A DNA stretch of 64,000 nt. Source: Wenzhouxiangella limi (GTDB lineage Bacteria; Pseudomonadota; Gammaproteobacteria; Xanthomonadales; Wenzhouxiangellaceae). Position 1 is the first letter of the stretch; every line of letters begins with the position of its first letter. The DNA lies in contig NZ_JAAGSC010000039.1 of NCBI RefSeq assembly GCF_010499265.1, positions 30,779 through 94,778 of the forward strand, read 5' to 3'. Below the pieces are notes generated by a model. It was not told where the DNA came from. It saw only the letters and a program-made list of their open reading frames with translations, and made no database searches. The position numbers and the translations under genes are program-made. This document shows positions 1-64,000 of the stretch, piece after piece.

Positions 1-43
1 GGTGCGTCCACTTGCATGACCTCGCCAGAAACACCGTCCTGTC

Positions 44-64
44 GTCCCGGACGTGATCCGGGAC
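44..64. repeat. Short palindrome at the edge of repeat element copy A
   Basis: GTCCCGGA and TCCGGGAC form 8-base arms around a short loop. The same palindrome sits at the equivalent place in the other two element copies (12407-12427 and 17851-17871). Positions 1-43 are the reverse complement of sequence just before the 214-bp core of copy B (12428-12470), so the core of copy A probably lies just left of the window. Confidence 0.8.
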
Positions 65-72
65 CTGTACCA

Positions 73-1020
73 CACCAACCCCTCCAGCACCGAGCACGGG
101 ATCCTGTTCCGAACCGGAGGGCGCGGAAACCAGCACGCCCCCATCCGCGCGCCCAGCCAGGCGGCCAAGCCCACAGCGCGCAGCCCGCCAGAACCCTCGT
201 CAGCGCCATTCGCTCGGCACCCAGGCGCCTCCAGCCCAAGCTCAACCACCAACAGCGTTCGCCCGCAGCGCCGGGGCAGGATCACGTGCTCGGGCCCCCG
301 GCACCAACCCCTCCAGCACCGAGCACGGGATTCTGTTCCGAACCGGAGGGCGCGGAATGCAGCACGACCCATCCGCGCGCCCAGCCAGGCGACCAAGCCC
401 GCAGCGCGCAGCCTGTCAGAACCCTCACCAACGCCATTCGCCCGGCACCCAGGCGCCACCAGCCCACGCCTTACCACCAACCGCGTTCGCCCGGAGCGCC
501 GGGACAGGATCACGTGCTCAGCGCCCCGGCACCAACCCCTCCAGCACCGAGCACGGGATCCTGTTCCGAACCGGAGGGCGCGGAAACCAGCACGCCCCAT
601 CCGCGCGCCCAGCCAGACAACCGAGCCATCAGCGAACAACCTGCCAGAACCCTCGCCAACGCCATTCGCCTGGCACCCGGGCGCCACCAGCCCACGCCTA
701 ACCACCAACAGCGTTCGCCCGCAGCGCCGGGACAGGATCACGTGCTCGGGCCCCGGCACCAACCCCTCCAGCACCGAGCGCGGGATCCTGTTTCGAACCG
801 GAGGGCGCGGAAACCAGCACGCCCCATCCGCGCGCCCAGCCAGACAACCGAGCCATCAGCGAGCAGCCCGCCAGAAATCTCGCCAACGATATTCGCCTGG
901 CACCCAGGCGCCACCAGCCCACGCCTTACCACCAACAGCGTTCGCCCGCAGCGCCGGGGCAGGATCACGTGCTCGGGGCCTGCCACCAGCCCAAGCTTAA
1001 CCACCGACCGCGTTCGTCCG
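73..1020 (-). repeat. Tandem array of about four 228-bp non-coding repeats (element copy A)
   Basis: The unit beginning CACCAACCCCTCCAGCACCG starts at 73, 302, 530 and 757, a period of 227-229 bases, and a degenerate partial fifth unit from about 976 runs into the 3' end of the symporter gene. Copies differ by scattered substitutions. The unit occurs inverted at 12.1-12.4 kb and 17.6-17.85 kb. Stop-free frames exist in several phases on both strands, as expected of very GC-rich repeats. None has a ribosome binding site or a recognisable domain, so I treat the array as non-coding. Confidence 0.85.
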
Positions 1021-1028
1021 GAGTCCGA

Positions 1029-2414
1029 TCACCTGCCCGGCGCCCGGGCACCCACCCAGGCAATCCCCAGCGCCAGAAAAAACGGCACCAGCCGCTCGAT
1101 CGCGTTGCCCGGCACCTGCGGAAAAAAGCTGATGAAAATGGTCAACAGGGCGCCGGTGAGCATCGCCGCGAGGCGATAGCGGGCCTCGACGGGGCCGAAG
1201 AACAGCAGCACGATCAGCAGCGGCCCGAAACCGTTGCCCATCACCTGCCAGGCAAACAGCACGCGCTCGAAGATACTGGCCGGGAAGAACAGCGCCAGGG
1301 CCACCGCGGCCAGCCCAAGGAGCACGATCACCGTGCGGTCCAGCGCCAGCGAGAGATTGCCGCGGCGCAGATCATGGCTGACCGCGCTGCCGGCGACCAG
1401 CAGCTGCGAGTCCGAGGTCGACATGATCGCCGCCAGCACCCCGCCGGTGACCAGCCCGCCGAGCACCGCCGGGAGCAGATCCACCGTCAGCACCAGCAGC
1501 ACCGACTCGCCGTCGGCCAAGCTGGGCAGGAGCACCCGACCCGACAAGCCCAGCAAGACCATGCCCAGATAAATCAGCGTCGCCCAGGTCAGGGCAATGC
1601 GGCGCGCTGCGCGAATTTCGTCGGCCGAGCGCAGCGCCATGAAGCGGTTGACCACGTGCGGCTGGCCCGGATAGCCCAGGCCGATGCCGAACAGCCCGGC
1701 CACGAACACCATCGCCAGCAGCAGCGACGGCTGATCGACCAGGCGCAGCAGGCCGGGGTCGTCCAGCGCCTGCAGGCCGCTCCACAGCGCGCCGGGCCCG
1801 CCGACGGCCGCAAGTGCGACCAGCGGCAGGACCATGGCGACCGCCAGCATCATCAACCCCTGCACCGCATCGGTGACGCTGGCCGCCCAGAAGCCGCCGA
1901 GAAAGACGTAGGCGATGACGATGGCCGCGCCGATCAGCATCGCCGTGCTCGCACCGACCGGCGTGGCCGTACTGATCGCCGTGCCGGCGGCCTGGAACTG
2001 CGAGGCGATGTAGAGGGTGAAGCAAAACAGCACGATGACCGCGCCGATGACGCGCAGCCGGGCCTCGTCACGCTCCGGCGTGCCGCGGGCCAGGAACTCG
2101 ACCAGGGTCAGCGCGCCGTTGGCGCGGCTGGCCGGCTGCAGCCGCGGCGCGATAAACACCCAGTTGATGAAAAAGCCCAGCACCACGGCCGGCGCAAGCC
2201 AGATCGCCTGCAGGCCCCAGGCGTAGGCCGCTCCGCTCACGCCCAGTAAGGTCCAGGCCGAGGCCGAGCTGGCCGACGCGCTCAGGGCTGCCACCACCGG
2301 CCCCATGCGGCGACCGGCGAGGTGAAAATCCTCGCTGTCTCCGACCCGGTTGCGGGCCCAGATGCCGATACCCAGCAAGACGATGAGATACACGATCAGG
2401 GTCGCGGCAACCAT
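1029..2414 (-). CDS. Sodium:solute symporter, PutP-like
   Basis: A 461-residue polytopic inner-membrane protein of the sodium/solute symporter (SSS) family. Family resemblance to the proline symporter PutP is clear: an LSASASSASAWTLLG segment in the first helices, GLGYPGQPHVVNRFMA near residues 246-260, and AAIMSTSDSQLLVAGSAV from about residue 328. It probably couples Na+ entry to uptake of proline or a similar organic solute; the substrate cannot be read from the sequence. I chose the ATG at 2414 because the frame upstream of it is not membrane-like and PutP proteins begin just before the first helix. It is somewhat shorter than PutP (about 500). Its 3' end abuts the repeat array. Confidence 0.85.
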   Translation of the reverse strand: MVAATLIVYLIVLLGIGIWARNRVGDSEDFHLAGRRMGPVVAALSASASSASAWTLLGVSGAAYAWGLQAIWLAPAVVLGFFINWVFIAPRLQPASRANGALTLVEFLARGTPERDEARLRVIGAVIVLFCFTLYIASQFQAAGTAISTATPVGASTAMLIGAAIVIAYVFLGGFWAASVTDAVQGLMMLAVAMVLPLVALAAVGGPGALWSGLQALDDPGLLRLVDQPSLLLAMVFVAGLFGIGLGYPGQPHVVNRFMALRSADEIRAARRIALTWATLIYLGMVLLGLSGRVLLPSLADGESVLLVLTVDLLPAVLGGLVTGGVLAAIMSTSDSQLLVAGSAVSHDLRRGNLSLALDRTVIVLLGLAAVALALFFPASIFERVLFAWQVMGNGFGPLLIVLLFFGPVEARYRLAAMLTGALLTIFISFFPQVPGNAIERLVPFFLALGIAWVGARAPGR

Positions 2415-2541
2415 GGGGATTCCGATGCAGGCCTGGCCGCATGGTAAACCGCTTCGACATGAAACAAAAAAGACCCGTTGACGGCAGCGGCTGCTGCAAG
2501 GCGCTACCCTGAGCGTCAATCAATGTCCCGGAGGCTACGTC

Positions 2542-3399
2542 ATGACCGTCCGCCTGCTGATGCTGGTTACCCTGCTCGCGCTGGCCGCCTGGCTGGTGCC
2601 CGGCCAGGGCAATGACGACGAACGCCGCCTGGCGGTGCCGCCCGAAGACCTGATCGCGGTAGAGCTGGCCTCGGTCGGCATGGTGCCCATGACCGGTGCC
2701 CCGGTGGTCCTGCTGCGCGAGCCCGAGAGCGGCTCGGTGGTACCGATCTTCATCGGCCCGAACGAGGCCCGAGCGATCATCGCCGCCCAGCGCGCGATCG
2801 AGATGCCGCGGCCCATGACCCACGATCTGGCCACCGCGCTGATCGCCGGGCTGGGCGGCACGCTCGAGCGGGTGATCGTCGACGAACTGCGCGACGGCAC
2901 GTATTACGGCGCGCTGGAGGTCTCGCGGCCCGACGACGGAGCGGTGCTGATCGACTCGCGCCCCAGCGACGGTCTGGCGCTGGCGGCGCGCACCGGCGCG
3001 GCGATCCTCGTTGCCCCGGACGTGCTCGAAGCCGGCGCCGATATCCCGTTCGAAGGCCTGGGCGGGGACGAGGATGTGGTCACCGCGCTGGGCATTACCG
3101 TCATGCAGCCCGACGATGATCTGCGCGCGGCGCTGGACCTGCCCGAAGGCCCCGGCGTGCTGGTCAGCGCCGCGGTCGGCCTGGCTGCCTTGAGCGGCAT
3201 CGAGCCCGGCGCTTTCATCACCCGGATCAACGACACCGAGGTGTCCACTCCGCTGGACTTTCTGGATCAGATCAACGCCACCCCGCGCGGCGAAAAGGCG
3301 GTCCTGGAATTCCAGGTCGGCGAGCAGACCCGAACCGTGGAACTGGACGTCGACGTTCCCGCCGTCGCACCCCGCCGCGAGCGCCGCGACAGCCTCTGA
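2542..3399 (+). CDS. Exported DUF151 (bifunctional-nuclease-like) protein with C-terminal PDZ-like domain
   Basis: 285 residues. The ATG at 2542 follows a GGAGG ribosome binding site at about 2530. Residues 1-23 look like a signal peptide or membrane anchor. Residues 35-165 resemble the DUF151/bifunctional nuclease fold (PVVLLREPESG, PIFIGPNEARAI, DSRPSDGLALAART). The last ~100 residues look PDZ-like (GVLVSAAV, GIEPGAFITRIND). Most DUF151 proteins are cytoplasmic and lack a PDZ domain, so an exported DUF151-PDZ protein may bind periplasmic peptides rather than act as a nuclease. It is divergent from the symporter and 138 bases upstream of the phosphatase-like gene. Confidence 0.75.
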   Translation: MTVRLLMLVTLLALAAWLVPGQGNDDERRLAVPPEDLIAVELASVGMVPMTGAPVVLLREPESGSVVPIFIGPNEARAIIAAQRAIEMPRPMTHDLATALIAGLGGTLERVIVDELRDGTYYGALEVSRPDDGAVLIDSRPSDGLALAARTGAAILVAPDVLEAGADIPFEGLGGDEDVVTALGITVMQPDDDLRAALDLPEGPGVLVSAAVGLAALSGIEPGAFITRINDTEVSTPLDFLDQINATPRGEKAVLEFQVGEQTRTVELDVDVPAVAPRRERRDSL

Positions 3400-3537
3400 C
3401 CGTTCGTGCGCCAATTCAGGCGGTTCAGGCGGGTTGTGCCTGGAAAACCCGTTGCCGCAACATGCCTGACACCTTCCGGGTGTAACCTTGCCGACCCTAT
3501 AAAAGTGTTCAACCTCGATATCTCAAGGATCTGTTTC

Positions 3538-4821
3538 ATGATGCGAAAACTCCTGCTGTCCGCCCTGCTCTCCTGCGCCACCATCGCGCCCCTTTACGCC
3601 GTTGCGGCCAACGCCGTGTTCATCCATCCCGACGGCACCGGACTGGGCCACTGGAACGCCGCCCGGCTGCTCTACGCCGGCCCCGACGGCCAGCTCAACT
3701 GGGACCGCATGGCGCGCCTTGCCGCCTACCGCGTGCACCAGGAAAACTGGCTGTCGACCACCTCGCACGCCGGCGCGACCGTGCATGCCTACGGCAAGAA
3801 GGTCCACCACGATTCGTACGGGCTGGACCGCGATCAGCCGCTGGTGGCGGCCTCGGGCGAACCGATGAGCCTGATGCACGAAGCCATGGCCGCCGGCAAG
3901 CGCGTCGGCGTGGTCAACTCCGGCCATATCGGCGAGCCCGGCACGGGGGTGTTTCTGACCAGCAACGAAAGCCGCGGCAACGTTGCCGAGATTGCCGCCG
4001 GGGTGATGGAAAGCGGCGCCGACCTGATCTTTCTCGGCGGCGAAATCTTTCTGCTGCCAACCGACGTGGTCGGCGAACACGGCCAGCGCGGGGTTCGCGA
4101 CGACGGCCGCAACCTGATCACCGAGGCCCGCTCGCGCGGCTACACCGTGATCTTCAGCCGCGACGAGCTGCTCGACCTGGATCCGGCCACCGACAAGGTC
4201 ATCGGCATCTTTGCCGCCGTCGACACCTACAACGATGTGCGCGAGGAACGCCTGGCCGCGAGCGGGCTGGAGACCTACAACCCGGACCAGCCGAGCTTTG
4301 ACGAGATGGTCGCCAAGGCGCTGGAAGTGCTCAGCGCCGACGCCGACCGCGAGTTCTTCCTGGTCGCCGAAGAAGAAGGCACCGACAACTTCTCCAACAA
4401 GGCCAATGCGCGCGGCATGCTCGATGCCATGGGTCGAGCCGACAAGGCCATCGGGGTCACCCTGGACTTTATCGAGGCCAACCCCGACCGCCCCACCCTG
4501 CTGCTGGTTGGCGCCGACAGCGACGCCGGCAGCCCCGGCATCTGGGCGCCGCGCGAGCCCGAAGAGGACTACCAGCTGCCGGAGCAAAGCTCAAGCGGCG
4601 CCGAGCTCGACGGCCCGGACGGCACCGGCGGCCGTCCCTTCGTCAGCCAGCCCGACCAGTTCGGCAACCGCCACGTCTTCGGCATCGCCTGGGCGATGGA
4701 AGGTGACCAGCAGGGCAGCACCGTGGCCAAGGCCCACGGTTATCGCAGCGATCTGCTGCCGGTCGATCTGGACAACACCGGCGTCTACAAGATCCTGCAC
4801 ACCGTGCTGTTCGAGGACTGA
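3538..4821 (+). CDS. Alkaline-phosphatase-fold exported protein with substituted zinc ligands
   Basis: 427 residues starting at an ATG preceded by AAGGAT. Residues 1-25 form a signal peptide ending near YAVAANA. Alkaline phosphatase landmarks are visible in order: HPDGTG (metal Asp), TTSHAGAT (nucleophile region), HIGEPGT, EEEGTDNFSNKAN, LLLVGADSDAGS and a C-terminal AKAHGYRSDLLP segment. Aligned by eye to E. coli PhoA, the zinc ligand His331 falls on Asn, His370 on Ser and His412 probably on Gln, while the Asp ligands and the Ser appear kept. It is therefore periplasmic and PhoA-like in fold, but its metal content or activity may differ. The protein is rich in Asp and Glu. It converges on the SLC13 gene with a 10-base gap. 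Confidence 0.75.
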   Translation: MMRKLLLSALLSCATIAPLYAVAANAVFIHPDGTGLGHWNAARLLYAGPDGQLNWDRMARLAAYRVHQENWLSTTSHAGATVHAYGKKVHHDSYGLDRDQPLVAASGEPMSLMHEAMAAGKRVGVVNSGHIGEPGTGVFLTSNESRGNVAEIAAGVMESGADLIFLGGEIFLLPTDVVGEHGQRGVRDDGRNLITEARSRGYTVIFSRDELLDLDPATDKVIGIFAAVDTYNDVREERLAASGLETYNPDQPSFDEMVAKALEVLSADADREFFLVAEEEGTDNFSNKANARGMLDAMGRADKAIGVTLDFIEANPDRPTLLLVGADSDAGSPGIWAPREPEEDYQLPEQSSSGAELDGPDGTGGRPFVSQPDQFGNRHVFGIAWAMEGDQQGSTVAKAHGYRSDLLPVDLDNTGVYKILHTVLFED

Positions 4822-4831
4822 GCGGCTTTAG

Positions 4832-6643
4832 CTACAAGGGAAACAGCAAGGGCACCACCGCCAGCGTGGCCAACAGCATGACGACCTGCAGCGGCACGCC
4901 GACGCGGACAAAATCCATGAAGCGGTAGCCGCCGGCGCTCAAGACCAGGGTGTTGACCGGCGAGGCGACCGGAGTGGCAAAGGCGCTGGAGGCAGCGATG
5001 GCAATCGTCATCAGCATCGCGTACGGGCTGACCTCCAGCGCCAGCGCTGCCTGCAGAGCCACCGGCGCGACCAGAACGGTGGTCGCGGTATTGGAAATCA
5101 CCTGGCTCAGGCCCGCGGTGAACACGAACAGCACGGCCATGACCGCCAGCGGCCCGAACTGGCCGCTGGCGCTCATGAGCGCCTCGGAGGCAATGGCCAG
5201 GCCGCCGGTCTTGTCCAGCGCCGTGGCCATGGGCAGGATGGCCGCGATCAGCACCACGGCCTCGAAGTTGATGCTGCGGTAGGCCTCCTCAATGCGCACG
5301 CAGCCGCTGATCACCAGCGCGACCGCGGCCAGCATCACCGCGATCACGTTGCTGACCAGACCGGTCGTCATCAGCGCCATCATGGCCAGCATGATGGCGA
5401 TGGCGACCGGCGCTCGATGGGCGCGCTCGCTGCCGTCTTCCTGCAGATCTTCCAGCAGCACCAGGTCATGGCGCGAGCGCGCGGTCTCGCGCAGCGCCCT
5501 CGGGCTGCCGGTCAGCAGCAGGGCATCGCCGGCCGCCAGCGGCCGGTCCAGGTCCAGCAGCAGTTCCTCGGAGCCTGCCGTTCGCTGCGCCAGTACGGTC
5601 ACCCCGGCGCCGCTGTGCAGGCGCAGCTGGCGCAGCGTTCGGCCGATGAAGGCCGAGCGCGGCGGCACCACGGCGTCGACCAGCAGCAGCGAAGCCGGCA
5701 ACTCGGCCCGCTCGGCCACCACGCGCAGGCCGAAACGCTCGACCACCCCGGCAATGGCCCCGGACCGGCCGACCACGTACAGATCGTCCTCATCGCGGAT
5801 CATGGTGCCCGGCTCGGCCTTGCGCACGAACCGTCCCCTGGCCGTGGTGCTGGCAATCGCCAGTACGGTCACGCCGAAGCGCGAGCGCAGCTCGCTGCTG
5901 CTGACGTCGGCGGCCGCCAGCAGCGACCCGCGCGGCACCCGCAGCTGCTGCAGCTGCTCGTTGAGCCCATACTGGGCAAACAGCTCGATCCACTCAGGGT
6001 CGGACCGGCCCCGGGACTCGGACTCGGCCTGCCGCTCGGGGAGCAGCAAGCGACCCAGCAGCAGCATATAGGCCATGCCGATCAGCAGCATGACCAGCCC
6101 GGGCGCGAGAAACGAGAAAAAGCCGAACCCCGCCATCCCCGACTGGACCAGCTGGCCGCTGACGATCAGGTTCGGCGGCGTGCCGATCAGGGTCAGCATC
6201 CCGCCCAGCAGCGCCGCGTAGGCCACCGGCATCAGCAACAGCGAGGGGCTGATGCCGCGCCGACGGGCGATGGCCAGCACCACCGGCAGCATCACCGCGA
6301 CCGTGCCGGTCGAGCTCAGCAGCCCCGACAACACGGCGGTGACCAGCATGACGACGGCCGTCAGGCGCGCCGTGCTGCCGCCGGCCAGCACTTCGACCTG
6401 CCGCCCCATGGCGTCGGCCACCCCGGTCCGGAACAGGCCGGCGCCGACCACGAACAAGCCGGCAATCATCAGCACCACCGGGTCGGAAAAACCGGCCACG
6501 GCCTCGGTGGTCGTGATCACCCCGGTCAGCACCAGCGCGAGCAGGCCCACCAGCGCAACCAGGTCCAGGCGCCAGCGATTGCTGACGAACAGCGCCAGCA
6601 TGCCGGCCAGCACGGCCAGGGCAATGGTCAGATCCGTGGACAT
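4832..6643 (-). CDS. SLC13/DASS family permease with two TrkA-C domains
   Basis: 603 residues. Hydrophobic helices at about 1-210 and 405-603 flank two soluble RCK/TrkA-C-like domains (about residues 225-310 and 320-390; for example GVTVLAIASTTARGRFV and DEDDLYVVGRSGAIAGV). This arrangement is typical of SLC13-type anion permeases (sulfate, dicarboxylate or phosphate). GTPPNLIVSG in the first half and ATPVASPVNTLV in the second match the two substrate-binding loops of the family. TrkA-C domains usually sense ligands and gate transport. Substrate unknown; sulfate is attractive given cysDNC in the window, but that is inference. Confidence 0.85.
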   Translation of the reverse strand: MSTDLTIALAVLAGMLALFVSNRWRLDLVALVGLLALVLTGVITTTEAVAGFSDPVVLMIAGLFVVGAGLFRTGVADAMGRQVEVLAGGSTARLTAVVMLVTAVLSGLLSSTGTVAVMLPVVLAIARRRGISPSLLLMPVAYAALLGGMLTLIGTPPNLIVSGQLVQSGMAGFGFFSFLAPGLVMLLIGMAYMLLLGRLLLPERQAESESRGRSDPEWIELFAQYGLNEQLQQLRVPRGSLLAAADVSSSELRSRFGVTVLAIASTTARGRFVRKAEPGTMIRDEDDLYVVGRSGAIAGVVERFGLRVVAERAELPASLLLVDAVVPPRSAFIGRTLRQLRLHSGAGVTVLAQRTAGSEELLLDLDRPLAAGDALLLTGSPRALRETARSRHDLVLLEDLQEDGSERAHRAPVAIAIMLAMMALMTTGLVSNVIAVMLAAVALVISGCVRIEEAYRSINFEAVVLIAAILPMATALDKTGGLAIASEALMSASGQFGPLAVMAVLFVFTAGLSQVISNTATTVLVAPVALQAALALEVSPYAMLMTIAIAASSAFATPVASPVNTLVLSAGGYRFMDFVRVGVPLQVVMLLATLAVVPLLFPL

Positions 6644-6668
6644 CTCCAGTAGGCCGTTGGCGGATGGC

Positions 6669-8633
6669 TCAGGCGTTCGATTCGGCCGTACTCAGACGTC
6701 CGGCCGCAGCCAGCCGGGCGAGGCAGTCGCCCACGTCTTCCGGAGCAAAGGGCTTGGGCAGGAAATCGTCGGCGCCGATCTGGCCGAGAAAGAACTGGTC
6801 GGTGGCCTGCGGGTTGCCGCTGATCATCACCACCGGCACATCGGCCATGGCCGGGTCTTTGCGCAATTGTCGCAAGGTGGCAAATCCGTTGATGCCCGGC
6901 AGCAGAATATCAAGAAATATCAGTTCCGGCACTTGCGCGCAAGCCCGCTCCAGCCCCTGCTCACCGCTGTCGGCGGTCTCGACCTCATGGCCGGACTGTT
7001 CCAGAATCCGGCTGAGCGTTTCGCGCACGGTCGATGAGTCGTCGATCACCAGGATGCGGCGACGCAATGCGGCCGAGGGTTCAACGGATTCCACCGGCTC
7101 CTGCGGCTGCACCGGCGGCGTCGGACCGGCATCCGGGCGCCGGCCAAAAAGCTTGCGCAGACCCGAAAAACGCCAGCGCGACCCGGGCGAGACCAGCGGC
7201 TCGTCGGCGCCGTCAGGATCCTCGGCCGCATCGGGGGCCGAAGGCTCGCCGGCCTCGTAGAGCCGCATCAAGGCGCCGGTCAGGGCCCGCATGCTGATGT
7301 TTTCAGCACCGTCGGGCAGGATGTCGCGAATGCCGATCCGGCCCTCGTCATCGTCCTCGAACTGGGCCGCCAGTTCCTGCTGCGGCCCCAGCACCAGTTG
7401 ACCTTCGACCCGCCGCACCGAGCGAACCACGGGCCGCTGTTTCGAGCCCGAGCGCATGTTCATCACCACGCCCAGTTCATCGTTGACCAGGCGGACCAGC
7501 GTGCCGGGCGGCACCCATCCCAGAAACTGAATGAAAGCCTCGACCAGGGCGGGTTCGAACTGGCTGCCACGCGCGCGCCAGAGTTCGCCCAGCGCGCGCT
7601 GGTGGGACCGGGCGGCACCATGCGGTCGAACCGAGGTGATGGCGTCATAGGCATCGACCACGGCAATCAATCGGGCCATCACCGGAATGGCGTTCCCATT
7701 CAATCCATGGGGGTAGCCGCTGCCATCCGGGCGCTCATGGCTGCTGCGAACCGCGCTGGCGACTTCCATGGGCACATCCGGATGGCTTTTGAGCAGATCG
7801 AAGCCCACGATCACATGACGGCGGACCTCCTCGATCTCCGAATCACTTAGCGGACCCGCCTTGTCGAGCAGGGCGTGATCCAGCCGCGCCTTGCCGATAT
7901 CGTGCAGCATGCCGACCTGACCGGCGGTCTCGATCCGCTCCCGCCGCCAGCGCATGCCAAAGGTCAGACCCATGCTGAGAATGGCGGTGTTGACGACGTG
8001 CTGGGCGGTGTAGTGCTGCGCTTCCTTGATCCGGGTCAGCCAGACCAGGCCGGCCAGACAGTCGTCCAGCGCGTCAGCCAGATTCCGGACCACCTCGTTG
8101 ACCGCCGCCATGTCCAACCGCGCGGAATCCTGAAAGGTCTGCAGCAATAGCGCGGTTTTTTCATTGAGCTCGCGGTGCAGTGCCCAGGCACGCCGCAGTT
8201 GCGACGGTCCGATCCGGCTGTCCTGCAGGGCCCGGATCTGATCCGGGATGGCCGGCAGAGGTTCGTAGATCGGATCGGCATACCGTCCCGGCGGACGGAA
8301 AAGGTTGCGGCTGCGGCGCAGATCGATGATGACCCAGCGGCAATGCTCGACCATCCACTGCTTCTGCTCCGGGCTTTCCAGCAGCAGCCCGGTCGGGTCG
8401 GGATAAGGTGTTTTACTCCACGCAATATCCAGACGTGCGACCATATGCCCCGTCTTGAGCTGGGAAGGCAGCGTACGAATCAGGTGTTCGGCGGCATCGC
8501 CGCGGTCGAGTCCGTCTGCCGTCAGAGGCTTGATTGCATTCTCCCCAAACTCGGAGCTGTTCGAAACCTCATGCAACTTTTGCGCCAATATGGGAAAATC
8601 CTCGAAAAATGACCCCTGACTATCGGTACCCAC
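6669..8633 (-). CDS. HD-GYP phosphodiesterase with N-terminal DUF3391 and C-terminal receiver domain
   Basis: 654 residues. The N-terminal ~150 residues resemble DUF3391 (TGHMVARLDIAW). An HD-GYP domain occupies about 210-375 (MLHDIGKARLD and SHERPDGSGYPHGL). A linker with Pro/Asp-rich low complexity follows, then a CheY-like receiver at about 525-645 (VIDDSS, phospho-acceptor Asp in LIFLDILLPG, KPF). HD-GYP proteins hydrolyse c-di-GMP; a receiver at the C terminus instead of the N terminus is uncommon. The usual HHE before xxDGxGYP reads SHE here, so one metal-site histidine may be missing. The start is a GTG without a clear ribosome binding site and the first ~40 residues are unconvincing, so translation may begin further in. 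Confidence 0.8.
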   Translation of the reverse strand: MGTDSQGSFFEDFPILAQKLHEVSNSSEFGENAIKPLTADGLDRGDAAEHLIRTLPSQLKTGHMVARLDIAWSKTPYPDPTGLLLESPEQKQWMVEHCRWVIIDLRRSRNLFRPPGRYADPIYEPLPAIPDQIRALQDSRIGPSQLRRAWALHRELNEKTALLLQTFQDSARLDMAAVNEVVRNLADALDDCLAGLVWLTRIKEAQHYTAQHVVNTAILSMGLTFGMRWRRERIETAGQVGMLHDIGKARLDHALLDKAGPLSDSEIEEVRRHVIVGFDLLKSHPDVPMEVASAVRSSHERPDGSGYPHGLNGNAIPVMARLIAVVDAYDAITSVRPHGAARSHQRALGELWRARGSQFEPALVEAFIQFLGWVPPGTLVRLVNDELGVVMNMRSGSKQRPVVRSVRRVEGQLVLGPQQELAAQFEDDDEGRIGIRDILPDGAENISMRALTGALMRLYEAGEPSAPDAAEDPDGADEPLVSPGSRWRFSGLRKLFGRRPDAGPTPPVQPQEPVESVEPSAALRRRILVIDDSSTVRETLSRILEQSGHEVETADSGEQGLERACAQVPELIFLDILLPGINGFATLRQLRKDPAMADVPVVMISGNPQATDQFFLGQIGADDFLPKPFAPEDVGDCLARLAAAGRLSTAESNA

Positions 8634-8766
8634 CTGTTTTCAGAGTGTTTGTTTCCGGCACTGGCATCGGCAAGGTGCCGCTTTTGGGCCATAGCGGCCT
8701 TGAAACGTCAGCGGCAAGCAACTCGAGGCATCCCGGTCACGGCCAGGCTTTCAGCGGGAGAAGCCG

Positions 8767-9771
8767 GTGACAGACTTGGGCAAAGCCTTTGCGCTGATTG
8801 CATTGACGGTTCTAAGCGCCGGCGGTATCGCGGCCGATAAGCCAGCCGAAGAGGAAGCCGAGCCCACGCTGTGGTTGATCGAATACGAAAACGACCTGGT
8901 CGCCGGGGAGGACCGCTACTACACGAGCGGCATTCGCTTCCAGCGCATCGCCGAGGCGCGCTCGGCGCCGGACTGGCTGGCCTCGGTCGCACGCCGCTTT
9001 CCGGGCTTCTCGGAAGCCGATGCCCTGCCCTACGCCTTCTCGATCAACCACAACATCTTCACCCCGGCCGACATCGAGAATCCGCAGTTCCCGCCGGATG
9101 ACCGGCCCTACGCCGCCTGGCTCAACGTCGCCTTTGCCACCGGCACCCTGCAACCGCGCGGGGCCGATCGCGTGCGCGTCGGCCTGGGCGTGGTCGGGCC
9201 GGCTGCGCTCGGTGAGCAGATCCAGAAAGGCGTGCACGAAATCATGGACGCGCCCGAGCCGGTGGGCTGGGACACCCAGCTGCGCAACGAACCCACGCTG
9301 CTGCTCGGCTACGATCGCTTCCGCCGGCTGCTTGACGGTCGCAACGACGACGGTCTGGGCTACGATCTGACCGGTTTCGGCGGGCTGACCCTGGGCAACG
9401 TCTACACCAACCTCGCCGCCGGCCTGTTCGCGCGCTTCGGCCACAACCTGGCCAATGACTACGGCCCGCCGCGGATCACGCCGGCGGTGTCGGGCACCGG
9501 CTACTTCCAGCCAGGCCGCGACCGGACCTGGTATTTCTTCGTCGGTACCGAGGGACGCGCGGTCGGTCGCGACCTGTTCATCGAAGGCAACACCTTCGGC
9601 GGTCGCGACGGCGTCGAACCCCGGCGCCTGGTCGACGAGCTATTCGCCGGCTTCCAGTACAGTCACGACCGCTTCAGAGTGGCCTACACCCACGTCTGGC
9701 GCAGCCGCGAGTTCGAAGGCCAGATCAGCGGCCAGGATTACGGCTCGATTTCGATTTCGCTTTGGTGGTAG
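8767..9771 (+). CDS. Lipid A deacylase LpxR family protein (DUF2219)
   Basis: 334 residues from a GTG start with GGGAG 6 bases upstream. Residues 1-22 are a signal peptide. The mature protein has family hallmarks: LIEYENDLVAGEDRYYTSGI near the start, NIFTPADIENPQFPPDDRPYAAW in the middle, and alternating beta strands ending in an aromatic residue (SISISLWW), as expected of an outer-membrane beta-barrel. LpxR removes the 3'-acyloxyacyl group from lipid A at the outer surface. It is divergent from the HD-GYP gene and converges on the SDR gene. Confidence 0.85.
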   Translation: MTDLGKAFALIALTVLSAGGIAADKPAEEEAEPTLWLIEYENDLVAGEDRYYTSGIRFQRIAEARSAPDWLASVARRFPGFSEADALPYAFSINHNIFTPADIENPQFPPDDRPYAAWLNVAFATGTLQPRGADRVRVGLGVVGPAALGEQIQKGVHEIMDAPEPVGWDTQLRNEPTLLLGYDRFRRLLDGRNDDGLGYDLTGFGGLTLGNVYTNLAAGLFARFGHNLANDYGPPRITPAVSGTGYFQPGRDRTWYFFVGTEGRAVGRDLFIEGNTFGGRDGVEPRRLVDELFAGFQYSHDRFRVAYTHVWRSREFEGQISGQDYGSISISLWW

Positions 9772-9796
9772 CCGGCCGGAGGGCGCCGGGCGCGCC

Positions 9797-10645
9797 TTAC
9801 TTGCCCGTCCGGGCGGCCGCCTTGCGCGCACCGCGTACCATCAGCCCGAAATAAGTCTCCGGCAGCCAGCGCCGCATCCGGTGCAACCAGCGCGTGTTGC
9901 CGTGGGTGAGCAGCATGAAGCGCGGCTTCTCGACCGCACCCAGGACCACCTCGGCCACGTCCTCGGCCGACACCCCGGACTTGTCCATCCAGCGCTCGAC
10001 CCGGCGCTGATAGCCTTCGTCGGGCGCGCGCATGGTCTCGGTCAGGCGGGTCCTGACGAAGGCCGGACACAGCACCGAGACCTCGACCCCGCTGTCGGCC
10101 AGCTCGGCCCGAAGCATCTCCGACATCGCGATCACCCCGGCCTTGGCGGTGCCGTAGGCGTTGATGCCGGGCGCGGCGGCAAAGCCGGCGAACGAGGCGA
10201 CGTTGATGATGTGGCCGGAGGCCCGCTCTCGCATCAGCGGGGCGAAGGTCTTGCAGCCGATCACCACCCCCATCAGATCGATCTCCATCACCCAGCGCCA
10301 GTCCTCGAGCGAGGTTTCTTCCAGCGTGCCACCCACGGCCACGCCGGCGTTGTTGATCAAAACGTCCAGCGCGCCGAAGCGCTGCTCGATGGTCGCGGCC
10401 ACGCGCCGCCAATCGTCCTCGGTGGTCACATCCATGGCCAGCGCCAGGGCATCGCCGCCGATCTCTTCGGCCACGGCCCGGGCGCGCTGCTCGTCGAGGT
10501 CGGCGATGATCGGCGTCCAGCCGGCCTCGGCAAAGCGCCGCGCCATGGCCGCGCCCAGCCCGGCGCCGCCGCCGGTGATCAGCACCGTCCAGTGTTCGGC
10601 TTCGGTTTCACTCATGTCGATTTCGGGTTCTCGCTCCTGGTTCAT
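9797..10645 (-). CDS. Short-chain dehydrogenase/reductase
   Basis: 282 residues with the classical SDR pattern: TGGGAGLG cofactor loop near residue 22, NNAG, catalytic Ser in NVASFAG, and YGTAK supplying Tyr and Lys. An acidic residue after the second strand (ADLDE) suggests NAD rather than NADP. The ATG at 10645 overlaps the TGA of the upstream carrier gene as ATGA, implying translational coupling; an ATG 30 bases further in is the alternative. Substrate not identifiable. Confidence 0.85.
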   Translation of the reverse strand: MNQEREPEIDMSETEAEHWTVLITGGGAGLGAAMARRFAEAGWTPIIADLDEQRARAVAEEIGGDALALAMDVTTEDDWRRVAATIEQRFGALDVLINNAGVAVGGTLEETSLEDWRWVMEIDLMGVVIGCKTFAPLMRERASGHIINVASFAGFAAAPGINAYGTAKAGVIAMSEMLRAELADSGVEVSVLCPAFVRTRLTETMRAPDEGYQRRVERWMDKSGVSAEDVAEVVLGAVEKPRFMLLTHGNTRWLHRMRRWLPETYFGLMVRGARKAAARTGK

Positions 10646-12018
10646 TGAAAATCCAGCCAGACCGCGCCGATCAGCGTCAGGGCGGCGAAGGCAAACAGCT
10701 TGAGCATCAGCGGCCAGGCAAATTTCAACCACTGGGCATAGGAAATCCCGGCCATGCCCAGAATCCCCATCAGAATGGCGTTGGTGGGAATGATCATGTT
10801 GGTAAACCCGTCGCCGAGCTGGTAGGCCAAAACCGAGACCTGGCGCGAAACGCCGACCAGGTCACCCAGCGGCGCCATCAGCGGCATGGTCACGAAAGCC
10901 TGGCCTGAGCCCGACGGGATGAAGAAGTTGAGCAGCGACTGAATCGCCAGCATGCCAACCGCAGAGAGCTCGGCGCCGACCAGCGACAGCGGCAGCGACA
11001 GGTAGTGGACGATGGTATGCAGGATCTGGCCGTCCTCCATGATCAGCGCAATCCCGCGCGCCACGCCCACCAGCAGCGCGGTCTCGGTCAGCTCTTTGGC
11101 GCCCTGGATGAATTTCTCGGCGGTCAGGCTGGGCCCCAGGCCGCCGATGACGGCAGCCGCCAGCCCGAGAATCAGAAAAGCCGCGCCGAGCTCGTTCAGG
11201 TACCAGCCGCGCGTGGCGATCCCCCACACGGCCGTACCCAGGGCCAGAAAGAAGCCGATGACGATCGCCACGTGGCCGCCGTGCATGGCCGGGTAATCGC
11301 TCGGCGGCTGAACAGGCTCGACCGGGGCATCGTCGTAAACCAGGCTGGCGCTCGGGTCGCGGCGCACCCGCTCGGCGTACGACCAGACGTGATGAACGGC
11401 AATCAGCACAAACGGCACCAGCAGCGCCAGTCGCACCGGCCAGCCGGAATAGGTCGGCAGCTCGGCCACGCCCTGGGCCACCACGACGGTGTAGGGGTTG
11501 AACGCCGCCACCCCGTAGCCCACGCCGTAACCGCTGACAATCATGGCCACGGCCGTCATCGGGTCCATCCGCATGGCCCGGCACAGCGCCACCAGGATCA
11601 GCACGAACGGGATGTACTCCCCCGACGAGCCGATCGCGCTGGAGGCCAGGGCAAACACGAAGATCACGGCGGTAATCAGCAGCGCCGGCCGGGTGCCGAA
11701 TCGCGCCAGCAGCTGGCCGAGCAAGGCGTCGATGGTGCCGGTCGCGCGAATCACGGCCAGCACACCGCCGATGATGAACAGAAAGAAGATGATGTCGCTG
11801 GCCGAAGCAAACGCCCGCGGCACCGCGGTGAACAACTCCAGCGGGCTCATCAACTCGCGCTCTTCGACGACCTCGAACGAACCCGGCACAACCATTTCCC
11901 GTCCCTGGGCGTTGAGTTCAGTGTCGAATGCACCCTGCGGAATCACCCAGGTCGCAACCAGCGCCGCCACCATCAGGAAAAACAGCAGAGCCAGGGTGTT
12001 CGGAACGCGAAAGGTCAT
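10642..12018 (-). CDS. YfcC/DcuC-type anion carrier (PF03606 family)
   Basis: 458 residues, about 11-12 hydrophobic segments. Family features are an N-terminal TLALLFFLMVAALVATWVIP, an ALASSAIGSSGEYIPF segment and FFIPSGSGQAFVTMPLMAP near residue 375, typical of YfcC-like C4-dicarboxylate or amino-acid carriers. The frame stays open upstream to 12234, but that stretch is repeat-element sequence, so I start at the ATG at 12018. It is followed by the SDR gene with a 4-base overlap, so the two are likely one operon (uptake plus oxidation of a shared substrate, inferred). Confidence 0.85.
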   Translation of the reverse strand: MTFRVPNTLALLFFLMVAALVATWVIPQGAFDTELNAQGREMVVPGSFEVVEERELMSPLELFTAVPRAFASASDIIFFLFIIGGVLAVIRATGTIDALLGQLLARFGTRPALLITAVIFVFALASSAIGSSGEYIPFVLILVALCRAMRMDPMTAVAMIVSGYGVGYGVAAFNPYTVVVAQGVAELPTYSGWPVRLALLVPFVLIAVHHVWSYAERVRRDPSASLVYDDAPVEPVQPPSDYPAMHGGHVAIVIGFFLALGTAVWGIATRGWYLNELGAAFLILGLAAAVIGGLGPSLTAEKFIQGAKELTETALLVGVARGIALIMEDGQILHTIVHYLSLPLSLVGAELSAVGMLAIQSLLNFFIPSGSGQAFVTMPLMAPLGDLVGVSRQVSVLAYQLGDGFTNMIIPTNAILMGILGMAGISYAQWLKFAWPLMLKLFAFAALTLIGAVWLDFQ

Positions 12019-12059
12019 GGCGGCAGGGTGCGGGGCAAAGCGTGCGATTGTAGCGCGTC

Positions 12060-12400
12060 GGGCCGGGTCGGTTGGTGGTGGGGCTGGGCTCGGATGGTGG
12101 CACGCGCCAAGCACGGAATCCTGTCCCGGCGCTACGGGCGAACGCTGTTGGTGGTTGGGCTTGAGGTGGTGCGAGGCACCGAGCACGTGATCCTGCCCCG
12201 GCGCTGCGGGCGAACGCTGTTGGTGGTAAGGCATGGGCTGGTGGCGCCTGGGTGCCGGGCGAATGGCGTTGCCGAGGGTTCTGACAGGCTGCGCGCTGCG
12301 GGCTTGGCCGCCTGGCTGGGCGTGCGGATGGGGGTGCTGTATTCCGCGCCCTCCGGTTCGGAACAGGATCCCGCGCTCGGTGCTTGAGGGGTGGGTGGGT
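12060..12400 (+). repeat. Copies of the 228-bp unit in element copy B
   Basis: One full unit (about 12172-12397) and a partial one (about 12116-12180) match the left-edge array in inverted orientation; shared landmarks are GCGCTGCGGGCGAACGCTG, GGGTGCCGGGCGAATGGCG and CCCTCCGGTTCGGAACAGG. It lies directly upstream of the YfcC-type gene, between it and the DksA-like gene. The 21-base palindrome at 12407-12427 separates it from the core block. Confidence 0.85.
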
Positions 12401-12468
12401 GTTCAGGTCCCGGATCGAGTCCGGGACGACGGGACGGTGTTTCTGGCGAGGTCATGCAAGATGACGCA

Positions 12469-12682
12469 CCTGTCATCCCGGCCGGAGCGCAGCGCAGAGC
12501 CGGGATCTCCTGCCAGATCGATAGCACGGCGCACGCCCCGCAGCCAGCCTCTCAGAAAACCCTTCGCCAAGCTGCCATAGCAGCCAATTCCGGTCACCCC
12601 GCAACAGGCGCCCGAAAAACCTTCCACAAACCTGTCAGATCGGGTGGTGGTGGACGCCCCGCCGCCGCAGACGGCAGCGGAA
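12469..12682 (+). repeat. 214-bp conserved core of element copy B
   Basis: This block matches 17914-18127 over its whole length with the same size and only a few substitutions. It begins with a REP-like palindrome (CATCCCGGC ... GCCGGGATC) and ends in GCAGACGGCAGCGGAA. It has no convincing ORF. The flanks diverge more than the block, so the core is under constraint, recently copied or gene-converted. Confidence 0.85.
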
Positions 12683-12940
12683 ATCAGCACGGAGCCATCC
12701 GCCCATCATCCGCGGCATCTGCCTTCAGCCGAAACCGGATCCCGCCCCGCGCCAGAGACCAGACCTACAGGCGCCCAAAAGCCACCGCGCGATCGGTATC
12801 CACCCACATCGATGCCGCCGGAGGCGGCGGGGCGTCCGCCACCACCCGATCCGTCTCCATCCTCCGGCACCACCCGATCCTTCTCCTCCTTAATGCGGCA
12901 ACCCGTATCATGGCGCTTCAGCAATCGAGAAATCCGCTCA
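12683..12940. other. Variable arm of element copy B with CACCACCCGATCC repeats
   Basis: Related to 18128-18420 but with more differences. From about 12815 it holds CACCACCCGATCC followed by TCTCC-type tracts, as in copy C. There is no gene here. The last ~60 bases must carry the promoter and leader of the DksA-like gene; I see no confident promoter. Confidence 0.6.
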
Positions 12941-13279
12941 ATGACCGATTTCAAGACCTTGATCGAGCAGCGCCTGCGCGAGCTCGAGGATCGGGCCGAA
13001 GCCAGCCAGGCGGCCACGGCCACGGTCGAACTCGACCAGACCCGCCAGGGTCGTCTGAGTCGGATGGACGCTTTGCAGGGTCAGGAAATGGCCAAGGCGG
13101 CCGAGCAGCGTCGCAGCGTTTCGGTGCAGCGGCTCAAGGCCGCGCTGGGTCGCCTTGAGCGCGGCGAATTCGGTGAATGCCTGGAATGCGGCCAACCCGT
13201 TGCCGAAGCCCGGCTGCGGGCCGATCCGGCCACCACGCTGTGCCTGCACTGTGCCGAAGACCGGGAGCGCGCCCGCTGA
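12941..13279 (+). CDS. Short DksA/TraR-family zinc-finger protein
   Basis: 112 residues. The N-terminal two thirds form a helical coiled coil with SRMDALQGQEMA at its tip, followed by a four-cysteine zinc finger (CLECG, then CLHC). Family members insert the coiled coil into the RNA polymerase secondary channel and modulate initiation; this one is nearer TraR-like size than full DksA (151 in E. coli). The ATG at 12941 fits where homology begins; upstream frame is repeat-derived. Its TGA shares a base with the next ATG, so it is coupled to the MFS gene. Confidence 0.85.
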   Translation: MTDFKTLIEQRLRELEDRAEASQAATATVELDQTRQGRLSRMDALQGQEMAKAAEQRRSVSVQRLKAALGRLERGEFGECLECGQPVAEARLRADPATTLCLHCAEDRERAR

Positions 13280-14634
13280 TGGTCAGCCGCAAGCGCGCGC
13301 CGGCGCGCGAGATCTTCGGCTGGGCGATGTTCGACTTCGCCAACCAGGCCTACACCCTGCTCATCATCACCGTCGTCTTCGGCGACCTGTTTACCCGCGT
13401 CATCGTCGGCGACGGGCCCGACTACCGCCTCGGCAACCTGCTCTGGAGTCTGGCGCTGGCGATCAGCTACCTGATGGTCGTCGTTGCCAACCCGGTGTGC
13501 GGAGCGATCATGGACCACTCGCGCCTGCGCAAGCGCTTCCTGTTTGCCAGCTACCTGGCCACCGTGGTCACGACCGCACTGCTGTGGTTCATCGAGCCCG
13601 GCTGGATCGTGCCGGCGATGATCCTGATCGTGCTGTCGAACTTTTCCTACGCCATCGGCGAGGCCTTCATCGCCAGCTTCCTGCCCGGGCTGGGGCCCAA
13701 GCGGGATCTGGGCTGGATCTCGGGGCTGGGCTGGGGGCTGGGCTACATCGGCGGCCTGGTTTCGACGATCTTCGCCCTGGCCTTCCTGGGCGAAGTCAGC
13801 GCCGAGAACTACGAGCGCGTGCGCCTGGTCGGCCCGTTCGCGGCCGTCTTCTTTCTGCTGACAGCCATCCCCACCTTCGCCTTTGTGCGCGAACGCGGGC
13901 GCCGAAGGACGCTGCCCGAGCACCAGGGGCTGTTAAAAACGGGCTTCAAGCGAATTCTAGGAACAGCCGGTAACTTGCAACATTTCAGTGACCTGCGAAA
14001 CCTTCTTGTCTCGATTTTTTTCATGATGGCCGGCATCTACATCATCATCAGTTTCTCGTTCATCTACGGCAGCCAGGTCATCGGCTGGGATGAAGACGTG
14101 CGCGTGCTGATGTTCGTCACCGTCCAGATCACCGCCGCGGTCGGCGCGCTGACCTTCGGCTTCATCCAGAGCCGGATCGGCGCGCGCCGCACCTACCTGA
14201 TCACCCTGTGGCTGTGGCTGGCGGCGATTCTGGCGATCTGGCAGACCCCGCTGCTGACCCGGCTGGCCGCCAGCCTGCTGGGGGTGGAGTGGCAGGCGCA
14301 GTACGTGTTTCTGTTCGCCGGCGTGCTGTCGGGGCTGAGCCTGGGCTCCTCGCAGTCGGCCGGGCGGGCCCTGGTGGGGATTCTCACGCCCAACGGCAAG
14401 GCCGCGGAATTCTTCGGCTTCTGGGGCACGGCGTCCAAACTCGCCGCCGTGTTCGGCATTCTTGGTCTCGGCTTGCTCCAGGCCCTGTTCGGCCTGGCCA
14501 CGGCGATCGTGTTCTGCCTGCTGCTGTTCGCCCTTGCGATCGTCAGCGTGCTGCCGGTCGATGAGCAGCGCGGCAGCCGCATCGCCGACGGCTGGCACCG
14601 CCCGGATCAAAAGCCCGTAACCCGTAACCCGTAA
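13279..14634 (+). CDS. MFS transporter, UMF1/Atg22-like
   Basis: 451 residues with about 12 hydrophobic helices. The N terminus FGWAMFDFANQAYTLLIITV is the signature of the UMF1 family, and the mid-region SNFSYAIGEAFIASFLPGL and C-terminal GRALVGILTPNGKAAEFFGFW fit it. Homologous Atg22 exports amino acids from yeast vacuoles; bacterial substrates are unknown. It starts in a TGATG overlap with the DksA-like gene. The last codons and stop lie inside a CCCGTAA heptamer array, so the C-terminal tail (KPVTRNP) is probably repeat-derived. Confidence 0.85.
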   Translation: MVSRKRAPAREIFGWAMFDFANQAYTLLIITVVFGDLFTRVIVGDGPDYRLGNLLWSLALAISYLMVVVANPVCGAIMDHSRLRKRFLFASYLATVVTTALLWFIEPGWIVPAMILIVLSNFSYAIGEAFIASFLPGLGPKRDLGWISGLGWGLGYIGGLVSTIFALAFLGEVSAENYERVRLVGPFAAVFFLLTAIPTFAFVRERGRRRTLPEHQGLLKTGFKRILGTAGNLQHFSDLRNLLVSIFFMMAGIYIIISFSFIYGSQVIGWDEDVRVLMFVTVQITAAVGALTFGFIQSRIGARRTYLITLWLWLAAILAIWQTPLLTRLAASLLGVEWQAQYVFLFAGVLSGLSLGSSQSAGRALVGILTPNGKAAEFFGFWGTASKLAAVFGILGLGLLQALFGLATAIVFCLLLFALAIVSVLPVDEQRGSRIADGWHRPDQKPVTRNP

Positions 14635-14642
14635 CCCCGTAA
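14614..14642 (+). repeat. CCCGTAA heptamer array across the MFS stop codon
   Basis: Three exact copies of CCCGTAA at 14614, 14621 and 14628 and a fourth with an extra C. The in-frame TAA of the third copy (14632-14634) is the stop codon. The ATG of rimO follows about 30 bases later. Confidence 0.85.
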
Positions 14643-14673
14643 ACTACCGCCACCACGAACCGTTCTGCCAACC

Positions 14674-16041
14674 ATGCCCGAAACGATCACCCGCCCGACC
14701 GAATCACCCGCCATCGGCCTGGTCTCCCTGGGCTGTCCCAAGGCCCTGGTCGATTCCGAAGACATCGTCTCGCGCCTGCGCGCGGAAGGCTACCGGCTGG
14801 TGCCGAGCTATGAGCAGGCCGACCTGGTGGTGGTCAACACCTGCGGATTCATCGACTCGGCCAAGGCCGAATCGCTGGAGACCATCGGCGAGGCCCTGGC
14901 CGAAAACGGCAAGGTGCTGGTCACCGGCTGCCTCGGCGCCACGCCGGACGAAATCACCCGCATCCACCCCAAGGTGCTGGGCGTGAGCGGCCCGCATCAG
15001 GCCGACGCGGTGCTGGCCTCGGTCCACCGACACCTGCCGCGGCCGCACGATCCGCGCATCGACCTGGTGCCGCCCGGCGGCCTGAAGCTCACCCCGTCGC
15101 ACTATGCGTATCTAAAGATTTCAGAAGGTTGCAACCACAAGTGCAGTTTTTGCATTATCCCCGATATGCGCGGCAGGCTGCGCTCGCGGCCGATCGGCAT
15201 GGTCCTGCGCGAGGCCGAGCAGCTGGCCGAGCGCGGGGTCAGGGAGCTGCTGGTGATCTCGCAGGACACCAGCGCCTACGGGGTTGATCTGCGCTACCAG
15301 TCCGACTACTGGAAAGGCCGGCCGATCGAAACGCGCCTGTTCGACCTGGCCGCAGCGCTCGGCGAGCTGGGGGTGTGGGTGCGGCTGCACTACGTCTACC
15401 CCTACCCGCACGTGGACAGGATCATTCCGCTGATGAGCGAGGGCCGAATCCTGCCCTACCTGGATATCCCGTTTCAGCACGCCAGCCAGCGCGTGCTCAA
15501 AGCCATGCGCCGGCCCGCGGCGGCCGAGAACACCCTCCAGCGCATCGAGCAGTGGCGCGCCGACTGCCCCGAGCTGACCCTGCGCTCGACCTTCATCGTC
15601 GGCTTTCCCGGCGAGACCGAGAACGATTTCTCAGAACTGCTCGACTGGCTGGCCGAGGCCCGACTGGACCGGGTCGGCTGTTTTACCTACTCGGCCGTGG
15701 AGGGTGCGCGCGCCAACGCCCTCGCCGACCCGGTACCCGAGCAGGTCAAGCAGGAGCGCTGGGAACGCTTCATGCAGGCCCAGGCCGAGATCAGCGCCGA
15801 GCGCCTGCAAGACCGCGTCGGCGGAATTGAAACGGTGCTTGTCGACGAGGTCGAATCCGACCACGCCATCGCGCGCAGCCGCTCCGATGCCCCGGAAATC
15901 GACGGCCAGGTCATCATCGAAGATGCCGGGCATCTGGCCCCCGGCGACTGGGCCGAAGTGGTCATTCACGGCGCCGACCGCTACGACCTGTTTGCCCGAA
16001 TCACTGCAGGCCGGGAACTGTCGGCCAACGTGCCCCTCTAA
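14674..16041 (+). CDS. rimO: Ribosomal protein uS12 methylthiotransferase RimO
   Basis: 455 residues, normal for the family. The N-terminal MTTase domain has its three cluster cysteines in [19 protein letters not shown] and VTGCLGA. The radical-SAM domain has the CxxxCxxC motif in [14 protein letters not shown], and a TRAM domain ends the protein. RimO adds a methylthio group to Asp89 of ribosomal protein S12. The CSFCIIP version and the length separate it from MiaB. It lies downstream of the MFS gene and upstream of a small lipoprotein. Confidence 0.95.
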
Positions 16042-16089
16042 CGCCAGTAATTTCCCGAACCCATGTTTGCAAAAGCGGAGTTCCCAGCA

Positions 16090-16569
16090 GTGAAAAAAGC
16101 AGTGACCCTATTGTTTGCGGCCGTCTTTATAAGCGCCTGCTCGTCCGAGCCCGAAGAACCGGCGGTGCCCGAAACCACCCAGCAAGACCAGACCGAAGCG
16201 GTCAGCGACCGCGTGACCCGCATGCGCTCCCAGGCCGGCGAGGCGCCGGAAGAGCCCGTCCAGGATCTGGGCGATCCCGAGCGCGATTTGCCCCGCCTCC
16301 AGGGTCAGTTCGCCGAACCGGGCATGGGCCTGGCCAACCTGGTCGACGGCACCTCGCCAGAGGCCTTTGCCGAAAGCCTGCAGCGCATTGCCTCCGAAAC
16401 CTCGCCGGACCAGTACCGCGAGCTCGACTCCTCGCTGCGCTACCTGCGCATGTACTCCTCGGCCGCCTGGGGCGGACTGCCTGGGCTATACGAGAGCCTG
16501 GACAGCATGAGCGGCGAGGAAATCATCGCCCACGCGCGCCGGCTCCAGGCCGAACGCCGCAGCCGCTAG
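16090..16569 (+). CDS. Small acidic lipoprotein of unknown function
   Basis: 159 residues from a GTG start with GGAG 9 bases upstream; an ATG at 16063 would add nine residues before the signal peptide and is less likely. The signal peptide ends in a lipobox-like FISAC, so the mature protein would be a lipidated envelope protein. The rest is acidic and partly helical (DQYRELDSSLRYLRMY). I recognise no domain. A strong terminator follows. Confidence 0.7.
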   Translation: MKKAVTLLFAAVFISACSSEPEEPAVPETTQQDQTEAVSDRVTRMRSQAGEAPEEPVQDLGDPERDLPRLQGQFAEPGMGLANLVDGTSPEAFAESLQRIASETSPDQYRELDSSLRYLRMYSSAAWGGLPGLYESLDSMSGEEIIAHARRLQAERRSR

Positions 16570-16604
16570 CGGGCTGATACAGCTAACCGACCATCGCGTC
16601 AACC

Positions 16605-16633
16605 AAAAAACCCGCCTTCTTGGCGGGTTTTTT
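16605..16633. terminator. Bidirectional Rho-independent terminator
   Basis: A-run, CCCGCC, 5-base loop, GGCGGG and T-run. It lies between the convergent lipoprotein and 5'-nucleotidase genes and can serve both. Confidence 0.9.
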
Positions 16634-16662
16634 CTTGCCGGAACTGGCCTGCCCGAGGGCGC

Positions 16663-17583
16663 CTATTTCGCTTCGTTGGCTATGCCGTGCGGCACGTGCC
16701 CGGTCGCGACTTCCTGACTGGCGGTGGAGCAGTGCATCTGCTGGTCGTCGAAGAAAATGTCGGCGCCGAAGGCTCTCAGAAACGGCGCCTTGGCCCGACC
16801 GCCGAGGAACATCGCCTCGTCGATGCGAATCCCCCAGGCCCGCAGGGTGAGAATCACGCGCTTGTGGGCCGGTGCCGAACGGGCGGTGACCAGCGCGGTG
16901 CGGATCGGGTTTTCTTCCATCGGATAGGCCGACTGGATGCGATGGATCCCTTCGAGCACGCGCTTGAAAGGGCCCGCGGCCAGGGGATTGAGCGCCGCCC
17001 GCCGCTCGCTGTCGGAAAACGCTTCCAGTCCCTGCTCCTTGTAGACCCGCTCGGCCTCGTCGGAAAAGATCACCGCGTCGCCGTCGAACGCCAGCCGCAG
17101 CTGGGTTGAACGATTCTCGCGCGTGGCCGAGGGCAAAATGGTGGCGGCGGCGTAGCCGGCCATCAGCACGCGGCGAACGTCTTCTTCGTTGGACGACAGA
17201 AACAGCTGCGCACCGGACGGCTCGATGTAGAGCGACGGCGAGGCACCGCTGGTAAACATGGCGCGCTGAATATTGAGGCCGTGATGCTCGATGGAATTGA
17301 AGATGCGCAGACCGATGTCGGCGTTGTTACGCGACAGCAAGATGACCTCCACCCCGGGGTGGTCCATGCCACCCTCGTTGAGCGCCAGCAGCTTGCGCAC
17401 CAGGTTGAAAGCCACACCGGGCTGCAGGATTTCATCTTCTCGCTGGAGCTGATAATCCATGTAGGCTTCCAGCCCGCCTTCTTCGTAGACCTTGTGGCTG
17501 CTGTCGAGGTCAAACAGGGCGCGCGAGGAGATGCCCACCTTGAGTGGGCCTGGATCTGCGGGCTTGTGGCTGGATTCCGACAT
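16663..17583 (-). CDS. 5'-nucleotidase (PF06189 family)
   Basis: 306 residues. The N-terminal KVGISSRALFDLDSSHKVYEEGG is characteristic of this cytosolic 5'-nucleotidase family; other matching segments are VEVILLSRNNADIGLRIF, FDGDAVIFSDEAE and ALVTARSAPAHKRVI. Members dephosphorylate nucleoside monophosphates such as AMP and IMP in the cytoplasm. The start at 17583 lies right beside repeat element copy C, so its promoter is within or near the element. Confidence 0.85.
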   Translation of the reverse strand: MSESSHKPADPGPLKVGISSRALFDLDSSHKVYEEGGLEAYMDYQLQREDEILQPGVAFNLVRKLLALNEGGMDHPGVEVILLSRNNADIGLRIFNSIEHHGLNIQRAMFTSGASPSLYIEPSGAQLFLSSNEEDVRRVLMAGYAAATILPSATRENRSTQLRLAFDGDAVIFSDEAERVYKEQGLEAFSDSERRAALNPLAAGPFKRVLEGIHRIQSAYPMEENPIRTALVTARSAPAHKRVILTLRAWGIRIDEAMFLGGRAKAPFLRAFGADIFFDDQQMHCSTASQEVATGHVPHGIANEAK

Positions 17584-17609
17584 GGCAGCGGCAAGATATC
17601 ACAGTAGGT

Positions 17610-17850
17610 TGGTGGCCGGCACCGAGCACGTGATCCTCTCCCGGCGCTGCGGGCGAACGCTGTTGGTGTTTAGGCGTGGGCTGGTGGCGCCTGGGTGCCG
17701 GGCGAATGGCGTTGGTGAGGGTTCTGGCAGGCTGCGCGCTGCGGGCGTGGCCGCCTGGCTGGGCGCGCGGATGGGTTGTGCTGCATTCCGCGCCCTCCGG
17801 TTCGGAACAGGATCCCGTGCTCGGTGCTGGAGGGGTTGGTGGGGGTTGAG
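17610..17850 (+). repeat. One 228-bp unit in element copy C
   Basis: A single full unit (about 17618-17843) in the same orientation as copy B, with the same landmarks. It is followed by the palindrome GTCCCGGATCGAGTCCGGGA at 17851-17871. It sits in front of the 5'-nucleotidase start. Confidence 0.85.
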
Positions 17851-17913
17851 GTCCCGGATCGAGTCCGGGACGACAGGGGTGGCGTTTTTGGCGAGGTGAT
17901 TGAAGCAGGCAAA

Positions 17914-18127
17914 CCTGTCATCCCGGCCGGAGCGCAGCGCAGAGCCGGGATCTCCTGCCAGATCGATAGCACGGCGCACGCCCGGCAGCCACCCTCTCAG
18001 AAAACCCTTCGCCAAGCTGCCATAGCAGCCAATTCCGGTCACCCCGCAACAGGCGCCCGAAAAACCTTCCACAAACCTGTCAGATCGGGTGGTGGTGGAC
18101 GCCCCGCCGCCGCAGACGGCAGCGGAA
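17914..18127 (+). repeat. 214-bp conserved core of element copy C
   Basis: Same length and almost the same sequence as 12469-12682, from CCTGTCATCCCGGCCGG to GACGGCAGCGGAA. Starts with the REP-like palindrome. No coding potential that I trust. Confidence 0.85.
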
Positions 18128-18274
18128 CCGGGCACGAACCCATCCGCCCGCCATCCGCGGCACCTGCGTCCAGCAGCAAGCAGATCCCGACCCGCGCCAG
18201 AGACCAGACCTACAGGCGCCCAAAAGCCACCGCGCTATCCGCATCCACCCACAGCGATGCCGACGGAGGCGACG

Positions 18275-18545
18275 GGGCGTCCGGCACCACCCGATCCATC
18301 TCCGTCCTCCGGCACCACCCGATCCCTCTCCATCCCCCCCAATGCCGAAGGAGGTCGCGGGGCGTCCGGCACCACCCGATCCGTCTCCGCCCTCCCGCAC
18401 CACCCGATCCTTCTTCGTCCCGATACCGTCGGAAGCGGCGAGGCGTTCTCCACCACCCGGCCCTTCTCGATCCTGAAGCCGCCGGAGGCGGCGGGGCGTC
18501 CACCACCACGCGATCCATCTCCCTGTCCCCGATCCATCTCCACCC
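18275..18545 (+). repeat. Degenerate repeats of CACCACCCGATCC in the arm of copy C
   Basis: The motif CACCACCCGATCC followed by a TCTCC tract recurs at least four times between about 18286 and 18415, with degenerate versions to 18545. Pairs of motifs are separated by GGCGGGGCGTCC-type spacers. Fewer copies occur in copy B (about 12838-12880). It ends next to the nadK stop codon at 18548. I see no gene between 17584 and 18547. Confidence 0.75.
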
Positions 18546-18547
18546 TC

Positions 18548-19327
18548 TTATCCGTCGGGAATCAGGAACTGCTCCTTCAGGATCCGCTCCTCCAGCGAAT
18601 GTTCCGGGTCGAACAGCAGGCGCGGGCCGATCTTGCGGTCCAGCGACACCCAGACCCGGCTAACGTCACGCACCTCGTCGTAATCGGCCGTGGCGCTGAC
18701 CGGGCGACGCTTTGGTTGCAGCACCTCCAGCTCGATCTCAGCCTTGGCCGGCAGAATCGCGCCCTGCCAACGCCGCGGGCGAAACGGGCTGATCGGGGTC
18801 AACACCACCGCTTCGGTGCCCAGCGGCAGGATCGGGCCGTGGGCCGACAGGTTGTAGGCGGTCGAGCCGGCGGCGGTGGCCACCAGCACGCCGTCGGCCA
18901 CCAGCCGCTCCAGGCGTTCGCGGCCGTTGACCACGATACGAACATGGGCGGCCTGGTTGATCTGGCGCAGCAGAGAGACCTCGTTGAACGCCAGCGCCTC
19001 GAAGCGCTCGCCCGCCTTCGTTTCACAGACCATCCGCAGCGGATTGAGCGTGACCGCGCGCGCCGCGCTGATGCGTTCCGGCAAGTCTTCAGGGGCGTAG
19101 CGGTTCATCAGGAAGCCGACCTCCCCCAGGCGCATGCCGAAGACGGGGAGATCCAGCTCGGCGTGCTCGTGCAGGGTGTGCAGCATGAAACCGTCGCCGC
19201 CAAGCACAACCAGCACGTCGGCCTTTTCCGGGGCCACCCGACCGTATCGATTCTCCAGCTCGATCACCGCCTCGCGCGCCCCGGGATGCTCGCTGGCCAG
19301 CAAGGAGATGGCCGGCGCTACGGTCAT
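18548..19327 (-). CDS. nadK: NAD kinase
   Basis: 259 residues. GGDGFML near residue 44 is the conserved GGDG motif, AFNEVSLL carries the NE motif, and ATAAGSTAYNLSAHGPI is the diagnostic nucleotide-binding segment. It phosphorylates NAD to NADP with ATP or polyphosphate in the cytoplasm. It is a little short for the family (about 290), mainly at the N terminus. Its ATG overlaps the TGA of the glutamate dehydrogenase gene as ATGA, so the two are translationally coupled. Confidence 0.92.
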   Translation of the reverse strand: MTVAPAISLLASEHPGAREAVIELENRYGRVAPEKADVLVVLGGDGFMLHTLHEHAELDLPVFGMRLGEVGFLMNRYAPEDLPERISAARAVTLNPLRMVCETKAGERFEALAFNEVSLLRQINQAAHVRIVVNGRERLERLVADGVLVATAAGSTAYNLSAHGPILPLGTEAVVLTPISPFRPRRWQGAILPAKAEIELEVLQPKRRPVSATADYDEVRDVSRVWVSLDRKIGPRLLFDPEHSLEERILKEQFLIPDG

Positions 19328-22300
19328 TGCGCGGTGGCCTTGAGCAGCTGATCGATCCCGTTCAGCGCCACCTGCAACGACGGGTAATCACCGGCCGAGG
19401 TGTTGCGCATTTCCTCCAGCATCACCGCCACTCGGGCGGTCTCGGCCTGGTAGTCGCCGAACCAGGCCGCGACCGGATCGGCTTCTTCGCCTTTTTCGGC
19501 CAGTATCCGCCGGGTCAGCTGACGGTGATAACCATAAAGCGTATCGCGCAGATTGCCGCGGGCATGGGCGTGCCACTGCCGCTCCACCGGCAGCTGCTCG
19601 ATCTGTGAACGCAGCCACTTCAGGCACAGCCGATCGATCAGGCCGAAGTAGATCGCCGCTACCCGACCGACGGGCAGATCCTGGCTGGCCGCCTCGTCGA
19701 CAATGTCCAGCGACGGTTGCAGATAGCGGATCGCCGTGACTCGGGAAGCCAGATCTTCGGGGAAACCGTCTTCGACCAGCCCCTGGCGCCGCTCGGCCAG
19801 CTGGGCGCACAGTTCCTCGTCCAGCAGATCGGGCAGCTGGGCCTCGTACTCGGCCAGCCCCGGCGCGAAACGGTCGACCTTGCTCGAGATGTCAATCGCG
19901 CGGCCGCCGGGCAGCGCGATCAATCGACGCGTGGCCTGGCGCAGCAGGTTCCACATTTCCAGCACCGCCTCGGTCTGCTGCGCGGCCGGCACCTGGTTGT
20001 CCAGCGCCTCGATCCGGGCCCAGTAGTCGCGCGCCCGGAAAACTTCGCGCGCGACCGTGTAGGCCTTGGCCATGGTGGCCGAATCGGCGCCGGTGTCTTC
20101 GCGAATGCGGGTCGCGAAATGCGCCCCCATGCGGTTGACGATGGAGTTGGTCACTCGCGTAGCGATGATTTCGCGCCACAGGCGATGGCCGGGCATCATG
20201 TCGGCAAAGCGCTCGGTAAGCGGCGCCGGGAAATAGTCCTCGAGCTCGCGCGACAGGTAGGGATCCTCGGGCACGTCGGAGTCGAGCACGTCCTGATACA
20301 GCGTGATCTTGCTGTAGGACATCAGCAGGGCCAGCTCCGGCCGGGTCAGGCCGACCCCGCGGGCGACGCGCTCGCGCAGCTGCTCCTCATCGGGCAGGTC
20401 CTCCAGATCGCGATCCAGCACGCCCTTGCGGTCCAGCATGGCGATCAGGTGGGCCTCGGCACCCAGCCGGTTGCTGGTCAGGCTCTCCATCATGCTGATG
20501 GCCTGGGTCTGGAGATAGTTGCTGCGCAGCACCAGCGATGCCACCTCGTCGGTCATTTCGGCCAGCAGTTCGTTGCGCTCGGCCGGCGCCAGGCGGTCTT
20601 CCTTGACCGCCTGGTCAAGCAGGATCTTGATATTGACCTCGTGGTCGGAGCAGTCGACCCCGGCCGAGTTGTCGATGAAATCGGTGTTGAGCCGCCCGCC
20701 GGCCAGGGCGTACTCGATCCGCCCACGCTGGGTCAGACCCAGGTTGCCGCCCTCGCCCACCACCCGGCAGCGCAGGTCGCGCCCGTCGACGCGCACCAGG
20801 TTGTTGGCCAGGTCGCCGACGTCGGCGTGCGATTCGCCGGCCGCCTTGACGTAGGTGCCGATACCGCCGTTCCAGAGCAGATCGACCGGACTGGCCAGCA
20901 GCGCGCGGATCAGCTCGTGCGGCGCCATGCTCTCGGTCTCCACGCCCAGCCAATCGCGCACCGGCTGTGACAGCGGGATCGACTTGGCCTGGCGCGAGTA
21001 CACGCCGCCGCCTTCGGAGATCAGCGCCTCGTCGTAATCGGCCCAGGTCGAGCGCGGCAGCTTGAACAGGCGCTCGCGCTCGCCGAAGCTCGCGTCCGGG
21101 TCCGGATCGGGGTCAAGAAAGATGTGCATATGATTGAAGGCGGCTTTCAGGCAGATCTGGCGCGAGAGCAACATGCCGTTGCCGAACACGTCGCCGGCCA
21201 TGTCGCCGATGCCGACCACCGTGAACGGCTGGCGCTGGATGTCGGTGCCGAGCTCGCGAAAATGGCGCTTGACCGACTCCCAGGCGCCGCGGGCGGTGAT
21301 CCCCATGGCCTTGTGGTCGTAGCCGTTGGAACCGCCGGAGGCGAAGGCATCGCCCAGCCAGAAGCCGTGCTCGGCCGAGATCGCGTTGGCGATGTCGGAG
21401 AACGTGGCCGTGCCCTTGTCGGCCGCGACCACCAGGTAGGGATCGTCGCCGTCGTGGCGGACGACGTCACGCGGCGGCTTGACGTCTTCCCCGTCGAGGT
21501 TGTCGGTGATGTCGAGCAGGCCGTTGATGAAACTTCGGTAGCAGTGAACCACCTCGGCCATGAGCGCGTCGCGGTCGTCGCCGGGCGGCGGCTGCTTGAC
21601 CACGAACCCGCCCTTGGCGCCAACCGGGACAATCATGGTGTTCTTGACGCTCTGGGCACGCATCAGGCCGAGCACTTCGGTGCGGAAATCGGCCAGCCGG
21701 TCCGACCAGCGCAGGCCGCCGCGGGCCACGCTGCCGCCTCTGAGGTGGATGCCCTCGGTACGCGGCGAGTAAACCCAGACCTCGCGGTCCGGGCGCGGCC
21801 GCGGCAGATCGGGTACCCGGGTCGAGTCGAGCTTAAAGGCGACGTAATCGCGCGGCTCGCCGCGCCGGTCCTGCTGGAAATAGCCGGTGCGCAGAATGGC
21901 GCGTACCAGGTCGCAGAAAGCCCGCAGGATGCGATCCTGGTCGGCCGAGGCCACGCTGTCGAGCACGCGCAGAATGGTCTTGCGCACCAGCTTCGCACCC
22001 TCCTTGTCGGGCGCTGCATCCCGCGTGCAACAGACCTCTTCGAGGTATTCGCCCAGCACGGCGTCGTCGTAGCCGTCGGCCAGTTTCTTACAGTGGGTCT
22101 CCAGGGTGCGGCGGGCGGTCGCGCGCTGGGCTTTTCCTTCATGGTGGCGGGCCGGATCCAGGCGGCGCTCGAAATACTCGACCAGCAGGCGCGCGACCAG
22201 CGGCGACGAGGCCAGGGTCTGTTCCATGTAGGCCTGCGAGAACGGCATCCCGGTCTGGAGCAGATACTTGGCCAGGGCGCGCAGCAGGCTAGCCTGGCGC

Positions 22301-24285
22301 CAGTCCAGCTGGGCCAGCAAAATCAGGCGGTTGAATCCGTCGTTTTCGCAGCGCCCGCGCCAGATCTGTTCGAAGGCGGCCTGGAAATTATCGCGCACGG
22401 CGGCCAGGTTGATCTCCTGGCTGCCGGCCGGGTGCATATCGAAATCCTGGATCCACAACGGGTGGCCGGTCGCCAGCTTGAGCTGATACGGCCGCTCGGA
22501 AACGATCCGCAGACCCAGGTTTTCCAGCATCGGCAGTACTTCGCTGAGCGGAATCGGCTGGCCGTGCTTGAACAGCTTGAAGCGCAGGCTGTTGTCGCTG
22601 CGGTTGCCGTTATCGCCGCGCTGACGCGGTCGGTACAGGCTCATGCGCAGATCGTCCAGGTTGCGCAGGCTGGCCGCGTGGGCGACGTCATAGCTGGCCA
22701 CGTGCGGCGAGACTTCTTCGGTATAGGAGGCCGGAAACGCCTCGCCGAAGCGCCGGCTGAGTTCCAATCCCTGGTCTTCGCCGTGTTCGCGCACGAGGAT
22801 TTCAGCCAGTTCGTCGGACCAGGAACGGATTGCCTGCTTGATGCGCTGCTCGATGGCCTGCAGGTCGAATTCGACCGGTCCGTCAGCGCGCGGACGGACG
22901 ATGACGTTGACCCGGGCGAGCTTGGACTCGCCGACCTGGACGGTGAAGTCCAGGCGCTCGCCCTTGAGCGATCGCTTGAGGATCGCCTGGATCTTTTCGC
23001 GGTTTTCGGTATTGAAGCGGTCGCGGGGGATGAACACCAGGCAGGAGAAAAAGCGGCCGAAGCGCTCGCGCCGGATGAACAGGCGCGTCTGGCTGCGCTC
23101 CTGCAGGTCGAGAATACCGGTGCCCAGCTCCAGCAGTTCATCGGCGCTGGCCTGGAACAACTCATCGCGCGGCAGCGATTCCAGGATGTGGACCAGGGCC
23201 TTGCCGGCGTGGCTGTTGGACCGCAGCCCCGAGGCCTGCATGACCTCTTCGACCTTGCGCCGGACCAGGGGGGTGTCCTGGCAGCGGCGGATGTAGGCGC
23301 CCGAGGTGAACAGGCCGATGATGCGCTTCTCGCCGGTCACCTCGCCGGCCTCGTTGAAGTCCAGCACCGAGATGTAGTCCATGTAGCCGCCGCGATGGAC
23401 GGTGGACTTGGCGTTGGTCTTGGTGATGATGATCGGGTTGTCCGCGGTCTGGCGCTCGGCGCCGCGCGACAGTTCGCGCAGCGACCGGGTCGGCGCCGAG
23501 CGATGATCGGGGTGCATGATGCCCAGCCCGGTTTCGGGCAGCGCGCGCAACACCCGTTCGCCGTCGCGCTCTTCGATGCGGTACTCGCGGTAACCCAGGA
23601 AGGTGAAATGATCGTCGGCCAGCCAGATGAAGAAGTCGTGTGCCTCCCGGCAGGTGAGCTGTCCGATCCGGTCGTCCTTGCCGCCGAAATCCCGGGCGAT
23701 GGCGCGGGCGCGCTCGCACATCGCCGGCCAGTCGGTCACCGCCCGGCGCACGTCGGCCAGGCCGTCGCCGATGCTTTGCTCGATTTCCGACAGGGTTTCG
23801 GGGTAGGACTGACGGTCGATCTGGACGTGCATCATCGACTCGCCGTTGATGTCGGTCTCGGCCGGACACATCTCCAGCCAGTGACCGCCCTGGTCGCGAC
23901 GGATCCTGAGCACCGGATGGATGATCAGCTGGGCCGAAATACCCAGCCGGGTCAGCGCCAGAACGACCGAGTCGACCAGAAACGGCATGTCGTCGTTGAT
24001 GATTTCGACCACGGTGTGCGGGCTTTGCCAGCCGTCACGCTCGCGCTCGGGGTTGTAGACCCGGACGCGCGCCGCGCCCGGCAGGCGCTGGCGGGCAAAC
24101 TCGCGCATGCCGCGCGCCATGGCGGCCAGCTCTTCCACCCCCGCCTCGGCCAGCTCGGCCGGCGGCACTCGCTGCAAAAACGCATGCGCAAAGCCGGCGT
24201 CGGCCTCGCTACCGCCGCGCTCGATGATTTCCCGGCCGACAGCGTCGAGACGCTCGCGCTTGACCGCTTCTTCCGATGCACTCAT
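19324..24285 (-). CDS. NAD-specific glutamate dehydrogenase, large (180-kDa) type
   Basis: 1653 residues, matching the ~1600-residue bacterial NAD-GDH family (GdhB of Pseudomonas). A long N-terminal region with ACT-like segments is followed by the catalytic part: ARGGLRWSDR and VPVGAKGGFVVK near residues 850-890 with the substrate lysine, then GDMAGDVFGNGMLLS near 1030 for the dinucleotide fold, and a long helical C-terminal domain. It converts glutamate to 2-oxoglutarate and ammonia with NAD+, usually catabolic and allosterically regulated. It precedes nadK in one transcription unit. Long open frames on the opposite strand are shadows. Confidence 0.95.
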   Translation of the reverse strand: MSASEEAVKRERLDAVGREIIERGGSEADAGFAHAFLQRVPPAELAEAGVEELAAMARGMREFARQRLPGAARVRVYNPERERDGWQSPHTVVEIINDDMPFLVDSVVLALTRLGISAQLIIHPVLRIRRDQGGHWLEMCPAETDINGESMMHVQIDRQSYPETLSEIEQSIGDGLADVRRAVTDWPAMCERARAIARDFGGKDDRIGQLTCREAHDFFIWLADDHFTFLGYREYRIEERDGERVLRALPETGLGIMHPDHRSAPTRSLRELSRGAERQTADNPIIITKTNAKSTVHRGGYMDYISVLDFNEAGEVTGEKRIIGLFTSGAYIRRCQDTPLVRRKVEEVMQASGLRSNSHAGKALVHILESLPRDELFQASADELLELGTGILDLQERSQTRLFIRRERFGRFFSCLVFIPRDRFNTENREKIQAILKRSLKGERLDFTVQVGESKLARVNVIVRPRADGPVEFDLQAIEQRIKQAIRSWSDELAEILVREHGEDQGLELSRRFGEAFPASYTEEVSPHVASYDVAHAASLRNLDDLRMSLYRPRQRGDNGNRSDNSLRFKLFKHGQPIPLSEVLPMLENLGLRIVSERPYQLKLATGHPLWIQDFDMHPAGSQEINLAAVRDNFQAAFEQIWRGRCENDGFNRLILLAQLDWRQASLLRALAKYLLQTGMPFSQAYMEQTLASSPLVARLLVEYFERRLDPARHHEGKAQRATARRTLETHCKKLADGYDDAVLGEYLEEVCCTRDAAPDKEGAKLVRKTILRVLDSVASADQDRILRAFCDLVRAILRTGYFQQDRRGEPRDYVAFKLDSTRVPDLPRPRPDREVWVYSPRTEGIHLRGGSVARGGLRWSDRLADFRTEVLGLMRAQSVKNTMIVPVGAKGGFVVKQPPPGDDRDALMAEVVHCYRSFINGLLDITDNLDGEDVKPPRDVVRHDGDDPYLVVAADKGTATFSDIANAISAEHGFWLGDAFASGGSNGYDHKAMGITARGAWESVKRHFRELGTDIQRQPFTVVGIGDMAGDVFGNGMLLSRQICLKAAFNHMHIFLDPDPDPDASFGERERLFKLPRSTWADYDEALISEGGGVYSRQAKSIPLSQPVRDWLGVETESMAPHELIRALLASPVDLLWNGGIGTYVKAAGESHADVGDLANNLVRVDGRDLRCRVVGEGGNLGLTQRGRIEYALAGGRLNTDFIDNSAGVDCSDHEVNIKILLDQAVKEDRLAPAERNELLAEMTDEVASLVLRSNYLQTQAISMMESLTSNRLGAEAHLIAMLDRKGVLDRDLEDLPDEEQLRERVARGVGLTRPELALLMSYSKITLYQDVLDSDVPEDPYLSRELEDYFPAPLTERFADMMPGHRLWREIIATRVTNSIVNRMGAHFATRIREDTGADSATMAKAYTVAREVFRARDYWARIEALDNQVPAAQQTEAVLEMWNLLRQATRRLIALPGGRAIDISSKVDRFAPGLAEYEAQLPDLLDEELCAQLAERRQGLVEDGFPEDLASRVTAIRYLQPSLDIVDEAASQDLPVGRVAAIYFGLIDRLCLKWLRSQIEQLPVERQWHAHARGNLRDTLYGYHRQLTRRILAEKGEEADPVAAWFGDYQAETARVAVMLEEMRNTSAGDYPSLQVALNGIDQLLKATAQ

Positions 24286-24367
24286 GTCCAGCCCCGACTC
24301 TGGATGTTTTTGTTGTCGTGTCCGGCGGCCGATCCTCTCTCGTCCAACCGCCTTCTTGTTCTGCTGC

Positions 24368-25531
24368 CTAGCGCAAGCCCGTCTCGCTGCGGGCGATCAC
24401 CATGCGCTGGATCTCGCTGGTGCCTTCGTAGATTTCCGTGATCTTGGCGTCGCGGAAATAGCGTTCAACCGGCATCTCCTTACTGTAGCCCATACCGCCG
24501 TGCAGCTGTACCGCCTGGTGGGCGATCCACATCGCGGCCTCGGAGGCAAACAGCTTGGCCATGGAACCGTCAACGGTAAAACGCGCCCCGGTCTTTTGTG
24601 CCTGCTGTTTGGCCCAGGCCGCGTGCAGCGTCAGCAGACGCGCCGCTTCCAGCTTGGTCTTCATGTCGGCCAGTTTTTGCTGGATCATCTGGAAAGTGCC
24701 GATTTCGGCCCCGAAGGCCTTGCGCTCGCGGGCGTAGCTCAGCGAGGCCTCATAGGCCGCCTGGGCGATGCCCACAGCCTGGGCGGCAATGCCGATGCGG
24801 CCGGCATCAAGCACGCCCATGGCGATCTTGAAGCCCTCGCCTTCTTCACCCAGACGATGCGCCACCGGGCAGCGGTAATCGGCCAGCTCGATCTCGCACG
24901 TCGCCGAGGCGCGGATGCCGAGCTTGGGCTCGGTCTTGCCGCGGCTGAATCCAGGCTCCTCGGTATCGATGATGAAGGCGGTAATACCCTTGGCCCCGGC
25001 CTCGGGCTTGGTCGAGGCAAACAGCACCAGGTAGCGCGCGTAAGGGCCGGAGGTGATCCAGGACTTGCGCGCGTTGATCAGGTAATGACTGCCGTCTTCG
25101 GACAGAACAGCGCGCGATTTCATGGTCGAGGCATCCGAACCCGACTGCGGCTCGGTCAGGGCATAGGCACCGATTTCCTCACCCGACGCGATGGCGCGCA
25201 CGAAACGCTGCTTCTGGTCTTCGCTACCGTGCTTGAGGATGCCGTTGCAAAACAGCGAATTGTTGACCGACATGATGGTCCCGTGCGAGGCGTCGGCCGC
25301 GCTGACCTCGATCATCGCCAGCACGTAGCCAATGGTGTCCAGTCCGGCGCCACCGTAGCTGTCGGGGACTTCGATGCCCATCAGGCCCAGGTCGCCCATC
25401 TTGCGAATATTGTCCAGCGGGAATTCGGCCGATGCGTCCAGTTCAGCGGCAACCGGCGCGATCTCGTTGACGGCAAAATCCCGCGCAGCCTCCTGAATCA
25501 TCTGCTGTTCTTCAGTCAGTTGAAAATCCAT
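24368..25531 (-). CDS. Acyl-CoA dehydrogenase
   Basis: 387 residues, standard length. ALTEPQSGSDAS is the first acyl-CoA dehydrogenase signature, HGGMGYSKEMPVERYFRDAK contains the second, and IYEGTSEIQRMVIAR supplies the catalytic Glu region typical of short- and branched-chain enzymes. It oxidises an acyl-CoA to the 2-enoyl-CoA using FAD, with ETF as electron acceptor. It lies 82 bases upstream of the glutamate dehydrogenase gene, and co-transcription is possible. Chain-length specificity is not determinable here. Confidence 0.92.
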   Translation of the reverse strand: MDFQLTEEQQMIQEAARDFAVNEIAPVAAELDASAEFPLDNIRKMGDLGLMGIEVPDSYGGAGLDTIGYVLAMIEVSAADASHGTIMSVNNSLFCNGILKHGSEDQKQRFVRAIASGEEIGAYALTEPQSGSDASTMKSRAVLSEDGSHYLINARKSWITSGPYARYLVLFASTKPEAGAKGITAFIIDTEEPGFSRGKTEPKLGIRASATCEIELADYRCPVAHRLGEEGEGFKIAMGVLDAGRIGIAAQAVGIAQAAYEASLSYARERKAFGAEIGTFQMIQQKLADMKTKLEAARLLTLHAAWAKQQAQKTGARFTVDGSMAKLFASEAAMWIAHQAVQLHGGMGYSKEMPVERYFRDAKITEIYEGTSEIQRMVIARSETGLR

Positions 25532-25657
25532 GCCTGTTCTTCATTGCAAAAACAGCCGCAATTATAACGGTCTGGCGGCGCCTTCCCGTGGACGACATCA
25601 CCGGCGCACACCCCACCTTGTTCGTGCAAAAAACCCATCTGATCGGCAAAAGTGTGC

Positions 25658-25685
25658 TTGACATCTCGCTTCATGGTCGTAAAAT
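25658..25685 (+). promoter_or_regulatory. Sigma-70 promoter of candidate small RNA
   Basis: Perfect -35 TTGACA (25658-25663), 16-base spacer, -10 TAAAAT (25680-25685). No ORF with a ribosome binding site follows. The downstream hairpins and terminator imply a short non-coding transcript starting near 25692. Confidence 0.8.
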
Positions 25686-25691
25686 GAGAAT

Positions 25692-25800
25692 TCCGGACTG
25701 GGGGATCCCCCTTCCCCGCCGGGATCGTGGCCGAGGTTCCCCCCCTTGCCTCGGCCACACTTATCCCAAAAGGCGACCGTTGCGGCGGTCGCCTTTTGCG
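25692..25800 (+). ncRNA. Candidate small RNA with C-rich hairpin loop (~110 nt)
   Basis: Between a consensus promoter and a Rho-independent terminator. A short GGGGGATCCCCC palindrome is near the 5' end. A perfect 10-bp stem GTGGCCGAGG/CCTCGGCCAC (25727-25736 with 25749-25758) presents the loop TTCCCCCCCTTG. The terminator hairpin ends the transcript. A run of seven C in a loop could pair with G-rich ribosome binding sites. It lacks the SRP RNA GGAAG tetraloop motif. The overall design (about 110 nt, C-rich loops) recalls sX13 of Xanthomonas, but homology is not shown. It lies between the divergent acyl-CoA dehydrogenase gene and tRNA-Leu. Confidence 0.65.
25768..25797 (+). terminator. Terminator hairpin of candidate small RNA
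   Basis: AAAAGGCGACCG pairs perfectly with CGGTCGCCTTTT across a 6-base loop. The T-run is only four long, so termination may be partial. Confidence 0.8.
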
Positions 25801-25820
25801 TGGTGGCGGCGGAGAAATGG

Positions 25821-25849
25821 ATGACAAAAGCGCCCCGAATGCTTATAAT
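25821..25849 (+). promoter_or_regulatory. Promoter of tRNA-Leu(CAG)
   Basis: ATGACA (-35), 17-base spacer, TATAAT (-10), followed by a GC-rich GCGCGGC discriminator as at stringently controlled stable-RNA promoters. The tRNA starts about 60 bases downstream. Confidence 0.75.
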
Positions 25850-25909
25850 GCGCGGCTTGCTGGATCAACTCCAGCGCATCGCGACACTGCCCACTCGGGC
25901 AGCACCTGT

Positions 25910-25996
25910 GCCCAGGTGGCGGAATTGGTAGACGCGCTAGCTTCAGGTGCTAGTATTCGTAAGAATGTGGGAGTTCGAGTCTCCCCCTGGGCACCA
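25910..25996 (+). tRNA. tRNA-Leu (anticodon CAG)
   Basis: Acceptor GCCCAGG pairs with CCTGGGC, and CCA is encoded. D arm GGCGGAATTGGTAGACGCG, anticodon stem-loop CTAGCTTCAGGTGCTAG with CAG, long class II variable arm, and T arm around GTTCGAGTC. Confidence 0.97.
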
Positions 25997-26127
25997 CGAT
26001 CCTGATTCCGCTCCCCTATCCCAGCACCTGAAGCGCAAGAACCAATATCGCAGCGGGGGCGGCTTTTCGCGCCAGCGAAATGAAGCCCGCGCGCAGCACC
26101 GCAGCTAGTCGCTAGTCGTAAGAATGC

Positions 26128-26213
26128 TGGTGCCGAGGAGAGGACTCGAACCTCCACGCCCAAAGGGCACCAGGACCTAAACCTAGCGCGTCTACCAATT
26201 CCGCCACCTCGGC
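26128..26213 (-). tRNA. tRNA-Leu (anticodon TAG)
   Basis: On the minus strand, acceptor GCCGAGG pairs with CCTCGGC with encoded CCA. The anticodon loop TTTAGGT gives TAG. Long variable arm. It faces the CAG tRNA-Leu tail to tail, 131 bases apart. Confidence 0.97.
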
Positions 26214-26300
26214 AGGGGCACTTTTAAAGAATTTTAGCAGGGAACCAGGCGCCCCACCGGGCGCCCGGTGAACGGGCAGGTGTTGCAAAAAGCGAGCGCT

Positions 26301-28508
26301 TCAGTCCTCGATCAGGCCGCGGCGCTCGAGCAGCGGCTCGATGCCGGGAACGCGGCCGGCGAAGTCCTGGTAGAGCTCCATGGCCTCCTTGCTGCCGCCT
26401 TTGGACAGCACGGTATCGCGCAGGCGCTGGCCGGTTTCGCGATCCAGGCCACCGTTTTCGCGGATCCAGAGCACGCTGTCGGCGTCCAGCACCTCGGCCC
26501 AGAAATACGAGTAGTAGCCGGCCGAGTAACCGCCCATGCTGTGCGAAAAGTAAGGCGTGCGGTAGCGCGGCGGGACCGGGTCGTAATCCATGCCGGCCGC
26601 GGCCAGGACCTCGGCCTCGAACGCCATCACCTCATCCGGGCCCGGGACCTCGTCGGGGCCAAGCTGGTGCATGGCCATGTCGAGGACCGATGCGGCCAGG
26701 TACTCGGTGGTGCGGAAGCCCTCGTTGAACAGCGCGGCCTCCATCACCCGGTCGAGCAACTCCTGCGGGATCGGCTCGCCGGTCTCGTAGTGGATGGCGT
26801 AGTTGGCCAGCACTTCCGGCCAGTCGGCCCACATTTCATAGACCTGCGAGGGATACTCGACGAAATCGCGCGGCACCGAGGTGGCGGCAAAGGTCGGGAA
26901 GCGCACGTCCGAGAACAGGCCATGGACGGCGTGGCCGAACTCGTGGAACATGGTCACGACCTCGTCCCAGGTCAAAAGCGTGGGCTCGCCTTCCGGCGGC
27001 TTGGGGACGTTCAAGTGGTTGCCGACCACCGGATAGCCGCCGAGCAGGCCGGAGTGGACCCGGTAGGAGTTCATCCAGGCCCCGCCGCGCTTGGACGAGC
27101 GGGCGTAGAAGTCGGTGATGAACAGGCCCATGCCCTCGCCATCGGCGTCAAAAACTTCCCAGACGGTGGTGTCAGGGTGGTAGCTGGGCAGGTCCTCACG
27201 CTCGACGAAGGTAATGCCGAACAGTTTTTCGGCCGAATAGAACACGCCGTTGACCAGCACGTTGCGCATCTCGAAGTACGGGCGCACTTCGGCATCGTCG
27301 AAATCGAAGCGCTGCTGGCGCAGCTTTTCGGTGTAGTAGGCCCAGTCCCAGGAAGCCAGCTCGAACGGCTCTTCGCCGCTTTCTTCGGCGGCCTCGTCGA
27401 TCAGGGCCTGCAGCGCCTCGCCCTCGCGCCGGGCGTTGGCCACGGCGATCGGACCGACCCGCTCGTGCAGCTCGTTGACGGTCTCGACGCTGCCGGCGGT
27501 CTGCTCTTCGAGCACGTAGTCGGCGTGGGTGTCGTAGCCCAGCATGCGGGCGCGCTCGGCGCGCAGCGCCAGGATCTGGCTGACGGTGGCAGTGGTGTCG
27601 TGCTCGTTGCCGCGGCTGCCGCGATCGAGCGAGGCGGTGTGCAGGCGCTCGCGCGCGGCCCGGTTGTCCATGGACGCCAGCGGCGGCTGACCCGAAGTAT
27701 TGAGCAAGGTGATGACATAGTTGCCCTCGCCCTGCTCTCGCTCGACGGCCTCGCTGGCGGCCGACTCGATGCGCGAATCGCTCAGGCCGGCCAGCATGTC
27801 GACGTCGTCGTAGACCACGGCCGAGTCGTTGACCTCGGCCAGCACCTTCTGGCTGAACTCCGTGCCCAGCGCGGCCAGCTCGGAGTTGATCTCGCGCAGA
27901 CGCGCCTTGCCGTCTTCGTCCAGCCGGGCGCCGGCGCGGACGAACTGGCGATACACGTGCTCGAGCAGGCGCAGCGACTCGGCGTCCAGCTCCAGCGAGT
28001 CGCGGTCCTCGTAGAGGGTCTCGATGCGGGCAAACAGGTTCGGGTTAAGCAGGATGGCGTCGCGGTGCGCCGCCAGCCGCGGCGAGACCTCGCGCTGGAC
28101 GGCCTGCAGGTCGGGGTTGGTGTGGGCCCCGCTCAAGTTCCCGAACACGCGCTGCACGCCGGCCAGGGTCTGCCCGGCCCGCTCCAGGGCAACAATGGTG
28201 TTGTCGAAGGTCGGCGGCTCCGAGTTGTCGGCAATCGCCTCGATTTCCTGGATCTGCTCATCCATGCCCTGCTCGAAGGCGGGCAGGAAGTGCTCGTTGC
28301 GGATCTGATCGAACGGCGGCAGGCCGTAGGGCAGATCGCTGTCGGCCAGCAGCGGATTGATTTCTTCCGGCTCGGGGATGACGTCCTCGGGCTCGGCTTC
28401 GGTACCCATCGGCGCGGTCGGCGCTTCAGGCATGGGCGGTGGCTCGGACTCCGAGCAGGCGACCAGCAGCAGCGCTGCCGGCAAAGCTAACAAAAGGGTT
28501 CGGTTCAC
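26301..28508 (-). CDS. M3-family peptidyl-dipeptidase (Dcp-like), lipoprotein
   Basis: 735 residues. MFHEFGHAVHG near residue 518 is the HExxH zinc motif of the M3 (thimet oligopeptidase) family, and the length and C-terminal GGYSAGYYSYFWAEVLDAD match peptidyl-dipeptidase Dcp. The N terminus is a lipoprotein signal with lipobox LVAC, so the enzyme is probably anchored in the periplasm rather than cytoplasmic like E. coli Dcp. It removes C-terminal dipeptides from oligopeptides. It lies 62 bases downstream of tadA. Confidence 0.9.
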   Translation of the reverse strand: MNRTLLLALPAALLLVACSESEPPPMPEAPTAPMGTEAEPEDVIPEPEEINPLLADSDLPYGLPPFDQIRNEHFLPAFEQGMDEQIQEIEAIADNSEPPTFDNTIVALERAGQTLAGVQRVFGNLSGAHTNPDLQAVQREVSPRLAAHRDAILLNPNLFARIETLYEDRDSLELDAESLRLLEHVYRQFVRAGARLDEDGKARLREINSELAALGTEFSQKVLAEVNDSAVVYDDVDMLAGLSDSRIESAASEAVEREQGEGNYVITLLNTSGQPPLASMDNRAARERLHTASLDRGSRGNEHDTTATVSQILALRAERARMLGYDTHADYVLEEQTAGSVETVNELHERVGPIAVANARREGEALQALIDEAAEESGEEPFELASWDWAYYTEKLRQQRFDFDDAEVRPYFEMRNVLVNGVFYSAEKLFGITFVEREDLPSYHPDTTVWEVFDADGEGMGLFITDFYARSSKRGGAWMNSYRVHSGLLGGYPVVGNHLNVPKPPEGEPTLLTWDEVVTMFHEFGHAVHGLFSDVRFPTFAATSVPRDFVEYPSQVYEMWADWPEVLANYAIHYETGEPIPQELLDRVMEAALFNEGFRTTEYLAASVLDMAMHQLGPDEVPGPDEVMAFEAEVLAAAGMDYDPVPPRYRTPYFSHSMGGYSAGYYSYFWAEVLDADSVLWIRENGGLDRETGQRLRDTVLSKGGSKEAMELYQDFAGRVPGIEPLLERRGLIED

Positions 28509-28570
28509 GGTTTCATGGGTCCATGCGAATCAACAAGCGGCAAATCATACCACCGGCAGGGCTTGCCCAA

Positions 28571-29020
28571 TCAGCGCCGGGCCCGGAAGAAGGCGCGCAA
28601 CATCGCGGCCGATTCTTCGGCCAGCACCCCGGACACGACCTCGCAGCGGTGATTCAACGCCGGGCTGTCGAGTACCCGGAAAACCGAGCGCGCGGCGCCG
28701 GTGCGCGGATCGTCAGCACCGTAGACCACGCGAGCGATGCGGGCCTGGACGATCGCGCCGGCGCACATCGCGCACGGCTCCAGGGTGACATAGAGGGTGG
28801 CGCCGGGGAGGCGGTAATTGCCCACGCGAGCCGCCGCGGCCCGGATCGCGATCATCTCGGCGTGGGCTGACGGGTCGTGGTCGCGGATCAGGGTATTGAA
28901 GCCCTCCCCCAGTACCTCGTCGTCGCGCACCAGCACGGCACCCACCGGCACCTCGCCGATGGCTTCGGCCTTGCGCGCCAGGGCCAAGGCGTGGTGCATC
29001 CAGTCGCGCTCGCTGTTCAT
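28571..29020 (-). CDS. tadA: tRNA-specific adenosine deaminase TadA
   Basis: 149 residues from the ATG at 29020. HAEMIAI supplies the first zinc ligand and catalytic Glu, and PCAMCAGA the two cysteines. DWMHHALALARKA and NTLIRDHDPSAHAE match TadA rather than cytidine deaminase. It deaminates A34 to inosine in tRNA-Arg(ACG). Its ATG overlaps the stop of the preceding membrane-protein gene as ATGA, putting this housekeeping gene at the end of a glycan/sulfotransferase operon. Confidence 0.95.
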   Translation of the reverse strand: MNSERDWMHHALALARKAEAIGEVPVGAVLVRDDEVLGEGFNTLIRDHDPSAHAEMIAIRAAAARVGNYRLPGATLYVTLEPCAMCAGAIVQARIARVVYGADDPRTGAARSVFRVLDSPALNHRCEVVSGVLAEESAAMLRAFFRARR

Positions 29021-29964
29021 CGGGCTGGCCGCCAATCCAGCGCGGCGTTCGCCAGCCAGACCGCAAATTCCATCGCCGTCGCGATCAGCCGCAGCCACAA
29101 AGCACTGACCAGGGCCGCTTCCGGCGACAGACCGGAGGCGAGAAAAACAAAAGCCCCCTCCCGTACGCCGATGCCGGCGGGAATCACCACCACCCCCTGA
29201 CCAATGATGCGAGCCGCGGCATAGGCGCAGATCACCGACACCATGCCTGAAAGATTCAGCTGTTGATCGGCCTCGGCGACCGCCTGCCAAAGCGGAATCA
29301 GTGCCCCACCTTGCAACACTCCGACGAGGATGAACAAGGCGAACCCAACCGCCCACTGGCCCACCGACCCTTCGAACACCAGGTGCTGCCGCCATCGGGC
29401 CGGCAGCGGCAGGCTGCGCTGGGCGACGGCAAACAACGGGCGTGGCGCCAGTGCCCAGGTCAGCGCCGCGGCCAGGGCGGCGGCCAGACCAATCTTGGCC
29501 GTGGTGCTCAAGGATTGAGCTTGCGACAGCAACAAAGGCAGGCTGCCGATGGCCAAAACGGCGGCGCTGGCCGTCAGATGCATCTGGGCCAGCAAGTAGC
29601 TGCGCAGTGCAGGCGCCGGCGCAACCAGGTCGGCCAACCGGTCGCACAGGACAACGGCCGGCCAAACCTTGCCCGGAACATAGCGGCTGATGAATGACTG
29701 CATGAAGGCGGAAAAAAGCCCTCGCGGCCCCGCTGGCGTCACGGTCCCTGCATGAAAGCGCAGCATCCACCACCAGCCGGCCATCATGGTCAGCAACCAC
29801 AGCAGACTGAGTGCGGCTGACAGCATGACCGCGTCCAGCCCCGGCACGACGGTCTGCTCGACCACAGACCCGCGCAGCTGCAACAAACGCTGGCTCAAAA
29901 AGCCCAGCGCCAGCGCCAGCAAGACGTAACCCAGCGCGCGCCTGAGCCAACGCCAGTGCGTCAT
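29017..29964 (-). CDS. Lysylphosphatidylglycerol synthase TM-region-like membrane protein (PF03706 type)
   Basis: 315 residues with about 8 hydrophobic helices. FISRYVPGKVWP and VVIPAGIGVREG are the hallmark loops of the UPF0104/PF03706 family, which includes the flippase part of MprF and membrane proteins of glycolipid pathways. By position between a sulfotransferase and tadA, it may help move or modify a lipid-linked product; this is inference. It starts in a TGATG overlap with the sulfotransferase gene. Confidence 0.8.
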   Translation of the reverse strand: MTHWRWLRRALGYVLLALALGFLSQRLLQLRGSVVEQTVVPGLDAVMLSAALSLLWLLTMMAGWWWMLRFHAGTVTPAGPRGLFSAFMQSFISRYVPGKVWPAVVLCDRLADLVAPAPALRSYLLAQMHLTASAAVLAIGSLPLLLSQAQSLSTTAKIGLAAALAAALTWALAPRPLFAVAQRSLPLPARWRQHLVFEGSVGQWAVGFALFILVGVLQGGALIPLWQAVAEADQQLNLSGMVSVICAYAAARIIGQGVVVIPAGIGVREGAFVFLASGLSPEAALVSALWLRLIATAMEFAVWLANAALDWRPAR

Positions 29965-30932
29965 CAGCGATTGACCGGCAGTGGTCCCAGCGTGCGCAGC
30001 GCCAGCTTGCGCCGAATCACGCAGGGGATGTAGCCAGTACGGTGGGTGGCGTAGTGACGCACTTGCGCTGCCAGGCCGACCAAACGCCGGGCCGCGAAAC
30101 CGGATCGAGGGAGCCAGCCCGGCCGCAGTCCGCCGCCGGTCTGGCGCGCGTAGCCCAGCTCATCCATCAAATCACCGCAAATCGACTCGACCAGCGCGAT
30201 CTGAGAGGAGTCAGTCCGGCTTTGCCAGGCATGGACCGAGCGCGCCGAAACCGGCTGCGCCAGACCGGCGTGAATCCCCTGGTAATAGCTGCCGTAAGCA
30301 TCGGGTGCGCGTTGATGGTATTCGAGCATGGCCGGTTGAAAATCGAGGTCCAGAAAGGCACACACGCTTCGCAGCACGACCTCCGGCTCATTCACCAGAC
30401 GCTCATAGGTAATGCGCAGCACCTCGTCGGGATGATCGCGTTCGAAATCCAGACCGGCAGCCACGTCATTCTTCCAGCGGCACGCGGCGTGGTACCAGGT
30501 CGAGCGATGCACCTCCGAGCGGACCAAAGAACTGGCGACAGCGCGCGGATCACGGACAACATGCACGAAGCGCGCTCCCGGAAAGTGCGTTCTCAGCAAA
30601 CGCATATAGCGCACGAAGCGAGGGGTTTTCTGCCCCCAGCGCTGCTTTTGTTGGCGGTTCAGGTAGAGTCGGTGAACGCGGTCAACAAGCTGCGCAGCCG
30701 ACCGACAATTGTTCAAATCAGCTGTGGTACAGGACAGTCCCCATTCCTTGAGCTCGTATTCTTTCGGTAACAGTCGCTGCAGCGCCGGCAGCGGCCGCCG
30801 TGCATTGAGATAATCAATGATGAACAGCGACTCCAGCGGCACGCCGACCAGTGAATGACTGTCGAGCATGGAACGCAATAGCGTGGTTCCGGAACGACCA
30901 CAGCCGACTATAAAAAACGGAGCAGAAAACAT
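29964..30932 (-). CDS. Sulfotransferase family protein
   Basis: 322 residues from the ATG at 30932. FIVGCGRSGTTLLRSML at the N terminus is the 5'-phosphosulfate-binding loop, and FVHVVRDPRAVASSLVRS is the 3'-phosphate-binding segment, so it should use PAPS. ITYERLVNEPE fits the family. The acceptor is unknown; neighbours suggest a glycolipid or polysaccharide. PAPS could come from CysD/CysNC, 10 kb away. Its start is 5 bases after the stop of the upstream membrane-protein gene. Confidence 0.88.
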   Translation of the reverse strand: MFSAPFFIVGCGRSGTTLLRSMLDSHSLVGVPLESLFIIDYLNARRPLPALQRLLPKEYELKEWGLSCTTADLNNCRSAAQLVDRVHRLYLNRQQKQRWGQKTPRFVRYMRLLRTHFPGARFVHVVRDPRAVASSLVRSEVHRSTWYHAACRWKNDVAAGLDFERDHPDEVLRITYERLVNEPEVVLRSVCAFLDLDFQPAMLEYHQRAPDAYGSYYQGIHAGLAQPVSARSVHAWQSRTDSSQIALVESICGDLMDELGYARQTGGGLRPGWLPRSGFAARRLVGLAAQVRHYATHRTGYIPCVIRRKLALRTLGPLPVNR

Positions 30933-30937
30933 CCGGA

Positions 30938-32767
30938 TTATTTCGCCTGCCAGGGCTGCTGCTTGTCGGAGTGTCGCTCTGCTGACATTGTCCGGACGGT
31001 GGTGAACCAGTTGCCGGAAACAACCTCGAAGCCTTCCAGTGCATGGTAGCTCTCCGCCACAGCACGCAACTCTGCCCGTCGTTCGTCGGCTGGTGGCCAG
31101 GTATAGCTGTCCCAACGCATATGGAAATGGGGCACGACCAACACGTCGAAGTCCACCTCGTTGAGCAGTTGCGCGCGCTGCGCCGCGCTGGCTGATTGCG
31201 TCAGCCGCTCGCGCAGCGCCTCCGGCCAGGAAGCGACTGCCAGGCGGCGGGGCTTGTCGCCGGAGACGTTGAAGGTCCGGCATCCTGCACGCGCGCACAA
31301 GTAGGTCGAAAAAAACTCGTTGCCGTAGCGGTCACCGGCCACGAAGACCACGCGCTCACCTGGACTGACCAGCGTTGACAGTTCTTCGATTGCAGCGGAA
31401 TCGAGCTGCCGGAAAGCGTTCGAAAAACCTTCGCTTAATGCCAGACGATGAGAAAAATCGGGAAAATACTCAGCAGCTACCCAGAGCAGCAGCGTGATGG
31501 CAACAGCATTGCCCGGGCGGCCGCGTCCAGTTAACTCCTGGAAAAAGAGCATCAGCATAGCCACCAGTCCTATGGCAACCAGGAGGTACCAACGCGAGAC
31601 CGATCGCATATTGGAAAACGGCGCGATCTCGTAAACAAACGCATGGGGCAAACCCACCACCGCAGCCTCGGCGGGCATTCGATAGGTATCAAAGGTCACG
31701 GGGGCATCAGCAACACGGTCTTCAGCCACCGAGGCAATTTTCAGCGAAGGCCCGAGCGCCATCAGAAAGGCGGCCACCACTGAAACCAGCAAGACCATAT
31801 GCAACGTATTTCGCCAGGGTCGCACCAAAATGACGAATCCCAGCAGACCCATCGCCAATCCGAGACCCAGGTAACTGTGAGCGGTCATCTCACCGTCGGT
31901 GTAAAAAAGCGCGGGCTCGAGAGCGCCGACACCCCACAGCGGACCCAGTGCGTACAACGCAGGATTTCGCGACAGAAAGGCCAAAAGATCGATACCCTGC
32001 CCGCGAAAATAGTCCATCGGCATAACCGCGTAATCCGCCCCGCCAGGAATGTATTGACGATAGAGAAAAACGGCGAGCAGTGCGGCGGCCAGCCAAACCA
32101 GGACACGAAGCACCTTAGACGGCCAGCTTGCGCGTGCGGCGGTCAGTAACTGCGCAATAGCCAGCCAGCCACCGAAGGTAAGCGCCATGACCAGACTGTA
32201 GGGCTCCTGGAACAGGGCCAACGAAAAAACCACCGCCAGCAACGCAAAAGCGAATACATGATTGTGTAAACGCCAAGCCACTAACTGGGCCCAAAGCACC
32301 GCCGGCAGCAGAGCAAAACCCCACAGCATGAGCGGGTAGCCACTCTTGGCAAAAACGATCGGCAGCGCAAGAAACAGGATCGAACCCGCCACCGCCAACC
32401 AGACATTTACGCCAATTGCGCGGAGAAACCCCTGGCTTCCCAGACCGGCCACATACAACACCAGCAACGAGGCCAGGTTCCATGCCGTGAGCAAATCAAC
32501 CGGGGCCAGTCTGCGGATCAAACCAGCCACCTGCACCATCGGCAATCCATAGGTCAGCGCATGCTGCTCACCCAGCGAGGTCAGCGGGCAGTAAAACCAG
32601 GCGCCAGTCTGAGCAAAGCATTCGATCGCGCCCAGCGCCGGCAGCATCAGGCCCAGCGACATCAGGTGATCCAGCGGCCAGGTCCCGTAGAGCGGTGCCA
32701 GGGAAAGCACCGGCAACCCCAGTAGCGCCAGGAACCACAGTCCGGAATCAGAGGAGTCCCGGCTCAA
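30938..32767 (-). CDS. Polytopic membrane protein, possible GT-C-type glycosyltransferase
   Basis: 609 residues. About 12 hydrophobic helices occupy residues 1-425, followed by a ~185-residue soluble C-terminal part. This plan resembles GT-C lipid-linked sugar transferases, but I cannot point to a certain catalytic motif. The predicted start is TTG overlapping the stop of the GT2 gene as TTGA, consistent with coupling. It sits between the GT2 and sulfotransferase genes. Confidence 0.6.
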   Translation of the reverse strand: MSRDSSDSGLWFLALLGLPVLSLAPLYGTWPLDHLMSLGLMLPALGAIECFAQTGAWFYCPLTSLGEQHALTYGLPMVQVAGLIRRLAPVDLLTAWNLASLLVLYVAGLGSQGFLRAIGVNVWLAVAGSILFLALPIVFAKSGYPLMLWGFALLPAVLWAQLVAWRLHNHVFAFALLAVVFSLALFQEPYSLVMALTFGGWLAIAQLLTAARASWPSKVLRVLVWLAAALLAVFLYRQYIPGGADYAVMPMDYFRGQGIDLLAFLSRNPALYALGPLWGVGALEPALFYTDGEMTAHSYLGLGLAMGLLGFVILVRPWRNTLHMVLLVSVVAAFLMALGPSLKIASVAEDRVADAPVTFDTYRMPAEAAVVGLPHAFVYEIAPFSNMRSVSRWYLLVAIGLVAMLMLFFQELTGRGRPGNAVAITLLLWVAAEYFPDFSHRLALSEGFSNAFRQLDSAAIEELSTLVSPGERVVFVAGDRYGNEFFSTYLCARAGCRTFNVSGDKPRRLAVASWPEALRERLTQSASAAQRAQLLNEVDFDVLVVPHFHMRWDSYTWPPADERRAELRAVAESYHALEGFEVVSGNWFTTVRTMSAERHSDKQQPWQAK

Positions 32768-33720
32768 ATCTTCTTACCGGATCGATCATAGTCGTTACGA
32801 AGCATGCGCGAGCGAATCTGCTGCAGCAGCAGCCGGTTGGCGGCCAGCTGATCGGCCAGAAAAGCCACCAGCACGGTCTGGAAGCCAGCGATCAGCAGCA
32901 CCGCGGCCAGGATCAGCGACTGGACATGGCCGTCACCCTCGCCCAGCAGCCAGTAGACCAGGAAACGCAGCCCGAGCAGCGCGCCGAGCAACAAGCTGAC
33001 CGAACCGATCGCCGCAAAGAAACGAAACGGCCGATAGATCACGAAGATCCGCACGATCGTGATCATCGAACGCTTGATGTAAGACGGTATGCTCTTGACC
33101 AGTCGCGAGGGCCGCAGGTCGTCGTTGACCCGCACCGGCACCGAGGCGATGGCCATGTTGCGCTGGCCGGCCTGGATGATGGTCTCAAGCGTGTAGGTGT
33201 AGTTATTGAATACGTTGAGCTCGGTGGCCGCCGCCCGGCTGATGGCGCGAAAGCCCGAGGGCGCGTCGGGAACCTCGGTGTCGCTGGCCTTGCGCACCAC
33301 CCAGCTGCCCAGCTTCTGCAGCTGCTTCTTGAGCCAGGAGAAGTGTTCGATATGGCTGATGGGGCGCTCGCCGATGACCAGGTCAGCCTCCTTGGCCACC
33401 ACGGGCGCGACCAGTTTTTCGATATCGCCGCCGTGATACTGGTTGTCGGCGTCGGTGTTGACGATGACATCGGCGCCCAGCTCCAGCCCGCGCTCCAGAC
33501 CGGTCATGAACGCCCGCGCCAGACCCTGGTTGCGCGTATGGCGAACCACATGATCCACACCGTGGGCGCGCGCGATCTCGGCCGTGTCGTCGCTGGACCC
33601 ATCGTCGATGATCAGCCATTCAACGACATCACAGCCGGGCACCTCGCGCGGCAGTTCAGCCAGCGCCAGCGGCAGGGTTTCCGCCTCATTGAAGCAGGGA
33701 ATCTGGATGATGAGTTTCAC
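32764..33720 (-). CDS. GT2 glycosyltransferase, dolichyl-phosphate-mannose-synthase-like
   Basis: 318 residues. IIQIPCFNEAETLP opens the GT2 domain, WLIIDDGSSDDTAEIA and NTDADNQYHGGDIEKLV carry the nucleotide and DxD motifs, and two C-terminal helices (about 230-290) anchor it, as in polyprenyl-phosphate glycosyltransferases. It would transfer a sugar from a nucleotide donor to undecaprenyl phosphate, feeding a GT-C-like partner; the gene just downstream fits that role. It is the first gene of the operon running to tadA. Confidence 0.88.
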   Translation of the reverse strand: MKLIIQIPCFNEAETLPLALAELPREVPGCDVVEWLIIDDGSSDDTAEIARAHGVDHVVRHTRNQGLARAFMTGLERGLELGADVIVNTDADNQYHGGDIEKLVAPVVAKEADLVIGERPISHIEHFSWLKKQLQKLGSWVVRKASDTEVPDAPSGFRAISRAAATELNVFNNYTYTLETIIQAGQRNMAIASVPVRVNDDLRPSRLVKSIPSYIKRSMITIVRIFVIYRPFRFFAAIGSVSLLLGALLGLRFLVYWLLGEGDGHVQSLILAAVLLIAGFQTVLVAFLADQLAANRLLLQQIRSRMLRNDYDRSGKKI

Positions 33721-33894
33721 GAAATGTCAGCGCCCGAAGAGTTCACGGGAAAGTGTAGCCCATCCATCCAGCCGGACTGGATCGGCGATGAAAACATGCA
33801 CTAATCAGGCTGGGAATTCCGACCGGAACGGATCATCATTGGCCCAGACACTGCTTCGGGGTGTCGGCTCACGTTCATCAACTAAGGAGAAAAC

Positions 33895-34227
33895 ATGGCT
33901 GGCAAATTCGAGATCTACAAGGACAAGGCCGGGGAATTTCGCTTTCGGTTAAAGGCCGGCAACGGCCAGAACATCCTCGGCAGCGAGGGCTACGGCCAAA
34001 AGGCCAGCTGCCTGAACGGGATCGAATCGGTCAAGAAGAATTCGCAGAACCCGGACCGCTTCGAATGCAACCAGACCGCCACCGGCAAATGGACCTTCAG
34101 GCTCAAGGCCAGCAACGGCCAGGTCATCGGCACCAGCCAGACCTATGCCTCGGAATCGGGCTGCCGCAACGGCATGAAGAGCGTGGCAACGCAGTCGGCA
34201 GACGCGAGCGTCGACGACCAGACCTGA
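33895..34227 (+). CDS. YegP family protein (tandem DUF1508)
   Basis: 110 residues with two DUF1508 repeats, FEIYKDKAGEFRFRLKAGNG and WTFRLKASNGQVI, each followed by a CLNGIESV/CRNGMKSV helix. A strong AAGGAG ribosome binding site precedes the ATG. A small beta-rich protein of unknown function, with no signal peptide. It converges on guaA with a 4-base gap. Confidence 0.92.
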   Translation: MAGKFEIYKDKAGEFRFRLKAGNGQNILGSEGYGQKASCLNGIESVKKNSQNPDRFECNQTATGKWTFRLKASNGQVIGTSQTYASESGCRNGMKSVATQSADASVDDQT

Positions 34228-34231
34228 GCGC

Positions 34232-35809
34232 TCACTCCCACTCGATGGTCGCCGGCGGCTTGCCGGAGATGTCGTAGACCACGCGCGAGACCCCCCCGCA
34301 CTCGTTGATGATGCGGCGCGAAACGTGGTCTAAAAACGCGTGGTCCAGGTAGGCCCAGCGTGCGGTCATGAAGTCCACGGTCTCGACCGCGCGCAGCGCA
34401 ATCACGTACTCGTAGCGGCGTGCGTCACCGACCACGCCCACCGACTTGACCGGCAAGAACACCGCGAAGGCCTGGCTGACCTGGTCGTACAAATTTGCCT
34501 GGCGCAGCTCGCTGATGAAGATGTGGTCGGCCTTTTGAAGCGGCTCGACAAACTCCGGCCGGACCTCGCCCAGAATCCGCACGCCCAGCCCCGGCCCCGG
34601 GAAGGGGTGGCGCATGACCAGCTCGCGCGGCAGGCCCAGCTCGATGCCGATGCGGCGCACCTCGTCCTTGAACAGCTCTCTCAAGGGCTCGACCAGCTTC
34701 AGGTTCATCTCCTCGGGCAGGCCGCCGACGTTGTGGTGCGACTTGATCACCTTGGCCTTGCCGGTCTTGGCCCCGGCCGACTCGATCACGTCCGGGTAAA
34801 TCGTGCCCTGGGCCAGCCAGGCGGCTTCCTGGTGGGTCTTGGCCGCGGCTTCGAATACCCGGATGAACTCGCGGCCGATGATCTTGCGCTTTTCCTCCGG
34901 ATCCGACACCCCGGCCAGCGCGTCCATGAACTGCTTTTGCGCGTTGACCCGCTCGACGCGAACGCCCAGGTGCTCGGCAAACGTGGCCATGACCTGGTCA
35001 CCTTCCTGATAGCGCAACAGGCCGGTGTCGACGAAGATGCACAGCAGTTGATTACCGATCGCCTCGTGCAGCAGGGCCGCGACTACGGAGGAGTCGACCC
35101 CGCCCGAAAGGCCCAGCAGCACGGTATCCGAGCCGACCTGCTCGCGCACGCGCTCAAGCTGGTCGTCGATGATCGCCTCGGTGGTCCAGGTCGCGCCGCA
35201 GCCGCAGATCTCGTGGACGAAGCGCTCGAGGATGCGCTTGCCCTGGGCGGTGTGGGTCACCTCGGGGTGGAACTGCAGGCCGTAGTAATGACGCTCGTCG
35301 TCGCCCATGCCGGCAATCGGCGCTGACGGGGTGGTACACAGGGTCTTAAAGCCCAGCGGCAGCTCGGTGACCTTGTCGCCGTGGCTCATCCAGACTTCCA
35401 GCAGCGCCCTTCCATCGGCGTCGATGCGATCCTCGATGCCGCGGAACAGCTCGCCCGGCTCGTGCAGGGCCACCTCGGCGTAGCCGAATTCCTTTTCATC
35501 CGACGGGCTGACCGTGCCGCCGAAATGCGTGGCCATGGCCTGCATGCCGTAGCAGATCCCCAAAAGCGGCACGCCCAGCTCGAACACCACCGGCGGAATG
35601 CGCGGACTGTCGTCGAAGGCCACCGACTCCGGCCCGCCCGACAGGATGATGCCCGAGGCGGCGAAATCGGCAATCGCCTGATCGCCAACGTCAAACGGCA
35701 TGATCTCGGAATACACCCCGATCTCGCGCACCCGACGCGCGATCAGCTGGGTGTACTGCGAGCCGAAGTCCAGAATCAGAATCCGGTCGGCGTGAATATC
35801 GGCCGTCAT
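34232..35809 (-). CDS. guaA: GMP synthase (glutamine-hydrolysing)
   Basis: 525 residues, full length. The class I glutamine amidotransferase domain has the nucleophile in GICYGMQ near residue 86. The ATP-pyrophosphatase loop is [10 protein letters not shown] near 235, and the C-terminal dimerisation domain has [14 protein letters not shown] and ends IEWE. It converts XMP to GMP. It follows guaB with a 129-base gap containing an inverted repeat. Confidence 0.98.
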
Positions 35810-35828
35810 AGCGACAAAGCTCCTAAAG

Positions 35829-35911
35829 AAACCGCAGATGAACGCAGATCAACGCAGATAAAAACCAGAGAAATTCAAATCCGCGTTCATCTGCGTTCAT
35901 CTGCGGTTCCC
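35829..35911. repeat. Inverted repeat between guaB and guaA
   Basis: AACCGCAGATGAACGCAGAT on the left faces ATCTGCGTTCATCTGCGGTT on the right; each arm holds direct repeats of GAACGCAGAT. The arms could form a stem of over 20 bp in the guaBA transcript. There is no T-run, so it is not a standard terminator. Confidence 0.8.
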
Positions 35912-35938
35912 TTAAGTTTTTTGACCTTGGCAAGCCCA

Positions 35939-37402
<1,464 letters not shown>

Positions 37403-37521
37403 TCACTCCGGCAGGTCAATTTCCCATTATAACAGTCAGCCCCGATTGGCCGGCTTGCTACCATACTCACGCATAGCCGGCAGCAGCCTATCGGCTCTCC
37501 ACTCACCCGAGGACGCAATCC

Positions 37522-38877
37522 ATGGCAGAAAAAGGCGCAATCATCGAGCTCGTCGCCCTGATCCGCCTGGAGCGGGCCGAGGAAATGGCCGAGAAACTCG
37601 AGGAGATGGCCGTCCAGGACATCGCCGATGCCATGGGCGAGCTGGAAGCCGAAGAGCGCATCGCGGTGCTCCGTACGCTGCCGCCGGAGCGCCGGACCGA
37701 CACCTTCTCCTACCTGACCCCGGGCCTGCAGCGCGAGGTCATCGACAGCCTCGAGCAAAACGAGGCCCGCCGGCTACTCAGGGAAATGGTGCCCGACGAC
37801 CGCACCGCGTTCCTGGAAAATCTCGAGCCCGAAGATCTCGAGAACTTCCTGAAACTGCTCAGCCCGGACGACCTCAAGCAGTCGCTCAAGCTGCTCGGCT
37901 ACCCGGAAGAATCCATCGGCCGACTGATGACCCCGCGCTTCGTCGCCGTGCGGCCGACCTGGACGGTGGCCCGGGCGCTCGACCATATCCGCCACGAAGC
38001 CCATCGAGGCGAGACCATCAACTTCGTGTTCGTCACCGACGCCCGCGGCCACCTGCTCGACGCGGTCAAGCTCAAGGATTTCATCCTCGCCCGCCAAGAC
38101 GCCAAGGTCGAGACCCTGATGGACGAGGAGTACTACTCCGTCCACGCCGCCGCCGACCGCGAGGAGGCCGTCCAGGTCATCCAGCGCTACGACATCAACA
38201 CCCTGGCGGTAACCGACAAGAACGGGGTCATGCTCGGCATCGTCACCGTCGACGACATCATGGACGTGGCCGAGCAGGAAACCACCGAGGACTTCCACAA
38301 GCTCGGCGGCACCGGCAGCCTCAACGTTTCCCTGCGCGAGGCCTCGGCCGGCTTTCTGTACCGCAAGCGCATCGGCTGGCTGCTGATCCTGGTGCTGGTC
38401 AACCTGGTCTCCGGGCTGTCGATCGCCCTGTTCGAGCCGGCCATCGAAGCGGTCATCGCGCTGGTATTCTTCCTGCCGCTGATCATCGCCGGCAGCGGCA
38501 ACGCCGGCAGCCAGTCGGCCACCCTGATGGTGCGCGCCCTGGCCACGGGTGATGTCGAGGCCAAGGACTGGCTGAAAATGTGGGGCAAGGAATTTGCCGT
38601 CGCCCTGGGCCTGGGCCTGACCATGGGTGTGGCCGTGGCCGCGGTCGGCGCCTGGCGCGGCGGTCCCGAGCTGGGCCTGGAGCTGGCGCTGGTGGTCGGC
38701 CTGGCGATGCTGGCGGTGGTCATCATGGGCGCGATGATCGGCGTGCTGCTGCCGTTCATCCTGCAGCGGCTGAACATGGACCCGGCCACGGCCAGCACCC
38801 CGCTGATCACCTCGGTAGCCGACGTGCTGGGGATTCTGGTTTACTTTTCGATCGCCAGTGCGATTTTGAGTTTTTAG
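37522..38877 (+). CDS. mgtE: Magnesium transporter MgtE
   Basis: 451 residues. An N-terminal helical superhelix domain, two CBS domains at about 135-255 (LMTPRFVAVRPTW, VTVDDIMDV) and five C-terminal helices, including GNAGSQSATLMVRAL, make up the canonical MgtE Mg2+ channel gated by cytoplasmic Mg2+. It is divergent from guaB. I see no Mg2+ riboswitch in the 125-base gap. The stop codon overlaps a heptamer palindrome. Confidence 0.95.
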   Translation: MAEKGAIIELVALIRLERAEEMAEKLEEMAVQDIADAMGELEAEERIAVLRTLPPERRTDTFSYLTPGLQREVIDSLEQNEARRLLREMVPDDRTAFLENLEPEDLENFLKLLSPDDLKQSLKLLGYPEESIGRLMTPRFVAVRPTWTVARALDHIRHEAHRGETINFVFVTDARGHLLDAVKLKDFILARQDAKVETLMDEEYYSVHAAADREEAVQVIQRYDINTLAVTDKNGVMLGIVTVDDIMDVAEQETTEDFHKLGGTGSLNVSLREASAGFLYRKRIGWLLILVLVNLVSGLSIALFEPAIEAVIALVFFLPLIIAGSGNAGSQSATLMVRALATGDVEAKDWLKMWGKEFAVALGLGLTMGVAVAAVGAWRGGPELGLELALVVGLAMLAVVIMGAMIGVLLPFILQRLNMDPATASTPLITSVADVLGILVYFSIASAILSF

Positions 38878-38977
38878 GGTTCAGGGTTCAGGGTTAAGGT
38901 TTCGGGAAAAGCAGATAGGAAACTACCTGAACCCTGAACCCTGAACCCTGAACCCTGAACCCCGAAACCTGAAACCT
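38877..38977. repeat. Palindromic GGGTTCA/TGAACCC heptamer array
   Basis: The left arm 38877-38906 (GGGTTCA tandem then AAGGTTTCGGG) and the right arm 38926-38977 (five TGAACCC-type units then CGAAACCTGAAACC) are mutually complementary around a ~19-base loop. It lies between the convergent mgtE and methyltransferase genes and may act as an insulator or processing hairpin. Confidence 0.85.
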
Positions 38978-39571
38978 TTACCCCCGAACCCATTTAAAAA
39001 ACCGCATCGGCGGAACGTTCAGAGCTTCAACCTCGATATCCGGCTGCCCCAAGACTTCGCGCCCCATGCGGCCGACGTGGCCGCGGAACTGGTAGGCGAC
39101 GAATACCCCGCCGGGCGCCAGGCGGTCGCGGACGGCCTCCAGCACCGCGTTACCGATCTGGCGCGGCATGGTCGAAAAAGGGATGCCGGAAACGACCGCG
39201 TCCGGTGCGGGCAGATTGTGCAGATCAAGAATCTCGCCAAGCTCGGCCGCGCTGCCAGTATGCGAGATCAGGCGCGGGTCGTCGATCTCGGACAGCAGCT
39301 CGGCAAAGCGGGCGTCGAGCTCGATCGTCAAAAGCTTCGCGTCGGCCGGCATCCCCGCCAGCAACGCCCGCGTGGTGCCGCCGGTTCCGGGACCGAGCTC
39401 GACCACGCAGCGCGCCTGCCCCACCCCGGCCAGCCGCACCAGGCGCTGCTCCAGGAAACGCGAACTCGGCACCACCGAACCCACCTGCTCCGGACTGCGC
39501 AGAAAACCGCGGAAGAACGCCACCACACCGCTGCCGCGGTGACTGCGTTCACGTTGAGGTTCCTCGAGCAT
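38978..39571 (-). CDS. Class I SAM-dependent methyltransferase, phospholipid N-methyltransferase-like
   Basis: 197 residues from the ATG at 39571; the open frame upstream to 39673 does not look like protein. CVVELGPGTGGTTRALL is the SAM-binding motif I and LLTIELDARFAELL motif II. The N-terminal FFRGFLRSPEQVGSVVPSSRFL and C-terminal FVAYQFRGHV resemble PmtA-type phosphatidylethanolamine methyltransferases and KsgA-like enzymes. Substrate unproven. Confidence 0.75.
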   Translation of the reverse strand: MLEEPQRERSHRGSGVVAFFRGFLRSPEQVGSVVPSSRFLEQRLVRLAGVGQARCVVELGPGTGGTTRALLAGMPADAKLLTIELDARFAELLSEIDDPRLISHTGSAAELGEILDLHNLPAPDAVVSGIPFSTMPRQIGNAVLEAVRDRLAPGGVFVAYQFRGHVGRMGREVLGQPDIEVEALNVPPMRFFKWVRG

Positions 39572-39712
39572 CCAGCGCGCCTGCTGACTAACAATCCGCA
39601 GTCTAACACCGCGAAAGGGTTTACCTGAAACCCCACAAACGGTATCCTTGCGGGCTTCGATGGAAAACGGCATGCGCCGATGCCATCGAACGGATGCGAC
39701 AATAAGTCTTAC

Positions 39713-39805
39713 GGAGAGGTGGCCGAGTGGCTGAAGGCGCTCCCCTGCTAAGGGAGTATGGGGTTTGTAGCCTCATCGAGGGTTCGAATCCCTCCCTCTC
39801 CGCCA
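39713..39805 (+). tRNA. tRNA-Ser (anticodon GCT)
   Basis: Acceptor GGAGAGG pairs with CCTCTCC, with encoded CCA. The anticodon stem CTCCC/GGGAG holds the loop CTGCTAA, giving GCT. Long class II variable arm; T arm GGTTCGAATCC. Confidence 0.97.
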
Positions 39806-39967
39806 TCATCAAAGAAAGCCCGCCGCGCGCGGGCTTTTTTGATGATCGCTGCGAGGGAGGATCGATTCAACCCCTGCGGTTCGAACCGAGCCGAAGGCGA
39901 GGACGATGCGGCGCAGCCGCACCCGAAGGGCAAGCGCCGCAGGCGCGCAGTCAATCCCTCCCTCTCC
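39787..39967 (+). repeat. Direct repeat of the tRNA-Ser 3' end
   Basis: The 15-base AATCCCTCCCTCTCC occurs inside the tRNA (39787-39801) and again at 39953-39967. The sequence between contains another T-arm-like GGTTCGAACC at about 39880. This resembles an attachment-site duplication or a decayed tRNA copy. No integrase is present. Confidence 0.7.
39815..39840 (+). terminator. Terminator of tRNA-Ser
   Basis: AAAGCCCGC and GCGGGCTTT pair across a 5-base loop, followed by a T-run. Confidence 0.9.
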
Positions 39968-40010
39968 AAGCACGCTGTTTCCAAAGAACCTGCCTCTAGC
40001 AGGCTGGAGA

Positions 40011-40030
40011 TCCCGGCTCTTTGGCCGGGA
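40011..40030. repeat. REP-like palindrome
   Basis: TCCCGGC and GCCGGGA surround a 6-base loop, followed by TGACAG. It belongs to the same family as 59108-59139 and 62229-62260, and lies between tRNA-Ser and the convergent cysNC gene. Confidence 0.75.
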
Positions 40031-40101
40031 TGACAGGGCCAGCGCGGATTATTTTAGCTATTCCGGGCTCGGTTAGCACAAAAGTCTGGGACTGTGCCTG
40101 G

Positions 40102-41991
40102 TCAACCCTTTGCGTGGTCGCCGAGAATCACCCGCACCAGTTCCTCCGCCAATTCCTCCGCCCTCGCCTCCACCGTCTTCAGCACCATCTCGGCGTTTTC
40201 CGGCACCTCGTACGGCGCGCTGATGCCGGTAAAGTTCGGAATCAGGCCGGCGCGGGCCTTGGCGTACAGGCCCTTGACGTCGCGCTGCTCGCAGACCTCC
40301 AGCGGGGTGTCGACGAACACCTCGATGAACTCGCCGTCAGGGAAACGCTCGCGCACCATGCGCCGCTCGGAGCGGTAGGGGGCAATGAAGCTGACCAGCA
40401 CGATCAGGCCGGCGTCGGTCATCAGGCGGGCGACCTCGCCGACCCGGCGGATATTTTCGATCCGGTCGGTCTCGGTGAACCCTAAGTCGCGGTTGAGCCC
40501 GTGGCGGACGTTGTCGCCGTCGAGCAGGTAGGTGTGGTGGCCCAGGGTCAGGAGCTTTTTTTCGGCCAGGTTGGCAATGGTCGACTTGCCCGAGCCCGAC
40601 AGACCCGTCAGCCAGACGCACTTCGGCACCTGGCCTTTCTGGCGGGCACGCACGCTTTGATCGACATCAACCGCCTGCCAGTGGACGTTCTGGGCGCGCC
40701 GCAGGGCATAGTCGATCACCCCGGCCCCGACCGTGCCGTTGGTCTGGCGGTCGATGATCACGAAGCTGCCCAGGTCGCGATTGAGCGCATAGGGCTCAAA
40801 CGGGACGGCGCGGTCAAGTTCCAGATCGACCCGGGCGACGGCGTTGAGTGAGAGCTCGCGCGCGGCCAGCTCCTCCTGGGTATTGACGTCGATCTGGTGC
40901 TTGATCTCGCTGACCCGGCCGCCGACCACGCTGGTGCCGGTCTGGATCCAGTAGTTGCGCCCGGGTTTGAGCGGCTCGGCGTCCATCCACAACAGATGCA
41001 CGCCGAACTGGTCGGAGACCTCCGGCGGATCGGCCGCCGCGGCCAGCACGTCGCCGCGGCTGACGTCGATTTCCTCGGTCAACTCGACGATCACGGACTG
41101 GCCGGCAAGCGCCTGGTCGACCGTCTCGGACCCCACGTGCAGCCCGGCGACAGTCGAGCGCCGCCCCGAGGGCAGTGCCACGACCGCATCGCCGACCTTC
41201 AGCGGCCCGCCCAGCAGCGGTCCGGCAAAACCGCGAAAGTTCTGATTCGGGCGACATACCCACTGCACCGGCAAACGGAACGCGCCGTCGGGGGCCTGGC
41301 CCTGCTCTGCCGCGGCCGCCTCCAGCGCCGCCAGCAGACTCGGGCCCTTGTACCAGGGCGTGTTGAGCGAGCCCTGGATGACGTTGTCACCATCCAGGCC
41401 CGAGATCGGAATGGCCGTCACCCGCGCGATGCCCAGTTGATCGGCCAGGAAGCGGTAGTCGGCCACGATTCGCTCGAACACGGCGCGATCAAAGTCGACC
41501 AGGTCCATCTTGTTGACCGCCAGCAGCACGTGGTCGATACCCAGCAGCGAACAAATGTAGCTGTGCCGCCGGGTCTGGGTCAGCACCCCTTTGCGCGCAT
41601 CGATCAGCACCACCGCCAGCCGCGCGGTCGACGCACCCGTGGCCATGTTGCGGGTGTACTGCTCGTGCCCGGGGCAGTCGGCGACGATGAACTTGGCCGC
41701 GTCGGTATCGAAAAAGCGGTAGGCGACGTCAATCGTGATGCCCTGCTCGCGCTCGGCGGCCAGGCCATCGACCAGCAGGGCGAAATCCAGCTTCTCGTTC
41801 TGGGTGCCGTGGCGCCGACTGTCGGCTTCCAGGGTCGCGAGCTGATCGGCGAACAGGCGCTTGGAGTCATACAGCAGCCGGCCAATCAGCGTGCTCTTGC
41901 CGTCATCGACGCTGCCGCAGGTAATAAAGCGCAGCAGGGGTTTGGTTTCGTGGGTTTCCAGGCGCGCCTGGACGGGGGATAGGGTCGTCAT
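40102..41991 (-). CDS. cysNC: Bifunctional sulfate adenylyltransferase subunit 1 / APS kinase (CysNC)
   Basis: 629 residues. The N-terminal GTPase (CysN) has [24 protein letters not shown] and NKMD; the C-terminal APS kinase (CysC, from about 445) has GLSGSGKST. With CysD it makes APS from sulfate and ATP, then phosphorylates APS to PAPS. In the kinase, the segment equivalent to FISPHR of E. coli CysC reads FIAPYR, so the serine that can be phosphorylated is Ala. The gene is the last of the cysD - GGDEF/EAL - cysNC operon, 10 bases after its neighbour. Confidence 0.95.
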
Positions 41992-42001
41992 TGCAAAAGG
42001 G

Positions 42002-44191
42002 TCAGTTTATCGGTAATCCATAGTGCCGGGCAAACTCCGCAAAGGGCGCCGGTCGGTCGAAAAGATAGCCCTGAAACACCGGGCAGCCCAGCTGCTTGAG
42101 CAGATCGCGGTGGGCCTCGGTTTCCACGCCTTCGGCCACCACGTCCATGTTCAGCGTCTTGGCCAGGGCGATGATGGTTTCGGTGATGCCGCGGTCGTTT
42201 TCATCAACCATCAGGTCGCGCACAAAGCCCTGATCGATCTTGACCTGACCGATCGGAAGGCGCTTCAGGTAGGCCAGCGAAGAGTACCCGGTCCCGAAAT
42301 CATCCAGCGAGAAGCCAAGACCCAGGTCGCGTAGCGCCTTCATGCGGGCAGAAATCTCTCCCAGATCGCGGGCCAGGGCACTTTCGGTGATTTCAAGCTT
42401 CAGCGACGACGGGCGCAGGGGCTGATCGGCCAGCGTATCGGCCAGTTTTTCCATGGCAAAGAACTGATCGACTTCCTTTGCATTGATATCCAGCTGTAGC
42501 GCCGAAGACCGCAGTGGCTGATCGGCCAGTATGCCCGCCAGCTGTTCGACGAAATCGGGCTGCTCGAAGTGCTTGGCGCTGATGTTGACCGAAAGAGACA
42601 GCTGACGGGTGCGCTCGTCGGCGGCCCAGTGTAGCAACTGCTGCACTGCCATTCGCACCACTTTGTACCCAAGCTCCACGATCAGACCGCTGGCCTCGGC
42701 GATGGGAATGAATTCTCCGGGCGCAAGCAGTCCGCGCTCGGGATGCTGCCAGCGAATCAGCAGTTCCGCGCCCACCAGCCGACCTTCGGCATCGACCTGG
42801 CCCTGGTAGAAAGGCACCAGTTGCTCGGATTGAATCGCCTCGCGCAACTCGACTTCGATGCGGTGACGCTGGAGCAGGCCCGACTGCACCTGGGGATCGA
42901 AAAAAGCAAACGTGTTCTTGCCGGCCGACTTGGCCTGGTACATCGCGATGTCGGACTGCTGCATCAGTTCGTCGATGGACTGCTCCTGGCCAACGAACAG
43001 CACCGCACCCATGCTGGCGGTCACGCGATGCTCCAGCCGGCCATGCCCGAACGGCTCGGCGAGCGCGCTGAGGATCTTTTCGGCCACGCGCTCGACCCGC
43101 TCGGCAGCGTCCACCGGGTCGATCGAAAGATCGGCCAGCACCACCACGAACTCATCCCCGCCCAGCCGGGCGACCATGTCGGACTCGTACAGCGTGTTGG
43201 TCAGCGTGCGGGCAACGCGAATCAACAAGTCATCGCCCTGGCGCGGACCCAGGGTGTCGTTGATCAGCTTGAAATTATCGAGATCCAGAAACAGCAGCGC
43301 GTTGTACTGACGGCTGCGCTGCGATCCGGCCATACGGAACTTCAGCTGCTCCTCCACCAGACGGCGGTTGGGCAGGCCGGTCAGCGCATCCTGGAAGGAC
43401 AATTGCTCGATGCGCTCCTGGAAACGCTTGTTTTCGGTGATGTCGGTCTGCAGGGCCATGAAGCCATCAAGTCTGCCCTCGCGGTCGAGCACCGGCGAGC
43501 AGGCGATATGCAGCCAGTATTCGCGGCCCGATTTCGTGTAATTGATGACTTCAACCCGGAACCCCTCGCCGGCGGCCAGCTGGCGGGCCATGTGCGCCAC
43601 CGTTTCGGGATCGGTGTTTTCACCCTGTAGCAGATCACCGGGCTTTTGCCCTTGCATTTCTTCGAGGGAAAACCCGGTCATGCGCTCAGTGCCGTCGTTG
43701 ACCCAGGTCACCCGCCCTTCGGCATCGGTAAAGATCACGCCATGCTGGGTCTGGGCAACGACCTCCGAAAGCTGCTCCAGCATGGTCTCCTGGGACTTGA
43801 ATCCGGAAATGTCCTGCACCGTCGTGACCTTGAAGTGCCGGCCGTCGGCCGTGACCACGCGCCCCGCCGTGACCATCACGTTGCGGATCTCGCCGTTCTT
43901 GTGCTGGACGCGCCACTCACCGGCACTTTCCTCACCGCCGTCGATGTAATCATCGTGGGCGCGCCCCGCCGTCTCGCGCAGGTCTTCCGGCAGCACCTTG
44001 GTAAAGGGCTGCCCGATCAGCTCCTGGCGCTCGTAGCCGTAGGTGCGGCAGTAGGCGTCGTTGACCAGCACGAACCGGCGATGCTCGTCGGTCACGCAGA
44101 TTCCGATATTGGCCGAGTTGTAGACACTCTGAAGAAAAACCAGCCGCTCGTTGGCCGGTATCCGAAGATCCCGGCTGACCGGATCGTCCAC
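42002..44191 (-). CDS. PAS-PAS-GGDEF-EAL protein inside the cysD-cysNC operon
   Basis: 729 residues, no membrane segment. Two PAS domains (about 10-135 and 138-260), GGDEF at about 270-430 with intact ARLGGDEF near 344, then EAL at about 445-715. The EAL motif reads GAELLIRW, with [23 protein letters not shown] and AEGVETEAH retained, so phosphodiesterase activity is plausible. Five residues before GGDEF the sequence is YESD, not RxxD, so the product-inhibition I-site is lacking. The GTG start directly follows the TAG of cysD, implying coupled translation. The location links c-di-GMP turnover with sulfate activation. Confidence 0.92.
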
Positions 44192-45088
44192 CTAGAAGTA
44201 ACCTTCCATCTTTTTCTTCTCCATCGATGCCGACTCGTCGCGGTCGATCGCCCGGCCCTGACGCTCGGACGACGTCACGGCCAGCATTTCGGCGATCACC
44301 GCCTCCATCGTATCAGCATCCGACTCCACCGCCCCGGTAAAGGGGTAGCAGCCCAGCGTGCGGAAGCGCACCTTGCGCATCTTCACCTCGTCCGGGTCGA
44401 CCGGCAGGCGGTCGTCGTCGACCATGATGATCAACCCGTCGCGGATCACGGTCGGGCGCTCGGCGGCCAGATAAAGCGCCGGGACCTGCACGTTTTCGCG
44501 GTAGATATACAGCCAGATATCGAGCTCGGTCCAGTTCGACAGCGGGAACACGCGCACGCTCTCACCGGAGTGGATGCGGGCGTTGTAGAGGTTCCACAGC
44601 TCCGGGCGCTGGTTTTTCGGGTCCCAGCGGTGCTGGGCGGTGCGGAAGGAAAACACCCGCTCCTTGGCGCGAGATTTTTCCTCATCGCGGCGCGCCCCAC
44701 CCAGCGCGGCGTCGACCTTGTGCCGGGTCAGCGCCTGGCGCAGCGACTGGGTCAGCATCACGTCGGTGTGCACCGTGGCGCCGTGATCAATGGGGTTGAT
44801 GCCCTGATCAAGGCCGTCCTGGTTCATGTGCGCGATCAGCCGGCAGCCGGTCTCCTCGGCGCGGCGGTCGCGAAACCCGATCATCTCGCCGAAATTCCAG
44901 CCGGTGTCGATGTGCATCAGCGTGATCGGCGGTGGTGCCGGGTAAAACGCCTTGACCAGCAGGTGCAGCAGGACCGAGGAGTCCTTGCCGACCGAATAGA
45001 GCATGATCGGGTTCTTGAAGCCGGCCGCGACTTCGCGAATGATGTGGATCGCCTCGGCTTCGAGGCGGTCGAGATGGCTGAGGTTCAT
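44192..45088 (-). CDS. cysD: Sulfate adenylyltransferase subunit 2
   Basis: 298 residues from the ATG at 45088, next to the family length of ~302. [14 protein letters not shown] is the PP-loop; HIDTGWNF and [20 protein letters not shown] match CysD. With CysN it adenylylates sulfate. An upstream extension of the frame (to 45166) has no ribosome binding site. First gene of the three-gene operon and divergent from the WecA-like gene. Confidence 0.95.
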
Positions 45089-45202
45089 TCCGGTGGTCGG
45101 CAAAATAGTCCCTTGGAGATTATCCCACAAACTCTCCCTGCTGTAGCGCGGTCTGGATCGTTCCATCGCGATCGACTCTGCTACACTTTCCTTAGGCGTA
45201 AC

Positions 45203-45244
45203 AGGGGAGCAATCAGCATGCTCACCATGCGGGAATGCGCGTGA
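45203..45244 (+). promoter_or_regulatory. Possible 8-codon leader ORF upstream of the WecA-like gene
   Basis: AGGGGAG (45203-45209) is well spaced for an ATG at 45218 that opens an 8-codon frame (MLTMRECA) ending in TGA at 45242-45244. This overlaps the ATG of the WecA-like gene at 45235. The main gene has only a weak GGGA very close to its start, so re-initiation or coupling from the leader is plausible. Confidence 0.45.
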
Positions 45245-46311
45245 TCGGACCTTTATCTGTTCAAAGCTGGCTGGCCGTGGGCGCAGGCTTCGTGTTTGTG
45301 TCCTTCCTGATTCCGCTGCTTTGCAGACCGGCCGAGTATTTGGGCTTGCTTGACCTGCCCAATGAACGTAAATTGCACGGAGAGCCGGTACCCATGATCG
45401 GCGGCATCGGCATGTTCATAGCCTTCTGTGCCAGTCTGCTGTTGATTCCAGAGCCGTTGCGGCCTTATGCCAGCCTGGTCATTGGTATGGGAATCCTGCT
45501 TGCCACCGGTCTGGTAGATGATGCCCTGGACATTACTCCAGCCTCCAAGCTGATCTTGCAGTTGTTGGCGGCTGTACTAATGGTTTCGTGGGGCGAGGTA
45601 CAAGTCCATTCGTTCGGAGACCTGTTCGGCACTGGCGAGATCGAATTAGGCGAATGGGCTATTCCATTTACCGTTTTGGCCACGGTGTTCATGATCAACT
45701 CGATGAATATGGCTGACGGCACAGACGGCCTAGCGGGCGGGCTTTCGGTCCTGATTCTGGTATTTCTGGCCATTCTTGGAGCCGTAACTGGCGCACGCGA
45801 AGGCTTTGTCGCACTGAACCTGCTACTGGCCTCAACCACCTGCGGCTTTCTGCTTTTCAATCTGCGTACCCCATGGCGCAAAAAAGCCAGCGTCTTCATG
45901 GGTGATGCCGGCGCAATGATGCTGGGGTTTGCCATTGCCTGGCTGTCCGTTCACCTGGGACAGAAGTCTGCCGGAACGGTCTATCCCATCACTATCGCAT
46001 GGGTGTTGGTTCTGCCCGTGACGGATCTGGTGACCAGTTATTTCCGACGTCTGATACGCGGCCAGAGTCCCTTTTCAGCCGACAGCGAGCATCTGCACCA
46101 CATCCTCTTGCGGGCCGGATTTTCGGTTGGTGCGGTGGTCGGTTTGTTGTTCAGTTTCCAGATCTTGTTTTCGCTGATCGGACTAATGGGCTGGTATTTC
46201 GGGTGGCCCGAGAGCTACTTGTTTCTCGGACTGGCCTCAGTTTTCGTTCTACATTATGGGCTATCGATACGAGCCTGGAAACTCATGAAGTGGCTCAAAG
46301 TACATCGATAA
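45235..46311 (+). CDS. Undecaprenyl-phosphate sugar-1-phosphate transferase, WecA/TagO-like
   Basis: 358 residues with about 10-11 helices. Signature loops of the GT4/MraY superfamily are present: [30 protein letters not shown] and [10 protein letters not shown]. It transfers a HexNAc-1-phosphate from a UDP-sugar to undecaprenyl phosphate, the first step of a lipid-linked polysaccharide. It opens a less GC-rich plus-strand cluster. The start is ATG 45235 or GTG 45241. Confidence 0.92.
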
Positions 46312-46321
46312 GGGGACGGCG

Positions 46322-47761
46322 TTGGCCGAACTGGCCTTAACAGAAGCGTTGACTCTGCTGGCATTTTTGATATTGCCCTGCCTCGCCGTAATGCTGGTTG
46401 TAAGTCAGCTGCTCGATGCTAAAAAACCCGGTACCCGGTCAATAAAAATAGGCACCGCCCTGATCTTCGGCCCCTTGATGACGGCCCCGGCACTTGTGAC
46501 CGCAAACGCCATCGGGCTTCGGATATCAACTTCGTCTGCTCTGACCGGTCTTTTCATAATCGCACTGGCAATATACTTGCCGACCTGGCTCGCAGGAGGC
46601 AAAAACCGGGTAGGACACTCCGAAAAACGCTCCACCGCTCAATTGCCGATTCTGATTTCAGAACGCACCGACCGGATGGTGATTGCGATAATGTTTGGCC
46701 TGATAGTCCTGCGACTTGCCTCCATACTGCCGGATCTTCTGCTCCGCCCTGTATTTCCCTGGGACGCTTGGAAAACCTGGGTCTGGAAAGCACGAGCATG
46801 GTTTGAAATCGGCGAAATCATTTCGTTCGCCAACGCCCGCGAATGGCTGTCTGCCCCGGCCAACGTCCATATCGTTGAGGGGACCAACCACCCGGACACA
46901 ATATCGCTGGTGATGCTCTGGTCAGCCCTAGCCTTGGGCCGCTGGGATGATTCTCTGCTGGGCCTACCGTGGATTATGTGCACCATCGGCACAATGCTGT
47001 CTATTTACGGCGCTCTGCGTAGTCAGGGCCTGCCACCCGTACTAGCCTTAATCGGGCCTTACTTGTTCGTCTCGCTGCCGATGATAGCCACCCATACCGC
47101 GCTGTACGGATACGCGGACCTCTGGATGGCCGCGCTGTTTGCCGTGCTGACTGTCGGCATATTGCAGCAACAGATGACAGGCGGATTATTCGGCCTGCAT
47201 CTAATCGGGGCCAGTATGATATTCATGGCTTTTGTCAAAGATACGGGTAGCTACTGGATCCCGATAATCATCGCGGCTCTATTGGCTAACGCGCTACCCA
47301 ACCGATGGCTTTTTCGGCTGGGGCTAATTGGTTCGGGGATCGGACTCTCCCTGCTGGCACTGGGCATGGACCCCATAGCGTGGCTAACGCAGGAACGCTT
47401 TCATCTAGATCCTCAATCAGTTACCGCAGTATTCAGCGGTATCGCCCGCCATCTACTCCTATGGCACGACTGGCATTTGCTAGGCTACCTGCTGCCCTTT
47501 ATTTTTTTGGCAGCTGCATTAGTAGGAACGCAGTCCCAACCAATACGCTCACTCCTTATTCTCGTGCTGATGTGCTTGGCTGGTCTACTGGTAGCATTTA
47601 CCTTCTCACGAGCAGGGCAGTACGCAATCATCGGTACCCTTTTTAGCCGTATGTTCATGCACTTGGTACCCGCCGTTATTATTTTATCTACCCTCACGGC
47701 TTGGGAGTGGAAACTGGCAGCTACAAAAGGGAATAAGGAATGCACTGGCCCCTTCCTCTGA
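46322..47761 (+). CDS. Polytopic membrane protein, possible GT-C glycosyltransferase
   Basis: 479 residues with about 11-12 helices. TTG start with AAGGGGA 7 bases upstream, 10 bases after the WecA-like gene. The loop FPWDAWKTWVWKARAW after the third or fourth helix has the acidic/aromatic character of GT-C first loops, but no family is certain. GC content is clearly lower than in housekeeping neighbours. It overlaps the next gene by 22 bases. Confidence 0.6.
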   Translation: MAELALTEALTLLAFLILPCLAVMLVVSQLLDAKKPGTRSIKIGTALIFGPLMTAPALVTANAIGLRISTSSALTGLFIIALAIYLPTWLAGGKNRVGHSEKRSTAQLPILISERTDRMVIAIMFGLIVLRLASILPDLLLRPVFPWDAWKTWVWKARAWFEIGEIISFANAREWLSAPANVHIVEGTNHPDTISLVMLWSALALGRWDDSLLGLPWIMCTIGTMLSIYGALRSQGLPPVLALIGPYLFVSLPMIATHTALYGYADLWMAALFAVLTVGILQQQMTGGLFGLHLIGASMIFMAFVKDTGSYWIPIIIAALLANALPNRWLFRLGLIGSGIGLSLLALGMDPIAWLTQERFHLDPQSVTAVFSGIARHLLLWHDWHLLGYLLPFIFLAAALVGTQSQPIRSLLILVLMCLAGLLVAFTFSRAGQYAIIGTLFSRMFMHLVPAVIILSTLTAWEWKLAATKGNKECTGPFL

Positions 47762-48969
47762 TTCTGCGGTTGCCGCTCGCCATGTTGGTGACTGCCGTGG
47801 CCTTATGGGGCGGCTTTGTCGCCTGGGCACTGCATGGGGAAAATTACGGGACTTTGTTCCCGGATCTGATGATTGAACCGGATCCGCTGGATTGGCGTTT
47901 GACTGAGGGCAAGGGCGCTTTGTCGCCAGAAGGAATGGAAATTCATGAACCCGGTGATCGCGCGCGCTGGGTTCTTGCCATCAGACTCCCAACTATTTTG
48001 CATGCGAAAAGATATGACCGACTACAGGTGCTCACCAACAACGCTGGTCTTAATCATACATTGACGGTTCACTGGAGCCGTACCCCTCAATATCTGCCCG
48101 CTGGAGGCCTGCCACTTTCCGTTACCGAAAATGGTGTCTACGAGACTCGCCTTAGCGATCTTACGGGCTGGCAAGATCAAATATACTTTTTGGGATTAGA
48201 AAGCTTCGGAGCGCCAAGAAACCAATTTTCCATCAAAGCTCTACGGCTGCATCAGGCCAAGCCGGATCTGAGAAGCCTGCACCGACGCATCGCTGAAGAT
48301 TGGTTTGCATTTCCAAGCTGGTCCCAACAAAGTATCAATTTCATCCGATCCGGTGCGGAGAAAAGCCACCTTTCGCTTCTAGTTGCCATAGCAATCTGGG
48401 TGCTTGCCACCGGGCTTGCATTGATGGCTCTGTCAACGAGCCGATGCCGTCAGGCGTTACCATGGTTAACTGTTCCCTTGGTATTTGGCTGGTTGATACT
48501 CGATCTGCGTTGGCAGATCACGCTGCTGGCCAATAGCGCTCAAGCCGTCACGCAACTTGCCTCACTGAGTTTAGACGAGAAACGGGAGGTTGGCCATGAT
48601 GAAAATCTCTACCGCTTTCTGAATGCACTTTCGGATCTGGCTAACCCAGAGTTCGGCGGCCGAGTCTTCGCCATCGGCCGCAATGAATACTGGCGGACCC
48701 GTGTTCGATACCATCTACTTCCGCTTTCGGTCCGTACAGCAGGAAGCAATGAATGGAACCAAAATGTGGTCTCGGCGATGCAGCCAGGCGACGTCATCCT
48801 ACTGCTCGACACGCCGGGCATCTCTAAAGATAAGCTGCCAGACGAACTGCGGTACCGAATTTTTCCAAATCAGGGTAAGAATACCTATCTCTTGGTCGAG
48901 CTAATAGCAAATACTGGCGACTTCAAAGCGTTCCGAGTACTGGAAAAGGCTGCGCGGCAGGAATCGTGA
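47740..48969 (+). CDS. Unknown membrane-anchored protein with two transmembrane segments
   Basis: 409 residues. An N-terminal anchor (about 8-30), a periplasmic region to about 205 rich in beta strands (RLQVLTNNAGLNHTLTVHW), two closely spaced hydrophobic helices around 210-265, and a C-terminal soluble domain (GGRVFAIGRNEYWRTRVRY, VISAM-like and PGDVILLLDTP). I recognise no family. Tight overlap with the upstream gene suggests a shared role in glycan assembly. Confidence 0.6.
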   Translation: MHWPLPLILRLPLAMLVTAVALWGGFVAWALHGENYGTLFPDLMIEPDPLDWRLTEGKGALSPEGMEIHEPGDRARWVLAIRLPTILHAKRYDRLQVLTNNAGLNHTLTVHWSRTPQYLPAGGLPLSVTENGVYETRLSDLTGWQDQIYFLGLESFGAPRNQFSIKALRLHQAKPDLRSLHRRIAEDWFAFPSWSQQSINFIRSGAEKSHLSLLVAIAIWVLATGLALMALSTSRCRQALPWLTVPLVFGWLILDLRWQITLLANSAQAVTQLASLSLDEKREVGHDENLYRFLNALSDLANPEFGGRVFAIGRNEYWRTRVRYHLLPLSVRTAGSNEWNQNVVSAMQPGDVILLLDTPGISKDKLPDELRYRIFPNQGKNTYLLVELIANTGDFKAFRVLEKAARQES

Positions 48970-48974
48970 AGAGT

Positions 48975-49778
48975 TCAGTTGCCATTGCGATACCCACGAA
49001 GCGAATTAAGCACATGCGCTCCCAGCAATCTAATACTCCGACTCCACCCCAAGCATTCCTGGTTGCGATAGATCCGGTAAATATCCGCCGCCTTGCGTAA
49101 CTTGGCTGTGGAAAGAGAATGAGCTTGAACCGAATAAACCGCTTCTACACCAGGATAGCGACGGGCAACGACACCGTCGCGCGTCAAGGCCAGCCAAAGG
49201 CCCCAGTCGTGGCCGCGCCTCACATTTGGCATGAAGCACTTCCCCAGTGAATTTTGATCGTAGGCTACGGTCAAGCATCCAATCGGACAGCCCTTCAGAA
49301 AGTCGGAATGACTTAGCTGGTCGGGTGCCAACACTGTTCCCAGAATGACACCAGAGCGTTGATCCCGTCGCATGTAGTCGCCGTAAGAAAACAGCGTGCC
49401 CGTCTCCTGCATGAACGCAATCTGGCGCGCGAGTTTAGACGAACCCCATTCGTCGTCGCTGTCAAGGAAGGCTATAAACCGGCCCTGGCAGCGTTCAATA
49501 GCGCGATTCCTGGCAGCTGCTGCGCCCAGATTTCCTTGTCGGACCACCGTCAAGTGGGGGTGTTCGTCTTGAAGCCGCTCAAGTACCTCGGCGGTCCCGT
49601 CGGTTGAGCCGTCGTCAACGATGATGTGCTCAAGGACCGGCAGCGTTTGCTCGGAAACAGAGCGTACTGTTCTTTCGATATCAGCACAAGCGTTGTAGGC
49701 GGGTGTGACCACGGAAACAGCGCTCGAATCAAGATCCGATCGCCCGGCCGAAAGCTTTGTTTCCAATTTTTGGCTCAT
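48975..49778 (-). CDS. GT2 family glycosyltransferase
   Basis: 267 residues. SVVTPAYNACADIERTV, HIIVDDGSTDGTAEVLERL and AFLDSDDEW give the GT-A fold with nucleotide-binding and DxD motifs. No membrane helix. Sugar specificity unknown. It lies on the opposite strand between two plus-strand genes, so any transcript running through the cluster would be antisense to it. Confidence 0.88.
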   Translation of the reverse strand: MSQKLETKLSAGRSDLDSSAVSVVTPAYNACADIERTVRSVSEQTLPVLEHIIVDDGSTDGTAEVLERLQDEHPHLTVVRQGNLGAAAARNRAIERCQGRFIAFLDSDDEWGSSKLARQIAFMQETGTLFSYGDYMRRDQRSGVILGTVLAPDQLSHSDFLKGCPIGCLTVAYDQNSLGKCFMPNVRRGHDWGLWLALTRDGVVARRYPGVEAVYSVQAHSLSTAKLRKAADIYRIYRNQECLGWSRSIRLLGAHVLNSLRGYRNGN

Positions 49779-49873
49779 TGCTGATATTGTATCCTCGCAG
49801 CCGGCCGCTCGGCTTCTGCCAGCGGGTTGCGTACCGCTATCACTTTTTATCCGGTAGACCGACGGAACTGACC

Positions 49874-51643
49874 ATGTTCAACCTTGTCCATGAGACCAAG
49901 CTGGCCCTATCCTGGGTGTGGCGGGTATTGGCTGCTTTTTTCAGGGTCAGGCCATGGACCACAGCAGCGCTGATTAGCGCTTTTGCACTGAAGAACATCT
50001 TCTCCTTGCTGGCCGGTTTTCTGCCTCTAAAAGTCATTTTATTGGCAGGCTCAGACGGGGTTCCCCGCTACTTTCGCTTTTTTATGCCGGTCGATGCGGA
50101 CAAGGTCCCTTGGATTATTGGCTTCAGCGCAGCCGCGGTGATCTTCTTTTTGCTTGTTATGGTCATGGAGGCCGTAGCGAAGAAACTATCCGCAACCGGT
50201 AGCTACGAGGTTTTGCAGGGCGCCAATGAGTTGGCCGTTGCAAGCAAGCAGCGAGAGGAAGCCGGGGGATATTTTTCTCAGTTTAGCGAGATTGCGGCCA
50301 ACGTAGTGATCGCCTCGTTCGCGCTGACCTTGCTTGCAGCTGTCAACCTGGCAATATTTGTCACTTTCACCGGCCTGCTTTTGCTCGAATATCTTTTTAC
50401 CGCCGGCGTGATGGCATTTACCGACCCACTCAAACCGGGAGCAATTCGAAAAGCGATTCAAAGCAAGGTTCGAAATTATCTAGGCTTGCTATTCTCTTTG
50501 AACTTCCTGGCCTGCTTTTTTGTATTACTTGTTCCTTTCCTGACCGGGGTGGGCGGTAACTTATTGCTCGCGATCCTGACTTTGCTGTTGCTGCGTCAAG
50601 CCAGCGGTGCGGTCGGCGGAATCATTCAGCACATCCGTAAGTTGTGGACCAAGCGCGCCGAGGTGAGCCCGCTCGTTTTTCGCGAGGAACGGACTCGCGA
50701 GAGCGAAAAGCTGACGACTCGAGAATTACGGCTGATGTTTGCACCTCGGCTGCGTACTGCGACAACCCTGAAACGGCTGAAGGCTACCGGAATTCCCGTC
50801 CGTTCCGTGGAGTCATGTTGGCAGGACCCGAAAATTCGTGGTGCTTACACCTTCCACGTCAAGGCGGAAATGGAAGAATCGGTAAAAAAAACCAAGGTCA
50901 GGCATTTCCAGCACCAGGTCTTCCCCGTTAGGCAATTGCATCTGCTTGAACACGAAGAGTTTCTTTTTTCCCGGATTTCCCGAAAATCGGTGCGCGCCCC
51001 CCTTGTGCTGAGTCGGTATGAAGATGAACCGTTTGCTTGCCAGGTCTGCGAATACGGCACCGGCAAAATCGTTGACGTGAAAGGCTGGCAGCGAAAATCG
51101 CTAGAAGTACTCGAAGAGCTCTGGTGCCTTGATTTATCGCGTGAACTGATTTCCGCTTATCGAACTGCGCATCCAGGCCTGGAAGCGCGCCTTTTGCCGG
51201 AGTTTCTGCAGCGCCTGGAGGTCGTGCTCGAAAGTGCAAGTCTGCAGCACGTATACCATACATTCCTTGATGCTTTGCCCCGCCTGCACTCAGTGGTCAG
51301 CCAAGTGCCACTGCATTTGCACAACCCGGACATGACTAATTCCCACGTCGTACTGGATGATGATGATCAGCCGCTGATAATGACGTGGACGCGCTGGCAA
51401 TTGCTACCACTTGGTAGCGCATTGCCCGCCAACCTGACCCGGGAGCTACTGAAAGAAATGCTGGAACGGGTGTGTCTTAAGCGCAAAATCGATCCTGATT
51501 CACTTTTGCCCGCGCATCTTTTGCTGGTCAGGGACTGTCAAAAACTTGAAGACACCGTAAAGCGCGAACACTATCGGTCGGCTTTCTCGATCATGGAAAG
51601 CATCCTCGCCAATGAACTTGTGCTCGAGGCCATCGATCAGTGA
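49874..51643 (+). CDS. Membrane protein fused to a kinase-like C-terminal domain
   Basis: 589 residues from the ATG at 49874. Residues 1-300 hold about 6 hydrophobic helices with soluble loops. Residues 340-589 look like a degenerate aminoglycoside/lipopolysaccharide-kinase fold: an N-lobe-like stretch with LEHEEFLFSRI, then LHLHNPDMTNSHVVLDDD and PLIMTWTRW where active kinases have HxDxxxxN and a metal-binding iDW. The DW aspartate is Thr and the catalytic Asp is out of register, so it may be a pseudokinase. Family not recognised. The stop overlaps the next start as GTGA. Confidence 0.55.
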   Translation: MFNLVHETKLALSWVWRVLAAFFRVRPWTTAALISAFALKNIFSLLAGFLPLKVILLAGSDGVPRYFRFFMPVDADKVPWIIGFSAAAVIFFLLVMVMEAVAKKLSATGSYEVLQGANELAVASKQREEAGGYFSQFSEIAANVVIASFALTLLAAVNLAIFVTFTGLLLLEYLFTAGVMAFTDPLKPGAIRKAIQSKVRNYLGLLFSLNFLACFFVLLVPFLTGVGGNLLLAILTLLLLRQASGAVGGIIQHIRKLWTKRAEVSPLVFREERTRESEKLTTRELRLMFAPRLRTATTLKRLKATGIPVRSVESCWQDPKIRGAYTFHVKAEMEESVKKTKVRHFQHQVFPVRQLHLLEHEEFLFSRISRKSVRAPLVLSRYEDEPFACQVCEYGTGKIVDVKGWQRKSLEVLEELWCLDLSRELISAYRTAHPGLEARLLPEFLQRLEVVLESASLQHVYHTFLDALPRLHSVVSQVPLHLHNPDMTNSHVVLDDDDQPLIMTWTRWQLLPLGSALPANLTRELLKEMLERVCLKRKIDPDSLLPAHLLLVRDCQKLEDTVKREHYRSAFSIMESILANELVLEAIDQ

Positions 51644-53595
51644 TATTCCGCCAAGCAGTCAAGGCCATCCCGGGTGCGGTCTGGCTGAAAAGAAAGCTTT
51701 TCGGCCTCGGTTTTTCTGGCACCGTCCACGTGCCGCTACGTCGCGCCAGCGACAGGGGCGCAGTTCCGGCAAGAAAACGCATTCCACGGCCACCGGACTT
51801 TCCCGCACAACCGCGTTTCGTGCTGTATCGCATTATCGGAAATGATCTGGTGCCGCGCCACCGAAAAGGCCAGGCGCGCGCGAACCTCCCATTCATCCTG
51901 CGGCACGAATCGAATTGGCCTGATTGCGAAAAATGGTTTTTAGTCAACCGCATCGTCGACAAGGACGAAGAGGCTGCCATCATCAGGCTACTGGAAAACG
52001 CTGGCTGTCGCTACCTGCACATTCCCTTCGAACACCAGGAATATGCCTCCTTTGGCTGGGACTTAAAGGGGGTTCCCCCAAGCTTCCTGCCAACCAACGG
52101 CGACTTTTATCGCTTGAAACCTGAGCAAAAAGCCCGCGTCATCGCGCGCTTAAACCGCCTGAAAATCAACTATTTCACCCACAATAACGGCGCCCGAAAC
52201 ATTGCGCTCGAACATGGCAGGTCACGCGCGGACTGGATATTGCCTTGGGACGGCAATTGTTTCCTAAGCGATGAAGCTTGGCATGAAATCCGCTCTGCGC
52301 TGCTTGAAAAGCCGGACACGCCTTACTGGCTTGTGCCAATGGCTCGCTGCACGGACAACAATTTGTTGTTGCAGTCGGACTTCCGTCCCCTGGCAACAGA
52401 CGAACCACAGATAATATTTCGACGGGATGCCGAGGAATGTTTCGACGAGGAGTTCATCTATGGCCGGCGACCCAAGGTGGAGTTATTCTGGCGGCTTGGC
52501 GTGCCCGGGCCCTGGGATGACTGGGGGATAGAACCATGGGATCACCCATGCCCGCCTTTTTCTCCGGATGCGGGCGCATGGTCACAAACGGGATGGGTTG
52601 CGAGGCTATCGTCCGGCCGCCGGGATCTGGAAGCGAGCAAGAGCAGTGATTCCATTACCCCTGATTCGAACCGGGCCCTTATTCGGGCACAAGCCTGCAT
52701 GGGACTGGTCGACCGGCTTGATCAAGAACTTATTTCAAGAAAGCTCAATAACGCACAACCCCTTCTAGGCACTAACAACACGCCGCCCCATGCACCGGAG
52801 GTGGTCAACCAGGCGCTGCGATATGCCGGATCGGCCTTCGCGCTTTGGGATGGAAGTCGTCAAAACATTGCGATGAGAAGCGCAATGCAGGCCTGTTTCA
52901 CGCTGACACTGGCGTGCACCTACGATCGTGAGAAGGCAGATAAGGAGGCGACCAACGCCAACGGGCGGGAGCAGAAGGTCAGGCGCACGCTGGCTGAGCT
53001 GGTCGGCAGACTGACTGAAATAAGCAACTGCGATAAACGCCGGTTTCGCGTGCCGCGTTCGAGGCGTTCGCGTGACAAATTTTTTCCGGAGCTGGTTTTC
53101 ATGCTCGATTGTCTCCGCTTAATGAAGGCATCTGACCCAGCATTTCATGAGATTGATCAGGGCCTTGCTGAATGGCTGCCAGCACGGGCGACTGCTTTGC
53201 AAGCCGCCTATCCTCTGGAGGGCGATGATCTAGCAGGCAGCTTGATGGAGAAAATAGCAATACACTACTATCTCGGCGATCTGATCGGCTTGAGAGATAC
53301 GCTAAGGGACGCACAAGCCTGGCGACAGACCGGTGGGTCACAGATCGGTGGAAACGCACGTCAAAGGTCGGCGGCCCTGCTGCTTGATCTTGTGGGCCGA
53401 CGCACATACGGCTTATCAAGCTGGCCCTCAATCGAGCAAACTCGTGACAATCAAACTGCAGAGGCTGGCGGAGCTATGGCTTGCACGCCTGTCACTCTCC
53501 AAACCTTGCGCATTCTGCAAGACAGTCGATTACGTCTCAGGGCTGACTCTGGGACTGCAACAAGCTCTCCAGCCGACCCAGCCAGAGACCAATAA
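51640..53595 (+). CDS. Large two-part protein, N-terminal glycosyltransferase-like
   Basis: 651 residues from a GTG start coupled to the upstream gene. The first ~300 residues contain RFVLYRIIGNDLVPRHRKGQ, NGARNIAL, WILPWDGNCFLS, EPQIIFRRDAEE and YGRRPKVELFWRLGVPGPWD, motif-rich and GT-A-like with a probable acidic metal site. The last ~300 residues are helical and unassigned. No signal peptide or membrane helix is evident, so a cytoplasmic glycosyltransferase for the polysaccharide is likely. The 3' end overlaps the VanZ-like gene on the other strand by 59 bases. Confidence 0.55.
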   Translation: MIFRQAVKAIPGAVWLKRKLFGLGFSGTVHVPLRRASDRGAVPARKRIPRPPDFPAQPRFVLYRIIGNDLVPRHRKGQARANLPFILRHESNWPDCEKWFLVNRIVDKDEEAAIIRLLENAGCRYLHIPFEHQEYASFGWDLKGVPPSFLPTNGDFYRLKPEQKARVIARLNRLKINYFTHNNGARNIALEHGRSRADWILPWDGNCFLSDEAWHEIRSALLEKPDTPYWLVPMARCTDNNLLLQSDFRPLATDEPQIIFRRDAEECFDEEFIYGRRPKVELFWRLGVPGPWDDWGIEPWDHPCPPFSPDAGAWSQTGWVARLSSGRRDLEASKSSDSITPDSNRALIRAQACMGLVDRLDQELISRKLNNAQPLLGTNNTPPHAPEVVNQALRYAGSAFALWDGSRQNIAMRSAMQACFTLTLACTYDREKADKEATNANGREQKVRRTLAELVGRLTEISNCDKRRFRVPRSRRSRDKFFPELVFMLDCLRLMKASDPAFHEIDQGLAEWLPARATALQAAYPLEGDDLAGSLMEKIAIHYYLGDLIGLRDTLRDAQAWRQTGGSQIGGNARQRSAALLLDLVGRRTYGLSSWPSIEQTRDNQTAEAGGAMACTPVTLQTLRILQDSRLRLRADSGTATSSPADPARDQ

Positions 53596-53935
53596 TGATG
53601 CCCCCGAATCCGGCCAATAAATTGGTCAACCAATCAGTCAGGCTCGCTTCCCGAAATGGCGTCCAGACCTGGACTCCTTCAAAAATCAGAGTCACAAAAA
53701 GGACGATCGCAGCCACAGTCAATCCAGGACGCGCCTGGAGCTGGAAAGCCAGCATTACCATCAGAGCAACAAAGGAGAATGCCAGGCTTTCCGGGGCACG
53801 GCCGGGTAAGAAATTCAACGCATTACCCACACCCGGCCACAGCAACCCCAGAAGCACGCCAAGAAAAACACCTGACAATGCCACAAAGACCAGTGTAAAT
53901 GCGGTCAACTGATTTTTCTTGTGGGCGAGAATCAT
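53537..53935 (-). CDS. VanZ-like membrane protein
   Basis: 132 residues with four hydrophobic helices. The loop EGVQVWTPFREASLTDWLTN before the last helix is the VanZ-like hallmark (E.xQ ... R..s..D...N). Such proteins are common in exopolysaccharide clusters; function unknown. Tail overlaps the preceding plus-strand gene, and its start is only 15 bases from the next divergent gene. Confidence 0.82.
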   Translation of the reverse strand: MILAHKKNQLTAFTLVFVALSGVFLGVLLGLLWPGVGNALNFLPGRAPESLAFSFVALMVMLAFQLQARPGLTVAAIVLFVTLIFEGVQVWTPFREASLTDWLTNLLAGFGGIIIGLWLGRLESLLQSQSQP

Positions 53936-53950
53936 GATAAACAGATTGTA

Positions 53951-54853
53951 ATGCAAATGTCGCCATCTGATCGACATGATCAGCTTTCGTTCGTTTTCTC
54001 CATCCCGCTGATCCCGCGTGCGCGGGCAAACGACTGGAACAAGGTCGTCCTGAATCTCTCGCTGACCCTGCAGAGTTTGCAGAATCAAACCGACCCAGAC
54101 TGGATGGCCGTCATTTGCGGCCATGAAACCCCGGATGTTCCGGAGCTCAACGACCCGCGAATTCATGCGTTGCAGACACCCCAATTACCGGTCGAATCAA
54201 TAGCGCAAGGTTCTACCGACAAGTACCGAAAGCGCAGGCATATTGCCTCATGGCTGAAGCAAAATGACTATTGCAATGTCATGATTTTTGGGCTTGATGC
54301 AGACGATTGGGTTCATTACGAGTTCGTTCGTACATGCAAGCGCCTGACACGTTCCGGCATAAAAGGCCTCCTGATCAACGCGGGATATCGGGTGGATTTT
54401 CTATCAGGACGGGGTGAAATCATTAGTCAGAACTTCTTCAAAGGATGCGGGTCTTGCTTTGTAGGACAATTTGGCTGTGAAGATCTGCCAGAAAGCCACG
54501 CCGATAGAAAAGCAAGCTACAGCCAGATTGCCTGTGGTCATCATGCTCGGCAGGGTGAACGAGCGGAAAAACTGGGCTTCTCGGTCGGTGCGGTCGATTG
54601 GCCGTGCATTGCCTATACAATCAATCACTCCGAGAGCCTTCGCGGGCTCAAGACAGGGGGTCGCATTAGGTCATTGATGCGCCATCGAGAACAGCTCTCT
54701 CGAAAATTCATGGGAAAAATCATTCGCGATGAATTTGGCGTACTGCCGCCTGTACTGGAACGTAGTCGACTGATGCGTTCATTACATTTTGTTCGGTATT
54801 CATCTACTGTGCTGTTCAAAAGAGCGATAAGAGTGATGAAACGAATAAGTTAA
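53951..54853 (+). CDS. Putative rhamnosyl/glycosyltransferase
   Basis: 300 residues from the ATG at 53951. SFVFSIPLIPRA and NLSLTLQSLQNQTDPDWMAVICGHE open a GT2-like fold, and VMIFGLDADDWVH supplies the acidic DxDD motif. The layout resembles the PF11316 putative rhamnosyltransferase group. No membrane segment. Ribosome binding site weak; its start faces the VanZ-like gene. Confidence 0.7.
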   Translation: MQMSPSDRHDQLSFVFSIPLIPRARANDWNKVVLNLSLTLQSLQNQTDPDWMAVICGHETPDVPELNDPRIHALQTPQLPVESIAQGSTDKYRKRRHIASWLKQNDYCNVMIFGLDADDWVHYEFVRTCKRLTRSGIKGLLINAGYRVDFLSGRGEIISQNFFKGCGSCFVGQFGCEDLPESHADRKASYSQIACGHHARQGERAEKLGFSVGAVDWPCIAYTINHSESLRGLKTGGRIRSLMRHREQLSRKFMGKIIRDEFGVLPPVLERSRLMRSLHFVRYSSTVLFKRAIRVMKRIS

Positions 54854-54862
54854 AACAACGTT

Positions 54863-55495
54863 TTACATCCCGGGCTTGTATTTGAATTCATCAAATACTG
54901 CCATGCATTGATCCGCGTCCACTGATGGTGGCCGAACAAATTCCGCCATGCCGCCATGAATAGCCTTTGGACGAATCAGTTGCTCAATGACGTGATAGCG
55001 AGGCCTTTTCGCATAGTCATCGAACAATAATGTGGTGCCAGGGTTTGCCTTCAACATTGAATACGCCAGACACGAGACTCGAAAGCGGCCGTCAATGAGA
55101 ATCAGGCTGGGTGAGTGGCGCACACTCTCTACATAAGACCAGACCTGGGTTGCGTACCCAGGCCATTGAAGCTTTTTGGAAGAATCAACGGGATAGCCAA
55201 GTTTCTTCGTGGGTCCGATATCAACGTAGACCGAAACAATCTGGGTCTTTTTGTTGTAACTTCTGGCCTGTTCAGCCGTTTTGTCCAGAAACGCCCGGTC
55301 TGATTCGACGGAATAAACATGAGCACAACCGCAATACGCGGCTAGCAGTGTCGATCCACCCGACCCATACTCCAGGTAAGTTTCTGCATTATTGAGGGCA
55401 TTATGCAGAAATTCGACTGCCGAATCCGGCATCCAGGGTGCCGGAGCTTTGACTTTCCGGAACAGCTGGAAGCCGGGTTTTTTCAGTTTCCACAT
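54863..55495 (-). CDS. Methyltransferase-fold protein of the polysaccharide cluster
   Basis: 210 residues. YLEYGSGGSTLLAAYC looks like SAM motif I, VYSVESDRAFLDKT motif II, and LILIDGRFRVSC a later strand. Such proteins occur in surface-glycan loci, but the substrate is unknown and SAM binding is not certain. It lies just downstream of glmS on the same strand. Confidence 0.65.
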   Translation of the reverse strand: MWKLKKPGFQLFRKVKAPAPWMPDSAVEFLHNALNNAETYLEYGSGGSTLLAAYCGCAHVYSVESDRAFLDKTAEQARSYNKKTQIVSVYVDIGPTKKLGYPVDSSKKLQWPGYATQVWSYVESVRHSPSLILIDGRFRVSCLAYSMLKANPGTTLLFDDYAKRPRYHVIEQLIRPKAIHGGMAEFVRPPSVDADQCMAVFDEFKYKPGM

Positions 55496-55499
55496 GAAA

Positions 55500-57314
<1,815 letters not shown>

Positions 57315-57418
57315 GGCGCCGATCAGCTCCCTTGTTTTTGCCAATCGATAACGATACCACTGCCAGAGGCTATTCAGGCATATCCCGGCGCTGGAAAATA
57401 GCGGATCGGGAAAGATGT

Positions 57419-59095
57419 ATGATCAGAGGGGTGAACCCGAAACGCGCCATCGGCAGCCTGCTCACCGCGACCCTGACGCTCGCAGCGGTCGGGGCTTTTG
57501 CTGGCGAGCCGAGCGGATGCACCTCGCTCGATGCGGTCGCCGTCACCTCAGCCGTGGACTTTAGCAGCGATATCCAGCCGATCTTCCATGCGCAGTGCAC
57601 CTCCTGCCACCAGCCCGACAGCAGCGGCGATCTGAACCTGCTGCCCGGCGCTGCCTGGGATTCGCTGGTCGAGCAGCCCTCGACCCGCAATCCCGGCGAG
57701 CTGCTGGTCGATCCGTTTGCCCCGGAGCGCAGCGTGCTGTTCCATTCGGTCAACTGCGACGACCCCGGCGGGCCGTTTTTCCGCATGGGCAGCCTCAGCA
57801 TGCAAGAGCAGGGGCTGATCCGCGACTGGATTAACCAGGGCGCCCACCGCGAGCCTTTTGTGCCGGCGGTGCCAGCGGATGTGGCCTTGCGTGAAGTCTT
57901 CCCGGCAGACAGTTTTGCCAATGCGCTGGGGCTGGTCAATGCCGGTGACGGCTCTGAGCGGCTTTTCGTGGTTCGTCAGAACGGGGTGATCGAGACCTTT
58001 GCGCGCGATGGCTCGGTCAGTGATTTCATGACCGTGCCCAGCCCGGTGTCCAGCGGCGGCGAACGCGGCCTGCTGGGTCTGGCTTTCCATCCGGACTTCG
58101 GCAGCAACGGGCGCTTTTTCCTCAACTACACCGCGGGCACCGAGCACCCCTCGGGCGCCGCGACCGGCGACACCGTCATCGCCGAGTTTCAAGTCGACCC
58201 GGATACCGGCGAGGCCGACCCGGCCAGCGAACAGGTGCTGATGACGATAAGCCAGGACTTCAGCAACCACAACGGCGGTCAGATCAAGTTCGGGCCGGAT
58301 GGCTACCTGTACATTGGCATGGGCGACGGCGGCAGCGGCGGCGACCCCTGCGACCGCGCCCAGACCCTGGACCCGGGGCAGATCAGCACCGAGGGCGACT
58401 GCAAAAACGACTCCAGCGTGGCTCTGCTCGGGAAAATGCTGCGCATCGATATCGACAACACCACCCCCGCCGGCAGCAACTCGCTGTGCGCCGCCGCTCC
58501 CGATGGCTCGGCGCCGTACGCGGTACCGGACGACAACCCGTTCCTGGGCCAGCCAGCCTGCGCCGAAGTCTGGGCCCTGGGCCTGCGCAACCCGTGGCGC
58601 TGGAGTTTCGACCGCCAGACCGGCGATCTGTGGATCGGAGACGTCGGCCAGAACCGCTGGGAAGAAGTCAGCTATCAGCCGGCGACCGAACCGGCTGGCG
58701 CAAATTTTGGCTGGCGGCGCTGCGAGGGACCCTACGTCTACCCGGCGCAGACACCGCCCGAACGGTGCGCGTTCGACCACCGCTTCCCGGTGCTGTCCTA
58801 CACCACCTCGAATAACCCGGAATGTTCAGTCACCGGCGGCTACCGCTACCGCGGACCGATCCACAGCCTGCAGGGTGCTTATGTTTACGGCGACTACTGC
58901 TCCGGACGCATCTGGCTGGCCTGGCAGACCGGCCCCGACCAGTTCGAGACGCTTGAATTCTCGGTCGAAGGCGTGGATCTGCGAAGCTTCGGCGAGGACG
59001 AGAACGGCAACCTGTACGTCGTGCGCGACGGGGGGATCTGGCGATTCATCGGCGATGAGATTTTTGGCGATCGGTTTGAGGAGGGAGAAGAGTAG
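57419..59095 (+). CDS. Exported cytochrome c / PQQ-type sugar dehydrogenase-like fusion
   Basis: 558 residues. Signal peptide to about residue 28, then a haem-binding CTSCH near residue 59 in a cytochrome-like domain, then a six-bladed glucose/sorbosone dehydrogenase beta-propeller (GGERGLLGLAFHPDFG, NHNGGQIKFGPDGYLYIGMGDGG, ALGLRNPWRWSFD). It likely oxidises sugars or aldoses in the periplasm and passes electrons to the haem domain. The C terminus ends IFGDRFEEGEE. Start ATG 57419 preceded by GGGAAAG; GTG 57431 is possible. Confidence 0.82.
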   Translation: MIRGVNPKRAIGSLLTATLTLAAVGAFAGEPSGCTSLDAVAVTSAVDFSSDIQPIFHAQCTSCHQPDSSGDLNLLPGAAWDSLVEQPSTRNPGELLVDPFAPERSVLFHSVNCDDPGGPFFRMGSLSMQEQGLIRDWINQGAHREPFVPAVPADVALREVFPADSFANALGLVNAGDGSERLFVVRQNGVIETFARDGSVSDFMTVPSPVSSGGERGLLGLAFHPDFGSNGRFFLNYTAGTEHPSGAATGDTVIAEFQVDPDTGEADPASEQVLMTISQDFSNHNGGQIKFGPDGYLYIGMGDGGSGGDPCDRAQTLDPGQISTEGDCKNDSSVALLGKMLRIDIDNTTPAGSNSLCAAAPDGSAPYAVPDDNPFLGQPACAEVWALGLRNPWRWSFDRQTGDLWIGDVGQNRWEEVSYQPATEPAGANFGWRRCEGPYVYPAQTPPERCAFDHRFPVLSYTTSNNPECSVTGGYRYRGPIHSLQGAYVYGDYCSGRIWLAWQTGPDQFETLEFSVEGVDLRSFGEDENGNLYVVRDGGIWRFIGDEIFGDRFEEGEE

Positions 59096-59107
59096 CTTGG
59101 GGGAGAG

Positions 59108-59139
59108 ATCCCGGAGATTCGCTGCGCGAATTCCGGGAT
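59108..59139. repeat. REP-like palindrome
   Basis: ATCCCGGA and TCCGGGAT form outer arms, with an inner ATTCGC/GCGAAT stem, followed by GACAG. It lies between the convergent dehydrogenase and ugd genes and nearly matches 62229-62260. Confidence 0.8.
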
Positions 59140-59155
59140 GACAGTGTTGAGCCCT

Positions 59156-60331
59156 CTAGTCCACCCCAAACAAATCCCGCGTGTACACCTTGTCCGCAAC
59201 ATCCGCCAGCTCCGGCGAGCGGCGGTTGGTGACAATGACATCGGCGCGAGCCTTGAACTCGGCCAGATCGGTGAGTACGGGGGAGCGGAAGAAATCGGGC
59301 TGGTCGAGTTCGGGCTCGTATACGATCACGTCGACCCCCTTGGCCTTGATCCGCTTCATGATGCCCTGGATAGACGAGTCGCGGAAATTGTCCGAGCCGG
59401 CCTTCATGATCAGCCGGTACACCCCCACCACCGCCGGCTTGCGCCGGAGGATGGCGTTGGCGACGAAATCCTTGCGCGTGGTGTTGGCATCGACGATGGC
59501 CTGGATCATGTTGTTGGGCACATCGCGGTAGTTGGCCAGCAGCTGGCGGGTGTCTTTGGGCAGGCAATAGCCGCCGTAGCCGAACGACGGGTTGTTGTAG
59601 TGGTTACCGATGCGCGGGTCCAGGCACACCCCGTCGATGATCTGGCGAGTATCAAGGTCGTGGTTTTCGGCGTAGCTGTCGAGCTCGTTGAAAAACGCCA
59701 CCCGCATAGCAAGATAGGTATTGGCAAACAGCTTGATGGCCTCGGCCTCGGTGCTGTCGGTCAAAAGCAGCGGGATATCGTCTTTTACCGCCCCCTGCAC
59801 CAGCAGATCGGCAAAGCCTTGCGCGCGCGCCGAGCGCTCGCCCACCACGATGCGCGAGGGATGCAGGTTATCGTACAAGGCCCGCCCCTCGCGCAGAAAC
59901 TCCGGCGAAAAGATCAGGTTGTCGATCCCCAGCCGCTGTTTCAACCCTGCCGTATAACCCACCGGCACGGTAGACTTGATCACCATCAGCGCCTTTGGAT
60001 TGACCGCAAGCACCTGCTCGACCACTGCCTCGACCGAAGAGGTATCGAAATAGTTGGTGTCCGGATCGTAGTTGGTGGGTGTTGCAATCACCACAATATC
60101 CGCCTGCGCATACGCCGCATCACCATCCAGCGTAGCGCGGAAATCCAGCTCCCGGTTGGCCAGGAAATCGCTGATCTCGGCATCGATGATCGGCGAGATA
60201 CCGCGATTGAGCATCTCGACCTTTTCTTCGACGATATCGACAGCGACCACCCGATGATGCTGCGCCAGCAGCATCGCGTTGGACAAGCCCACATAGCCGG
60301 TGCCGGCTATGGCAATGTTCATGGTTTGCAT
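59156..60331 (-). CDS. ugd: UDP-glucose 6-dehydrogenase
   Basis: 391 residues. [18 protein letters not shown] is the NAD-binding fold, EFLREGRAL and [15 protein letters not shown] (catalytic Cys near residue 255) are diagnostic. It oxidises UDP-glucose to UDP-glucuronate, a precursor of acidic polysaccharides. A GGAAG ribosome binding site lies upstream. A second ATG three codons in is possible. Confidence 0.95.
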
Positions 60332-60367
60332 ATCCAGATCACTTCCTTTAAAACCGATTGGCAGATT

Positions 60368-60787
60368 TCATGGCAACACAAAGGGATTGACGATTTTCAG
60401 CCCAGCGAACCGGCGTCCGGCTTGCATATCCTCCGAAAACAAGACATCACAATCAGCCCGCAGAGCCATCTGCACGATCATCGCATCCCAAAACGGCAGC
60501 TTGTGTTCGACAGCCAGACGCGCGGCAGAGACCACGTCGTCGGCTAAAGGGCTCATCACGCCGGCCTTGGCGAACAACATCAGCTTTTCCGTCGCAATGC
60601 TGCTGTCGACACCGAGCTTGCGGGTAACCGACCAGAAATATTCTTGCAGCACCTGAATTGAAACGACCGCCAAGCCCTCACTGCGCTGGGCCTGCCAGAG
60701 GGCCAATGCGCTCTCCTGCTTGGCCGAGGCCTGCGCGTCATCGGTGTAGACTAGAATGTTGCTGTCGAAAAAGCTACGACCGGCCAT
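60368..60787 (-). CDS. PIN-domain toxin, VapC-like
   Basis: 139 residues. The PIN acidic residues are visible: FFDSNILVYTDD, VLQEYFW, FWDAMIVQMA and LFSEDM. Toxins of this type are Mg2+-dependent RNases that cut tRNA or rRNA. It overlaps the antitoxin gene by 14 bases. Confidence 0.88.
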   Translation of the reverse strand: MAGRSFFDSNILVYTDDAQASAKQESALALWQAQRSEGLAVVSIQVLQEYFWSVTRKLGVDSSIATEKLMLFAKAGVMSPLADDVVSAARLAVEHKLPFWDAMIVQMALRADCDVLFSEDMQAGRRFAGLKIVNPFVLP

Positions 60788-61004
60788 GAATTTCATCGCG
60801 GTTAAAGCGCCACGCCCCCCGATGACCACGCGACAGCTTGCTCAACTCGCGTAACCGCTCGAACTCATTGCTCGGCTCGCGATGCCCGGCCAGTTCTTCA
60901 AGGTGATCCCGAATCAATTGATTCAGACTCTTGCCGCGCCGGGCCGCTTCGCTTCTTGCCCTTTCAATCACCGTTTCGTCGGCCGATAAAGTGATGTTTT
61001 TCAT
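60774..61004 (-). CDS. Ribbon-helix-helix-like antitoxin
   Basis: 76 residues. ITLSADETVIERARSEAARRGKSLNQLIRDHL is an RHH-type DNA-binding segment, followed by a C-terminal tail that would bind the PIN toxin. Upstream is an inverted-repeat operator, consistent with autoregulation. Confidence 0.85.
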   Translation of the reverse strand: MKNITLSADETVIERARSEAARRGKSLNQLIRDHLEELAGHREPSNEFERLRELSKLSRGHRGAWRFNRDEIHGRS

Positions 61005-61012
61005 CCATATTA

Positions 61013-61038
61013 ATTATGTGCGCACAGGCACACATAAT
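61013..61038. promoter_or_regulatory. Operator-like inverted repeat of the toxin-antitoxin operon
   Basis: ATTATGTG and CACATAAT lie 10 bases apart, directly upstream of the antitoxin start, and include a TATTAT -10-like element on the minus strand (61034-61039). Confidence 0.7.
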
Positions 61039-61277
61039 AGCATAGGGATTGCACCGGGGTGGTTGTCAAGATACCTGTCGCCCCGGCCCTAACCCGGGGC
61101 CTGTGCGGGCTTGCTCCGGCGCCTCGACCATCAACCGGAAATTTTCTTTGCAGGCCAACTGCGCCGTCACCAGTCCGCCGCTGGGCGGTCGGCCAGTTAA
61201 AGCCATAGTTTAGCGCTTAGGCATTATCATTCAGCATTGATGCAAAGGCAGTACTTGGGCGAACGGGGAGTAAACCC

Positions 61278-62228
61278 ATGAACACCATTCAATTCAAACC
61301 CATCTACCAGGAGCGCGTCTGGGGCGGGCGCTGGTTGGCGGGGAAGTTTGGTCGCGAGCTGCCCGGGGCTAATCCCGTCGGGGAATCCTGGGAGATGGTC
61401 GACCGGCCGGAAGCCCAATCGGTCTGCACGCGCACGGGCAAGACCCTGCGCGAACTGCTACAGCAGCACTCGGCTGAGATCATGGGCCCGCTGTACGATC
61501 CGGCGCAGCCCTTCCCCATCCTGGTCAAGTGGCTCGATTGCAGCGATCGACTGAGCCTGCAGGTCCACCCACCCGCCAAGATCGCCGCGGAACTGGATGG
61601 CGAGCCGAAGACCGAATGCTGGTACCTGGCCGACACCACGCCGGATGCAGCCCTGATTGTCGGCTTGAAGCGTGGGGTAACACGAGAGAATTTCGAGCAA
61701 GCGATCCAGGACGAAGCCCTGGAGCCGCTGCTGCACCGCTTCCCGGTCAAGCCGGGTGAGTCGATCCTGTTGGAAAGCGGCCGCCTGCACGCGATTGATG
61801 CCGGCAACCTGATCCTGGAAATCCAGCAGAACTCGGACACCACATACCGGGTGTATGACTGGGGCAGAAAAGGGCTGGACGGCAAGCCACGCCAGTTGCA
61901 CGTCACTCAGAGCCTGAAGTCCATCGACTTCGAAGATTTCGAGCCGGCGGTGACGCCGGCGTCCAGCGAAGAGAGTGAAAGCGTTCTGGCCGAATGCCCG
62001 CAGTTCCGGATTCGGCAACGGCAGTTTGTCGAAGGAGAACGCTTTGGCCCACCGAGAGCACGCGAGCCGATGATCCTCAGCGTCGTGGAAGGCGAACTAC
62101 GCGAGGGAGAAAGCGGGGAGGTTTACACGGCGGGCGCGAATCTGCTGCTGCCTTATGCGTGGGATGGCGAATTGATTTGCAGCGGATGCTGCATGGCGCT
62201 GGTCACCGACCGGTTTGTTGATGTGTAG
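61278..62228 (+). CDS. manA: Class I mannose-6-phosphate isomerase
   Basis: 316 residues, short type. QERVWGGRWLAGKFG, the zinc segments LSLQVHPP, PKTECWYL and GRLHAIDAGN match the type I isomerase, which interconverts fructose-6-phosphate and mannose-6-phosphate for GDP-sugar synthesis. About 240 bases of apparently empty sequence separate it from the TA operator. Confidence 0.9.
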   Translation: MNTIQFKPIYQERVWGGRWLAGKFGRELPGANPVGESWEMVDRPEAQSVCTRTGKTLRELLQQHSAEIMGPLYDPAQPFPILVKWLDCSDRLSLQVHPPAKIAAELDGEPKTECWYLADTTPDAALIVGLKRGVTRENFEQAIQDEALEPLLHRFPVKPGESILLESGRLHAIDAGNLILEIQQNSDTTYRVYDWGRKGLDGKPRQLHVTQSLKSIDFEDFEPAVTPASSEESESVLAECPQFRIRQRQFVEGERFGPPRAREPMILSVVEGELREGESGEVYTAGANLLLPYAWDGELICSGCCMALVTDRFVDV

Positions 62229-62260
62229 ATCCCGGATATCGCCTGCGGCGATTCCGGGAT
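62229..62260. repeat. REP-like palindrome after the isomerase gene
   Basis: ATCCCGGA and TCCGGGAT arms with an inner ATCGCC/GGCGAT stem, followed by GACAG. It lies between convergent genes. Confidence 0.8.
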
Positions 62261-62318
62261 GACAGGTCTCCAACATGGATGGCACAGTTTCGCTCTGGAA
62301 AGCGCCACCTTAAACGTC

Positions 62319-62350
62319 GTCCCGGCCGTAGCAAGGCGAAGAGCCGGGAC
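62319..62350. repeat. Second REP-like palindrome, variant
   Basis: GTCCCGGC and GCCGGGAC pair around GTAGCAAGGCGAA. It lies just before the stop of the GT4 gene and resembles the palindrome opening the 214-bp core. Confidence 0.75.
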
Positions 62351-62356
62351 CTCGAA

Positions 62357-64000
62357 TCACGCCGTGATTCGCCCCCACTTCATGCCGCGGCCCGTTCGCT
62401 CCGCACCGGCGCGATACCTTGCCAGTTCGGAATTCGTCGTTGCGCAGACCCGCTCCAATGCGTTGGCCAGTTCGGCCTGATCTCGATACAACAACCCATT
62501 CCACCCCGGTACGACATAGGCCGGCAAGGACCCCTTGTCAGGCGCGATGACCGGCAGGCCCATGCCGTAGAGATGAAACATGGCGCCGGAAGTGAGGATG
62601 GCACGGTAGGTCAAAAGGCCAAAATCCGCGGCACAGGCCAGATGTTGTAGCTCAAAGTTGGGTACGAAGCGGTTGATGAACAGCGTCTGGTCCGGATAGC
62701 GCTCCAGCAGATCGCGGACCTCAGGCGAGGAAATCCGTCCGGCCACCACCAGGCGAGCTTTTCCATATTCGGCCAGGCGTTCCAGAATCACCGGCAGCCA
62801 GTCTTCCAGACCCTTGTATGGGCGAATCTGGCCGAACCAAAGAAGCACACGCTCATCAGCAGCGAGCCCCAGACGCTGCCGCGCCAGCGTGCGGTCGATG
62901 CCGCCGGTAAAAGCGTTGACGTAAGGCCCATGCTCACATAGCCAGGGCCGCACCTTGTCAGGCAACCAGTCGAGCTGATACGCAAGCAGCGGGTGATGCA
63001 AATAGACCCGATCGACCACCTCGGCCAGCTCGGCGCGCAATCGGGCTTCCGCCTGCGGCTGCGTGCAGTCATGGTTCAGGCGGTTATGTACCGTCCAGTA
63101 AACGGCAAACCCGCGGTCTTTCAGGCCGCGAACGACGCGCAGGAAGTGTTCGGCGGCCTGCTCAAACGATAAACCCGGGTCGTTAAAGGCAGCATTGAGC
63201 CAATACAGATGGACGATATTGGCGCAACCGGCCTGCGGCACCAGGGTTTCCAGCGCCGCCAGGTCTGCTGCAGGCTCTACCTGAATCCCGGGGCGCCGGC
63301 AGCCCCAGTACAGCAAATCCTGATACCTGTTGGTCCTGGTGTAGTCCGGGAAATACACCAAGCGTGCTGGGGTAGACTTTTCGATCCCCGCGTGCGGCAA
63401 CCTAAGGGCGCCCACGGCCCGGACTATCTCTTCCAGCGGCACAGCAAAGCGATACACCTGTTGCAGTCCGCGCCAAAAGCCTTCCGGATCCTGCGCATGA
63501 ATGCCATGCAAAAGCTTGTGTTCGAGCTTTGCATCCCGGCCCAGCCGACGCTGCATCAACGCAAGCCCGATCAGCGGCATAACGCTGCCATCGAGCAAAT
63601 GCCAGTCCACCAGCAACGAGCGCCACCCAGATGCTGCCCGGGCCGAATTTGTATCATCAGGCTTCGCGCCCGCCAGAAAGGCATGCAACCAGTCCAGCAA
63701 TCGCGACTGTAGTCGGGCCAGCACAACCGACACCCCGGCATGCAATAACTCAGGTGCGAGCGGCTCGAACTGTGCCAAACCGAAGTAGCGCCGGGCATGC
63801 GCAGCGGCCAACTTGCGAGTGGCCGCAACATCCAGCCCCGAATCGTCGGGCAGCGCATTCAAGCGCACCAGACACAACATGACACCGAACCAATTGTCGG
63901 TTTGGATAAAACGGGACAGATCCAGCCACGGGAGCGCATGGAGCCCTTGCCCAAAAGCACCCGAGGCTACAATTGGCCCATAACGTGCCAGGATAACCTG
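62357..64000 (-). CDS. GT4 glycosyltransferase, 5' end beyond the window
   Basis: At least 547 residues. An ATG at 63880 would give 507, but the same frame stays open and protein-like to the window edge (including ALPWLDLSRFIQ and NWFGVMLCLVRL), so the true start lies outside. The C-terminal ~300 residues are a GT-B fold: HLYWLNAAF, TVHNRLNH, RVLLWFGQIRPYKGLEDWL, RLVVAGR, and LTSGAMFHLYGMGLPVIAPDKG with the donor-sugar region. The N-terminal ~240 residues are unassigned. A retaining glycosyltransferase of the surface polysaccharide is likely. Confidence 0.85.
   Translation of the reverse strand, partial: QVILARYGPIVASGAFGQGLHALPWLDLSRFIQTDNWFGVMLCLVRLNALPDDSGLDVAATRKLAAAHARRYFGLAQFEPLAPELLHAGVSVVLARLQSRLLDWLHAFLAGAKPDDTNSARAASGWRSLLVDWHLLDGSVMPLIGLALMQRRLGRDAKLEHKLLHGIHAQDPEGFWRGLQQVYRFAVPLEEIVRAVGALRLPHAGIEKSTPARLVYFPDYTRTNRYQDLLYWGCRRPGIQVEPAADLAALETLVPQAGCANIVHLYWLNAAFNDPGLSFEQAAEHFLRVVRGLKDRGFAVYWTVHNRLNHDCTQPQAEARLRAELAEVVDRVYLHHPLLAYQLDWLPDKVRPWLCEHGPYVNAFTGGIDRTLARQRLGLAADERVLLWFGQIRPYKGLEDWLPVILERLAEYGKARLVVAGRISSPEVRDLLERYPDQTLFINRFVPNFELQHLACAADFGLLTYRAILTSGAMFHLYGMGLPVIAPDKGSLPAYVVPGWNGLLYRDQAELANALERVCATTNSELARYRAGAERTGRGMKWGRITA

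Follow-up and report, generated by a model that had tools for sequence, protein, structure and literature searches.

In Vibrio vulnificus, expression of cysDNC rises with c-di-GMP, and c-di-GMP is raised in a cysH mutant, which is expected to accumulate PAPS (PMC6113621). In the accessible part of that report, the operon is given as cysDNTC and does not contain a c-di-GMP gene. The presence of cysD, cysN, and cysC together with sulfotransferases in polysaccharide clusters is described, in the accessible text of another report, as a hallmark of sulfated polysaccharide synthesis (PMC11641403). Among the open-licence papers listed, no description of a cysD-GGDEF-cysN order was found in the accessible text.

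We analyzed a stretch of 64,000 nucleotides (the window) from Wenzhouxiangella limi. Three genes follow one another on its minus strand: cysD, encoding sulfate adenylyltransferase subunit 2 (44192..45166); a gene for a PAS-PAS-GGDEF-EAL protein of 729 aa (42002..44191; hereafter GE); and cysNC, encoding the bifunctional sulfate adenylyltransferase subunit 1/APS kinase (40102..41991). CysD passed TIGR02039 (477.7, cut-off 396.6) and NF009214, and CysNC passed NF004035 (974.9, cut-off 715) and TIGR02034 (608.1, cut-off 336.1). The top named CysD matches are from Lysobacter and Xanthomonas. The first in-frame ATG of cysD is at 45166. Since homologs align from residue 24-30 of this longer ORF, the ATG at 45088 is more likely to be the start. 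The TAG stop of cysD is at 44192-44194, the TGA stop of GE is at 42002-42004, and the ATG of cysNC is at 41991. The direct adjacency of cysD and cysN is therefore broken by a 2.2-kb gene. The initial annotation had described this split and had placed the GTG of GE directly after the cysD stop and the GE stop 10 nt before cysNC; the ORFs, domain matches, and curated cut-offs confirmed the former, and the sequence confirmed the latter. Because three intact genes with abutting ends lie within a 305-kb contig and the junction is uninterrupted in relatives, the arrangement is more than chance.

cysD and GE share the same frame, which is an automatic consequence of the zero-length gap between the TAG and the GTG. 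No alternative in-frame start of GE (ATG, GTG, or TTG) was found before codon 33. At the junction (44189..44212, minus strand), an SD-like GGAAGG in the last cysD codons precedes the TAG and the GE GTG, and its anti-SD duplex energy is -6.2 kcal/mol. In the 10-nt spacer between GE and cysNC (41992..42001, minus strand), no Shine-Dalgarno sequence was present, and the value for cysNC was +0.3 kcal/mol. For cysN of five relatives (G019, G032, G017, G026, and G030), the duplex energy is -9.8 to -10.8 at the same place in the cysD end, via a TGATG overlap of the two genes. This comparison showed a feature new in this analysis: the predicted Shine-Dalgarno sequence in the cysD end, which belongs to cysN in the relatives, now lies upstream of GE, and cysNC is left without one. 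Thus, production of CysNC is expected to require that ribosomes translate GE. The GE duplex exceeds the background only modestly (mean -3.2, sd 2.3, with 24% at -5 or lower), and this counts against the explanation that we prefer below. Between 39600 and 45500, weak types of scan detected no sigma-70-like sites (mean 1.2 in shuffles) and six terminator-like sites (4.3 ± 2.4 in shuffles). The separate promoter that the initial annotation had named as an objection is therefore not favored by anything in these scans, weak as they are.

In the three closest relatives (G019, G032, and G017; CysD 83-85%), cysD and cysNC overlap at TGATG, as they do in G026 and G030. Since the junction is uninterrupted in the three closest relatives, the insertion of GE is the derived state. 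The flank order guaB, mgtE, methyltransferase, cysNC, cysD is kept in G019 and G017. By comparison of these loci, the insertion of GE is shown to be derived, clean, and in the register of the operon.

The survey of neighborhoods for cysD-GGDEF/EAL-cysNC, which the initial annotation had suggested, gave no second case. No c-di-GMP gene was found at any readable junction. In the family, these were 26 of the 27 further genomes with CysD, the locus of G031 being cut off by the end of its contig. In the order sample outside the family, CysN was located in 58 of 59 loci, and the exception, G287, is cut off in the same way. Of 24 class loci, 22 have close pairs, whose gaps were inspected by eye (G161 lies on two contigs and G167 has no pair). 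The same negative result was obtained in 78 of 80 named loci, which are the best 80 of at least 588 confirmed relatives and a non-random sample. In the other two named loci, L130 and L112, the fetched stretch extends 181 and 564 nt after cysD and does not contain cysN. These samples overlap: G054 is in two of them, and the named and other sets may share genomes. Among the order loci, 57 gaps had no room for a gene, and the content of the gap in G188 was read. Set aside before the counts were fragments from the class sample (G118, G160, and G178), weak matches from the order sample (second ones in G211, G262, and G278, and one in G252), and, from the family, a second copy in G016 that is broken and a piece of 25 residues in G031. 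The loci fetched from the same 27 family genomes, many with flanks of 1.5 kb or less, had no GE-like match; in 4 of the best 80 named loci, such matches were present away from the junction. The distance between cysD and cysN was under 100 nt in 20 of 26 family genomes, under 200 nt in 57 of 58 order loci, and under 300 nt in 22 of 24 class loci and in 75 of 78 named loci among the best 80 of at least 588.

Of the 26 family relatives whose junction could be read, six have unrelated ORFs there. G016 has PIN, ParE/RHH, and BrnT toxin-antitoxin genes and a 23S_rRNA_IVP protein gene, G037 has IVP, G036 has a methyltransferase, and G040, G041, and G042 have hydrophobic ORFs of 90-101 aa. These inserts sit in gaps of 329-2482 nt, with repeat spacers in G016 and G037. 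In the order sample outside the family, one locus of 58 (G188) has an insert, an AAA_21 + DUF4276 pair. In L101, L113, and L104, from two Vibrio genomes and one of the Alteromonadaceae, extra genes separate cysD from cysN; by our reading, they are cysC plus either a cysQ-like phosphatase or a DHH phosphoesterase. Since GE is at the junction in none of the relatives examined, cysD-GE-cysNC looks like a one-off insertion in this lineage. As far as species representatives show, the arrangement is confined to one strain, the outcome that the initial annotation had named as refuting its proposal. The idea of a recurring, selected operon was not borne out, as the arrangement was seen in one genome only and the junction takes unrelated cargo in relatives. 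With a single genome showing it, any selection for the arrangement is putative.

GE has two PAS domains upstream of GGDEF-EAL. The GGDEF domain (PF00990, E 1.6e-44) is complete, and its sequence LGGDEF conforms to the diguanylate cyclase motif. At the position before GGDEF where the inhibitory RxxD motif (I-site) is located, GE has YESD; many active diguanylate cyclases lack RxxD. The second PAS domain scored 80.4 against a cut-off of 250 with the YtvA family model for blue-light LOV domains. It reads [10 protein letters not shown] in place of GxNCRFLQ, the motif of the photoactive Cys in LOV domains. The EAL match (E 5.1e-70) is split into two stretches by a tandem duplication of 32 residues (42395..42586, minus strand). 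The copies (residues 536-567 and 568-599, with a possible shift of up to 3 residues toward the C-terminus) are identical at 17 of 32 residues at period 32, and the 31 homologs aligned with GE have a 32-residue gap at this site. The conserved acidic and Asn/Lys residues of EAL phosphodiesterases are kept in GE. E476, N536, E600, E603, D630, D631, K651, and E687, which we take to have catalytic roles, are invariant in the 32 aligned rows. In a structure model of a GE fragment, part of the duplication is a low-confidence loop outside the barrel, with pLDDT under 50 at fragment residues 307-321 (GE 561-575). A nine-stranded barrel was rejected because the model has no strand between fragment residues 282 and 343. 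The duplication may impair the phosphodiesterase activity, and the predicted net direction of GE could be either cyclase or phosphodiesterase.

The codon use of GE is native: its codon distance of 0.075 is the third lowest among 24 window genes, and its GC3 is 0.785. The GGDEF-EAL part is 49% and 48% identical to two paralogs in its own genome and at most 43% identical to 29 other aligned homologs. In the tree, GE is a long branch and joins the two paralogs at 87/86, below the starred level, so that the grouping with them has modest support. Horizontal gain is not preferred, given the native codon use and the nearest catalytic module in the own genome, with moderate tree support. GE-like genes are abundant in this genome, with at least 47 matches (25 of 65 candidates scored). 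Exact PAS-PAS peptide patterns detected no GE ortholog in genome contigs, a search that possibly left out near records. Beyond the own genome, the family search gave its best match in G019, to a different protein (848 aa; 61% over GE residues 14-266); for the PAS part in the order sample (151 genomes, in which G019 is not listed), the best such match was 54% over residues 139-257.

The assembly of W. limi is a draft of 44 contigs, and the genome is 99.6% complete. In this genome, the sulfite reductase model NIR_SIR (PF01077) had no matches, and matches were found in 11 of 14 control genomes. CysH was not found there either; the sole second PF01507 match is TilS-like by our reading. The combination of PF01077 sulfite reductase and PAPS reductase for assimilatory sulfate reduction is thus lacking. 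Within the family, NIR_SIR was found in 6 of 28 CysD-bearing genomes versus 8 of 15 without CysD (Fisher p 0.046, ignoring kinship and genome incompleteness). Six matches to the sulfotransferase model PF13469 were detected in the own genome. These are not specific, since PF13469 is matched in 41 of 43 family genomes whether or not they have CysD. One of the six, a possible PAPS user (29964..31298, minus strand; E 4.3e-36), lies in the window at a distance of 8.8 kb from cysNC, with guaA and guaB in between. Glycan genes adjoin cysD, namely glycosyltransferases and a divergent gene for a WecA-like sugar-phosphate transferase (45235..46311, plus strand; GC 0.546; PF00953; TIGR02380 below the cut-off, 241.6 versus 326), which heads a low-GC polysaccharide stretch. 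WecA-like genes also adjoin cysD in G037, G036, and G016. Relatives of the neighbors at 46322-47761 and 47740-48969 are also present in G032, and those of the latter in G017. The absence of detectable sulfite reductase and CysH, the six sulfotransferase matches, and the glycan genes beside cysD suggest that PAPS here probably serves sulfation, not cysteine synthesis. The use of PAPS for a sulfated polysaccharide, suggested in the initial annotation, is supported to that extent.

The explanation that we prefer, and to which we give an even chance, is that a native GE was inserted at the cysD|cysNC junction of a PAPS operon, coupling CysNC to GE translation, and that GE tunes c-di-GMP. A native c-di-GMP turnover gene would have landed exactly at the junction in this lineage only, and the operon would supply PAPS to sulfotransferases instead of cysteine synthesis. 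CysNC would be made mainly by ribosomes that end GE and re-start 10 nt downstream. By such re-starting, GE and PAPS synthesis would be co-expressed, and CysNC output would drop if GE were untranslated. More tentatively, GE, in which two PAS sensors accompany a GGDEF motif and EAL residues that are intact, may adjust c-di-GMP during production of a sulfated surface glycan. The Vibrio vulnificus precedent makes a coupling of sulfate activation to c-di-GMP plausible, although unproven. It is rather unlikely that the order hard-wires a PAPS/c-di-GMP loop, in which GE would take the cysN start signal, the CysD:CysNC ratio and PAPS output would hinge on PAS-controlled GE translation, and PAPS would be used only for sulfation.

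A quite possible alternative, which we rate somewhat short of an even chance, is that GE is a neutral passenger that arrived by recombination at an insertion-tolerant spot and is co-expressed, with a c-di-GMP output unrelated to sulfation. The unrelated ORFs at the junction in six family genomes and in G188 make a chance placement of GE credible, and the numerous GE-like genes of the own genome point the same way. However, GE fits far more tightly (0 nt before and 10 nt after) than the family inserts in their gaps of hundreds of nucleotides or more, and the pathway enzymes that we read at the junction in the two Vibrio genomes and the Alteromonadaceae genome argue that the junction is more than a dumping ground. 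The phosphatases among these extras, which are of PAP- or oligonucleotide-clearing types by our reading, bear on an improbable alternative, in which GE damps or senses a side effect of sulfation. PAP can slow the clearance of pGpG by oligoribonuclease (Orn), which may in turn raise c-di-GMP. If PAP from the sulfotransferases acted in this way, GE would compensate.

Some ribosomes might also read through the single TAG between cysD and GE to make a CysD-PAS-PAS-GGDEF-EAL fusion, bringing the c-di-GMP enzyme to ATP sulfurylase. This is very improbable, as the shared frame follows from the zero-length gap, and a GTG stands at once after the TAG with the SD-like sequence upstream. The draft state of the assembly would permit an artefact of assembly or binning that joined unrelated pieces, which is hardly credible given the long contig, the three intact ORFs with abutting ends, the synteny of both flanks with relatives, and the native composition of GE.

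In the explanation that we prefer, the placement of GE may tie surface-sugar sulfation to a c-di-GMP signal. If the coupling is true, two signalling nucleotides, PAPS and c-di-GMP, are genetically wired in one operon, and their proposed link becomes testable in a bacterium that seemingly lacks the cysteine branch. If it is false, the case still shows that, in this family, insertions tend to enter the junction of a textbook gene pair whose products form a single complex, and caution is needed in inferring function from operon neighbors in single genomes.

Among solved proteins, the tandem GGDEF-EAL of Pseudomonas aeruginosa MorA (PDB 4rnh and 4rnf) comes closest to GE in sequence (E 6.2e-96) as well as in fold, with TM on query of 0.71 and 0.80. 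MorA lacks the 32-residue EAL duplication, and one MorA segment, residues 305-313, is aligned to GE at two places. The gene context of MorA differs from that of GE. The cysD-cysC-(phosphatase or DHH)-cysN operons of L101, L113, and L104 resemble W. limi in having extra junction genes. By our reading, these extras are same-pathway enzymes or PAP-type phosphatases, whereas GE is a signalling protein. The capsule clusters of Cobetia marina KMM 1449 and Vibrio sp. KMM 8419 contain cysD, cysN, and cysC with sulfotransferases, and the word diguanylate is absent from the main texts as accessible (PMC11766843, PMC11641403). In contrast, W. limi has a GGDEF-EAL gene, the sulfotransferase of the window lies 8.8 kb away, and any sulfated product is putative. 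The PAPS/c-di-GMP feed-forward circuit of V. vulnificus, as described in the accessible part of the report, ties PAPS synthesis genes functionally to c-di-GMP. V. vulnificus reduces PAPS to cysteine, which W. limi apparently cannot do. The link in V. vulnificus is regulatory, through BrpT/BrpR and separate loci, whereas in W. limi the GGDEF-EAL gene is located inside cysD-cysNC itself.

The initial annotation had described a c-di-GMP-type gene separating cysD from cysNC with tight spacing, and both features were confirmed. The order is cysD, GE (a 729-aa PAS-PAS-GGDEF-EAL protein; window 42002-44191) and cysNC, all on the minus strand. The cysD TAG abuts the GTG of GE, the sole usual start codon in frame upstream of codon 33, and 10 nt separate GE and cysNC. 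Promoter and terminator scans across the region gave nothing exceeding chance. The arrangement is real, tidy and odd, and is known from a single genome.

A CysD match was found in 28 of the 43 family genomes by the family search, and the cysD-cysNC junction was readable in 26 of the 27 others bearing CysD. The gap was shorter than 100 nt in 20 of these and 329-2482 nt in six. In the closest relatives (G019, G032 and G017; CysD 83-85%), as well as in G026 and G030, cysD ends with TTC TGA and the ATG of cysN overlaps the stop. In G019 and G017, synteny extends over guaB, mgtE, a methyltransferase gene, cysNC and cysD. Since the junctions of the closest relatives are uninterrupted and the surrounding genes are syntenic, sequence comparison identifies GE as an insertion into an old gene block, a derived state. 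The proposed neighbourhood survey for cysD-GGDEF/EAL-cysNC revealed no recurrence, W. limi being the sole genome with it among the loci examined. The junction lacked a c-di-GMP gene in all other loci checked, 26 from the family, 58 from the rest of the order, 22 from the class and 78 named ones; these samples overlap, and the named loci were drawn from the best 80 of at least 588 confirmed relatives.

Judged from the sequences compared, the junction is insertion-prone. It holds PIN, ParE/RHH and BrnT toxin-antitoxin genes with a 23S_rRNA_IVP protein in G016, a 23S_rRNA_IVP protein in G037, a methyltransferase in G036, and hydrophobic ORFs in G040 (90 aa), G041 (101 aa) and G042 (91 aa). Beyond the family but within the order, G188 carries a two-gene insert between cysD and cysNC (cysD locus L160, 4869-6760), whose AAA_21 ATPase and DUF4276 products match PADLOC HEC-01 models. 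In three named genomes the junction holds cysC, accompanied by a gene for a cysQ-like phosphatase or a DHH phosphoesterase (gene names assigned by reading). Between cysD and cysNC of two relatives (cysD loci L066 of G016, 1960-4440, and L067, 8264-8795), GTGTGAAGT-type repeats accompany the 23S_rRNA_IVP protein, possibly as a mobile unit. L066 also contains a second, apparently frame-broken cysD-like copy (6807-8143) near the intact cysD, beside a cysN-similar piece.

Within the window, GE is unremarkable in GC3 (0.785) and in codon distance, where its value of 0.075 ranks third lowest among 24 genes. Its GGDEF-EAL part shares 49% and 48% identity with two same-genome paralogs, and at most 43% with the 29 other homologs aligned. 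The tree grouped GE, on a long branch, with these paralogs (support 87/86, below the starred level). A segment of another G019 protein is 61% identical to the PAS pair of GE. The paralogs in its own genome and the PAS likeness to a different G019 protein suggest that GE arose by domain shuffling inside the lineage.

The GGDEF motif is intact, and the EAL residues are conserved in the alignment with 31 homologs. At the RxxD position, the inhibitory site of GGDEF domains, GE reads YESD. The EAL domain contains a 32-residue tandem duplication (residues 536-567 and 568-599; window 42395-42586; 17/32 identical), which all 31 aligned homologs lack. The unit begins at the NIS motif, replaced by DIN in the second copy. 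In the AlphaFold2 model of the GGDEF-EAL part (mean pLDDT 88.5; below 50 at residues 561-575), the barrel gains no strand and the extra segment is predicted to be partly looped out. MorA was the top match by Foldseek and also by sequence.

Against a Shine-Dalgarno (SD) duplex background with a mean of -3.2 kcal/mol (sd 2.3; 24% at -5 or lower), five relatives have a strong SD for cysN within the last cysD codons (-9.8 to -10.8 kcal/mol), and the corresponding cysD-end site of W. limi, upstream of the GE GTG, gave -6.2 kcal/mol. The W. limi cysNC ATG lacks an SD (+0.3 kcal/mol). Because the cysD-end SD now precedes GE and cysNC has none, GE may have taken over the start signal of cysN, and CysNC would be produced through re-initiation. 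The new mechanistic prediction is that CysNC would depend on GE translation.

As for the purpose of the operon, the domain search found no NIR_SIR (sulfite reductase, PF01077) domain in the W. limi genome, and the second match to PF01507 (PAPS reductase-type) is, by reading, a TilS-like protein. NIR_SIR occurs in 6/28 CysD-bearing versus 8/15 CysD-less family genomes (Fisher p 0.046, ignoring kinship and genome incompleteness). W. limi has six PF13469 sulfotransferase matches, one inside the window; such matches do not single out CysD bearers, since 41 of the 43 family genomes carry them. The cysD neighbours are a WecA-like gene and glycosyltransferases, and WecA-like genes likewise lie near cysD in G037, G036 and G016. 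Of two neighbouring proteins with no family name, both have relatives near cysD in G032 and one does in G017. The polysaccharide stretch from cysD to glmS (window 45235-54853) has low GC (0.50-0.56), and four of its proteins have no Pfam or NCBIfam match; in G019, glmS directly follows cysD instead. A tRNA-Ser(GCT) lies beside the cysNC end (39713-39967 region), where a 15-base stretch close to the tRNA 3′ end (39787-39801) is repeated exactly at 39953-39967, perhaps an integration-site remnant.

The reading that one operon ties GE to PAPS synthesis stands at roughly even chances. Somewhat less probable is that GE is a passenger in an insertion-prone junction, with no specific tie to sulfation; the main argument for this is the unrelated cargo in relatives, together with the occurrence of the arrangement in one genome and the abundance of this enzyme class. 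The locus is carried on a 305-kb contig of a 3.35-Mb genome (99.6% completeness), and we give little credence to an assembly artefact. Read-through of the cysD stop into a CysD-GE fusion is improbable, and so is a role for GE in sensing or offsetting a side effect of PAP.

The proposed coupled operon can be compared with published systems. Sulfated-capsule clusters carry PAPS genes together with sulfotransferases (PMC11641403, PMC11766843), and a PAPS/c-di-GMP circuit exists in V. vulnificus (PMC6113621). Since that circuit is known, a PAPS/c-di-GMP link for cysD-GE-cysNC would, by analogy, be biologically reasonable.
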